Origin: Kryptolebias marmoratus | Lineage: Eukaryota > Chordata > Actinopteri > Cyprinodontiformes > Rivulidae | Length of the DNA: 64,000 nucleotides | Direction of reading: 5' to 3' | NCBI RefSeq assembly: GCF_001649575.2 | Contig: NC_051433.1 | Coordinates: 20,198,577 to 20,262,576 of the forward strand | Part shown: positions 1 to 64,000 of the stretch, in pieces | How positions within the stretch are numbered: the stretch's first letter is position 1 | How the letters are laid out: every line of letters starts with the position of its first letter | Made by a program: the position numbers and the translations under genes | Notes under the pieces: generated by a model | Told to the model about the DNA's origin: nothing | The model's input: only the letters and a program-made list of their open reading frames with translations | Databases searched by the model: none

Positions 1-412
1 TTTTTTTAGCCCTGGCACTTCTTGTCTTCTTCTACTTCTACTTTTTTTAATCCTTTTTCTTGTTTTTTTTCATCCCCCATTTTTTAAACACACACAGTAC
101 AAAATGCTTTCATGGTAGGGTGCAAGGACTGGACTGAAAATGACAATAATGGTCTCAAAAGAATGTTTAAAAGACCGTCAAAAAACCTGGAGAGAATGTG
201 GAGACCACATTAAAACATTACAAGAAAGTTTGGCTGTTTGGAAGCAAGGTGTAAAGAAACTAGAGATTGTTTAAACTTTTGCACGGTACTACCATATGCG
301 AAATATGCAAATGCAGATTGACCTTTAGACTGTTAACTTTTTAACGACTTCACATCTCTGAATCTGACATGTAAAGGATAACCTGTCTCAGCACACCTCT
401 TTTGTTTTGCAG
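1..412 (+). other. Intron upstream of the first visible exon
   Basis: Intronic by position: the exon at 413 starts with an acceptor. The first 75 bases are strongly T-rich. No exon for TM1 (the QYG / NAP region) is seen here. Confidence 0.6.
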
Positions 413-573
413 TACATTAAGGCTTTCTACAACAAGACCTGGACCGAGAGGTACGGGGTGCCCCTTCCAGCAGAGACAGCCACCCTCCTGTGGTCCATCA
501 CAGTGTCCATTTTTGCCATCGGAGGTCTTCTCGGAGCTCTGTCAGTCTCTTTATTCATCAAAGCCTTAGGAAG
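413..573 (+). CDS. slc2a9: GLUT9-like coding exon a (outer loop 1 and TM2)
   Basis: This 161-base exon starts in phase 0 after a TTTTGTTTTGCAG acceptor and ends AAG|gtgagt. It encodes [15 protein letters not shown], then a hydrophobic segment (about residues 25-50 of the partial protein) ending in FIKALGR. YNKTW holds an N-x-T sequon at the place where GLUT9 is glycosylated in the loop between TM1 and TM2. The exon length and both phases fit the conserved class II GLUT gene structure. It splits the arginine codon of the LGRK motif with the next exon. The upstream neighbour encoding TM1 is outside the window. Confidence 0.9.
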
Positions 574-3500
574 GTGAGTGGATTCATGCAGAATCAGAAA
601 AAAAATCACCTGCTTTTTACCTGTTACAACCATAGAAGAGCCATTATTCATGACATAATGTGTAATTAATTATTTAACCAAACATTGTCTAAAAGCAGAA
701 ACGGCAAGTGAAAAATTATATCCATAATGCTCTTAGAGGTTTAAAGAGGATAAGTGGTGGTGCCTCTATTAAAATGCACTTGAGTAACTGATGTGTGCAG
801 CTCTATAGCATCAGGTATTTTGTCAGTCTGGTTTGCAGCATGCAGGAGTGTGTTGTTGACACAATGCCAAGCAAGACAGACATCAGCAATGATTTTAGAG
901 AAGCAATTGTTGTGGCCTGTCAGTATTAAAAATATATATAAGAGGTGAATACCAAACAAGTTTGAGTGAGCTATTCGACAGTGAGCAAGTTCATTCACAA
1001 GTAGAGAATATTCAAGGCAGCTGGCAATCCTCCTAGGAGTGGATGTTCGAGCAAGTTCACCTTGAGGTCAGACCTGGCAATGCTCAGAGAAATTGGAAAA
1101 AAAAAAAAAACCCATAAGAGCAACATCCCAAATCTCACTGGCCTCAAGTTAAATGTTAAAGTTCATTACAGTATAATTAGAGAAAGACTGAACAAGTGTA
1201 GCAGCAGAAAGCTTCTTTCCTCTTAAAAAAAAAAACAAGAAAAATGCTGGCGTCGGACCTTAAGAGACCCACGCATAAGTAAATGCATTTCAGTTTTAAC
1301 TTTTAATAAACTAAAACTGTAAAAAAGTGAAGGCAAAATGACGCATGATATATATTTTTATCCATAGGATTTTTTGTCTATTACTTACAAGATATGAAAG
1401 TGGGTGCACTTTCTTTTTACTTAGCTTAAAGTAACAACCTTGTACTGAGCTGGGAATTATGTTATTTGGACTTTAAACTTAACTAAGTTTGAATCTCTTC
1501 AGGCCATCTTGCATTTAGCTGCGGTATAGTTCAGCTGTTGCTCATCTGGTGCAGTTTAACAATAGGATGATCAGATCAAACAGTTATAGGCCCTTTAAAG
1601 CAGTCTGCTGATTGGTCATGTGAATGGTACAACTGAATAATTATGAAACAGAATCTCAAAAAAGACCAAAAGTATTGCACGGAAGTACGTAGTGCATGGT
1701 GCAGTGTTGCGTCAGAACTGTGTCAGCCTTTTTCTCTCAGTGTTTTTCACGTAATTCTTGACTGAATTCACAGTTAAGAACTCCATGGGGATCCAACAGC
1801 TGCAGGATGCTGTGTGTGTGTGTGTACGTGTGTGTGCGTGTTTTAAGATTCTAATTTTTGCTGTGAGAGCATGATTTAACAAAAGGTGTGGTTACACAAG
1901 TATAGATTATTCTCTGATGGATAAATGAACTTAGATACATCAAAAATACATACAAATAACATTTTCCAACACATTTCCTCACCACTGTGGCTTTGGGTTT
2001 AAAAGGTGAAAAGCATGTGGAGTAGAAGGTTTCAATAAATTAAGATGCATTATTGTGTATTTTATAGATCTAGAATGTTTTCAAATATTGGTCATGATGC
2101 AAGCGTCTGAAAAGATTTAAATTGCAATGGATGTGAGTACGTTTCAGTTTAAGCAGCCAGTTTTCCTGTGCTCATTTTACACTGGAGCTAGAGTACAAAA
2201 AAAGGAAAATAAAATAAATAAATAGATAAAATGAGGGATCAAATTGGCCCCTCAGTGAGGTCTTACCTTGACCTGTCAAATGGACCTCATATACTGCTTG
2301 CTGAGTTAAAGATGAACCTTCATCCATATATTGAGCCTCAGATAAATGTTTCATTTCTTGACTGACACTGAAATTCAGTCAAAGGAGTCACTATTTCCGT
2401 TTTCAGTAATCTACACTTCTTTCTTTTTTCTGATTTTTTTTCTGATTTTGTAGTCTCTGATCTACTGATTCTGATTTTGACTGGTTTTAAATTTCTTTAA
2501 AAGAACTTTTTCCAATTTCTAGTTGAACTTAAAAATTAAAATAGCCCATTTCAAACCTGCCCACTATTGCTTTGTGCAACAAAAACACAACAATGGAGCA
2601 GTTTTCACTGGTTTCTCTACGTTTGGCTCTTTGTTCTGATTCTGCCATTCTTAAAGTGACAGTTCAGATCTATCCTACCTGTTTTAGATAGCTCTGTAAA
2701 CAACTTCAGTTCAGAAAAAAGAGTTTAGTTCTGACTGGGTTGACAAGCCAACAGCTAGTCCATGCTGGGATACGAATATCAAAGTGGATTACTGCTGTTT
2801 CAAAACAACTCCAATCTAAAATATTTTATAGGGGTTCATATTAGCATGATTTCATAGACCTTTGTGGTGCTGTTTGGAGTTTAAAGTCAGCAGCGACCCA
2901 CTTTTGGTCTTGGCTTTGCTCGGACTAGCTGTTAGCTCAGTTAAACAAGAATGAGACTTTTCAAGAAGCTAAATATATTCAAGTAAGATATTGACAAGAT
3001 AATACTGTTCATAACATTTTCAGAAAACCCAACTTTAAAACATACAAACAGTTGCTTTAAAAGTGCTGAAATTATTGAAACAAAGTGGACATGACTTACA
3101 CCCCTAATGGTGTCAAAGACAACAAAAACATACTACAATTGTCTTGGGAGAATCTTTATCCCTACACAGTGTGTTCTTTCACTATTTTTTAATGATATGT
3201 GTGTCAACATTGAGGTGAATCATGAGTATTTAAACATTTTGTGGGAATTTTGGCTTCTTGTATGGATTGGGATATTTATTTCAAACAGAGAAGAAAAATA
3301 TTTTATTAAAAACATCCACAGTAGTTTAGTCAGGGCCCAAGTGGCAGCTGTTACTTAAATAAGAACCCCTGGCCTATAGGCGTATGTAACTGAGCAGTAA
3401 AATGAGCAGTAGACATACTTCCATAGAAAATCCAGATTCCTTTCAGTGTCCTTGTACACATTTATAATTAAACACCTTCCAGACAGTTTAAATAACTAAC

Positions 3501-6500
3501 TAAGAGTTGTTTTCACTCTAAAACCTTTCACACTGAATATGTGCAATTACTCACACAAATTAGCTGCTTAGCTATGGTGTGCCATAAACATATACAACAT
3601 ATTGATTGACCAAATGTCCCTGCCTTGTTGGGATTTGAAGCCATTCAGGAACTATTTCACAGAAGTTGCCTTGTTGTGTTTTTGGAACCAGAGTCTGTGC
3701 ACAAGCAAATCTCACCTCCTCTCCAACACACACTCCTGCAGTTATATGATATTTCATTTAAACTCAGAATTACTGACTACAGCTAAATGTATTTGAAAAA
3801 TTAGTATGTAAACATACAGCAACAAGGCAAAAACTGTATGAGTCAACAAGAGTCAACACCTGAAAACAATTAATAAAGGTGTAGTTTTTATTATTATTAT
3901 TATTATATTAAGGGACTTAAAACTTCTCCTGGAACCAGCACTACAGTCCCTCTGTCTGCTGAGGATGCTAAGGACTTTTATTGTTAGAAAGCATATTTTA
4001 ACTCTGGTCCATTGTTCACACATTAAATCCAGCCTCATCTTCAATATGGTATAACTTCCTAGTGACAAAAAACAAGACAAACTCTGGAAAAATTACGTGT
4101 TTATATATATATATGTTCATAGTCACTGGTCAAGCTAAAAAGTCACCTGTCTTTGTTTAAAAGGCATGCTACTGGTGCATCTGGCTGATCTGCACTTATG
4201 GTTCACTTGTAAGTTTAGATTTAAATGATCATATTGTATTTATTATAACAAACTACATCTATATATATATACAGTAATGCTATAGATTCTTTGTGACAGA
4301 ACCAGCATTAGTTTCTTTGTTTCTCCTTATTTCTCCTGAAGGGCCCTGTCAGGGAGACAGTTGGTCCTATTTAGTGCTAGCAGCCAAGAAGTTGTTGTAC
4401 ACACATTTGTTGGTCATCTTCTGCCTACATAACATGCAGGTATGTAGGAATCATTTGTTCTACAACTTATTATCCATAGACAGACTCCAAGATTGTACCG
4501 TACAAGTTTAGGCAGAGAGGGAGTAAAGACTATTTGCTCCTGATTCGTTTGACATTTAATTCTGCGCATTGAGATCCAGTCTCACAGGTAGATTAATGAG
4601 CTGCTCAGCTTTCAGGCTGGCCAAGTTGTTTCACAATCTTTGCAGAGCCGTATGTCCAGCACCCTCCAGGAACAGAATCAGGTACTGACATACAGTAATC
4701 ACCTCAGTTCATCAAACATCGTATTTCAACATTCAAAAGAATCTATTATCCGCTAATTATCACAATGTCAGCGTCGGAGCGGGGAAAAACGTATGAATCC
4801 TCAAGTCTGAGCAGTTTGGGACCATTATGATGCCCTAATGATTCACCTTGAATGTATCAAGTGGCAATTTTCCAGAGTGTTGATTAGGCTGAAAGGTTTC
4901 ATTCATCCTTCTGTCATATTTTCTGCCTTGTCATCTGTAGCCCAGCTGATTGTTCAGCTCAGAGTCCTGGAGAGGTTGACTTTCAGACGTCAGAGAGAGG
5001 AGTTGAATTAGTACAAGGAGAACACATGAATCAATTAAAAACTACCCCAAAGAGTGACCAAGGGGTTCATTAAAAGTTTTCCTTTCTGGTAAAGTTAAAG
5101 ACGTGATGTGAAGACAATAACGCTATTTATTTTCTGTCTTGGCTTTAATGTAAATGAGGCTGCCCTTGAGACAGTGCATGTTTCTTGCCATCACACTGGA
5201 GCAATCAAAAACAAAACATACTTTCTTTGACCCTTGACCTTACACGATGAAACCTAAGTTAATCCTACAACAAATTCTCCCTTTTAGCATTTTCACGTCA
5301 TGTGTCTCCCCTTAAAGTTTGCTTTTGGGAGTGCTGTAGTTAAAAATGCAGGTTTGGTAATGTCTGCGTAAAATGGGCTCATGTTCATGCAGATGCGTTC
5401 ATACATAAACAAGAAGCCAGGTTTTTAAATTCTTGTTTCATTTTGTTGACTTTCAAAGGTTGTCATAGAGGGCGTTGAATTGTCAAGTCCATATCCTCAA
5501 TTTTAGGAATAAAATGTTTTATAGATCAGGCTATGAATAATAAATATGATTAAAGCCCTTCGTAGAAGCCCCAGGAATATATTCAGGAATACTATAGCAA
5601 AGTTTGATGTGTGCATATGTCATTGAACAGAAGAATGACTCAAAGTATGAGCAAATATCACCATAGGACTTTCAGAGTTGATGACTGATAGTATATGGAG
5701 ACAACTGGTTTTGTTAATCACCACTGCAAAAGACAAAAGAGCACTGTGTGAGTCTGTGTGTGTGTTTGTTTGTCCTGTTACCAAAATATCTCATGAGCCA
5801 CTGGATGAATTTTAATGAAAATCCCTAAAGCAATCATTGGATGTACATCTACAACTGATTAACTTTTAGAGTCAGCCTAATTAAAGGCGACTGCCACAGT
5901 TAAGTCACCTTAGAAAACACCAAAATTACTATAACTCAGTCAATTTCACAGATATTGAGCTAAAATCTGGTGTGTTATTAGCCAAGCGTCATTCACAGCA
6001 CACATTTGAGCTCTAACAGGCCTCACAATATTGCATGAGTTTATGAGGTTACACATAAGGTTATTTACAAGGTTTGACCAAAACAGCTATAATTCTGTCA
6101 TTTACCACTATGACATGATCTTTCTGACATCACAGGTGGATGATATGCATTACTTCAAGGAATCCTAGACCTTTAATTTAAACAGCATCAGCTCCTCTTT
6201 TGTCCTGATATCAGAGTAATTGTATCAAACTTAGATTACAAATATAAAAAGGAGCTGATGAGCTGAGCCATGATTTCAGACTTAACCAAGACAGGATGTA
6301 AATGCTGATGAACATCATCATACCCATGCTATTAAAGATTTATAGTTTTTTAGTGGCCTGCAGTGTAGGCTGTCACAGAAGCTACTAAAAGCATGAATAT
6401 GAAAGCCAGCGTGTGCCCAGAGAAACTGAACTTAATTTTGGAAAGACTTTTCTAATCTCTGTGGCCTCCATTAATTCTCTGCTGTTTCAGGAAAACTTCT

Positions 6501-9500
6501 TTCGATAAATTAAAGTATGTTGCAAAAACTCTATGAACTCACTGTTTTTAGGTCTCTCTATTGCATCATTTTGTGGAGGAAAAAGTTCAAATTCAGCCTG
6601 ACTCTGTCTAAGTGGGCTGAAACGGGCTGCATCGGTCTGTGTGCAGGGGGTCACACCTGACCCACACCATGAATAATCTGATAATCCCTCTAGCTGGTGG
6701 GCCGATAATGAAATTGTGTGCAGTTTTTATACATGTAAACATCTACTGCTATTCCAATTTTAATGGTTTATCTTTCAGTTTTTCAGTCAAGTCAAATAAA
6801 TCCCATATATATAGTTCTGTTTCAGTCTGACATGAAGAACCTCTTGTACTAAACAGATTTTTCTGTTTTACTGGCCTTGAAGAGTTGCATGCATGGCGTT
6901 TATGCTCCTAAAGCCACACAGCAACTCAATTACAATTTTTGTTTTACAGAGAGTCTCTCAAACCTGCGTCTTGCTGCTTAAGTGCACCTCGTGGAAAGGT
7001 TTAATAGAAAACAAACGTACTGAGCTTCAATTTGTCATTTTGTCAAAATGTATTAAAAACACATTAAGTTTTTCATGACTTTCATTTTTATTGTGTCAAT
7101 AAAGTTGATGTTCTGCTCCTTATCTGTCATAAGAAGTACCGGTACCTTTTTTTAATTTATTTTTTTATCACATTACTGTGTTATTTTTTTTCAGAAAGGG
7201 AACGTTGCTGCTGAATAACAGCTTTGCTGTGACAGCGGCTCTGTTGCTGTCACTGGGGGAGATGTCGAGGTCATTTGAGATGCTCATCATTGGTCGGATT
7301 GTCATCGGGGTGAACTCTGGTGAGTGGAAAATCTAAAGAGGCATGGTTTTGAATTCAGTTCAGGCACTGTACAAGAGGTGTCTCTTAAACTATTTTGGTG
7401 AATCAGGGTGCAAAAACAAAATTTTGATTGTGCAATTTTTTAGGCCAATTTTGATGTAGAACAAATTATAGTTAATCATATTCCTTGAGGTTTTAATCAA
7501 AGGCAAACAAATCCACCAGCTTTCAAACTAATCAACATAAGTACCTGAGTTACTGAAAGCAGCCGCAGGGAAACACTTTCAACTTTTTATGAAATGCCAC
7601 ATGTTGAAATAGGATTAAAGTTTTCAACAACAATTCTAGGGTGTCGGGTTCTTCCTGCAGAAAAAGTAGATGGAGTAGTTAATAAATTAAGATGCAAATC
7701 ATTATCCTCTGTCCCTGAAGGCAAAAGGGTGATAATGTTTTTGCTTTGTCTGTGTGTGTCTGTTCAATTGTGTGTCATGTTAGCTAAATATCTGATGAAC
7801 CACTGGACAGATCTTATTGAAACACTCAGGAAGTAATCACTGGACTTACATCTACAACTGATTAACTTTTGGATTCAATCCCATTCAAGATGGCTGCCGC
7901 AGCTTGACAAGCTTATCAACCCCACAAGTGACTATAACTCAACTGATTTTACAGATACTGAGCTATAATTTGGTGTTTTTGTAGCTAAAAGTCATTCCTA
8001 ACACACTGATTAGCTTTTTGGAGTCAACACAATTCAAGATGTCTGCCGCATCCAACTGACCTTTGGTAACACAAGAAAGGGTTTGACTCTCCTAATTCAA
8101 AATATACTGAGTGGATGGGAGCTCACTGTCACTCACAACACATGAGCAGCACTCAACATTGTGCAATATAATTTTTGGCTTTAACCCTATTTGGCTGTTA
8201 GCAAAATATCTCATGAACAACTTTTTAAAAATTTTTTAAAATTAATTTAATCAAATTTTAATTTGATTTTATTGAAGCTTGCAAAAACAATCATTGGATA
8301 TTCATCTACAATTGATTAGCATTGGAGTTAACTTGAGTTAAGATGGCTATCACGGCTAATTGATCTTAGCAAACAATAAATGGTATAAAAGTCTGGTGTG
8401 GTAGTAGCTGAGAGTCATCCTCAACAGATACTGTTAGAGCTAACAAATCTCATGAGATTTCCGACTGTACATAACTTCATTAACAAGGTTTGACCAAATC
8501 AGATATAACTCAGTTCCTTCTCGTCATAAGATAATCTTAGTATTAAACTCTAACGTGAAGAGCAGCAGATGATATGCATTCCTTTCAGGAATATTAGGTC
8601 TTTAATTTTAATGTTGGGTTCTCTATGTCAAGGAACAAAAGAAAAAGGTTGGTATATGCCCGGGACAGTTAGTCTAATATTAAATAAAGATGATAAAAAA
8701 ACTTTGCTGTTTTCAGAGCTCATCTGTTAACCACAGAAAAAGAAGGCATACTTGATCATTGCAGTGAATATCAAGCAACTTTTATCTGTAAAAAAAGTCA
8801 GGAATGTAACATTTTCCTAATATGAAACTATTTAAATATAAATACTGAAATGCAATATTTGAAAATGAAACTAAGGTACTCTTTTGTTGAATTTGTTAGA
8901 TGATAAATGAAAGAAAAAATTAGAAGGCTGAAATCCATAAATCTAACCGGTAATGATGTACTGCATTTTCAAAGCTTGTATTGTTTGCACTGTGTATACT
9001 TTCACTGATAATTAAGTACCAAACCGCTTGACAAATAGGTATCCAGGAAGAAAAAAATATAAAATCTGAAGTATAAAAAAAATATAAATTGGAAGCATGA
9101 AGTAGCACAAAGTAAAAATACTTAAAGTGTTACTTTTTTCCATTACTGCTTCCCAGTGAAAGAAGCTTATAATAAATCACACAAAATCCCAGCTGTTTTG
9201 TAAATAAAATGAACTTAACTTTGAAATATGACTCTGACAAAAATAAATTGCCAGAGTTGTAGTCTTTGGCTCTTCCTCCAGAAGATTCAGACTTCCTGAT
9301 GCACAAAATACTTAATAAATGAAATGTTGAAAATGATCTGAGCTATCTTCCTAAAGGGTAATTTGTTTTATTTGTTTTACTAAATTCTTACCCACAGGAC
9401 AATTTAATACTGATCTATAATAACATCCGTCTCAGTTCAAGTGTTCGGCTGTCAGAGCAGAGGAGACTTACTGTTTCCCTTCACAAACTAAACCGTCTAA

Positions 9501-10800
9501 GGTGCAGATTTCATGTTTTACAGACTGGGTACAGATACAGTAGAGGTGTAACATCTTAGGTATTTCTTGGGTTTTATGACTATTTTGGCTTACAGCAATC
9601 ACACAGATTATTTTTCTCACTGGTTAGAGGAGTGCTTAAAGGAATAGTTTGGATTTTTTGGAAGCGTTGTTTTGGATAAAGGTCCTGAGCAACATCTGCT
9701 GCTGATTGCTCCGTGAACAAACTCAGTTAGGAGAAATATAGTTTAGCTCTAACTGGACAATCAAGCAAATAGTGGACTGCTGCTGTCCTAAAGCAACTTC
9801 AGTCTAAAAGATTTTTATAGAAGTTTATATGAATGCTCCTTTATAAATCTTTACATCACCACTAGTTTCACATTATGTGGTTATTAACATACAAGTCTAT
9901 TGATATTTGAATTGAAGACTGAGTTGTAACAATATCTGTAAACTGTCTCTGCTCAACATGTTTGGTGTAATTAATTTATTGAAAAGATAAATGCATACTT
10001 AACACATACCTTTTCCACAGAACACCACTTCATAAGATCTTACTTTTCTTTCAACATGACCCTGATGTGTGTCTTCTTTCGTGCTAGGTATAGCTCTCAG
10101 TGCCCTCCCCATGTACCTGGGAGAGATTTCCCCGAGACATATCAGAGGTTTCATTGGCCAGTTCAACTCCATCCTGATCTGCTTAGGAGTGTTCACAGGA
10201 CAGGTGCTGGGGCTGCCGCAGCTGCTGGGTCAGGTCAGTGCGTAAAACTACGGAAACATGACTAAATATAGATCATGTGTACCTTGTGTTCACCAGGTTT
10301 CAGAAGCTGTCGTTTTTGATTACTTGAGTAAGCAGAAAAGCAAGACTGATCCAAACTTGTTAGAGTCGAAGCACACGTGCTACAGGGGCAGACGTGACTG
10401 CTGTCTTGATTAGCTGACACATAATCAATAAGAGGCCTGATGTCACCCTCAAACTCCCATGGAAGAGGAGCATTTTACAAAGGCTCAAACACATTTAGCA
10501 TCTGGAGTTACCATACTGTGGTACGTCAGCAGTGGGCAGAGCGTGAACACCATTTCAGCTGCACATTAGCTGGATTCCTCACTCAGTTCCAGCTGCACAG
10601 CAGCATATGGGCTCGTCTCAAACCAGAAAACAGACACAACAGAGTTCTGATGAATCTGCATGCCTTCCTGTGCATTAATTAGCAGGCCAAGGCTGATCTT
10701 TATTTATTTATTCAGTGTCACATGTATCTCTTCTACATCTAGACTAAGAACGTTTGATTGTTCTGACAGACACATGCTAACAGCTCCTTCTGCCAACAAA

Positions 10801-10843
<43 letters not shown>

Positions 10844-13800
10844 GACACGACTGGAATAGTGACAAATTATAGTTGACAACAACACTATCATATTAGCAAC
10901 CTCTTTTTTCCATTTTTTTACTCTTGATTTGGAAAAAAAGTCTGCTGAGGTTTGACAGCTTGTTCTCACAACCAGAAAATGTTTCTGAAGCCTATACTGT
11001 CTGCTCCTAATGCTGAAGGTCTTTTGTTTTTTTAAATTATTGGACATGCCTGATGAAAAATGATACTAAGGACGTATGTGTGCTGAAATATGATGCCCAA
11101 GAGCCCCTACAAAAAAATCCATGACAAGGTGGGAGTGAAAAAGATAATGGGTTTGGAGTCTGCGCCACCATCACGAGAACATCATCTTGAGACATTTTTT
11201 TGCAAGCATTCAGGAAGTGTGAGAGCTAGCTTGTTAAAGCTCACTTGAAATTCATGCTGAATGTTTTTTTTTTTTTTTTGCATACCACTAAGAAAACACC
11301 ACTTTATCTTGACACGGATGTGTTGTGGGATTTTATTGAAGTACTAGACCGCGTTGCCACAGAATCATTTGACACTTGTTCCACAGCCCTTAGCTGCTCT
11401 GGACTGAGAGGACGAGACGGCGCGTTTCATGAGACATCACTCAGGGACAGAAGATTCATCAGGGCAGCTGTCTGTAATAATAATAAAAAAAAACTAAACT
11501 ACCACATTTTTGGCCTTACAGGTCACTTTTGAAGTATTTGGAACTGTTCCTTGAAGGATTGCATACCTCCCACTGCCTTTCAGGCTAGAGTTTTAGACTT
11601 AGATCCTCTTATGTTGAGAAATGATGAGCTCGTAGCTGTTTTGGTCAAACCTTGAAAACAACGTGCATGACCTGAAGTGATATCACTTTCAGAGTATGTG
11701 TTGTTGAAGATTGTCAGTTATATTATACGGAAAATTCAGAATCAGAAAAAAAATAGGACCCCACTGTGAAACTTGGAATATTGTGGACTTTGTTAATATG
11801 TTAATGCCATTTAATGCAACCTTTTTTTTGCCTCTGAGCTCCTTTTTTTCTTCTGAGCAACTCTCAGCTAATTTCCCATCTGTTACGCCTCCAAACAAAC
11901 ATAAATACAACTCCTACAGATTCCTCCCCAGAATTCCCCCTTTTTTGGACACGACTCAAATCAAATTCATCTGCTGGAACAAACGATGAAGTCGCTCTCA
12001 AGAGAAATAAAATATTTATGGCCTTAAACCAAAACATCCACACAAATTCATCTGTTGAATTTAAATGACCTCAGACTATTCAGTCTTTGTCTTTTAAGTC
12101 GCCTCCAGTTCAATACAAAGAGGTGGAGCCATATTGATTCCCACCTGATTCATCCCTCCACTGTTATTGACCCACATAGCAGATTTATTATTCTGAATTC
12201 TTCAGTAAACGATATCATTCTGACCATAGCAAATCTCCACAGACCCAACATGGATAATACCCCTTTTTGCAAAAATTCTTCATGTTTTTGCAATTTTACT
12301 GGCTCCAGATTTGTAGGTCGTTTCAACACAAATGCTGCACAGTGCCGATGCCTCAAAACAAGAAGGTCGCAGGTTCGAGTCCTGGCTGTAGTCTTCTCCC
12401 TGTGCATGTGTGGGTACTCACCTGTGGGTACACACCTGATTTAAATCAATGGGTGATTAACAGGCTTCTACATTGAAGAGGTATTTTAATCACTGAATCA
12501 GGTGTGTTGGAGCAGAGAAACAAGTAAAACATGCAGGATAGTGGCCCTCGAGGACCAGAATTGGCCACCCCTGCTCTAAATCAAACCCTAGCTGTGAGTG
12601 TTATTGGTGTGTCCCACCTTTCGCCTCATGTCCTCTGGACAGAAACACATTAGCAACCCTAAACAGAACCAAACGGGTAAAGAAAATTGATGGATAGTTA
12701 ATTCAACACAAATTTCCCAACCAATATAGTTTTTTTTTTCCTTATTACATGTATATGTATATTTTCACTCCAAAATAAATTGGGTTCTGTGAATAGGTTA
12801 TGGATATTTAATATCTTACGTCCTGTAGATAGAATTATTATTTTTTTTTAAACACTGTGATCAGTTTTGCATTAAACAGTTATTTCAGCAGAAATTATAT
12901 GATATTCTTGCTGAACGTCCCACCAGGCTACATGAGAAGTGCTACAGCTAGCTGCTGCTGCTGATACTCATGCACAAAACTCTGTGTACATATAACCTCA
13001 TGACAGATTATCTTGTCTTTTGTTCCTTTTATTGTCCTCATGTTATCTATACTGTTTCTTGGTATTACTCATGCCCTGCCTTATGGAGGTTTCAGGGAAA
13101 AAGGCATTAGATTGACTCAGAAGCTCAGCTTTGTTTCTGTCAGTAAATAAATAAAAAGCCAATAAATCTGTCAGTGTATAAAATATCAATGATAATTCAG
13201 TAAACCACTTTCATGTGTTTGGTTTTTTTTCACTCCCAGACAGAAATAGACCTGAAAACAGATTATTTATCCAAGACTGAATATGTGTTTTCACACCCTG
13301 ATATTGGTTAAATACACATATGTCTGGAACTGTCAGAAAATCTTCAGGTAGTTCATTTAAGTTTGGGTAAAAACAACAAAGCAGCCAAGCTTTAGGCTCA
13401 GCATTTGTCTCTGACATCAAGCTTGAAGTCATGTTTAATCTTGAAACTAAAAGCACATTCTGACAGACATAGAGCTGTCCCTGGAGTTCTCCATTTATTA
13501 AGGGTTAGCCACCATTCAGCTGAGCTCACAGGCAGAAACCTAGCTTCTTCTTTCTGGTCCAGTCTGTTTATGAGGACCGGTCTGGAGAGCCACCCTTACT
13601 TGTTTGCACATCAATGGCTCTGCCTGCCTCTCTAATCTTATCTATTAATAGTTGTGGGGAGAGTGCACATTCATAAATTGTGCCGCATCAGCTAGGTTCT
13701 CCCACAATGCCAGAGGAGGTGACATTATGCGCGACCAATCGGTACAGCTGTGGCTATTTATAGCTTGCATCTTTAATTCATTACCTGCAACCCTTCATCA

Positions 13801-16800
13801 GCACAGATATCTTAGCCATTCAATACCTGGAAAGCAATTACTGTAGTACTTTTATCAACAAAGGACCCCTTAAACTGATCAGGATGGATGGCAAAATGAA
13901 AATTCACACAGAGAAATAAAATTATGCAATATCTCAGAAAAAAAAGATAATAAAACTGGATAAATATTTAATTAAAATGGACTCATTGACATTTTTCACA
14001 TTTAATTTATTTTAATGCTTACATCAGCAATTCACTGAGGCATTACATTCTGGTGGTTTAATAGCTGTGAGTAAAACTCCATGTATTCACATTGTTGAAG
14101 AAAATAAATACTTATTTTTTAATTAAAAACCTAGATTTCCTTAAAAGAATGCATATCGCCCACTGTACAAACAGACATGCAACTATTATTACTGCTTTAA
14201 TGTTATCACATATTGCTATAATAATACTTAGTTAAAATAATACACTAATATACAATGAAAAAGGATATTTTTTAATCATTCTAATTTTGATGTATGAGAT
14301 ACTAATATATAATAACATGAGATAAGTGACAAAAACATAAGTGACTGTGTTTTCAGTTACTCTGAATAAAAAAAGTGTCAGATATTTTAAGCACTCATGA
14401 CACAGATGCAATAAAAGGTGGACGATCAGACAATCGCCTCTCTGCGCGTATGTGTGTGTGTGTGTGTTTGTCTATTAGCAAAATATCGTACGTACCACTG
14501 GATGGATTTCAAAACAACTCTTCGAAAGTAATTTTTTGCTAAAGAACTGCGGCTAACTTTTGGAGTCAACTCAATTCAAGAAGGCAGCCACAGCTAATTA
14601 GCCTTAGAAAACACTAAACTGAGGACAACTCTTTGAATTGTACAGATATTGAGCTAAAACTCTGGTGCGATCGGATCTGAGAGGCATCCCCAACACACTA
14701 TGAGTGCTGACTGATCCTACAGGACCTCGCACAATTACATAAAATGTTATTTTCATGATTTGACCAAAACATCTATAACTCTATAATTTTTCAACACAGA
14801 AAGGTGATCTTTGTTTAAGACATTAGCAAGAAAGGCAGCAGATGATACACATTCGTTAGTGGGATGCTAGCCCTTCCAATTTAAATCAGTGTCAGCTATT
14901 GATACTGATTTAAAATGGATAACGATTGAAATCTTGCTCATAAGTATTCATTTAGCTGAAACACCACAAAGCATGCGGGTTGTTTTCAAAGGTATTGTAA
15001 TTTTTTTTAAACAGATGTACCGAAAGGTGGAAGACCTAAACAAAACTAACCTATATTTAGTTATAATTCTAAAGTAAACATACTTGTTGTACAGAATATC
15101 ACTTCTTTCTAAAGTAACGTAGGGAGCCCAACAATCTGACATCATCTTGTTAACTATTTGGATTTGGCACATGGCAACTCTTGTAGCTTTTTTGTAAATG
15201 TTTATTTCAAAACAGCTTAACTTTATGAAAAGACCGAGCAAACCATGACTGTCTGTGCTAATCACTACTAAAATCATTTCCATACAGCTGACTATATTTA
15301 ATTTTTTAAACAAAGGTAAAAGTTTAGGGGAATTTTTGTTGCAACCAATAAACTCAGCTGACTGACAGCAACAGGTGGAGGGACCACTGTCCATTTAACA
15401 CACCCAGAGAAAAACTCCTCACTATCACTGGCAACTCATTAAAAGATAATTGAACTGCAGAAATGGTATGATGGAAGAATTTAGTGGTTTTGACAACTTG
15501 ACTTCTTAAAATTGTGGTTTACCTTGTAGCCTTAAATGGATCCATACTTATTACCTGTAATGTTTTTGGGCCACACTGTCATTTCGGTTTTTTTTTTGCC
15601 TCGAATCAAACTTTAGTGTCACGATTCTAATGAGTCTTGCATCTGCCTTGTGCCCCCCACAGCTCTCTTGTGACATTAATGTTAGCGATAGCTACAAAGG
15701 TTTAAAGGCCAAGGTCTTTCTAACTGATGAGGTCTCATGGCTCGACACCAACTTCTTCAGCTCTTCCTCCTCGGTGCGGCAGATAGTTCTATTTTGGCTT
15801 GATATTCAAGCCTGAGCTGGCACTGGAGTGAAAAAAAAAAAAAACAAGTTCCATCTTTGCTCACACTTAATTATATTTCTTCACTTTCCCCGGCTAGCTG
15901 ACAACACTGCCCATCAGCCACCTCAGTAAAGAAAAAAAAAAACTTTTACCTTTCACACCACATGTCTGGTTCTATCTGTCCATCTTATTTCATTTAGATA
16001 ACAGCAGGAATTGTCCCTCACACCTTGTTATCCCCAGAGGAGATGCTAAGTTTATCCATTCTCACCTCACTGCATATTGTAACAGAAGCATTGTTTATGG
16101 TTTGCGTTGATACTGCTGAAAGATATTTACAACTTGATTATTTGTTTGCTACAATGCCAGTTTATCTTTTAGGGCTGGAAACAGACATTAGCCTCAGGCA
16201 CATATGCTTTGAAAACCAATCAGTTATGTCATGTGAACAGAAGGCTAATAATATCAAGCACTCTCCTCCTGGCACACTCTGTTGACTTTGAATCACCAAT
16301 TACTTTTGGCGCTTTATTAAAAAATGAATAATTAAACACAAGATCCTAAATTGATTTACCAAATTTATAGCGTGCAATCGTATTTTTTGGCACTTGCGCT
16401 TGTTCAGTCGAGTGTGGGGATTATGATTACGAAAATAAATATTATAAAACTCTGAAAATTAAATACCTTGTGTTGCTTCCAAACTGCTGATAATTAAACT
16501 TAACAAACTAAAGAGATTAGAGGGCTTATATATCATGTGACTTTTAGGAAGAGGTTAAACTAAAAAGATTAAAAATTTTTTAAGATATACTGACATTAAA
16601 GGAAGACAGATGATTGTTATGATGAATATAATTTTTTTATTTTAAAAAGTCTTTTGCAGGAAATACAGCTACAGTATTTGGAAAATAGTGTCAAGCGAGT
16701 TGAACGATGCTGTGCTTCCCTCCACTGGCACTGGGAGGTTTGTGTGATTAAAACAACAACAACAAAAAAAAAAAAAAAAGGTTTCCTACTCCACACCTAA

Positions 16801-17814
16801 ATGACCTCCCCTCCCTTGCTGTTTTTAATCTAATGGAAAGCTGTCGGGCTCTTGGTTCGCACATTAACATAACATTAGAATGCAGAGTACATTGTTGTGT
16901 CTAAAAAAGAACAAAGTCTAAAAAGTTACTGCCATTTGCATCATGACATCAAAAGTTTCTTGTTTTCACGTTAAATGAAGCTGAAACTGAAGTCGAAACA
17001 ATTTTCTTTCAGTTTTAGTGCTCTACGTGTGGTCTGCCCGTCTAATTTCCATGTGATAATGTAAGTCAAAGACTTCAAAGACTAATCTGCATTCACTTTT
17101 GTACGGAGCTTATCCTTTGTGTCGTATATGTTCATAATGTATACCTCCAGCTGTGCATTTGTCCTCATTCCAACAAGTAAACTATGAGTGACAAACATGT
17201 TTTCAAGCCAGTGAGGCTTGGATGAAACTCACTTTTGCACAATTTCTCTGGCCGAAAGCCCACCCAGAATGAAGGCGTGAGCGTTAAGATTAATCCTGTT
17301 TTCTCTTAGCTTCTTGTTTTTGCATGTAATTTAGTGGAACAAAATGATGATTTTCCCTCCCGCAGTTTTTGCTCTGGATAACACAGAGCTGCCACCTTTA
17401 TACTAGTTAACTTTGACAACTGTGTCTCTTAAATTGTCTGTATTTCAATTATTGTCTTTCTTTAAAATGATGTGGTCTCTTTTTGGGGGTTTTGCTAATA
17501 TGCTCAAATTATGAAGCATGTCTGTAAATGTCTTTGTTTGAATAATTTCTCATGGTGTTTTTACCTTTCACTCTTACTTTTACCTAATATTAGCACATCT
17601 GTGAGGCGTTTGAACATCTACACTGTGTAAATGTACTAATTTGCCCATCTTTAATTTAAACCTGCAGACCAATTTTATAAATATTGCATGGAGTTGCATG
17701 TCTTTTATAAATCCCCTGTTAAGTATTCTGCGACATGCATTTTCCATGCCGTTTCATCAGCGCATCACAGCCTTATGTGATATATGATGTATGATGAATG
17801 CATTGACATGGTCC

Positions 17815-17846
<32 letters not shown>

Positions 17847-20800
17847 CATAGCTGCTGGTTCTGAGACTCCTCTCAATGACGACTTCTGTTAATGGGAGCT
17901 GGTCCAAGATGTCATTTGTTGTCGACTGCAAAATTGTGATAAGCCGTGACAAATGATAATTAATTTAACCTTCGTGCTCAGTGGCTGACCTTCTCCCAGT
18001 GGAGAAGCATGTTTATTTGGGCTTTACAGGAGCAGGCTTTTTGCCAGTCTGTCACTAATAACCCATGGGATTCTGAGGTCATCAGCATTCTTCAGACAAA
18101 GACAAAGGTTCAATTCAGTAGCCTTATACTCTGTGCTCTCCATTACACCCATGTAAAGCTTCAGAGAGGTACAGAGACGGATAAAAAGACTGATCGATTG
18201 TTTTAAAAGGGGGATATTATTTTCTTTTATTTAATTTTTTGTAGCACAATGGGGAGATTGTGTGTTTGCAAGGAAAATATGTTTTGAGATTTTTGCAGTT
18301 TAGTAGCACAGTATGAAGGTCGTTATCCATCTGCACAGCCCTGCAATAAACACAGCTGAGTATTCACTGTTTCTGCAAATGACTTGAAAGTAAAAGTTCC
18401 AATCTTTTGAAATGGGGTTCGGTGAAAAGGTTATGTGTTACCTGTTGTGAAATAGCCTTTTGGAAAACTTCAGTTTGGAGAAGCAGTTTTAATTCTGACT
18501 GGACTGATGATGAGCTAAGGGCTGAGGGCTGAGTGGGGCCAAGACCAGAGTGGATTGCTGCTGTTTTAAAACAACTGCAATCTAAAAAAAAAAATCATAA
18601 CAGTTCATGCAAGCGCCAATTTTTAAACCTTAATATCACCAACAATTTTGCATTACACAGGAACATGGAATTATTGGGTTATTTGCAATTTGCACAAGAA
18701 TATCACATTATTTCAGCCAAAATAAACGTGTATTGAGATACTGACAGCATTGTAAGGGGTTATAAAGCAGCGTTCACTTTAACAGATACTGTATGAAACT
18801 TTTTAATCTGGCGTTGTGAGATTTCAGCACTCTACCCTGGTCTTGGCCCTGCTCAGACTAGCCATTAGCTCATTAATCTTGTCAGAATTAAACTCTCTGA
18901 GCTTGTTCAAGGATGTATCTATAACAGGTAAGATGTTAATTGTCTATAACCTTTCTACAGAACATAACTTCAGAAGACCAGAGCTATCCTTTTAGGAACA
19001 TTGATGCACGTGTGAACATGCAGGACTTTTGTTCAGCTACATTTTCAGAGTAATTTTCAGGTGTATGTAGTATGTTCACGTACTGTATGATCTCCTCTCT
19101 TGTCCAACCTTCATCGTCTTGGGAGTTGAATCATCCAGTCAAATTGTTTGATGTGCAGGCTTACAGAACCTTCTGTTCATTGATGGTGCTTTAGCACATC
19201 CTCTGCAAGCCTTTTGTAATCTGTGTAATGGTATTTGCAATAGTGATTTATTTCTGTAAGACAAACGTTAACACCACCATATTCCTGTCTGGATTGTGGT
19301 AACATGACGTTTCTCTTAAACTCTCTGTTTAAATGGGGTTTTCTTTGGTTAAACTCAACTAGAGTTTAGTTACAAGTTGAATAAATATTTAGTTAAGGGA
19401 AATGTTTTGCAAAAGTAAATGTAATTTATATTATATTAGTTAAATGTTTATAAATGTAATACATACCACAGTAAAACATCCCACAGACTCAACTTCAACA
19501 TGAAAATAATTACAAAAAAACGACAGACCTGGCCTTTTTAATGCTTGGTTTTTTTTCCCCCTCCAGATTCTGTTTTCATTAACCTATTTGTCACATAGTT
19601 TTGTTAGAGTCTGTCAAGATACCTTAACATCAAAAATGGACTACAATGGACTGAACACCATATGCCAACATATGAGCTGAAAAGATTTGTTATATTTATT
19701 ATTTTAAGCCAAAACGTTTCTCCTACACCAATCAAACAATTTAGTCTAACCAAGTGTAAGATATAAACAAGAAAAATTTGAAGTTTTGATTATCTTCCCT
19801 GTAACTCTAATTGTGGAATTTATTTATTAAAGCTGCCGTAGGGACAGTGGTAGAGATCTTGTCGTCTAATCAGAAAGCTGACAGTTTGTTCCCCATCCTT
19901 TCTGTGTATTGAGCTGCCCTTTGGCAAGACACTCAACCCCACACTGATATAGCTCGTGGTATGTGACTGTTGCGAAAATTGCTGCATCTACAGAGTGCAT
20001 AGAAATGAATAAAAAAGTGTGCAACATCTCTTGTATAAATTAGAACCAGTAATAAAAGTTCTTTGTGGAACCTTGATAAAGGTTAAAGGTGTTATATAAA
20101 CCGCCCTCACATTGGATGATGACCCCTCCCCATGACGTTTTAGAATGTGTTTGGCTTGCATCAAATTTAGAAAACCTTCTTTGTGAAGGCAAATGTAATG
20201 CTGCTATGCTCTTATTACTTGCCAAATTGTTTTTTGTTTTTTTTCAGCTATTTTCAGCATCCTTGAGATGCTTTCCTGTGCCACTCTACGTAAGCAGCAC
20301 ATTCAGATGAACTACCACGTACTATAAAAGCTACAGTCATGGGTTTCACATCTGCGCTAGATTGTTTCCATGATGTACTCAAGCCTTCTGGGCCTCCACC
20401 ATCAGCCTTGTTGTGGAGGAGGAAACACCTTCCAGATGGAAGATGCAAGTGAAGAGAGTGAAGAGTTTTTTTTTGATGAACTATGACAGCATCCTCCCCT
20501 CTTCCTATCTGATTTAATAGACCTCACAAGTGCCTCTTGCTTTGCATTCAAAAGACAAATGAAGAATGGCTGAGTATGGTGCAGCATTCATTGGTACATG
20601 GAGAGTGTGGAATGGTCACTGGTGAGGAGCAAGCTTGTTGGTTCTAGCTAGAGTGGCATCAGATGCATATAGCAGCAACAATGCAAGAGCAATGAAATAA
20701 TGTACCTGAGGCACTGCCAGTGTGTTGTGGGCTTGATGGAGTTGTAGCCTCAAAATGAGGCCACCGTGGTTAGTCCTGCTTTCAATTCTTGACCACGAAG

Positions 20801-23800
20801 CCATGTCAGTGTGCGTGGGCCCTGCATCATGGATTCAACGCCACTGAAATAGACCAACATGACCTTGCTACAAAGTTTTATGCACGCTTGGACCCTCCAT
20901 GATCTATCTATCACGTAATCGTGAGCCTACTGCATTCTTAATTCATGCCACAAAAAAGCCACCTATATTCTAGGTCATTTTTTAACACTGTGACATCCAG
21001 TTAATGGGGGGCAAACGTATGGATCATTTATCTAACAGTGCATGTTACAAAGAAGTTTATTCGGTCTGTGTCTCAGAGACTATGAGAGCTTTGACAAAAC
21101 AAAAGCTTCTAACACCATTAACTTGGCTGTTTCCACTCCTTCCAGTCTTTGTCAGGAGGTGGGACTAAGGCAGCGAACCCAGAACGCAGACTCATGAAAA
21201 TCCACAAAACAAATTTAATAAAATAAAACTCTAACAAAACAAAAAGCTGACGAGGCAGCAAAAACTAACAATAACAAAATCCAAAACTAGGTGAAAGGCA
21301 GGACATGGCAAGGCAACGAGCAGACAAAGCGGAATGATCCAGTGAATAGTGAATGAGAAAGACCGGTACTTAAAGACAGAGGATAATGAGGAAAATGAAC
21401 ACAGGTGAGAGAGAATAATTACAAGCAGGTGGAGATGGGCGTGGCAGACCTAACAGGAAAAGTACTGGGGAGGTGGAGAGTGACAGGGCATGAAACAGGA
21501 AAACTAAACCGAAACAAAACAATAATCAAACACAACAAACTGAAAATACCAAACTATGACAGTCTTCATACTTATGCCATTCACTTAATACATTTTTCAA
21601 AGGACATCCATACTAATCTTCTTTTCTAAATGGCAAACTCTTCCTCTATTGCATACTGACATTGTAACTAGATGTCAAACCTGTGGTCAGGCATAAAAAG
21701 CCTTGAGTTTGGTATTATTCCTTCCTGTTAGGTGTGAATCTCAGTGTAGTCCTCTTCAAATATAAAACACACTGCTTTAGTTTTCTAAGAATTGGACGAT
21801 ACACATCTGCAAGGGCCACCTGTCAGTTTCCTCTCCTGACAGACCATCAGTAAAATAGGCTTATGGAGAAGGTGACATTCATCACAAACAGCTGCAGGCG
21901 GCGGGATGATAGGCTTTTCTTCTGATCCCAGCAGATGTCCACATACAGTTTTCTAACAGTTGAGATTCTTGTGGAGTGAGTTTTTTTTTTTTTCAAACCA
22001 GGCACTCTTGTTGTGTACAATCTGTTTGAAAGTTTTGTCACTTTCTTCCTTCCTATTTTACAGAAATACTACAATAGCTGCAGAGAAATGTTTATCGTCC
22101 AAGTCACTGTCTGAGTAATACAACTGTGTGGCTGGAAGGAAAATATCATTGCTTTAGTTCGGCTATTTGTGCAGATTTCATTCCATTTATAACTTTTAAT
22201 CATGTGGTATAAAGACATCTTTTTTTTCTCAGTTCCTAATTAACTCTCTGAGAAGTGCAGGACATTTATACAAATTTTCAGCTAATGATAAATGATCGTC
22301 TTAATCCTACTGCTTGCTGTGGGATTAAAGATTAGTTTCACCAGCAGTGAGATGTTAAAAAAGTAGATTCCTTATGCAGCTGGATGTTGCAAAAGTAATT
22401 TAATTAGAACTGAGTCAACATAAAGAACTCTAACTTGTATGAATGGATACCCTGCAGGTATGATCATTTTTCTCCAACAGCTGTCATGGTTTCAACAAAT
22501 ATACGTTTCCACTATTTCATTTTTTTTCTCTGAGGACAGGAAATTTTATCTTGTCACAATTTTAGCCATTACTTGGCGTCTTGGTTGTGTATTGTATTAA
22601 TCTCTGTTATTTATGTTTTTTGTTGTGGGTATTAATAATGTTATATTCTGTTATGTTGTTCTTGTTGTATCGTAGCTCTTGATCTCCTCAGTTGTCTTTG
22701 CTGCAGCCATCACACCTGTCTGTCATTTATAATCAGCACATCATTCAGTAATCACTCTTCTGAGTAGTTGCAGCTTCCTCCCTGGTTTCTTCAGTTCAAT
22801 ATCAGATCCTCTTTACTTTTGGTTCGAGTTCCACATCATACTCCCTTCCACTTGATTTTTGTTTTTAAAATTCCTAATCTTCATCCTGATCCTTCTTGTC
22901 TTTGGTAGTGATGGGAATTATGACTCATTTTTCTTGGGATCGGATCATTTGGCTCTGCTCTCTCAAAATACACTGGTTCTTTCAGCTCTTAAAGGGCTCT
23001 TTATTTGATTGTGATCCGTTTAGAAGAGGGAAAAATCCAATATTTTTTTGGTGAGCTGGGCTAAATAATCTGGATCTCGGAAAAGAACTGTGATAATGTG
23101 GTATTACTATGCGGAGAGCCTTTTGAAAGCCAAAAGAGCCAATGCACATTCGTGAGCTGAGCCTAACATTCTGGATCTCAGAATAGAGCCCAAATTCTCA
23201 ACGAATGAGTCAAATTTTAACTGTTACTGGGAAAAAATGTATAAAATAATAAAAAATACACAAATTAAAAAAAAATTTTTGTCATTGTGTCCAAAAAAAA
23301 TTGTGACATTTTTTCTCTCGATTGCTATTTAAAGTGTTTTTGTTAATTAGTTCCAAAAATAATGAACAATTAAGAACTGCACTTTGCTAAAAGAATAAAA
23401 ACAGACTGCTCCATCAGTCTCTGATTATTCAAAAATAGATAAGGAAATAGACACAAAATGGTTCAATATTTTTTACAGTATAAGAGGTTGTAATGAGTCT
23501 ATTTTTCCTGTATATCTTTGAAAAGAACATCAACACAGTTTCTGTCATCAGCAAACACACTTAAAACAACAATCTGCGTCTCAGCCGGCGTATATACTGG
23601 ATGTCCTGTTCAGATCCAACAGCGAGCGTAGCATTTTCTCACCTCTATTGTTATCATTCTGACAAACTTTTCCTCCATGATCAAGTTAAAACTCCTCCTT
23701 CTCTGCTCCTCATCACTTCTATCCAGGTCATGTGCCAACAATGTGTAAACATTAGTTATGCTTGCAATGTTTCAGGCCTAAGCTAAAACAAAAATACCTT

Positions 23801-26800
23801 GTAATGACCCCTGAGGAGTCGCACACTGCAGTTTGAGAATCACTGAGTTGTAGGAAAACATCCGTCAACTAATTTGTTTGTTTAGTTTCGTTTAAGCAAC
23901 ATTCCTGTTCAGAGCTGGGCTTTATGAGTTCTAATTGACCATCAGGGATGATCACAGCTAATGAGACAAATAAAGCTTGCTCTAATTAGGAGCTGTAATT
24001 AGTAGATATTAAAAAGTGTTTATTTATATTGTACTGTTGACTGCATTGCATGTTTGTGCCAATCATGCCTGCCACACTTGTGTTTTCAGACCTCATTCCA
24101 AATCCAATAATTATATAATCTCCTTACAATTACCCAGTCAAACATAGTTTTTAGTGTATATTTAATGACTGCTATTCAATCTGATAATTAGTCCATGTGA
24201 GTGAATACTGTATTATGACAGGTGGCCTCCCACCAATAAAAGTAATGCTGACTGAAAACCAGCATAAAGTGTCTCATGGTCAAGACAGCAAAAATATGGG
24301 GAGCACACAGTATATTAAAGATAAAAAATGATATATCTTGGATGAAATGGTTTAAAAAATTAATGAGTTGTGACACATAAGTCATAAATGAAATGTGGCT
24401 TCAGGGACAGAGAGGTAAAAAGTGCATGAAGGGATGGGATGGAAATTAACAACAAGGCAGTTAAAACAAATAAGGAAGCAAATGGACTCATCACAGCATT
24501 CAGTGATCATTTTTCAAAGTTTGAAACTTCCCTGGCATATCTGATTTAAGAAAAATGAATTTGACAGTGAAGTCAGTATCCACACATCTATTGCATCTTA
24601 TCAGAAAGGAAAAATAAGATAAAACATGGAGCTCCTTTGAGCTGTTAATGGAGCACAGAAATCAATGCTTGCAGAACAGATTCTTTGTCTGTCAGGGATG
24701 GAAAGGCTTCATTTAATCAAACACTTTATCTCCTTCCAGTAGAAGATAGTCCACTGCTCAGAATCAGCAAACTTAACACACATTTCATTCAGCAGATTGA
24801 TCTACAGAATCGCTGAGAGGAGCCGGGCTATCACCAGGGGAGATGATCCAGTGTTATCAGTCAGAGACAAAAAAAAGCACTTTATTTGTTTCTCCATATT
24901 CCATCAAGTGTCTCTGAGAATTATTGAGAAACACAATTAAGTGGCTCTACATGCTGATGTAAAATCTCTCACACTCATTCTGGTTTCTCCTTTTTGCCAT
25001 GTTTGCACCCCAGAGTTAATGCAATGATCTTTTTAATCCATATGCCTAATTTAGTTGGTGGGGAATTTTCAGATTATTAATGGAGACAATGTAACATGGT
25101 ATACTGATTAAATGATATTTATCTGAATAAAAATAGAAGAATAAAAATTGTTTTATGAACATGCTCAAGAGGGTGAAAAGATGAATGGATTGATTGCTTG
25201 AATTTAAGCCATAGCTCAGCAAGTTTTAATTGTTAGAGCAATAATTCAGATCTTTTCAAGTGGGTTTCATGAAAAAACTATGAACAGGTAACTGTTGTTT
25301 CCTATAATGACTTTACTTTTGAGAAATAAATTTTATTTCTGACCAGATTAACCACCTAACGGCGAGTGGGGATAAAGTTGATTGCTGTTGTGTTAAAAAA
25401 CTGTAATCTAAAAAAATGTGATAAGAGTTATTACATTTATTTATTTATGGCCCTGTTATGGCATGACAAAAATTATTTATAAACCTTTAGATTGCAGTCA
25501 GTTTTGCTTTACATAGAGATTATGGCAGAAAAACTATGATATTCCTGCTATAGATGCTGCTCCTGATGTTTGCTCTTGCAAAAATCACAGAACTCCATGT
25601 AAATAATCACGTTATTCAAAATTTATGGCAGCATAAAAGGGTTACTAAATGCCATTTGTATGAACTGCTATTTATATATTGGAAATGTTTTAAGGTGGTA
25701 GTAAATCACCTTGATCCTGGCCCAACTTGAACTAGTCCGTAGGTCATCACTTTGTTCAGAATCAAACATAATTTCTCCAAACTGAGGTCTTTTAAACCAC
25801 CATCTACAACCGGTAACATTGTTTATAGCCTTTCTACGGAACCTCAATTCATGGGATTCGTTTTTTTTTTGTTTTTTTTCATGAAAGATTAACCGTTTTG
25901 TGAACAGGGTTGTTACTATCTAATATTGAATCATTAGATTATATTATGCTGCTGACCGTTTCTTTCTTTTTGCCACACATTTGTTTACAGCATAACAAAA
26001 CTTATCTCAGTCTGATGTCATTTTTGACAAAATAGGCAAACGACACACAGAAACTTATGGAGATAAGATAATTAGTAGGCACTCAGAGAAGTTATTGCAC
26101 CAAAATGTTTTACAACATTTTTTTAACAACACTTGTAAAGGTTATGCATAGTAATCCCAAACTTAGTTTTAATTGGTCGGAGTTGACATTTTCTATCCAA
26201 AGGGCACCTCATTCCAAGTGTCTGCATAATCACAATTATCAACCTTCTGTTTGCTCGACTAAGATCAGAAAACAGGTCTGCTAATGTAGATGGTGCATGC
26301 TAAAAATTTCCTTCCCACTTGAAGTTTATTGCACGAAAGGACGTTTGTGTTTGCTCCAGTTCTTGTAGCCTACAGCAAAGCAATCTACAAATAGTGCTGT
26401 GTGCGATAGTTTGCAGGTTTGTGACTTTATTTGTTTCAATTTGGACTTTTTTTATCCACCTGTGATGAGCTAGGCAGGACCAAGACCAAAGTGGATGACT
26501 ACTTATGTATATGACACACTCTGTAGGAAATGAACAACATCTGATGAAAAAAATGATGCGAAATGCTTTGTGTTCTGATGAATATTGATGTAAATGAAGC
26601 GGTAAAAGAGCTCAAACATTGCAGTGGCAAGATAATGTTGAAGTAATTCATTATTTAAACTCTGCTCTGTGAACATGAGAAGAGGTACATGAATGGAAAA
26701 GACTATGCAACTCAGGTGTATTCCAGGTCTGAAACATTTCATAGAGTTACTAAAATGTCAGGGTTTCTTTCCGTTTTTACCCACACATAAAACTGAACAT

Positions 26801-29800
26801 CTTTATTAGTTTTAAGAATAAATTCTTCCTCATAAATATGACGATAAAGCCACTGATATCATATTTTCTGTGATGGTGTAAAATAAAAAAATGAAAAGTA
26901 AACTTGTGATAACCAGGTTCTTTTACTGGGTGTTGTGAGCTTCTGTATGTTTTGAATAAAACCAGCAAAAAGACTACATTTATGGAATAAGAAAGTCCAC
27001 CGTCTTTTAATTCTAGGATTTTACATATCAGGGCATAGTAAAAAAAAAAAAGATCTGGTCTTTACCAGGTTAAAAATGATTCAAATATACCCTTATTTGC
27101 ACAACAACTCACAACAGATCCCATCATGTCATTATTTATTAAACAAAAATGAAGCCAACATGGAAAATATGTGTGAAAAATTAAGTCCACCCTTGCAGCT
27201 TCCATAGGATTTAAGAGAGAAAGTAGCAACCGTGCTGCTGATCAAATGCACTTAATAAACTGATCATTAGTAAGTGTGACCACCTGTACAAAAGCAGGGA
27301 TTTTGTCCGTTTGCTGCTCTGGAGCATACAGGTGTGTGCTAACACAATGCAAAGGAGGAAAGACATCAGCAATGGCTTTACAAAAGCAAGTGTTGCTGCT
27401 CATAATCTAGCAAGGAATAAAATGCCATTTCCAAATGATTTGGAGTCCATCCCTTTACAGTGAGAAGGTTTAAGTTGCCAATCTTTCTAGGAGTTGATGT
27501 CACACCAATTTCTCCCCAAGCTTAGCAAAAAACCCAAGAGCTTAATCTCAGATTCTACAGGCCTCAGTTAGCAGGTTAACGGTTAAAGTTCATGACAGGA
27601 TAATTAGAAAAAGACTGAACAAGTATAGCTTGTAAGGAAGTATTGCAGAAGAATGCCTATTTTCAGTAAAAAGAACAAGGCTTAGGTTTGCAAAGTTGAT
27701 ATAAATAAACCGCAGGACTTTGGGAACATTGTCCTCTGGACAGATGAGACCAGGATAGAGATGTTAACCCAAAATTCACAGTCCTATGTTTTTCAAATAC
27801 AGTGGTGGAGGGGTGATGATTTTGGCTTGTTTTGCAGCCACAGGACCTGGTTGCCTTGCAGTCAACATTCTCTGTAGATCAAAGAATTATAGAGTCAAAT
27901 GTGAGACCGTTTGTCTGACAGCTGAAACATGGTCCAAACTGGGTTATGCTGAAACAGGACAATGAACCCAAACACAACAGCGAATCTACAACAGAACAGC
28001 TGAAAATGAAAGAATTAAAGTGTTGTAATGGTCCAGTCAAGACCTCAAACTGAATAAAATACTGTGGTGGGACCTTAAAAGAACTGTGCAGAAACAAACG
28101 TCCACAGGCCTCAATGAGCTGAAGCAACGTTGTAAAGAAGAGTGGGCCAAAAATTTTCCAAAATGATTTAAGAGACTGATAAAGTCCTACAGAAAAGAAC
28201 TACTGAGAAATATTACTGCTAGAGGCTGATTCTAAAAGCTGATGAATCATGGGATGGACTTTCTCCACACATGGCTTTTCCATTTTAGCTTTGTTTTAGT
28301 AACAGTATGGGGAAATCTATTGTTTTTTGTATCCTTGAGTCCTGACATGTAAAACCCTAGAACTGAAAGAAGACGGACTTTTCTTTTCCAACGACTATGT
28401 AATAAAACGACTTTCATAAAAATACCATGTGAGCAATTTTGTCCAGAAACTGACGACAACAAAAAGGCTTTTCCTAATTTGACTTTTCTTAAATGTCATT
28501 TTTGGGTTGTGTATATTTGTCATCCTTTGTGATTTCTTTATTTAGATTATTTATTTCAATATTTAATCATCATGAAGTCCTCAAAAGAGAGAGAGAGAGA
28601 GAGAAATGAGGTAGAGAAGCCTGCTGAACTGCTTCACCTTTAGAATTTCCCTTATCCGTATGTGAGCCTTATAAAACTGGCTTTTTAAGTCTGAAAAGTT
28701 CTTCACGTCTAATTGCAGACACAATTAAGCACAAACGCAAACAGCACTCAACCCACACAAACTTTTCACATCTATTAAATAAATATGTGCATTAAGGAAT
28801 GCATTAGTTTATTCTCTTCACTCCTACACCAAGTTTTGACAGCACAAGGAAGACGTGTCCTATTTTGTGGAAACACAATTTTATGTTTAATAAAGAATTG
28901 ACGTACATCTACCTTCACACATTCAGCAAAGTGTTGTATAACACATTCATCTGTTTAGTAAAGTGTCAAGACCCAACATGTCCTCTGTGTCTTGATGTAG
29001 CTCCTCTGTTTTTGTTCTGAATGCAGGAATCCAGGTGGAACTACCTGTTTTCCTTCCTCGCATTTCCGGCAGTGCTGCAGCTGTGTGTCCTGCCCTTCCT
29101 CCCTGAAAGTCCTCGTTATCTGCTGATGGAGAAGAAGGACGAGGCAGGAGCAGAAAAAGGTAATACACGCAGATGAAACAGTGCTCACTCAAAAAGTCTC
29201 CATGGTGCAAACAAGCATTTTATTCAAAGCTGTTGGTCTCACTTGAGCTTTCATATGTTTTACACCCAAACTGCTCTCAAGACGAAGTGTGAAAGAGTCA
29301 GCCAACAGAAGGTTTATGTTGGTCTATACTTCTCAACTTCTTTAGCCCAAATACAAAATAATCAAAAGGAGTATTTTTGGGAGTTTACTACATTTTTATT
29401 TTTTACTTTCAAAGAGCAAGCTTTACATGACATCAAGCAACCAGAAAAAACAAACAAAAACCAACAACAATTAGTGCTTGTTTCAACACAATGATTTCTT
29501 AGTTTTAATTTCACTTCTCACCCTATACTATAAAAGGTAAGAAACAAAAACAAACTAACAAAAAAAAAACAAACAAAAAAAAAAAACGAACAACAACACC
29601 AAAAACTTTACAGGCCTCCAGCATAAGTTAGGTATCCAGCTGTGGTGCGTTCATAGATTAGGGGCAAAAAAACTTCCCTATCTGCTGATCGCCAGTCAAA
29701 CCAGTCGAATTGAAAACTGTCTGCTTCTGGTCGCCTGTGGAGCTGTCAGTCCACTCCTAATTTTATCATTAGACTTTGTTGTTGCATTGCACTCATTTTT

Positions 29801-32800
29801 GGAGCTTAAAGAATAGTTTGGTAGAAGTGAAACTGTCTCTGTAAAACTGCACAAATTACCTATTTATAGATGCCTCCTGATTTACAATGATTGGATGAGT
29901 AGGACTTTAATTTTGACTGATTTTGCACATTTCAAGTTCTTTACTAAAATCAGAGAGTGTGATTGTTTTACTGTTGTGTGGCGTCACATCATTTAACAAT
30001 TTTACACAATTCTCCAATGACTTACACCAATAAAGGACATCCCTGTTAGTACAGAGACATCTTTACTCACTGAAAACATGTATACTGTTGTCATTTTAAA
30101 AAAAGAGATAACCTTGTGGAGTCATAGCACTGGTACAGGAGTCATCTTCCAATCAGTAGTTTGGTTGATTGATTGTCTGATTTCCACCCCCTCGATGTGT
30201 CAAAATACTAAACACTGAAACCCAACATTGCCCCCAATATGCACACTGGTGGGAGATTGCAGACACACAGAGTTTAGATATAAGATGAGCTGTATGAGTG
30301 GGGGTGATTAAAAAAACACATTGTAAAGCTCTGAGAAGAACCGTAATAAACTTGAAAGATGTGTGAAAAATTTAATTTACGAAACAAAAACGAACTAGAC
30401 CACCATGCATTTATCTCTTGACATTTGCAAAATATTTTAAACTCAGTGTGTAGTAAAGTTTCTGAAAAGCCAGAGCCAGTAGGGAGAGCGGGGAGAATGT
30501 TATTACTTGCACCAGTTAGTGATCATAATCCTGTCCAGAGCACATAAATTTTGACCCTCGACCACATTAGTAAAACTGCAGCACAGCAGACATTTCGACG
30601 TGTCATAGCAGGAGAGTGACAGGTGGAACTAATGATGACTTTGGTTCCATTAAATTCCCCAGTAAGTCGTGACAGTAAAACAGCATGCGCAATAGCAGGA
30701 CCTGATATGTTTCACACAGAAATCAGGAGTACACTCTTACTCAGACCGCTGCGTTTTAATTCAGTTTCATGTTTTAGTAGTTTATATTTCCTGTTGGCTG
30801 GGCATCAGTGGTCAGTGCTGCCGTCTCGTTATCCTGAGGCTGCAGGTTTGAGTCCAGGTTGCTTCAGAAAGGGCATCTGGCATAAAACAATTGCCAAATT
30901 TTCTATGCGAATTTGCTCACTGTGGTGAACCTTGCAGAAGGGTGCAGCTGAAAAAGAAAAGTATTTTCTGTTACCTCTGTTTTTTTTTTTTTTTTTTATT
31001 TGGAGATAACGATTTTACTTTTCTAATAAACAAAAGCAAGTCTGAACTTATTTTATTCCACTTACTTTTTTGCAAACTGTACCTATTTAGAAGCATAAAA
31101 ACTTGAGGAAGAGACCACAAGGTACAACCCCAATTTCACAAATAGGTCAAACGTTATGTAAAATGTAAACAAAGACAGAATGCAATGCAAACTCTCTCAT
31201 AGTCAATAGAAATATTGCAGGTTTAAAGCATGATTTTATCTTGTGGGGAAAAAAAAAAATCAAAAATCAAATTTTAGCTAAATTTAATTCATGTAAAATT
31301 CAGTTCAGTATTTTTATGAGTATATTCCTAATGGAGATTCCGTGCTCAGAAAATCTTAGATTTTTTATATGTTTCAGTAGGTTTGACCGAGTTATGGTTT
31401 GAATATTAAATTCATTTGAGATTCAAATTCATCTCATGTGGACTATTTGCATGTAATTTCTCTCTCTGTGGCTCCCCTCAAACTCTTCAGTTCCTCCCTT
31501 GGCAAGGCACCAGTTTAATGTCCAGCTCTAATACGGACCACATCAATTTCAATGACTCTAATATCAGTTTTAGAGAAGCACAGTGAATGTTTAATTTTAA
31601 TTTAAACTTTATTTGATATATTGTGAGCCATAACCAATCAGAGATTAGGAGGGCCCATCTCTCAATTTTACTTTGTAGGTTAATGTTTTTTGTTTTTTTT
31701 TGGAGCTGTGTTAAATTGAAAAAAATGAAACATATTTGGATGTATAAAACATTTATGTACTGCCTATGAATGTGATGGATTTTAGTTATGTATATTGTGT
31801 ACGTATTGAGTTGAAAGGTGGAAAAGTTACAATTTACTACAGCATAAACATGATGGATGATACACTGCTGTGGTGTAGCTGTTTTGTTTCTGTCGGCGTG
31901 CTGTTTTGCTCTCACGTGTGACGTTGCTGCAGAGTATCTGTGGCATTCATCAGCATCTTCTCGTTGCAATTCTTTCTTGAGCCTGTGGTAACATTACAGT
32001 CTTCTGTCAACATCTAGTCATAGTTTTATCCACCATTTTCTGGGTCTTCCTCTTTCTAGTGCTCGCTCTATGTGAGCAGATCCTAGTCTGGCAGTTTGTC
32101 TTCAGTTCTCCTTGTCTTCAAATAAAGTCCAAACCAAACCCACAGCAGCAACTTGTACATCAATTTCTTTCAGATCCATCTTTGTGGAATGAATGACAAG
32201 TAGAAAACGTTGGTCTTTTCTAAGCACACATCACGTACCTGGCATAGTAAAAATGTTGTGTAGATATTTTTAAAACACCAGGTATACTCAAAAAACGCAA
32301 TATCTACACAGCAGCAGCCATGTGATATTGTAAATGTTGTATTTATGTGGTACACATGTCAAAAACCACTGATATGCAACTTTAACCAGATCGATAAAAA
32401 GGATGACAACAGCAACTATTGTGCATAAAAGTTCAACAAGTATGCCACAATACCATGAGGCATGAGATTGTGTAACATTACTATTGATGTAACTTTTTTT
32501 ATTTTGGTGTACACTCTATGTGAGGTAAATGTTACAATTTTTCTTCCCTCAATCACATTACTATAGTATCAGATACACAAGACAGCATTGTTATGAAGTT
32601 ATTTTTCTTTCAAACACATACTTCATCATGCCACAAAAACAAGGCAAATTGCAAAAATGAGAAGTAGGTATTTTTTTATATCTCAATATAAAAAATATAA
32701 ACAGTCATATTAAACAATTTGAATGCCACTGAATTGTCATTCATTAATAATTTCAGTGTTATTTCAATAAAAATTAATTTCTGTTTTGCATATAGGAATA

Positions 32801-35800
32801 AGTACGGAGTGTTGCATGTTTTTTTTGTTTATTATCAGTTTCTTTTTGGATTTTTTTTAAAGTTTGTATTTTGTTGTTTGCTTTAAAGCTTTTACTGCTT
32901 TGAAATTCACTTGCAGCAGTTATTTGATAGAATATATTTGTTTATAGTTCACTTTCATTTATTAGCTATGTTTCATTGCTTCTCTCAGATTACTCTAACT
33001 TTGGGTTCTTTGAGCACATCTGAGTTGAGGAAATGTGTTTTTCTCATTGTTGTTCTTTTGTAACTGATTTAGCCATTAAAAGGGACTTGAATAAGTGTGT
33101 CAGCCAACCATACAGAGTTGTCTGGTTGCCAATACGGCGAGTGTTTTAAGTTATAATGAGTTTAATTCACCTCAAAATTCGCTAGATTATCACCCCTAAA
33201 CACATGATTGTAAAATATGCTGCTGTCTGGTCAATTGTCCTGCTATGAAACAAGTGGCAAGAGTTGAGCATCTGGTAAAGGACGTCCAGCTCTGAATCCC
33301 TTCAGGTCTCACCTCCCAGCCAACATTTCACTGGCACAAGTCTGCACAGAGCTAAATTTTCATGCTGCTGGCACATGTTACAGCGCTGCAGTCGGGAGAA
33401 TTATTGTCAATGCACACAGGTCCTGTGGGCTGGCTCTGTGGTGTCCCATTATCATTACAGAGTGCCAGACAGGAACAGCCTGTTTTCCAGCAAGCCGACT
33501 TGTCTCTGGTCATGTTACAGAACTGCAATGGTCCTCAACATCATTTAAAGGTGACAAAGCTTAAACATGACTGAAAACATAAAGAGTTGGGTTCAGACTG
33601 TACAACAGAATAGTTTGGATACATTTAAGTCTCATATTCTCCTATTAATCCATTCATTACCTACGATGCATTAAAGATTAGGAGAAAAACTCCATTATAG
33701 ATAAAAGTTGTATAAGAAAACAAACCAAACTGGACAACACCAGCCCAAGCATAGACATTTTCTAATGTCTTACTTCAAAGATGTGGAGTTATTTGAGCTT
33801 GTGCTTCTTAGCTGTTGAGGTTTCAAAAACCCTTGTCAATTATAAAAGACTCAACTTGAATTTTAAATCCTGCCAAGTGTTGTATCAGTGCTCATGCATA
33901 TTCACACAGAGTCTGACCACTATCGCTCATAATCACAGGTGCAAATCACTGGATGGAGAGCGAAACCTGCACCTTAATCTCCACTGAAATAACAGTGACA
34001 AAGATAACTGACATTTATGTGTGTAAACACTTCACATAAACATGACTGTGTAGTGACCAAAAGTTATTATTCCCCCTCCCAAGTCTCACAGTGGTTCGAT
34101 CCACTGTCTGATCTCCCTAGAGTCTTTGCATCAGTCGAGACACACAGCTGTCAGGAACATCTGTAAGACTGTCAGACGTGGCTGAACACAAGTGGAAATT
34201 TATTTGACATGTTCTTTACTTCTACCACGTAATAGAATGAAACATGTTTACAAGGTTTTCAAGACAGTTTATTTTAAATTACAATTCTTTGTAGCTTTGT
34301 TTCTCATACAGAAGGTCTAACCCATATTTAAAGGATTATGTCTCTGAAGTTTGAATCTGGGTTTCCAGTGACTGTTACAAATCTGAAATCTGTATTCAAG
34401 AATTTGTACCTGATTTAACAATTTTGTTGGAGAACAAAATTAAAATAAACTAATCAATAGGTGAAGTATTGAGTCTAAAACCTCCATTTTTTAAAAATCC
34501 AAGATCTTACTATAACAATAACTTGGTGTTTGTAACAAATCAAGTGGCCTGAAAATCTCTTCCCCCCTGCTTGCTTCTCACAATTTTAACCAACGACTTT
34601 GAAGGCACCAGTGCCTCCACCTTAACAGATTACCCAATCTTCTTAGACCATCTTAAAATACTGAACCTTTGCTCACTTAGTAATAAATAATTCAGATGTA
34701 CGTAAGTAGAATCTGTGCAGTATTATGTAAAGTTTTTTTTTCTGTGACATCAATCCACCTTGTGAATGTTGTGATCAGACATTCCTTGCGTGAGGACACA
34801 AAGTGGAACTGTGCTGCGTATGGAAAAATATGTTAGACATTTTAATACACTCCAAGCATCTATAACATGTTCCTGATGTTGACAGCTGCAGCATGACGCT
34901 TGATTTAACTGGCTCCCTGTAGTTTCTATCAGCAGGGGAAGACAATTAAACATATATTTGCATGATGATAATCATATTGTGTTAGATTTCACACAGACCT
35001 GGTCTACCCCACTGATAAAACCACAAATTTGAGTTAAAACCCTTAATCCAAAACAGGAATGGGATCGAGGTTGAAAGGTCAGTTTGCTCATGTTAATCCT
35101 TTTCACACAGTGAGTTCAAGGTGGAACTGGTGCACCTTTTAATGTGTAGTGATGTGTTGTGTGTAAAGTCTGGAGAAACAAAGGGCAGACTTAATATATA
35201 CGGTTCTGAGACAACGGTGGTCACAGAGTCATGAGGAGAGGCAGGATGTTTAAACAGTTGTGTGATGGTGTAATATTTTGAGTGTGAGACTGTCCCACTG
35301 GGTAACACAAAAGTGATTACCAATGAAAAACAACATGACAGTTAGCACAGGCAGCTAACTGGGAAAATTGTGAGCTACAGTAACTTGGTGTTTCCAAAAA
35401 TACATTATTTTAAAGATGATGTGATGAAGGACTTATCTGACACATATACTGTTATACTGTTTTCATTGAGGTACTCTGTATGTCATACTAGTTCTAGTAA
35501 TATGATGCTGTAATCTCATTAAAGGATGAAACTTGTTCATTGTGAACAAGCAAAAGGTGGCTTAAAGAAGGGATTGTCTTTTTTGAACATATGGCACAAA
35601 CAGCTGTTTAAAAATAGTTTTTGCCTTGGCGTGAGTTATACTGACAATTGTTTATTTTTTAGGACAATATTTTCCACCTTGGTTTAGCTAGTGTAGCTTT
35701 ACTTTTTAAGATTTTGATCTGTAAATAAATGCACCTTGCTCAACACATTTGTCTAGTCACACAAGCCAATAAGAGATGCTGAAGTTATAAAAAAGTTATG

Positions 35801-38800
35801 ATTTTTTTACAGTAAGATTAGCTGTGTGATATGAACAAACCTTGAGGTCACAACAGGCATGTAGGACACTGGGTAAACCTAATACCAGCCTGTCATGATG
35901 AATTGCATTGTTTTATCTCTAATATTTCACATTTAAAGTGCTTCATCATCACACTATCAGTAAAGTACAATATTTCATTCTTGACTAGTGTGCAGCGGTT
36001 TTAGTAGTGAAGTATTTTGTCCCGCACTAAACACACATTCTCACACAATCTGTCTTTCTTCCAAATGCTGCAGCATACCACTGAGGAGACTTTAGACCAG
36101 GCTCAGTGTTGGCAATCCCTGTGTGGTCAGTGTACGCACAGCGAGCCAGCGAGCTCCCACATCTTAATGACCTGCTTTTTGTTCCCTTCGGTTTTCAGAG
36201 ATTTACTATTCTGGGTTGTGTCCTTAATCTTGACCCACCTGAGCTTCCTGTAACCTCAAGGACTCACCTTTAAGGGAAAAAAGATCAAAGCGTAGAGGGA
36301 GGTGTCTTTAAGCCCAATCCGTCTTCCCTGTGCATTGCATTCAAGTAGCAAAACTTCAAACAACCTTCAGCTGGCAACGATGGAAATGTCTGCTAGAAAC
36401 CTGGCTAGTTCTTAAATGCAAAATGTGTGTTTGTACCTGGGCCTTGGATTGAGAAAAATACACAGCACAATGCAAATTTTTAACTATATATTGTAAAATA
36501 AGAGCGGAATTCTGCTGTTTTGACATTATAATGCAACATTCATCCATTTTCTATACCAGCTTTTCCTTTCACTGGGGAGCTGGTGTCTATCTCCAACAGT
36601 CATTATGGCAGGATAAACCATGGACAGGTCACAAAGTCCATCATTATTAACCTTTATTTAACCAGGCAAACCCACTGAGATCACAGATTGCTTTTTCAAG
36701 GGAGGCCTGGGCCTGAAGGCAGCCGAAACATGAATATTTTTGGACTGTGGGAGGAAAGCGGAGTATCTGGAGAAAACCCATGCAATCTCCAAACAGAAAG
36801 ACCCCAGGCCAGGCAAGGATTGGGCCCAGGATCTTCTTGCTGTGAAGCAACAGTGCTAACCACTAAGCCATTGTGCTGCCCATCACAGGGCCATCTAGAA
36901 ACAAACAAGACAAACAATCATTCACGGTCTCACTCACACTTAGGGACTACTTAGTATTAACAATTCACCTAACATGTATGTATTTGGTCAGTGGGAGGAA
37001 ACTGGAGTACCTGGAGAAAACCCATGTAAGCATGAGGAGAACATGCAAACTCCACCCAGAAAAGCCCCAGGAGGGAGGCAAACCTGCAACATTCTTGTTG
37101 TGAAGCAACAGTGCTCACCACTGCACCACCATGCCGCCCATAAGGCAACATGACCTGGTGAAAAAACGTGTTGTAGAACTCCTAACAGACTGAGAAAAGA
37201 TTTATGTTTTAAACTTTAGCTATGCTTTAATAAGAAACTGTGATCTACAATGTTATGCAGAAATTACTTAGTTAATTACTGCAATATGTTAGTGAAAAGA
37301 CTTTAAAGGGTATGTCAGTGTCTATAATCTGTTGTGTCTTTAATGCTAATTTAGACAAAAAGGCGACACGCTTAGTTCAGCTACTATGTTAATGGATTTG
37401 TATTGTTTGCACACAACTTGGTAATTCAACTGCATTTGTACATATAAATGCACTTCATCTAGAGTTAAGAGTGCAATGAAGTATACAGTTTAACATAAAA
37501 TTTATCCCTGTTTATACAATCTTTTCCTGTTCTAATTAAAAATAAGACATTTGCAATTTTATTTACAAATTGGTACAGATTACCAAAAGGTGTGCATGGA
37601 TTTAGCATAAGAAAACACAATTTGAAGACTGATTATTTCCTCATATCTTCAGACGGGCTCTATAATAATCTGTCTTCCAATAGCTGGACATAGTATCCCA
37701 ACGGCATTAACGCTCATATGAAAGAAGGACGCTATATGAGCCTCCAGTGATATAAATTTCTGAAATGTGTTTGTACTTTTGATCAGAAAAAATAAGACTT
37801 CATCATTATTGATCTGAAGTCACTGCAGGCAGCACACAGAGTCCTCTGTATCACAGTAAAAATCACAGTAAAAGGTTATTTTGAGCTGAATATCTGGCTT
37901 AGCAGAGATGTTAAAAAGTAAAAACATGGAATTTTTATTGGATTTTAGCCTTACGAAGCATTGCAAATATTCACACATTAAAAGCCACCCCAAGGAGTTT
38001 TTATGAAAATTAGCGAACCAATAACTAGATTTTATTAAAAAAAAAAAAAAAAAGAGTAATGCAAAGTTAGTTCTTGAAATATGAATCATAATCTGAAAAC
38101 AGTGTAAATAAACTCTACCTAAAGCAAAATGATAATAATTTTGATTTCAGGCTACAAATGTGTTTTTATTTTCACTGAGCATAAATGAATGAAACACATG
38201 CTCTCAGTGAAGTTATCCCATGGTATTGTACCATTCTGCACATTTTATGTTTCATTCCAGTGAATCTTCCTCTGTTTTCTTTATGTACACATGGACCCAA
38301 AACATTTATTTTGTAGTGTAGCCTAAAAGCTTTGAGAGTTTCTGTCACGAAACAAGGCAACTTTACCTGCTTTAATAAGTGAAAAAGTCAATGTGATTAA
38401 ATGTCTAAATCTATCAGATTTAGTAATTTATTGTATTGTATTTTAAATTGTATTGTATTATAAATATTCACTATATGAAAAATTTACAAGTTCAAGCAAA
38501 ACATTTACACTAAGAAAAACCTAAATAATAATGAAAAACTGCATTTCCCTGCTACATGAAAACCAAGTCTACATTCTGTAGACTGAATGTCTGAATGAAC
38601 CCAGAAACACACTTCAGGTCAGGCTTCAGGGTGAGGAGAGAAGATGTTTTATTCCAGCAGGGGTCAAGTAAAAAGTCCACAGCAAAGATTTATAGAGGAT
38701 TGAATAATGACCAGAGCTCCTTCTTCACCCACATAAATCCTTCTGAAAACGTTTGGGGCCTTTCTTAAGCGGGACATTTCTATTGCCGAGACAGAAGACG

Positions 38801-41800
38801 CCTCTCAGAGCAGGAGGGGTCAACAAACTGACATGATTGTCACTAAATTATTGAAAGCCTCAAAAAACAATTTCATGGTCCTTTTTTTGAGCTTTTGTTG
38901 CACATATTTCAAATTTCTACAAAAAAAAGTGAAATAGTATTTGTTTATGTTGTCACCGTATAATGGTGCACACAAACATTTAGGTTTGGGTTTTTAGTTG
39001 ACACAAAGCATCCTATCTGTTAAACTTTAATCCAAAACAAAATAATTTGTGTGAGAATTGTGAACAGAGCCCTGTTGTTTTTATTTTATTTTAGATATAC
39101 TCACTGTATTTCTGTTTCTTCCTGAAGAGTGTTACACCTTCCACACTTGTCTGTAATTCTAATATTCACATTATAAAACTACATTATCTATAAGGCTGAC
39201 CTCATGAAGTCAAAAGAAGCCAAATACCAGTGTATATATATCAATGTTTGAATGCAAACTGCTGATAGTACAAACTTGGTATCAAATAAAGCTGCAGGAG
39301 ACAAGTTAAGATTTTCATGTTCTTATTTTCTACAGAACACATTCTTTGCATCTTTAATCTGAATATGATGGCTATGACTGATGTGCACTTAATATTTTTA
39401 ATGCAGTGCTTGTGGGTGTGTTTGTTTGTCAGCGTTTCAGAGGTTTTTAGGGAAGAAGGACGTGTCCCAGGAGCTGGAAGAGGTCCATGCGGAGGCACGC
39501 GCTCAGGACAACCTCCACGCCGTCTCTGTGCTGCAGCTGCTGAGGAGCCCAGCTGTTCATTGGCAACTCATCACTATTATCATCACCATGGCCTGCTATC
39601 AGCTCTGTGGCCTCAATGCTGTAAGATATGACACTCATGTTTCATCAGTTTCACTTTAATCCAATTCTATATGCTATTTTGCCATTCAAAATGATCTGTT
39701 TTTTGGAGTTCTGTGATTTTCATTTTTATATTTATGGATTCAGATAAATACAAGATTTGTAAAAAAACACCAAAGTTCCTTTTTTTTCTGAATGCATTTC
39801 ATCAGTAAATTGTTAAATTGTGCCTTATTCTTTTCCATTCACAAGATTAAAGGTATATATATTAAAGGTATATCCTCAAATTTGGACAAATTGTTCTTTT
39901 CCATTTTTTCATTACAGATAAAGCTTTGCTGTTCATAAAGATGATTTTTTAAAATTCTCTTATAATGTGATTGGCTATTTAAAGCAAAGGGTTTGATATG
40001 CTTATAGAATTGTTACAAAATTTTGTTTGGCACTATAAAAACTGAAAACATGACATGATCAGGTTAACACAAAAATCAATATGAAATTACCTTTTCTTAC
40101 AGTCTTCCAATCACCAATGCAAACAATTTAGTCATTAGTTTGCAGATAATAGTTTAGATATCTTAAAATAAATAAAGGCATTCCAAACACTTTGAAACTC
40201 ATTTGATGTGCTGTATTTTACTAAAAATAACATACATCAATGTTAATCTTCTGCAGGACTGCTCAGACATGCTGTCCCATTTAAGTGACAAAAGCATCAG
40301 TACTGATGTCAGGAGGTGGATCAGGTGCAGCAGCTCACACTGTTTTGTTCTCCCTCTTGGGACATCTGTATTCACAGTTGTGACTCCAAATACATGGAAG
40401 GCTAGAGCGGAGACAAAAGAAGTACCCAGATGGCTTTTTTGTTTAGATTTTAGGTTTTATAAAAATGACAAAATACTACTGCAGTCTTGGGAAAAGATAG
40501 TTTCCCTGAATAAAAATAGAAAACTGTAAAGATAATCATAAAAAAATGAACTCTTGCATAAAAAAAGTTTCTTGATCATCTAGTGAGTCACATTCTAATT
40601 AGGTTTGTGTTCAGCACTGGATATGGGAACTCAGTGTATAATTGTGTCTTGTGAACTGCATCCACAGGATGAGATTTTGAACTTTCCTCCTCCTGATAAC
40701 AACGGTGCAGTGGGTGGTCATGGTGGTTGCCCAAGCTTTTTGTCCCACCCTCCTTGTTTCGTGCCTGTATGTAACCAAAATATTCCTGCATTAAAGGAGG
40801 GTTGGCCTCCCAGCCCCGAAGCAACACTTCATCATGACTAAACAGCAAAATGGTCTGACTACCAATGATTCCCTAAGCAACATAATTCTTTTAGAAATAC
40901 AGTGATGCTACACAGTCCACAGTCAGAGTTAGCTTGAATAGCAAGTCAGTATTTAAACACAAGACTGCCTCCCAGAAGTATTACAACAGGTTTAGGAGTT
41001 TAAACTACATTAATAGATTCAGGGGAAAAAAATATTCTGACTTTTGGCTCTTTTTAGGCTTTTTCACAGTACTGTTATATAATATCTCCACAAACATTAG
41101 CCCCTCTTTCAAGTCAACTTTGGTTGTTTCCAAATGCACCAATCGAGACAGCTACATCCCATGACAATACACAATGCCCCTCCCCCTTACTCACCAACAT
41201 AGCTCTGTGACTACCTCCTTTGCCGACTCAGAGGCAAAACAGCAACTGGTTGCCTTTAAACCCCATTTCAAATTGGCTGTTACTGTAATTTATCATATTC
41301 TGGAGGATGTTGCAGAACTAACCAGGCTGGCCTCATGCTTAGGCCACAACCACATCAAGTTATTAGCTTTGTGCTAGTGTAGCATGATATTTTAGTGCCA
41401 TAGATACATCTTGACAGACCAAAAAAAGTCAGGATGGGGCCCTGGTGGTAGGCTCCTCATGGGAACAGGCTGCTGACACAGAAAGCATCTTGAGGATGCA
41501 AAACAAATTTGGGGAGTACTAAGAGTGTAGCAATGTCACGATAGGAGGTTTTCTAAATTCGCCATAATGTTGCCATATTCTAATAGGTTGTGTAGGTTGT
41601 GGAAAGTGTAGTGGGGTTTTACCCTTGTGTGAAGAGGGTCTTAGCGTTTTCTAAGTTTGCATCAGCCTGGTTACTAGAACCTAATTTATTTTCTTGCAGA
41701 TTTGGTACTACACTAATGGGATCCTACGGGCAGCAGGCTTTGCTGAGAATTTACTCCCCTACGTCACACTGAGCACAGGAGCTGTAGAGACTCTGGCTGC

Positions 41801-44800
41801 TATCGTCTCTGTAAGTATCCCCGCTTTTCTAGTTAAATCACAAATTTCTGACTGATGTGAAAAGGCATGGCTGCTGTTTTGAGTGTGCTATTACAAAAAA
41901 CAAACAAAAAACCTATGGAGCTGGGATTATGATGACTAACGGCTGTGATGGAAGGTGAAATGCAAAGCAACAAAAAAACAAAACATCTTACAGGGACGTT
42001 TCTGGCATTCAGCACACCTTGACATAAAAAAGGACTCCGGACTGAGGACACGAGTGTTGTTGCAGCATACTCACTTCCCAACTCCCACAGTATTCTTTCA
42101 TTAAACTTTTATGAGCAGCAAAATTTTCTAGATTAGCCATAACATGCTGGAAGAAACCACTGGTGATGCCTTTGGGGTGACGCTGAGGTGTTTTATTTTA
42201 ATTATGTCAACTGCACTTTCTGTTCTCCAGTAAAAATAAAACAACTGGGGATGACTTTTGAGAGAGAGAGAGGTGTTAGGCTACTGTCAATAACTGCTGC
42301 ACACATAAAATCTTTCAGACACTAGTCAATAATTTTCAGTAGTTAATTTTAATTCATTTAAAATGGTGGTGTTTGAATATTGAGTGTCCCATGGTGGTTT
42401 GCTATTGATCCGAGTTACAGTGAAAGAGGAACAACTGTGTAAATATATTAGCCACTCGTGCAATAAAGTGCAAAGTCAGGGGTATAGTGTTTGTGTTCCA
42501 TGACTGCAAAGGCCGGGCTTAAATCCCTCCTAAGGGGAGTGTTCTCAGTAATAAAACTGGGGGGGGGGAAACCATGGGCAGAATCAAATTACTCTGAATG
42601 GATTATAGCAAAATACAGTTTAGCATCTGTTCATATTCCAGAATAATCACCTGTGAAAGTATCCACTACTGCGGACATGATTCCAAGACTAACCAAACAC
42701 AGACGTACATGCTAATTATTACAGCAAACCAAGCAGTTTTTCAAAAGCAAATAAGCACTGAGCCGCAAACACAGATCTGATGTCATTCTGAGGCCTGTAA
42801 TTTATCAGCAACACACACAGCTTGTTTCTCACAAACATGATCACCTGTTGAGGTAGTCAAGATGTCCTCTTTGGCTCAGATTAAATAAAGACTGTCATTG
42901 AAGTCTAATTTGACAAACAAACCCCTACACTCACATGAATGGCTTTAGAGTTCACACTTCAGTTTAAATAGATTCAAATGAGATACATTCAGCATCAGAC
43001 AGAACACATGAATGAGAATGAATCAATAAAACCTTCCATGAACTCAAACAGTAATTATAAGAAAGACATTTTGCACTCACCAAGCAGGCATCTGTCACTA
43101 TCTACAGCATCCTGCATAACCCTGAGATAATTGTAAACATTTTTTATCTTTCAAGACATTTTAAAGAAGATGAACATGCTGGGCTGCAGAAGGTCCTATA
43201 GTCAGAGATTCCAGGTTTTCTTAAACGTCCTTTCAATAAAAGTGTGGCTTGGCAGTCACTCTTATGATGTCTTCCTTTTTAGCATTCCAAACACATTTAC
43301 ACAATGGAAAATTTATTCGTTCACACACTCTCGCTCCTCCTGCTGGCAAATACTTGTGTGTCATCCTCACAACAACTTCAAGCACAAAAGTTGAGTGTGT
43401 TTATGGCATTTAATAATGATGCAATTGGCAGTAAACTGCATGCCACAAAACTTAGTAAATAAGCAGGGTAATAGTTTACACATTCATATAGAGGCAGTTG
43501 CGAATTTAGGCCATAATTCCCTTTATGACAAACACAAAGCTTTTTGCTGCTTTTCACTTTCAAGCTATGAGAGGTTTTTATAATAGAAGGTTGGAATAAC
43601 TTTAGGGAGTGATTAAAATGACAGAGCTGTGCAGAACTCAGGTCAGTGAGGGAAGTGACTGAGTGTTAGTCTGAAAGAGTGGTAATAGAAATGCACAAAA
43701 TCTGCGAGTGCGTGCTCAAAACAAGATCATTTTGATTTCTATGATAAATTGTGTGCCAGAGTTTCAAACGGCTTTAACAAACAGAGAAAATGTGTTGGTG
43801 TGAGCTGCTGCAGATACACCGTTGTTCACGCCCACAGCAGTCTGCGGGGTTTTCATGTCACCGTATTGTAACAGCTTGGCTCACTTGAACCTAGGCTCAG
43901 CTTGTGCTCACACAAGTATCAGTATCAGTTACATGGCTCTACCTACAAAACAAAAAAAGCAAAAATAAAACAAGCAGAGCTGCGCTGCTGTGTATTGTAC
44001 CGTGTAATGCAAAAGCGTCATTCATAAATCTGCGTCTGAATGCCTCCTGGCCTGATAATGCCTTCAGGAGCTAAAGCAGCGAGAATGCCTGACCTAGTTG
44101 CTTTTGGGTTTTCAAAGAAGCTGGGCAAATATCTGCTCTTTATTATGTCCCATTTTTGAGAAGAAATGAATCTTACCTTATTTAACAACACATCTAAAAT
44201 AAATCTGCTGCTTTTCAGTCATTGATCCAACCCCTATCTTGCTAACAGTCGGTGGATATAAATTAACCAGGCCAAATTTCTATCCAAGGAATTTTAGTTG
44301 CTCTGAATTTACGGTCAGTAAAAGCGCTGCTTTTCAAAGTGTAGCACTTGACAAAAAGCAGTGGGAAACGTACCCTATCATCCTTCCTCATTTAATAAGT
44401 GCATTTCTGCCCATGTGGGCTGCTGCCTATTTCTGTGATTCCTGTGAGCACTAGCAGAGTAAAGATGATCTTTTATCTGTAACGGAGGGAAGACCTGCCG
44501 AGTGGTTTTACTGCCTGGTGGAAACCTTCAAACAGCCACATTTTCTCTCCAGACATCACTTTTGCCTGCAGCAACTTCTCATCAGGAACAGCTAACTCAT
44601 CCCCAAGAACTTTAGCTTAATGCCACCACCTTTATTTTTTTCCCCCTCAAAATAATGAGCCACTGGCAGCTTTTGTTAGAATACACAAAGTATTCAGAAA
44701 TGATCAAAGTGACAATCACATGTCCACTGGCTAAACAGCTGTAAACAAGAATTTATAACAACAGACATTTTGTCGTGAATTGTGAGTTCTCTGTAAAACA

Positions 44801-47800
44801 AAAGCAAAATTTACAGTCGTGGGATAAAACGTTCCTAGGGTTTCATGTATCAGGATGGCGCTGGGATGGACTTGCGACCCGTCCAGGTTGTACCCCGCCT
44901 CTCTCACAATGACTGACAGCTCCTCATGACCCGGAAAGGAAGAGGAGGTAAAGAAAACAGATGTATAGATGGCTGTATCAGGATGTAATAAAACTGATCT
45001 GGTCTTTACCAGGTTCTAAACACCACGATCATCACCACAGATCCCACCATGTCATTTTATATTAAACAAACATAAATCCAAAATGGAAAAGCTGCATGTT
45101 GAAAAACTAATTGCACTCCATCAGTCAGCAGCGTGCAGAACCATCTTTAGCTGTGATAACGTGAACATTTTCTGTAGGACTTTATCAGTCTCTCACATTG
45201 TCTTGTAAACATTCTTTACAATGTTGCTTCAGTTCATTGAGATTTGCAGACATGTGTTTCTGCACAGCTCTCTTAAGGTCCAACCACAGCATTTCAGTCG
45301 AGTTGGGGGCTGGACTTTGACTAGAAACACCTGGATTCTTTTTAACATGTGTTGAATAAACGGGTGTAAAAATAACCTAAGATGACTTTTACTTTTTGTT
45401 TTTCAACACATTTCTTTGAGTCCCATGTTCTGATCTTTGACATTTGTGGGAATTAGATTAATTAGATTTGTGGTTTCAGGAGTTTTAAGTATTCATAAGA
45501 AAATCTTCATTTGACGCTAAGATGCTTTTTTGTCGTATTTTGGCACCAGTATCTGATTCTGCATTTTGTAATATGTGAAAAAAATGTGCCACAAAATATA
45601 TTTGGCTGAGAATTTGATTTTATTTCAGTAGCAATTCCTTTCCATGACACAGAAATGTAAACTCCCAGCAAGTCTCACAAATTACATGACTTGCATATTC
45701 TAATTTACATATTTCATATAACAAATGGGACAAACTGTTAATAATTGCTTTTTATCTGGGGCAAGTCACCCTATTTAGTCGCAATTTGACCACACACGCT
45801 AAGAAATCTACATGAAAGTTTAGCTGTTTGGCGGTTTCCAGTTTGGCTTTAATGAGTTTGGGGAATTCTCCAGCTTTAGAGGGGCTGACCCAGAACACAC
45901 CAGCTTTCTCTGCTATTCTGCCATCCCACACAGTATTATAAATATCTGTTTTCATTCCCCCCCACCAGATTTTCTTTGAAATTGCTTGAGCATAATTTCA
46001 GACATGATGTGTTTCCCTGAGTGTTTGCAAGATTCTGTGTTTCTTATTGTTTCCTCGTGTTTTTGTTTTTTTTTCTCAGCAAACTTCTTACAAATTTATG
46101 TTATTCTTGATTTTAGGCAGCTCACATTGCAATGATAGAAAATGAAATCTTAAACTGACAAACAAAAGAAAAATAAATTATGTGTCTCTATGAGATGTGA
46201 AAGTCAAGACAGATCCACTGCTGTTAAACTGAGATTAGGCAATGTTTGTCCTTTCACCAGAACAACAGAAAGTGTTTTTTTCCTTTGAGCTATTTTACAC
46301 CTTTGTTTTTCAGCTTATTGACTAAATCAAATTGTTTCTTGAAGCAATTTAACGTCACTGGTTCAAAAGCATCACTTTGTTTGATTTTCTTTTAAATTCC
46401 AATTTAATTATGCAGATGTAGTTAAGAGAAAGTTTGATTTGATTGTTTTTTATGGATTATACAAGCAGGGGAACGTATCGCAAGATCTGTTTGAAGACGT
46501 CGTGTGCTTTAAAGGTTATTGTGGAGGAGGAATTGACGGAGGTTTGATTAAGTTTACTTTTTGTGAAATGAAAACAAATGTGAGCCATAAGCCATTTTTT
46601 TAAACTAAGCTTTGGTTGCTGTGATTTTTTAACTCCCTCTTTTTTTAGGGCAGATTGTAATTGAATATGCAAAAGCTCATTTCTTTCTGCTTTGTTTGTA
46701 CTGGTAGAAGAAGTGAGGTTCATCAGTTGTTTTTCAGGCACATCTGTCTGGATGTTTGTGCAAAAAACTCTGAGAATCGGCAGACATCTGGTGGATTTGT
46801 GATGAACCCATCGGATTACCTCTTTGTCTCAATTGTCAGGGGTATAGAAATGTTTCAGACAAAAACTTTACTTCATTCATCTCCCCTGAACCCATTTAAA
46901 TTCTTTTTCAACAAGGAGAAGGAGAGAGAAAAAAAGAAACAATTATGAACCGTTAAATGCAACATGCTATCCACCGACCTCCTGCCCTGGTTCCCTTAGC
47001 CCCAGTGGGCAAAAGCCCTCTCACTGCAGCACGCCTTGTCACTATTTGACGGGCACAGGAGCGGAGAAATTTGTGCCACTCCACATTAATTCACACACAT
47101 CCGGTCTTGTCGTCACACTCTGCAGCCCTTTGGCACGTTAACATCCAAACAGAAAGAAATTATCATGGAAAGTGAAAACTGACCTTGTGGTGGCAAAGAT
47201 GTAATTTAAGTGACACTTGATCAACATTAGGTAATTTAGAAAAACAAAAAAAGAGAGGAGAAAAATCAAAAGACAGACCTGATGTTTGGAGGATTGAAGC
47301 ACCCTTTGACACTATTTGCCCATCTGTCACAATTCTTGATTCGCTTGATAGAGGTTTGGAAAACGCCACATAAAAAGATACATCAAAATGTGTGGTTTGA
47401 TTAGGAATAGTGCGGTATGTCTTTTACTATAGGTACAGCATAGTGTAAACAAAATTAGCAAAAAAATGCTAATACATTTTTACAAAATTTCTTCTCTGTG
47501 TTTGTCTGCCTGTCTTATAAAGAGTGCTGTCAGTAAGTGACAGACATGTTGACTCTAATGAGCCACTGAAAAGAGCTTTAACTTTTTTAAATTTAAGTTA
47601 TCTTTATATTTTTATACAGTTTATAAATCAAAATATTCAGCTACTGTTGAGCTTCATAGAAGATCCACAACACCCAACTCTTTTACATAACACAAAACAT
47701 TAACACTGACCCCCCCCACCCCCCAAAACAAAACAAAACCTTTAATATTTCTGCCTTGCTCTACAGTTCCAGTGTTAATTGTCACCAGTGTAAAAATAGC

Positions 47801-48418
47801 TGCAGCACTCCTGGTGTCGTCATTTTATGTGGTAGATTTTCTCGTTCAGACCCTGATGGTGCAGAGTTGCCCTCAAGCTGTAGCCGGTTGTCTAAAATGG
47901 CTCATCTGCTTCTTGATGTGATGAGTTGTGACCAGACGTTTTAATCCTGCCAACCGTGAGAGCCTAAGCTATCCGACTGTCAAGTTGGCCAAGAAGTACT
48001 ATAGTTTATTGGTTTGTCTAGAGGGCTCTTAGAGGCCTCATTTAATGCAGCTTAGTCGATATAGCTGGCTATCCGATTTAGGTGCACTAAAGAAAAAAAG
48101 CAGAGATTGAAGCATCTTTTACAGAGTAATGTCTTTAGCTGCATTTTAGTTTAGGATGAATCTGCTGTTGACATTGATCTTTTAGTAAAACATGGTTGAC
48201 TAGTCAGACTGTGTGACAATAATTAATTGAAACATGTGGAAGCCAGAAATGTAAATGTTCAACTGGTTTTATGTGCATGGAGGACTGAACACTGAATGAA
48301 ACACACGATAACTCTCTATCTGACTCGCAGGTCTAGTCTGTTGCTGGTGATTAATTATTCAGTCCTACAACAGACAAACTTCTGTTGCCACTCTTTTAAA
48401 ATGGGCTCTTTCTCTCAG

Positions 48419-48449
<31 letters not shown>

Positions 48450-50379
48450 CAGGCTCATAAATATCCATTCTCAGAAATCTTCAGAGACCCTAATGAGCTG
48501 GTAGTATGCTTGAAGTTTGTGTGAATTGCTGCGGTATAGCGGGTGTATGTGAAAGAAATGTCTTGAGCCTACAGGGACGACCTCCAATGGGATGTACATA
48601 TTGAGATGTCTGCGTACAATGTTCTGAGCGTAAATTTCACTGTAGCTATGTGGAGGAAATCCAAACCGAAAACTGACGCAGTTTGGGGCATTCCAACAGG
48701 AAAGTGCACAAGAAGAAGAAGAAAATAATTAAACTCCTAGCATTCCTCAAAGGAATGCATATTGCCCAAGACTATTCATACCAGAATTTTAAACTAAGAG
48801 CATTTTGTGATAAAAGAGAACAAAGTTATAGCCGTTTGGGTCAAGAGTTGTAAATGATGTTATGCACAATCCTATATACTCGGTGTATGTGTTGAAGATG
48901 ACTCTCAGCTACTCACCGCACCAAAATGGTGCTCAACATCTGTAAAACTGACAGTTTTTGCGCTGGCTAAAGTATCTGTGGCAGCCATCTTGATATACTG
49001 TGACTCCAAAAAGGTATTCAGTTGTAGATGTACGTCTCATGATCATTTTTTGGAAGTTGCATTAAAATCTGTCAAGTGGTCCATAAGATTTTTTAATACA
49101 GAAAATTAGTGTTGATACCAACAGTTAATGCAAAGGTTTTAGGCAAAGATGTCATGCATTGTGTAGTGCTCAGAATTTGGGCTGGAGATGATGTTCAGAT
49201 ACAAATTTTAGCTCAGTATCTGTAAGATTGGCTGAGTTGTAGCCACTTTTCCAACATTTTTTTAGTTGTGGCGACCATCTTAAACTGGGTTGACTCTAAA
49301 GGTTTATCAGTTGTAAATGTTCGTCCAGTCGTTACTTTGTGAGACTTTTAATAAAACCTGTCCAGGGGTTCATGAGATATTTTGCTAAAATGAAAGTAAA
49401 ACAAACAAACACACTCACAGTCATTGTTGAAATTATTTTCTCTCCTTTTCCTTTGACGGCAGGTGATAATATTGACAGTGAAAATGTTTGATAGGTTTTC
49501 CTGGATTTGCAGCTTTCATACTGCCTTTCTACTCAGGAGCTATGTACTATAAAAAGAGCAGTGACTTTTTTCCTCAGTCTCATGAAATCCTACTGATTAA
49601 GAGGGATTAAATTAGTGCTATAAATTCTTGGTCTAAAAGGCCAATGTGAAATAAGGCTAAAGTGTGTGTGTCTGTGTGTGTGTATATGAGGTCACTAAGG
49701 ACTCGATCTTACATCCATTGCTTGATCTATAATCTAGAGGGACACGTGGGTCAAGTGGGCCAGAATTATTGCAGCGCTGTGCACAGGAAAACTCATATAA
49801 ATGTAAATAAACTTCCCTTAAAGCAACAATGTTGAAGTCAAAGTAAAACCAGAAACTGGCAAAGAAATTCCTTTTCGGTGGGGATACTCACCTGGAGACA
49901 AAGAATATCTGATCAAAAAGTGGTCATGGTTAAATTTTTTATAAACATCAACGTGGCTCAAAGTGACAACAATCAATGTACTCATCAACAAATTAACTTA
50001 TTTCAAATTAAATTGCAGTCATAGTAGCAGTAGTGCACCTCTGAGATATTTTTCTTCTGTTCTCCTGTTTTTAGGGTCTGGTGATAGAGCGAGTTGGAAG
50101 AAGACCCCTCCTTATATTTGGTTTCTCCTCAATGGCTGTATTCTTCAGCTTGCTTACAGTTTTTCTCAACTTCCAGGTAAATCATTCTTTTGTGCGTAAA
50201 GTGCTGTCTTTGTAAACACACCTTGATGGTAGTTATTGTGTGCAAACAAGCATCTCACAATTACAGCTTTTTACATTTTAACCTTTTTCCCGCCTGACTC
50301 CAGGATAGCGTGTCATGGATGCCGTATCTCAGTTATGTCTGTATATTGGCAGTCATCGCAGCCTTTTGCTCTGGACCAG
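413..50379 (+). CDS. slc2a9: Class II facilitative glucose/urate transporter (GLUT9-like), spliced, partial at both ends
   Basis: Eight GT-AG exons (413-573, 7195-7319, 10088-10233, 29027-29159, 39433-39620, 41700-41810, 50075-50176, 50304-50379) join without a stop into 1042 coding bases, 347 codons plus one base. The product is the TM2 to TM10 part of a major facilitator superfamily sugar transporter. Family marks in order: N-glycosylation sequon NKT in the first outer loop, LGRK after TM2, GRIVIG and PMYLGEISP around TM4, LPESPRYLL after TM6, QLCGLNAIW in TM7, [10 protein letters not shown] after TM8 and GPG in TM10. The QLCGLNAIW form and the YIKAFYN start point to GLUT9, a plasma-membrane transporter of urate and hexoses, rather than GLUT5 or GLUT11. 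TM1 and the start codon lie upstream of the window. The expected next exon is on the opposite strand (see 61680-61807). A fish paralogue such as slc2a15 or a slc2a9-like duplicate is the main alternative. Confidence 0.85.
765..1245 (+). mobile_element. Tc1/mariner-like transposon relic, 5' part only
   Basis: This stretch aligns by eye with the 5' and N-terminal part of the element at 27000-28310: both share AGACATCAGCAATG, then CCTAGGAGT/TCTAGGAGT with 'ggatg/tgatg', and AATTAGA(G/A)AAAGACTGAACAAG. It lacks the catalytic part and stops near 1245. Stops and A-runs break the frame, so it is dead. Confidence 0.75.
1809..1840. repeat. Imperfect (TG)n microsatellite
   Basis: TG run with TACG and TGCG interruptions. 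Confidence 0.9.
2655..3060 (+). repeat. Dispersed repeat family B, copy 1
   Basis: Shares with the three other copies the blocks AAAGTGGATTACTGCTG, AAAACAACTCCAATCTAAAA, TTGGTCTTGGCTTTGCTCGG and CTAGCTGTTAGCTCA. Non-coding. Confidence 0.75.
5744..6181 (+). repeat. Dispersed repeat family A, copy 1
   Basis: Begins near a TG/TTTG-rich segment and AAAATATCTCATGAGCCACT. It continues with ACATCTACAACTGATTAACT and a CAGATATTGAGCTAAAATCTGG block, and ends with GATGATATGCATTAC and an AAGGAATCCTAGACCTTTAA tail. The same order of blocks recurs at five other places in the window. No coding capacity is seen. Confidence 0.8.
7195..7319 (+). CDS. slc2a9: GLUT9-like coding exon b (TM3 and start of TM4)
   Basis: This 125-base exon has a strong pyrimidine tract and TTTTTTTCAG acceptor and ends CTG|gtgagt. 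Joined to the previous exon it reads [20 protein letters not shown], then [20 protein letters not shown], then IGVNSG with the last glycine codon split. The basic GRK turn between TM2 and TM3 and the GRxxxG motif entering TM4 are hallmarks of the sugar-porter family. TM3 covers about residues 58-75 of the partial protein. No in-frame stop and no unusual codons are seen. Confidence 0.9.
7720..8610 (+). repeat. Dispersed repeat family A, copy 2, internally multiplied
   Basis: Same blocks as copy 1, but the 'ACTGATTAGC / TTGGAGTCAA / AAGATGGCTGCC' unit occurs three times (about 7853, 8008 and 8300), and the copy is about twice as long. The end again reads GATGATATGCATTCC, TTTCAGGAATATTAGGTCTT. 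Confidence 0.8.
9635..10045 (+). repeat. Dispersed repeat family B, copy 2, next to exon c
   Basis: Starts TTAAAGGAATAGTTTGGATT, a common fish repeat start. It continues with AGTGGACTGCTGCTG and CTAAAAGATTTTTATAGAAG and ends with TTTTCCACAGAACACCACTT, matching the end of copy 3. It ends about 40 bases before the acceptor of exon c. Confidence 0.75.
10088..10233 (+). CDS. slc2a9: GLUT9-like coding exon c (TM4, inner turn, TM5)
   Basis: This 146-base exon follows acceptor TTTCGTGCTAG and ends CAG|gtcagt at a codon boundary. It encodes [20 protein letters not shown], then [20 protein letters not shown] and LGLPQLLGQ. The block ALSxLPMYLxEISP is the GLUT9 version of the TM4 exit; GLUT5 and GLUT7 have ELAP-type versions, so this exon carries much of the weight for the family call. 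TM5 covers about residues 116-135. A copy of dispersed repeat family B ends only about 40 bases before the acceptor. Confidence 0.92.
10803..10840. repeat. (AT)19 microsatellite
   Basis: Perfect run of 19 AT units, able to form a cruciform; intronic, about 570 bases after exon c. Confidence 0.98.
12330..12573. repeat. Chimeric repeat: SINE-like piece joined to a hAT-type MITE end
   Basis: The first part (about 12330-12427) contains GATGCCTCAAAACAAGAAGG and a polymerase III B-box-like GGTTCGAGTCC, the form seen in a common fish repeat. From about 12428 the sequence is the right part of a hAT-type MITE ending GGACCAGAATTGGCCACCCC TG at 12573; its left terminal repeat is missing. A decayed fish repeat tail follows to about 12695. 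Confidence 0.65.
13735..13763 (+). promoter_or_regulatory. Candidate enhancer core: CCAAT, E-box and MEF2-like sites
   Basis: Within 29 bases there is CCAAT (13735-13739), the palindromic E-box CAGCTG (13745-13750) and CTATTTATAG (13754-13763), a perfect match to the MEF2 consensus YTAWWWWTAR. It lies in less AT-rich, repeat-free sequence (about 13550-13850) of the longest intron. Function is inferred from motifs alone. Confidence 0.3.
14411..14885 (+). repeat. Dispersed repeat family A, copy 3
   Basis: TG-rich start, AGCAAAATATCGTACGTACC, a TGGAGTCAACTCAATTCAAG block, CAGATATTGAGCTAAAACTC and end GATGATACACATTCG. Same orientation as copies 1 and 2. Confidence 0.8.
17814..17848. repeat. (TG)n microsatellite
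   Basis: TG run interrupted once by TA near its right end; intronic. Confidence 0.95.
18390..18985 (+). repeat. Dispersed repeat family B, copy 3 (longest)
   Basis: Contains GAAATGGGGTTCGGTGAAAA, AGAGTGGATTGCTGCTG, CTTGGCCCTGCTCAGACTAG and end CTTTCTACAGAACATAACTT. It looks like the most complete copy in the window. Confidence 0.75.
19833..20102 (+). repeat. SINE-like element, decayed
   Basis: Contains GGTAGAGATCTTGTCGTC, TTTGGCAAGACACTCAACCC and, at the end, AGGTGTTATATAAACCGCC, which match the body and 3' part (…GGCAAGACACT…, TATATAAA) of tRNA-derived fish SINEs by recall. The tRNA-like head is too decayed to call a gene. Confidence 0.55.
22906..23228. mobile_element. hAT-type MITE (AGTGATGGGAA family), degenerate
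   Basis: Starts TAGTGATGGGAATTATGACT, and its right end (AATGAGTCAAATTTTAACTG) is a decayed inverted copy of that. The interior repeats GGCTCT, AGAGCC and GGATCTC blocks. It resembles widespread vertebrate hAT MITEs that start with AGTGATGGGAA. Non-coding. Confidence 0.7.
25245..25865 (+). repeat. Dispersed repeat family B, copy 4
   Basis: Contains GATTGCTGTTGTGTTAAAAA, TGTAATCTAAAAAA, CTTGATCCTGGCCCAACTTG and end CTTTCTACGGAACCTCAATT, in the same order as copy 3. A further short fragment with CCAAGACCAAAGTGGAT lies at about 26440-26510. Confidence 0.7.
26990..28310 (+). mobile_element. Tc1/mariner-like transposon relic, nearly full length
   Basis: A single element with the layout of fish Tc1-like transposons: a terminal region with ATCTGGTCTTTACCAGGTT, a degenerate transposase frame from about 27347 ([11 protein letters not shown]) and a 3' end near 28310. 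The terminal motif recurs at about 45000, where an independent minus-strand copy lies. The right terminus is not clearly preserved. It sits in the same orientation as the host gene, in the intron before exon d. Confidence 0.8.
27347..28230 (+). pseudogene. Tc1-like transposase pseudogene
   Basis: Cut-and-paste DDE transposase by family. A helix-turn-helix N-terminal start (MQRRKDIS) is readable at 27347. Around 27733 the first catalytic aspartate context reads [11 protein letters not shown]. Around 27956 the second reads QDNEPKHNS. The third motif, usually SPDLNPIE followed by WWD, is reduced near 28035 to [11 protein letters not shown], with the catalytic glutamate apparently deleted. Frameshifts and stops separate these blocks. 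The enzyme cannot be active. Confidence 0.75.
28585..28604. repeat. (AG)n microsatellite
   Basis: Run of AG units about 430 bases before exon d. Confidence 0.95.
29027..29159 (+). CDS. slc2a9: GLUT9-like coding exon d (TM6 and PESPRYLL motif)
   Basis: This 133-base exon follows the longest intron of the window (18,793 bases). The acceptor is TTCTGAATGCAG; it ends AAAG|gtaata in phase 1. It encodes [20 protein letters not shown] (TM6) and [20 protein letters not shown], then [13 protein letters not shown] is the conserved sequence at the inner end of TM6 in GLUT proteins and leads into the intracellular helical loop between the two six-helix halves. Nothing is truncated. Confidence 0.92.
30790..30955 (+). 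repeat. SINE or LINE-tail fragment
   Basis: Has a B-box-like GGTTTGAGTCC, then AGAAAGGGCATCTGGCATAA, AATTGCCAAATTTTCTATGC and GAAGGGTGCAGCTGAAAAAG, a well-known fish repeat tail. Non-coding. Confidence 0.6.
31122..31225 (+). repeat. Left end of a common fish MITE (TACAACCCCAATT family)
   Basis: TACAACCCCAATTTCACAAA, then TGTAAAATGTAAACAAAGAC and AGAATGCAATGCAAA follow a widespread teleost element by recall. Only the left end is present. Confidence 0.6.
36541..37141. repeat. Mosaic repeat block with two copies of one unit
   Basis: Opens with CATCCATTTTCTATACC (a fish repeat start) and contains a TTTATTTAACCAGGCAAACC insertion. It then has two diverged copies of a unit with 'gtgggaggaaa..ggagta.ctggagaaaacccatg' and ending 'cttgttgtgaagcaacagtgct.accact': about 36734-36880 and 36983-37139. 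Both units end GCTGCCCAT or GCCGCCCAT. Confidence 0.75.
39433..39620 (+). CDS. slc2a9: GLUT9-like coding exon e (intracellular helical loop and TM7)
   Basis: This 188-base exon starts after TTTGTTTGTCAG and ends GCT|gtaaga. Its first two bases complete an alanine codon. It encodes [40 protein letters not shown] and the start of TM7, [18 protein letters not shown]. The acidic DVSQELEEV stretch is the cytoplasmic loop of class II GLUTs. QLCGLNA, with cysteine where GLUT1 and GLUT5 have serine, is the GLUT9 form of the substrate-binding TM7 motif. The exon ends exactly between A and I of the NAI selectivity motif. Confidence 0.93.
39621..41699 (+). other. Intron between exons e and f (2,079 bases)
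   Basis: No repeat or exon recognised. The stretch 40250-41400 is less AT-rich than its surroundings and carries short open frames on both strands that match nothing I know. Confidence 0.4.
41700..41810 (+). CDS. slc2a9: GLUT9-like coding exon f (end of TM7, TM8)
   Basis: This exon has 111 bases, exactly 37 codons, phase 0 at both ends, with acceptor ATTTTCTTGCAG and donor TCT|gtaagt. It encodes [20 protein letters not shown] and then [17 protein letters not shown]. The leading isoleucine completes NAI; the isoleucine or valine at this position has been linked in class II GLUTs to fructose handling. Tryptophan after NAI is typical of GLUT9. YVTLSTG...ETLAA is TM8. Confidence 0.93.
44860..44965 (+). 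repeat. Fish repeat tail (GGCGCTGGGATGGACTTGCG)
   Basis: GGACTTGCGACCCGTCCAGG, TGTACCCCGCCTCTC and the GACCCGGAAAGG...AGATGG end are the tail of the same repeat class as in 36541-37141. It directly abuts the Tc1-like fragment at 44985. Confidence 0.7.
44985..45335 (-). mobile_element. Tc1-like transposon relic, 3' end plus terminal repeat, reversed
   Basis: The left part (ATCTGGTCTTTACCAGG, then CAGATCCCACCATGTCATT) matches the terminal region of the 27000 element. The right part, read in reverse, matches the 3' end of its transposase (AGAGACTGATAAAGTCCTAC and CTGAAGCAACATTGTAAAGA). So it is the 3' third of the same family in the opposite orientation, cut off inside the coding part. Confidence 0.75.
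48418..48447. repeat. (AC)n microsatellite
   Basis: Perfect run of AC units; intronic. Confidence 0.97.
48730..49430 (-). repeat. Dispersed repeat family A, copy 4, two units
   Basis: Reverse orientation. It opens with CTAGCATTCCTCAAAGGAAT (reverse of the family 3' end) and closes with GGTTCATGAGATATTTTGCT (reverse of the 5' start). The 'gccatctt...gactc' block occurs twice, near 48985 and 49270, so this copy also carries an internal duplication. Confidence 0.8.
50075..50176 (+). CDS. slc2a9: GLUT9-like coding exon g (TM8-TM9 turn and TM9)
   Basis: This exon has 102 bases, 34 codons, phase 0, with acceptor CTCCTGTTTTTAG and donor CAG|gtaaat. It encodes [20 protein letters not shown] and [24 protein letters not shown] is the sugar-porter signature in the cytoplasmic turn after TM8, the second-half counterpart of the GRK turn in exon b. 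The hydrophobic stretch after it is TM9. It is followed by the shortest intron of the gene (127 bases). Confidence 0.93.
50304..50379 (+). CDS. slc2a9: GLUT9-like coding exon h (TM10, up to GPG)
   Basis: This 76-base exon follows acceptor CCTGACTCCAG and ends CCAG|gtaaag in phase 1. It encodes [20 protein letters not shown] and FCSGP with the first base of the next glycine. FCSGP is the start of the TM10 GPGGIP motif. The next exon should begin with the rest of that glycine codon and then GIPF. That sequence exists in the window only at 61680-61807 on the opposite strand. Confidence 0.92.
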
Positions 50380-51345
50380 GTAAAGCTACCATTTTTATTC
50401 AAACTGCACTTAAAACAAAAAATGTATATGTCCCGCATCTGTTAACTTTATGGTTTATTTAAATGTGCCTGTAATTCAGTGACGTTGCTGTTGGATAATC
50501 AAAGTGACTTTCTCCATCTGCGCTCTGGAATAATTAGCAAACTAGCTTGTCACAGTGAAAGGTGTCCTATTTTAGCATACTAAATACAAGCTATACATTA
50601 CTGCTTTTGCATGGCTCTGCAATTGTGTGAGTGCATGCTTTGGGTCTTGGTACGAGGTTGACTTTGGGTCAAGGTGAGGCAGCTGCTGTCACCACTCACA
50701 TCAGTTAGGAGTAATTATGTCTCAGGGGAGTTTTGCACAGTGAAGTGCTTATACAATAAGATGAAGGAGCCTTCACAATGATCACATATGGAACATTATG
50801 TGAAGCCCGTTAGGTCATTTTAAACAGATCATGCTCTTGGAGAGGTAAAATATCTTGAGACAAACACAACTGTAGGTGGCACAGCACTACCACCACTCTG
50901 TTAAAACACTGTGGTCATTAGGTGCCTTGCTCACGTGCACAATGTGGTAATCATGGAGAAAGGAGAAACCATCTCCCTGCACGTTGATAATTTATGGCCC
51001 CTTGAAACAAATGAAGCTTCTCACTGGGAGGGGTAGTGCAGAATATACTCGGGAGAGATGGACCCTGTAGTGTTTTGAGCCTTTGAGTGGATAAATGAGG
51101 AGCCATAGTTCCTCTGAAGTTGCTTCACCATGGGAACAGTGGCCCAGATATTTCACGGTTGTACAAAAAGACAAAGTAAATGTTCCTCTTTAAAAAGGAA
51201 ACATGGATATATTTCTGTTCGACATACCAAAGGGTATAAGCCACAGCTTGTTTTCTTCTTATTAATCTGTGTTTCGTATTACCTTTAATTCGTGTTTTAA
51301 GCCACAGAGGTTTTTGTTTTATCTACTTTTCTTTTGTTTAATGAA

Positions 51346-51425
51346 TCCATCTATTTTCTATAACCTACTTCCACTTGTTTAGGGGTTATGGGAGTTGGGG
51401 GAAGTTGAGCATTTGTCTTCTGCCA
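51346..51425 (+). repeat. Fragment of the common fish repeat (CCATCTATTTTCTATAACC)
   Basis: Contains ATCCATCTATTTTCTATAAC, CTTCCACTTGTTTAGGGGTT and ATGGGAGTTGGGGG, a decayed copy of the same start seen at 36541. Confidence 0.55.
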
Positions 51426-54400
51426 AATCAAATCTTTTTTGTTGTCTGAACCTTTCCATGCATTTTTGTTCTTTTTGTTGGAACATAGTAATGTTGTCAG
51501 ACTCTCTTTTTGACACTTAAGTAATTTCATGGTAATATACAGTATAAACATTGTTTCTGTTTAGATAATTGCCTTCCAACCACAACATATTTAATTTTTA
51601 CAGTTTTTCATTTTTTCCTCTTTCTTTCCATTCCATGTTTGTTTATCATCTTTATTTACACCCATATCACACAAAACACAGAGTATTACTTGGAATTTTC
51701 CTTCACCCACAAGTTTTATCTTCTAATGTCATTTTGGATTAACTTACGCTGCACTTCATGTACCACAGATAAGACTAATATGTGATATATTTTGAGCCTT
51801 TTGCAACCTTCTACAGAGTCGGAAAATAAACCTCTTTGATTTTTCCAATATACCTTTCACAGTTACAAAGTTTATTTAACTTTGTACAGAAACAGCCAAA
51901 GCTTTTTTCAATATACTTTGTTCAGAAGGAAAGATTTGAGAAAACATTTACTTGGTAAGCTAATTTTTCTGATGAATCAGGTCAAATTTGCCTCTGTAAG
52001 ATGTTTTTTTCTTCTAGTTTCCAGTTGTTATTGGATGCAGCTGCAGGGCGTGTACCAAAGAAGTTGCAAATTTCATGTGAAAACTCCAGTAGGACACACT
52101 ACAATTACAGCGTATACATGTTCACTCAATGGGTCTATACCCCATTTAGCTTAAATTGATCAGAATTTATCAGGAGTGTTTTGGGTTATGTATTTGTACT
52201 AAACTATCAGTACTGACATCAGAGTTCAGATTACGAATATGATGTTACAATCACTTCATTCTAAAAGAAAGTGTGGGAGAACATGTGTGTGTGCATGTTG
52301 TAAATGTTTTTTACCAACCACCACAACAAAAAAAGCGTAGAGGAAGAAACTATCTAAAGCACTCTACACTAAAACAAAGCAATAATGGTGAGTTCAAATG
52401 AAACACTGAAACCTGAAGACCTGCCTGTTTGGTCTGAAGCAGCAGTGTAAAACGTTTTGTTTTGCAGAAGATCCACGGCAGCAGAACAGAGCACCATTTA
52501 ATTATATGGAAAAACAAAAAGTCATATTTAAATCTGATGTTGAATAAGCTCAGTAAAGTATGCCTTCAGGTGTTTATTAAACATCCCCATGAATGAACAG
52601 CACACCAGTACCCACCTAGCTGAGAAGCTCAACATGAATATTTAACATTTTACTTTTGTGTTTTCACATTGGCAGATGGTAATTACTTCTATATTTTCTT
52701 TTATTTTGCATGAAGTTTAGGGCAATTGAAGTGAAACAAACATTATCTTTTGTATTATTTTCTGAAAAGTTAAGATCAATTTAAGAGTTTTTCTGTAAAT
52801 GGCTTGTTACTTTAGTCTCCCTAAAAGCAAGGGTAGTTTGTTTTTCCTTTTCTGCTTCTAGGTTTGGATTGCTCTGGTATTCTTTCATTTAATTGAGTTT
52901 AGGTTAAGTAAATTTCTTGTTTTTGTTCTTTTAGTTCTTGTCACGCCTTTTTGATGTCCCCCTGTATCTTTGTTTCTATCTTCTTGTTAGCACATGTCCT
53001 TAATCAACCTCCGTTTCCAATCACTCACTCCATCCCACTATTTGTCTCCTATTGGCAGATATTTGTAGTTCAAAATTTTTTAACGAGTAAGTTTTATTAA
53101 GTTCACCTCAAGTCTAGTTTTCTTACATTTTGTCCAAAGTCTAGTTTGGATAATTCTGCTTCTGGCAACTTTTAGTTTGTAATCAAGTTTACAGATCTTA
53201 ACTTTCTTTCTGCTTTGTCCTCTATTCAAATCCTTCATCTCCAAATGGTGGGTTTTAATATCTTCCTTAAGTTATTCATAGTAGGAGCACACCTTTCAGG
53301 GTTTATGGTTATAATTCTGCTATCCAGTACTTTGTAATACTATTTCTTACCACCTGCAAATCCATTTTCTGCAACCTATTGCAGATGTAATGTTACCCCA
53401 TAAAGTTTTCATCATCCTGTTTACCTTCCTGCTTATTTTCTCTCACATGCCATCTTCATTTTTTGCTTTCATGGCTGATGCTTGAGAAAACCAACAAAAC
53501 ACATTATGAAGGAAAACACAACTCTTAAATTGGCGTCTGCAGTGTAATCAGTGCAGAAAGAACATGTATATCAGATCTTGTGATTGATTTTTGTTTGTTT
53601 GCTTTTAAAGAAATCAACTTTAGTCCTTTGTGTTACAATAATAAAACACAGAGTTCAGAGGAGCCTCATGAATTATGCATGTAGTTATATGTTGTCCCTT
53701 TTGGCATTGTGATCAGTGGGCTTATTTGTGCCTGCACAGTGGCCTGGATGGTCTCCACTGGGAATGTTATTTTTATAAGCCAATACTGCAGTCATCAAAC
53801 TTGCACAAAGTCAGCACAATGGCCACAACACATTCACATCAGGGATGGTAGACTGGTGTTGGTATAAGGCTTGAAGGGCTTGACAGAACATACACCCAGC
53901 GTCTATAGGATCCTCAGCACCTAGGCTGCAGAGCTTTTTCCTTCTTCTTTTTGTGTTTTTCTGGCAGCCGTGTTTCAAAAATTACAGACTGAAAGACAGC
54001 GATTTTTTTGTAGTGAAATTTTTAGTTTTCGGTTGTCTTTTTCCCCCCACTTTTTCTCAGTAACGTGAAACAAAACACAACAATGTGCTCTTCACGTTGT
54101 GCATTTAAAAAAATGAATAAGATTCAAACAAGTTCAGCTCTGTTCAGAACCAAACTCAGCCAATTTAGTCAAAATGTCACATAATTGAAAAAATATTGAG
54201 AAAAAAAATACTATCTTCAGTCACAAGGTTAATCTCTGGGGCACCTTTTCAATTGTTATTCCACTGAAGTCCTGTCGTCAAAATTTGCTCATGGATGACT
54301 TGTGCACTGAGCATATTGACTTTTTAAGTGCACACTTTGTGACTTGTTCAAGTTAACTCTTCATAATGATGTTTGCTCCATTAATTTAAATGGTTGATGT

Positions 54401-57400
54401 GCTTTGTGTGTCACATGTTTTGTGACAACAAAGGGACCAAGAAGATAAACAAGACTGTGGATGAAGTGTCTTTTTTTAGTTAAGGGAAACACAGATCTCA
54501 CAGGAAGTCAGCCTTAGAAATGTATGGAGAATTATTACTTCTTTGGCTGTGCAGGCTTTTAATGTGTCATGTTTGCTGTTTTGAGATTCACATTTGTATG
54601 ACTATTGGAAGCTGCTGGAGCCACAGTCAAATATTTTTTTTGCAAGTTTGTCCCTGAGTCATAATTTTAGATGGTTTGAGTCATGAACAAGTTGAACCAA
54701 TGTTTGCTGAGACATATACGTTTATTTGCCAAAACAGAAAAGTTGGTTCACTGTGTGCAGCTACTGTATCTGGTCAAAATGAATCAGGTCTTTTAAATTG
54801 CTTGTGGATGTGTCTGGGAATCACTGTAAAAACCCTGATACTTTTACACTAGAGGCAGCTGAACAAATTGTAAGGAGATGGGAAGAGATTGGAATTCTGA
54901 AATGTAGAGATGAGATCTCATGTTTTATTTCAACATGTTATCAATTTTTCACCCATCTGATAGCTTAGAGGTGCCCCTAAAACCTAGCATCTGAGCCGAG
55001 TTCTTATTTAAAAGGAAAACAAGTCAAAACATTCAATTTTGTTTTATTTTCCTTTACTTTACTTTTATCCACCTGCTCTAGGATCCTGACGCTGTCAACT
55101 CATTAAATTGTCGATTCTCTTTGCTGTTGCTCCAGCTGAGGGCTGCCCTCTTGTCAGAAACGAGAAACACATCTTCCCCCCGAGTCGTTCTGTAACTTTG
55201 CTTAGCATGAAAACTAATAAGGCCACATGTAAGAAACTAACAAGAGAAGAGACAAGCGCAGCATGCAACTGCTCTGCTTTTACATTCTGCATTGAGAATG
55301 AGAAGTTACATGTTGATAAGAATTAGACTGTACAGGCTATATATGTACCTGAATATGAATTTCTTGAAAATATATCTCCTACAGGGCTGGGTAAGACATT
55401 TTCTTTGTGTATCTTGCAGAAAGTAAGGAAGCGTCTACACTGAACAGATTGTCATGTTTCCATGAGAGACAGCAGAGACTGACAGGACCCCAAAGGTGCT
55501 ATGACAGGCTCATTAGTTTGGGTCCAGCACCTCTTCCCGTATTGTGCAGGTGTTTCTGCAAGTGCCTTTACTGTTCAGTAAGGCACTTTTAAATCAAACC
55601 ACTTTCATTTTTCCGCCGTCAAGGTGCAATTTCAAAAACACGGAGTGCAGCAGGAGTAGGAGGTTGTGGGTAATTGTACACCTGGGGCGGGCGGTCACCG
55701 GCTCTTTTTACTCCGTCTGTTGGTCAGGACATTTTTTTACAGATGAAGGAACAAAAGTGTCAGTACTTAGAGTTTGTTCAGTTCCGCTACGCTAAAATGG
55801 CTCCCCGAGGATAGAAATGAGTGGTTCTTATGTTTGACAGGACAAAATAAATAAATAAATAAACATGGGGTGAGTTTTGTAACCTTGTGAATGCTCTTAC
55901 AAGAGGCTGTGAATTTCGTGCATAAGAAATAAATTACACCACAGTATTTAGTATTACCATCTGCCTAAAAAGGCTGGTGAGCCTGTCTTGTTATGGCATG
56001 TAATTTAGGACATTATAAAGATTTCTAATATATTTTCAACATAACTTTCGTAGGCTTAAGACGCAACAGACGAATATTTTGTCATTGTTGTCACATCATG
56101 GAGAAAAGTGATTTAATTAGAAAATAATTTGATAACAATCGAACAAAAGAGTCATAACACTATAGTAACATCACACAACGATTGCGCCACTTCTAAAGGT
56201 TATTTTTTAGAAATCAACCAGAATATCGACCTTTTCAGGTTCATTCAGGGGACAGAAAGTTGACAATCTTCCAGCTGAAGATCTGATCTGAAGGTGTGCT
56301 TGTGGTGTACACAGGAAGCTACATTTTACTATTTTGGTGGATCACAATTGATCTAAATAGCTTGCACTATTTCCTTTCCCTCAGGCTCTGAAAGCCACTG
56401 TACCAAACTAATAAAAAGCACAAGATGTTTTGATAGATTTTGCTTACGTTATTTATGAGTCTTGTCATTAAATAGTTTGAAACCGTTTTACCAGCTAATA
56501 AATTAAACAGGCAGTGCATTGGTAATGGAGTGTGAGTTATTAAGTTATGCTGTTAGTGTGTTGGCAGAGTTGCTGGTAATACAGTGCTTGAAATGCTCTA
56601 CTCTCTCTTCTACACCGTAGACGTTGCTACAGGGAAAATAATATCGTTACACAGCAGAATGGCAGCAGATGAAAAATACAGTCTTCACTCACAGATGTAA
56701 CATAATTTCAACTTATTCTTGTGTAGCAAAGAATAAATCTGTAGTTGAATTTTTAAGGTTGGTATTCAAACAGGACCATTGCAATTTTTAAATTCTTTGG
56801 CAAACTGCAGAACTATATTCCCACCCAAACCACTTTGCAATAATTGTGAATTTTAGTCTGTGCCAGATAATACTGTCAAGAAGCACGGCAATGCTGCATT
56901 ACATTTGTATTTGGAAGCTGAAATTTTAAAGTTCAAAGTCCGAAAATTCAACTGGAATTCATCCCAAAGTCAGAATTCTGACTTGGAAAGTCAGAGATTC
57001 CCAACCTTCAAAATCCAATATAACTGACTCACATATGAAAAGTTGTCAGAGCTGCAGTAACAAAATTTTTATTTGTCATTTGTCAGTTTGCATCTCAGTA
57101 ATTCACTCTCACACACGGTATAATCCAGCCGCCATTAGCGACATTAGCAGTTGTTTGTTTGAATGCATATAATGCAGAGATATCCATTGGGATACGCTTG
57201 TACTGCTAATTGTAGTTAGCCTGATCACTTAACATAACTATTATCAAATCCAACTGGTTTTCCGAGTTGCAAGTGAAAGATCCAAGATCCAAGTTTCGAT
57301 TTCCAAGGCAAATAAGATGCAGCAAAAATCCTGAACAGATCACATGACTGACACAAAGAGAAAAAAGAACCATCCACACACACGTTACAATGGATCTCTA

Positions 57401-58854
57401 TGAACATTTCACTGAAGGAAACCGAAGCATCTGGAGAAAACAGAACCTTGAATAGGAATTTTAAATATTTATCTTAACCAGCTGTTTTTTGTTCATGAGC
57501 AAGGAGCACAGTGGTGAATAAAATCATTATTGACAGATGGATTATGTAAAACAGTATGTTTCAGCTTGATTTTTCAGCTAAAAAAACCCCCAAAAAACAA
57601 AAAAACAAAGTCCGTGAAAAACACAATGAATGCAGAAGTGAGAGGAACAGCAGCAACTCCTGTCGAACCCAGCACTCCTGCTGGTACACAAACAAATATG
57701 AGTCATATTGTTCCCGAAATAGACTGATAGAAAATATGAATGATGATTCACTATTGACTTCCTCATTACAACAGTTAAACCCACCCTCCCAGAATCCGTC
57801 CCTCCTGGGGCCATGGCTGGTGGGATAACGTGTAAAGTCCTCCAGTCTGTGGAGACACTCAGCGTGCCAAGTGACTGCTGGCCAGTGTGGGCTGGCTCAC
57901 ATGGTTAGTTCCTGAAGAACAGATGCTGTAATGTTGTGAGGACCTGTGCTCTTACAAGCACTGAGGTGTCAAAAGACGTTAGCCATGTGGCCTGCTGAGA
58001 TTTCCTCTCTATCTTCAGGCCACACAGTTGCTGACTGCAGCATCTTTCTGCAGCTTTCAGGTTTTCTGGTGGTTTCAAAGCCGCAGAATGAAAGCTATGA
58101 TTGTCTGCAGACTGTTAGTCCCAGAAGACGTTTGGTGTTCTGCGGAAATACCTGTCATGCTTCCCATTGTCTCCTACATTTTTCCGTTAAATCGTGATCA
58201 GTGTTTTTATTTAAACTTTCTTTTTCTCTAATGATGATGAGCATTTTACATTTAAAAATCAGTCCTTAAAACTGACGTTTTTAGTACAGTTTTATCTTCT
58301 AAATTCACACCATTAACATGTGATTAAAGCGTTTCTCATTTATTATGTGGAAGTTTTTATACAAAAACATTGAGCACAGACATTAAGGAAAAATATTTAT
58401 TTGGTTTGCAGCAAACTATCCTACCTTGTGTTCTACAATATTCTTTTTTTGTGTTTTACCGGATAATCATTCTGCTCCATCGTGGCTCCAGGTTCCTGCA
58501 GTTTTTGGTAAAAGCTTTGATGCGATTGCAGTTGTCTTTTGTTGCCCCAAAGCATGAATAGCAAGGCTAAATATATGTTTGCAGAGTTGAGTTGAGTATT
58601 TGCTTTGTTCCCACTCTCTCCTGGGCAGGCATTTTAATTAACTCACAAAAACAAATAAACAAACCTGCATTACCAGCATACACACATGGACTGCGTCGGA
58701 GGTGTGATGCTGTGAAATGGGAAAAACTGCACAAATACACGCTTGGGAAATATTTGAGTTCTCGGTTGTATTTCAGCTCCACACAACACCTGGATGTGAT
58801 TTTGACTTATGACTGGATTTGGCAAAGTTCTCATTTATTATCACCTGTTGCTGA

Positions 58855-59180
58855 AAGGTGAAAGGCAGGTGATACTGTTTTTGCCCATGTTTGTGTGTCT
58901 GTCTGTTAGCAAAATATGTCACAAACCACTGCACAGATTTTAATGATATTCATCTAGAACTGATTTATTTTTAAAGTCAATCCAAGTCCAGATGACCGCC
59001 AACATTAACCAACAGAAAAATGGTTATAACACAGTTAGTTTAACATAACATTATTTTTTAAGTTTGGACCAAAATGATTACAACTATGACATTTCTCAAT
59101 TTAAGATGATCATGGACTAAAACTCTGACATGAAAAGAAATGAGCATTGTACGTTCCTTCAAGGAATGCGCAGCTTTAAT
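58855..59180 (+). repeat. Dispersed repeat family A, copy 5
   Basis: TTTTTGCCCATGTTTGTGTG, TCTGTTAGCAAAATATGTCA and the end GTTCCTTCAAGGAATGCGCA follow the family order. Shorter than copy 1 by an internal deletion. Confidence 0.75.
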
Positions 59181-61484
59181 TAATTTGAGGTAATCACTGA
59201 AACAAAACTCCAACAGCCAGCCAACAATCCTGTCAAATAGTGTTCATAAATTAATTGTCATTGTGACTTAAGGTCCAAATTAATAAAATCCACTTGGAAA
59301 TACATCATTTTTTAACCCTTTATAAAATGATGTGTGTTAGAATATTTGTTTTTACAATTTTAGTCAATTTTGATGTTTGATCAATTTTACTTTGGAATCA
59401 AAATATTATAAGCATGGTGGGAGTTGCTTTTAAATATTCCACATACTTGTTATAATTCACAAATTACCTTCAAAAAGTCTTGTTTAGCATCCAGATTCAG
59501 GTGACTTAAAACCTGACACAATAACTTGGCTACAGTATGCATGGAAACTGGAGTTAGTTAGTAAATAGGACCAAGCACCACCGACTGTCACCACAATTTG
59601 GCATTTTTTATGAATAAAATCTACTCACTTCTCATACTTTATGACATTAGTGGTACTGAACATTAGCAAGTTTTTAAAAGTAGTTTCCTGAGCCCTTTAT
59701 TCCTACATTGTGAGCAAACAATATTTAAAAAGATATATACAATCTTAAAAAACAACTTTGGGTATGACTGATTGTTTCTGTGTGTGTTTTCATGCAAAGC
59801 TAAAGTGGAGAAAGTTCTAGGCCCGCAGCACACTTTCAGCAGATGATTATTTCACAGCTGAAGGATTGCATTAATTAATTCCTGTTGACTCACTGATGTA
59901 AAACAGGGATTAAAAGTTGCCTATATGAAAAAAATAAACATTACACACTCCTGCTGCTGTACCACCCAAACCTGTGAGTTGGTATGTTGGCAGGTCTAGT
60001 CGAGGCTGAAGAAGCCTTTGCAGACTTTCTTATAATTGTCATATTTAGGCTGTATTATAAATTTAAGATGGGCGTAGACTTTTTTTGAGTTCTGGAAACT
60101 TATTTGCAATAAGTGCAAAATGATTCTGTTCATAATCATACCATGAATCACTGCCCTCAAAGAGCACTTAACAGCTGTATCCACTGCAATTATTCAACCA
60201 ATGTTGTGAAATAAAGGGACTGAAGCAAATTCAAATAAGTGTGCTGACTAATGATATTTCAGAGAAGTTGTACAGGTGGATAGAGCACCAAACTTCCTGT
60301 TGACAGCAGAATAAAGCAGGTTCCCAGTGCAGAAAAAAAAAGATAAAACGGCACCTAAACAAGCTGAGAAAGCTGTACATACGCACACAGAGACTGGCCT
60401 TGACTGTAGTACAGTCACACAATTAGTCTTGGAGAAGTCAAAACAACTTTGGATAAACATGCACTTACATTGTGATTCTTTTTCAGAATCTTCGTTTGAA
60501 AGCTACAGAGCCATAGTTTTAATTCATCTGATCCTAACTCAGCCCATTTCATCCAGAACCATGCTGTAGGGGGGACTGACGCTTCTGCAGCTATCAGCTG
60601 AGATTCATGAGCCTCAGCTCTGATTCCTGATCCATCTGCTAAGCTTCAGCCATCCAGACCAAAACAAAAGCCTGCCATTGATTTTGTGTGACCTTCAGAT
60701 AAGCTGCTGACCACCAGTTGACTCCTTGGCTCCACAGCAGGGGGAAATCCACCTGTGGTAACCCAGCCTAAGAGAGACAGCCTCACCAAGCATCCTTGTA
60801 CCAAAAAGAAGCTGTTTTGTTATCTTAGCGGCAGTGGTTGATAATTATTTGGTCTTGTTATTATTTAAAATTTACCCTGATGCCATGCTTGATAAGTACC
60901 TTCTTTTCCTGATTTTCACCTTCTGCCAAATCACCTCAGGTCAGTCTGTCAATTTTATTAAATTCATTAAATTTCAGATTCATTCCCATTTCATTCACCT
61001 ATAAACTCCAGATTCATTTGCATTTTTCCCAAATTTTAAACCTCCAAATTAGCAGTCAAAGTTTTCTTGTTCAAAATATCTCCTTATCTGATCAAGTTAC
61101 TCAGAGTTTGATGACTTAAGCTGCTTTGCATTCAGAGGTTTACACAGTTGTTCCAATTATTTTACAATAATGTTTTGCATTTCATATCATGGTCTCATAT
61201 CAATATGATGATGATGAGGATTTATTACCAAATTCCACAGTTTGTCTTGAATTATTTGTTTGGTATGTTATATATTTTATTTATAAAATGGATTGAATTC
61301 TGAGTGTAATTTCATGATTCACTGGTAACAGGACAAACTCCTTTATTTTAAAGAGAACTGAGAATGGTAATTTATGTGATTCTTTCTTTACATTTATTAG
61401 TTTCAATAATCCATCAATCATTTTAATTTGGTGCTCCTTCAGCTTGTGCAAAATCTAAAATATGTATGCTTTCTTATTACATCT

Positions 61485-61580
61485 GTCTCGTCTCATCAGA
61501 AAATGATTTAAGTCTAAAACGTTGGCATGCAAGGCGGCGGGAGCTATGCTTTCCTTCTAGGAATGCTGGACCTTTAAATA
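61485..61580 (+). repeat. Dispersed repeat family A, copy 6, 3' end only
   Basis: Only the last part of the family is present (CTAGGAATGCTGGACCTTTA). It ends about 100 bases from the inverted GLUT exon. Confidence 0.6.
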
Positions 61581-61679
61581 TAGCTAAAGACCTTGTTACT
61601 TGAACTAAGTGTGCTCCAGTACCTGGCGCTGAATGTAGTGTTTCTTTTTTTGTTTTTTTGTTTAGATTTAGGAACTTAC

Positions 61680-61807
61680 CTGAATGAATGGGAATAAAAG
61701 GCCCACAGCAAAGTTCGACAGCCAGTTCACAGTACCAGCGATCATGAAAGCAGCAGGTCGATAGGACTGTTCAAACAGTTCCCCAGTCAGGATAAATGGG
61801 ATGCCAC
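61680..61807 (-). CDS. GLUT9-like coding exon (end of TM10, TM11), on the opposite strand
   Basis: Read on the minus strand, a 128-base exon runs from acceptor TTTCTCCTCATCAG to donor CAG|gtaagttc. It starts with two bases that complete a split glycine codon, exactly the phase left open at 50379. It encodes [40 protein letters not shown] and FIQ, very close to GLUT9 and unlike the GPSPIP form of GLUT5. The reading frame is open and the splice sites look functional, so it is not an obvious relic. Its orientation is opposite to the eight other exons. Either it belongs to a second convergent GLUT9-like gene whose earlier exons lie beyond the right edge, or an inversion or misassembly separates it from the gene at 413-50379. 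Confidence 0.9.
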
Positions 61808-64000
61808 CTGATGAGGAGAAAAAGATTGATGAACCTTTAGATAGAAAAAAGTAAAGTGCTAACAGGCGCTAACAGATACAAATGGGTTTAGTCTGAGAAG
61901 CAACCAAACCTTCTGAAGTGGACTAAAATGTTTTTATTGTTTGCTCCCACTCTGTTCTGAAGTACAAACATAATGCAAATATTAAACATCATCTTCATAT
62001 TATTTTGGCTTTTATTGTCTTGCCCTCTTTTTAGAGGAATTACTTGCCCGTTTTTTGTGTTTTACATAAAAACACTACACTGATTTGAACAACAAGTCCC
62101 TAAATAAAAATATTGCAACGTCTTTAGTTTCTTGCCATTTTATAGCAGCTTTGAAAATCCAGCAAAAATTTATGTGTCAGAAATTCTGGTCCTGTATGAG
62201 TTCTGTGACAATGAAGCAATTTTCAAAAGTTCACTAACTTTTTAAAGTCTAATGTCATATAATAAAAAAAACCCTCAGTATTGATATAAAAAGCATCCAG
62301 ATCACAGTTCTTTCAGTAAAATGGCCATCTAGTTCACAGACTTCCTCAGGTCTGTAAGCCTGTTGAGTGTTCTTAAATCAATACAGATTTCTCTCTCTAA
62401 TCTCCCTAGGAGCAAATATAATCTACTTTATCTGGAATTGTAGAAACATCTCAGGAAATTTACTCTGAACAAGAGCACAAAACAACAAAACAAGAGTGGC
62501 TTTGAATTAGTTGTGTCATCAGTGAATATTATAGGACAGGGGTGTCAAACTCCAGGCCTTGAGGGCCGCTGTCCTGGTAGTCCTTAGGTTTTTCTGCCCA
62601 ACACACCTGATTCAAATGGTTTAATTACCTTCTCACCAAATCATCAAGTTCTGCAGGAGCATGGCAACAAGTCATCCATTTAAACCAGGTGTTTTAAAGC
62701 AAGAACACATCTAAAACATGCAGGAGAGCGCCCCCTGAGGAACAGAGTTTGACACCCCTGCTATAGGAGCATAGTAAACCTGTGCATAACAATGAAAATA
62801 TGGCTTTTCAAGATTAAAAACAATCCCAGTATAGTTTTACTTGTTCATTCAAAAGACTGGTTGTATTTGACATCAGGTGCTGCAACATGCAGATTTACAC
62901 CAACATCATCAATGTGTTAAAGAAAAATCAAAACGTGTTGTGCAGTAGATTGAGGAGTATTTTAATATTTTATAAACTAGTACAAACAAAACTTCAGCAC
63001 GTTCCAGCACACAAGCCATCCTCAGGGAATCAAAGAGATTTCTGTCAGCATCAAAGTCCATCTTCATTACAAGCCTTTGGGATCAAATGTGTTACTCTTT
63101 CCATTAGAAAAGAAAATAGGCTTAGAAAAAATAACCAAAAGGAAGATTTTTGGATTTATGAACTACATGCCACAAAATCTCCAGGGTGCTTTTGTGTGGT
63201 GCTTTGACCTCTGGTGCAGACCTGAAGGCCTTCTCTTGTTGTATTTTGAGCACACATGTTTTAGTTGTTTAGGGACAGAGTCTTGCTGATGGACAAATGT
63301 ATTACAGATGGAACGCTCCTATGGGAGGACCATTTCTGTAAATGACTTATTGTTGATAGAAATCTGGTGGATCTGTCATCCACACTCCAATCCAGGTACT
63401 GGCTGTAAATACACCATTAAGATGGTTTACCAATAAACAACAGAAAAAAGAAACAAATCTGTTTGGCTTCCTAAGGAAGGCTTGTAAGTAAAAACACATA
63501 ATAGTGTAAATTACTGTGCATTAAAATAAAGACATTGTAACCATTATAGGATAAGAGTGCCTTAGAGTCCTTTCGCTATTCAATTTTATCCTTACCCAAT
63601 CCAGGTGGCACTCAAACACAAACTTTATTGGATTCTGAGAGTTTGGTTGTTATATTGAAGTCTTTGGGTATTATAACTCAGTCAGTGGCTTTAACCTTAG
63701 TAACTAAAAGGCTGTGTCAAAAACAATGTACTTTCATGTTTAAATTTGCTTATTTGTCAGTTGTAGCAACTACATAGCCTTTAGGTGAAGTTAAGAAAGT
63801 CTAAAAGTTGATCAAAACACCACACACGTCACCTTGGTGGATTTAGATTTTTGTAGCAAAAAACTAATGAAATAGTGTGCTTGACCGAGGTTTGTTTGGG
63901 GCTTGGGGTGAGGGCTTTTATTCCCTCTTTGCCAGACAGGGTAAACTCTAGTTCAAAGGCTCACCAACTAGCCTTTTCTTTTTTTTTTTTTTTTTTTTTT
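61808..64000. other. Region right of the inverted exon; intron on the minus strand
   Basis: Lies on the 5' side of the minus-strand exon and starts with its acceptor and pyrimidine tract. It contains a hAT-type MITE (62537-62760). No preceding GLUT exon (ERxGRRPLL or FCSGP coding) is visible on the minus strand. It ends in a T run from 63979 to the window edge. Confidence 0.5.
62537..62760. mobile_element. hAT-type MITE with target-site duplication
   Basis: A 224-base non-coding element bounded by the inverted repeats CAGGGGTGTCAAACTC and GAGTTTGACACCCCTG. The flanks TTATAGGA (62529-62536) and CTATAGGA (62761-62768) match at 7 of 8 positions, the 8-base duplication expected of hAT elements. 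The sequence is a common fish family by recall. Confidence 0.9.

What the first reader, a model, noticed from the sequence alone, without database searches (positions are those of the whole stretch)
50304..61807. Next GLUT9-like exon is present but inverted relative to the preceding eight
Exon h ends at 50379 in phase 1 inside the GPG codon run. The only sequence in the window that continues the protein ([10 protein letters not shown] to FPFIQ, 128 bases, matching phase, good splice sites) lies at 61680-61807 on the minus strand. Three explanations: (1) two convergent GLUT9-like genes, the second mostly beyond 64000; (2) a real inversion that breaks the gene or has produced a new arrangement; (3) an assembly orientation error. 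The intact frame and splice sites favour a functional exon; family knowledge says these two exons are normally consecutive on one strand.
Basis: partly seen in the sequence, partly recalled or inferred. Interest (0 to 1): 0.75.

Follow-up and report, generated by a model that had tools for sequence, protein, structure and literature searches.

The report
Likely misassembled exon in fish GLUT9
One exon of a fish urate and sugar transporter gene lies backwards inside its own gene in this draft genome, and the evidence points to a short-read assembly error rather than to a rearranged or second gene.

Summary
Exon h ends at 50379 (+), and the next exon (128 bases, intact frame and splice sites) lies at 61680-61807 (-). 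The window comes from Kryptolebias marmoratus: annotated slc2a9 proteins match 100% and sit on a contig of the same length. The sequence beyond the window argues against 'two convergent genes'. The last GLUT9 exon lies on the + strand at window-equivalent 108930-109172, and no second GLUT9 gene was found. So one gene has a single flipped exon. The 95 bases right after a 100-N gap (87834-87928, the contig carrying exon j) are the exact reverse complement of 60091-60185 and match nowhere else in the assembly. This overlap ties the exon-i side of 60091 to the exon-j contig in the normal order. 95 is K-1 for ALLPATHS-LG's unipath K of 96, the assembler used at default settings. Exon i shows no decay. 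Best reading: an assembly error inside intron 9. A real recent inversion with duplicated breakpoints is not excluded (about 10%): the join at 60090/60091 has no gap, and a staggered-break inversion would look similar. RNA or long reads would decide.

The parts
413..573 (+). slc2a9 coding exon (YIKAF..LG), phase 0 to 2
   Evidence: tblastn; AG|..|GT and joined frame checked
7195..7319 (+). slc2a9 coding exon (KGTLL..NSG)
10088..10233 (+). slc2a9 coding exon (IALSA..LLGQ)
29027..29159 (+). slc2a9 coding exon (ESRWN..GAEK)
39433..39620 (+). slc2a9 coding exon (AFQRF..GLNA)
41700..41810 (+). slc2a9 coding exon (IWYYT..AIVS)
50075..50176 (+). slc2a9 coding exon (GLVIE..LNFQ)
50304..50379 (+). exon h of the finding (exon 9 in this report), DSVSW..CSGP, ends in phase 1
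60091..60185 (-). 95-base stretch exactly repeated, inverted, as the first 95 bases (window-equivalent 87834-87928) of the contig after a 100-N gap, the contig that carries terminal exon j (108930-109172, +); inferred left edge of the flipped segment
   Evidence: only two places in the assembly
61680..61807 (-). exon i, [14 protein letters not shown], 128 bases, intact, on the minus strand
   Evidence: one place found in the assembly (40 of 134 candidates scored)

Best explanation
This is one slc2a9 (GLUT9) gene of Kryptolebias marmoratus on the + strand. In the animal, exon i most likely lies on the + strand between exon 9 (50304-50379) and exon j (108930-109172), as the proteins of other fish imply. 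In the assembly, a stretch of intron 9 with exon i, starting at about 60091, was joined in the wrong orientation. It is either the whole block up to the gap at 87734, or only the piece up to the N run at 64001, also displaced. Shown: strands, phases, N runs and the exact 95-base overlap that links the exon-i side of 60091 to the exon-j contig in the normal order. Inferred: that the join at 60090/60091 is false and not a real breakpoint.
For: Exons 1-9 and j are on one strand, with i alone flipped. 87834-87928 begins at the first base after a 100-N gap and equals the reverse complement of 60091-60185 over 95 of 95 bases, then diverges; it has two places in the assembly (2 of 2 candidates scored). 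For 465 random starts in the region the longest inverted exact prefix match was 54, median 9. The published SK-strain assembly was made with ALLPATHS-LG r42411 at default settings from an isogenic fish (PMC5223126); default unipath k-mer size is 96 (PMC5905499), so K-1 = 95. In a benchmark on human chromosome 14 ALLPATHS-LG made 146 misjoins, 44 of them inversions (PMC3532452). The sequence just left of the gap at 87734 is a transposon with 39 other listed places at 98-100% identity, and the 12-kb N run ends inside another dispersed transposon's terminal repeat, so order and orientation there presumably rest on mate pairs (inference). Exon i departs at 0 of 28 conserved columns and exon j at 0 of 17. 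116 of 120 relatives' proteins carry 9-i-j in order. Thirteen of 13 other GLUT-family exon pairs found in this genome are on one strand in the normal order.
Against: The sequence from exon 9 to exon i has no gap (no N in the window), so the error must be a chimeric contig, not just a flipped scaffold piece. A real inversion by staggered breaks would also leave an inverted duplication at the breakpoints, so the 95 bases alone do not decide. Of the 10 contig ends tested, only this one shows a unique 95-base overlap, so it is not shown to be a general habit of this assembly; the one other gap-edge match that looked alike (86 bases) is a transposon end. NCBI models X1 and X2 join exon 9 straight to exon j out of frame, and X3 ends in a + strand exon from 84709; transcripts of a truly inverted gene could look like that, although any model on this assembly must skip a minus-strand exon. 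No reads and no second assembly were available, and no transcript of this species joining h-i-j was listed.
Confidence: 0.86

Rival explanations
1. A real, recent inversion inside intron 9 of the sequenced strain. Staggered breaks duplicated about 95 bases at both breakpoints, flipped exon i and truncated GLUT9 after exon 9.
For: The join at 60090/60091 is gapless. The inverted duplication fits the staggered-break model of inversions (recalled). Public gene models lack exon i.
Against: The second copy of the 95 bases starts exactly at a contig end and its length is K-1 of the assembler. Exons i and j show no decay. No transposon pair that could have mediated an inversion was seen: the 60090 junction matched only itself and the 95 bases, and the transposon at 87577-87733 has no second copy in the 194 kb compared.
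Confidence: 0.1
2. Exon i is duplicated: a working + strand copy lies in an unread gap (64001-76075 or a 100-N gap), and the minus-strand exon is an extra inverted copy.
For: About 12.3 kb of the interval reads N.
Against: One place was found for exon i in the whole assembly (40 of 134 candidates scored), and in the protein search only the known GLUT9 exons exceed 65% identity (37 of 37 scored). The 95-base overlap already places this copy next to exon j.
Confidence: 0.03
3. Two convergent GLUT9-like genes, the second mostly beyond 64000.
For: None found.
Against: Between -30000 and 194000 the only minus-strand match is exon i. The terminal exon j is on the + strand at 108930. No other close GLUT9 copy in the assembly.
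Confidence: 0.01

Closest known systems
SLC2A9 (GLUT9), facilitative urate/hexose transporter, teleost orthologues (e.g. Austrofundulus limnaeus)
   Same: Homology over all exons, 93% identity to the A. limnaeus protein when exon i is read in its normal place
   Different: In this assembly exon i is on the opposite strand; annotated NCBI proteins leave the GLUT9 frame after exon 9 (413-431 aa against 527 aa)
ALLPATHS-LG misjoins and small inversions (PMC3532452, table and passages seen)
   Same: Flipped segment with gaps on one side and a contig-end overlap of K-1 bases
   Different: Here one of the two joins is gapless, so a chimeric contig is needed as well
Natural inversions with inverted breakpoint duplications (staggered breaks; recalled)
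   Same: The same 95 bases, inverted, at both ends of the flipped segment
   Different: The second copy begins exactly at a contig end next to a gap; no read evidence that both copies exist

Membership tests
SLC2A9 / GLUT9 | Closest to GLUT9 among solved GLUT structures | tested here: met
   h+i segment: GLUT9 chains E 1.5e-32 to 1.9e-32, next GLUT5 E 2.7e-22
SLC2A9 / GLUT9 | Sugar_tr (PF00083) domain | tested here: met
   Exon i alone 38.9 bits, cut-off 22.3
SLC2A9 / GLUT9 | Whole transporter encoded by collinear exons in one transcript | tested here: inconclusive
   Exons intact, but i is inverted in the assembly; no reads held and no transcript of this species listed
SLC2A9 / GLUT9 | Urate transport | not testable with these tools
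   Needs an assay
Short-read assembly inversion artefact | Flipped segment bounded by contig ends or gaps | tested here: inconclusive
   Right side has N runs (64001, 77678, 87734); left side at 60090/60091 is gapless
Short-read assembly inversion artefact | Contig-end overlap that supports the normal order | tested here: met
   95 of 95 bases, first base after the gap, two places in the assembly
Short-read assembly inversion artefact | Reads contradict the assembled join | not testable with these tools
   No reads held
Natural inversion | Both breakpoints supported by reads or a second assembly | not testable with these tools
   No second assembly of the species held
Convergent duplicate gene | Second set of minus-strand exons to the right | tested here: not met
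   Only exon i on the minus strand to window-equivalent 194000, N runs excepted

The most novel reading that the evidence does not exclude
A real intron-9 inversion with an inverted breakpoint duplication of 95 bases or more arose recently in the selfing SK line of K. marmoratus, flipped one exon and made a natural GLUT9 knock-out, with new terminal exons (9 to j out of frame; 9 to 84709) expressed.
Probability: 0.1. Interest if true: 0.5.

Novelty: not a real feature. Interest (0 to 1): 0.15.

Why it matters
If it is an artefact, it explains why the public slc2a9 models of this selfing fish are short (413-446 aa against 527 in Austrofundulus). They could be misread as a gene loss or as new isoforms. 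If the inversion were real, it would be a natural GLUT9 null in a selfing vertebrate.

Tried and rejected
Convergent second gene: searched by tblastn from -30000 to window-equivalent 194000 and across the assembly; not found. One search also listed two weak + strand matches (12733, E 0.80; 50047, E 0.61), taken as chance.

Hidden + strand exon i: none in readable sequence; one place in the assembly. In one search the other 39 places listed match only within query 1-88, a dispersed repeat at 61500-61587.

The second gap-edge match (77778-77863 = 76134-76219, 86 bases, direct) first looked like the same signature. It is the terminal repeat of a dispersed transposon that also flanks the N run at -17645/-16323, so it is not counted as support. 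One search tested the 10 contig ends of five N runs; the two ends at 184187/185332, found later, were not tested.

Strand skew, to tell which pieces are flipped: all 12 segments lay within 0.051 of zero with no consistent sign, uninformative. Which piece is flipped (60091-64000 or 60091-87733) stays open.

Search for K. marmoratus transcripts joining h-i-j: none among the 120 listed of 2444 hits or the 86 hits. Hits of 100% identity over 24% of the query are exon i read into introns; four of the seven such proteins fetched share one intron-side stretch, which differs from this gene's, so they are not from this locus.

Literature: no paper in the held library holds both 'Kryptolebias marmoratus' and 'slc2a9'. 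The listings, made for other questions, show no title on this inversion; I saw listings only. Most subscription papers and the other strain's assembly were not available.
Full report
WHAT WAS CHECKED. Exon h (50304-50379, +) and exon i (61807-61680, -) are as described, with AG|..|GT sites and matching phase. Joined, they match human GLUT9 with E 1.5e-32, ahead of GLUT5 at 2.7e-22. The window has no N, so the sequence from h to i is continuous in the assembly.

WHERE IT IS FROM. The window is C4:20198577-20262576 of a genome of 680,653,423 bases in 300 contigs. Three annotated slc2a9 isoforms of Kryptolebias marmoratus (P0207-P0209) match exons 1-9 at 100% and lie on a contig of 31,635,803 bases, the length of C4. 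I infer that the genome is the SK-strain assembly of PMC5223126 (passages and the Assembly section seen): ALLPATHS-LG r42411, default parameters, five libraries of 200 bp to 20 kb, an isogenic selfing fish, 680,349,455 bases in scaffolds, later anchored to a linkage map.

THE REST OF THE GENE. I fetched 30 kb to the left and 130 kb to the right. The ATG exon is at -14233 and the TM1 exon matches at -8214..-8107. The terminal exon j (EKLQTFAFL..MESSF, stop) lies on the + strand at 108930-109172 in window-equivalent coordinates. Exon i alone is reversed. Skipping it breaks the frame: exon 9 ends in phase 1 and exon j starts in phase 0. The only minus-strand GLUT9 match from -30000 to 194000 is exon i. 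In the assembly-wide protein search the only rows over 65% identity are exons of this gene. So there is one gene, not a convergent pair.

N RUNS AND THE KEY OVERLAP. N runs in the fetched region are -17644..-16324 (1321), 64001-76075 (12,075), 77678-77777 (100), 87734-87833 (100), 142416-143344 (929) and 184187-185332 (1146). The 12-kb run starts exactly at the window's end; the tool says that withheld stretches also read N, so I cannot be sure that it is an assembly gap. Its left edge is a run of T and its right edge lies in a transposon terminal repeat, which fits a gap. The contig that carries exon j begins at 87834. Its first 95 bases are the exact reverse complement of 60091-60185; the next base differs. 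A 500-base query around it found only these two places in the whole assembly. Among 465 random starts in the region the longest inverted exact prefix match was 54 bases, median 9. Of the 10 contig ends tested, this is the only one with such a unique overlap; four others carry one dispersed transposon's terminal repeat.

WHAT THE OVERLAP MEANS. Read on the minus strand from exon i, the sequence runs 61680, 60185, 60091, and the overlap continues into 87929 onwards and so to exon j. That is the normal gene order. ALLPATHS-LG builds its unipaths with k-mer size 96 (PMC5905499, passage), so neighbouring unipaths share 95 bases (recalled property of such graphs). The branch is: exon-i side, then the 95 bases, then either the left flank (as assembled) or the exon-j contig. 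One of the two continuations is false, or both are real because the 95 bases are duplicated. The normal order in relatives, the inbred source and the state of the exon favour the exon-j continuation. The number 95 is suggestive, not proof.

RIGHT EDGE. The last 157 bases before the gap at 87734 belong to a young transposon: the other 39 listed places match there at 98-100% (40 of 1140 candidates scored). The contigs right of 64000 are therefore linked across repeats.

STATE OF THE GENE. Against 120 relatives (those listed, of 216 proteins held), the K. marmoratus protein departs at 0 of 28 conserved columns in exon i, 0 of 17 in exon j and 1 of 228 overall, the one in exon 6 (columns conserved at 97% or more, columns with fewer than 60 residues dropped). 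116 of 120 relatives carry 9-i-j in order; two lack part of exon 9, two lack part of j. In the same genome 13 of 13 other GLUT-family pairs of the two exon types lie on one strand in normal order (32 of the 38 rows used, six of these unpaired).

PUBLIC GENE MODELS. X1 and X2 (431, 430 aa) join exon 9 directly to exon j out of frame; X3 (413 aa) ends in a short exon from 84709 on the + strand; a UniProt model (446 aa) reads into intron 9. Models on this assembly must skip a minus-strand exon, so X1 and X2 do not test orientation. If X3 rests on spliced reads, which I cannot see, then the piece 77778-87733 is correctly oriented, and only 60091 to about 64000 is flipped and displaced.

BASE RATE. 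In a benchmark on human chromosome 14, ALLPATHS-LG made 146 misjoins, 44 of them inversions (PMC3532452, table and passages; a passage there reports short chimeric sequences at scaffold joints). Some intragenic assembly inversions are therefore to be expected in a 680-Mb genome (inference).

WHAT REMAINS OPEN. The join at 60090/60091 is gapless, so the error needs a chimeric contig. A real inversion with staggered breaks would give the same two copies of the 95 bases. I put the artefact at 0.86, a real inversion at 0.10, a hidden duplicate exon at 0.03 and a convergent gene at 0.01. RNA or long reads would decide.

Noticed in passing
-17795 to -16176, 76076-76219 and 77778-77863 (window-equivalent): Dispersed transposon with terminal inverted repeats of about 148 bases; N runs fall inside or beside its copies.
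   Followed up: partly
87577-87733 (window-equivalent): Edge of a young high-copy transposon, 98-100% identical in the other 39 listed places, where a contig breaks off.
   Followed up: partly
61500-61587: Short dispersed repeat beside exon i, 77-87% identical in the other 39 listed places.
   Followed up: no
62537-62760: Imperfect inverted repeat, 40-base arms 78% complementary, 144 bases apart; a similar element is at 176200-176423.
   Followed up: no
84709-84737 (window-equivalent): Short + strand terminal exon (AIWPVQETS, stop) used by annotated isoform X3; its read support is unknown and would tell the orientation of that contig.
   Followed up: partly
C4:20484256-20484651 (about 222 kb to the right of the window): Another GLUT-family gene fragment on the + strand, 35-49% identical to the GLUT9 C-terminal part.
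   Followed up: no
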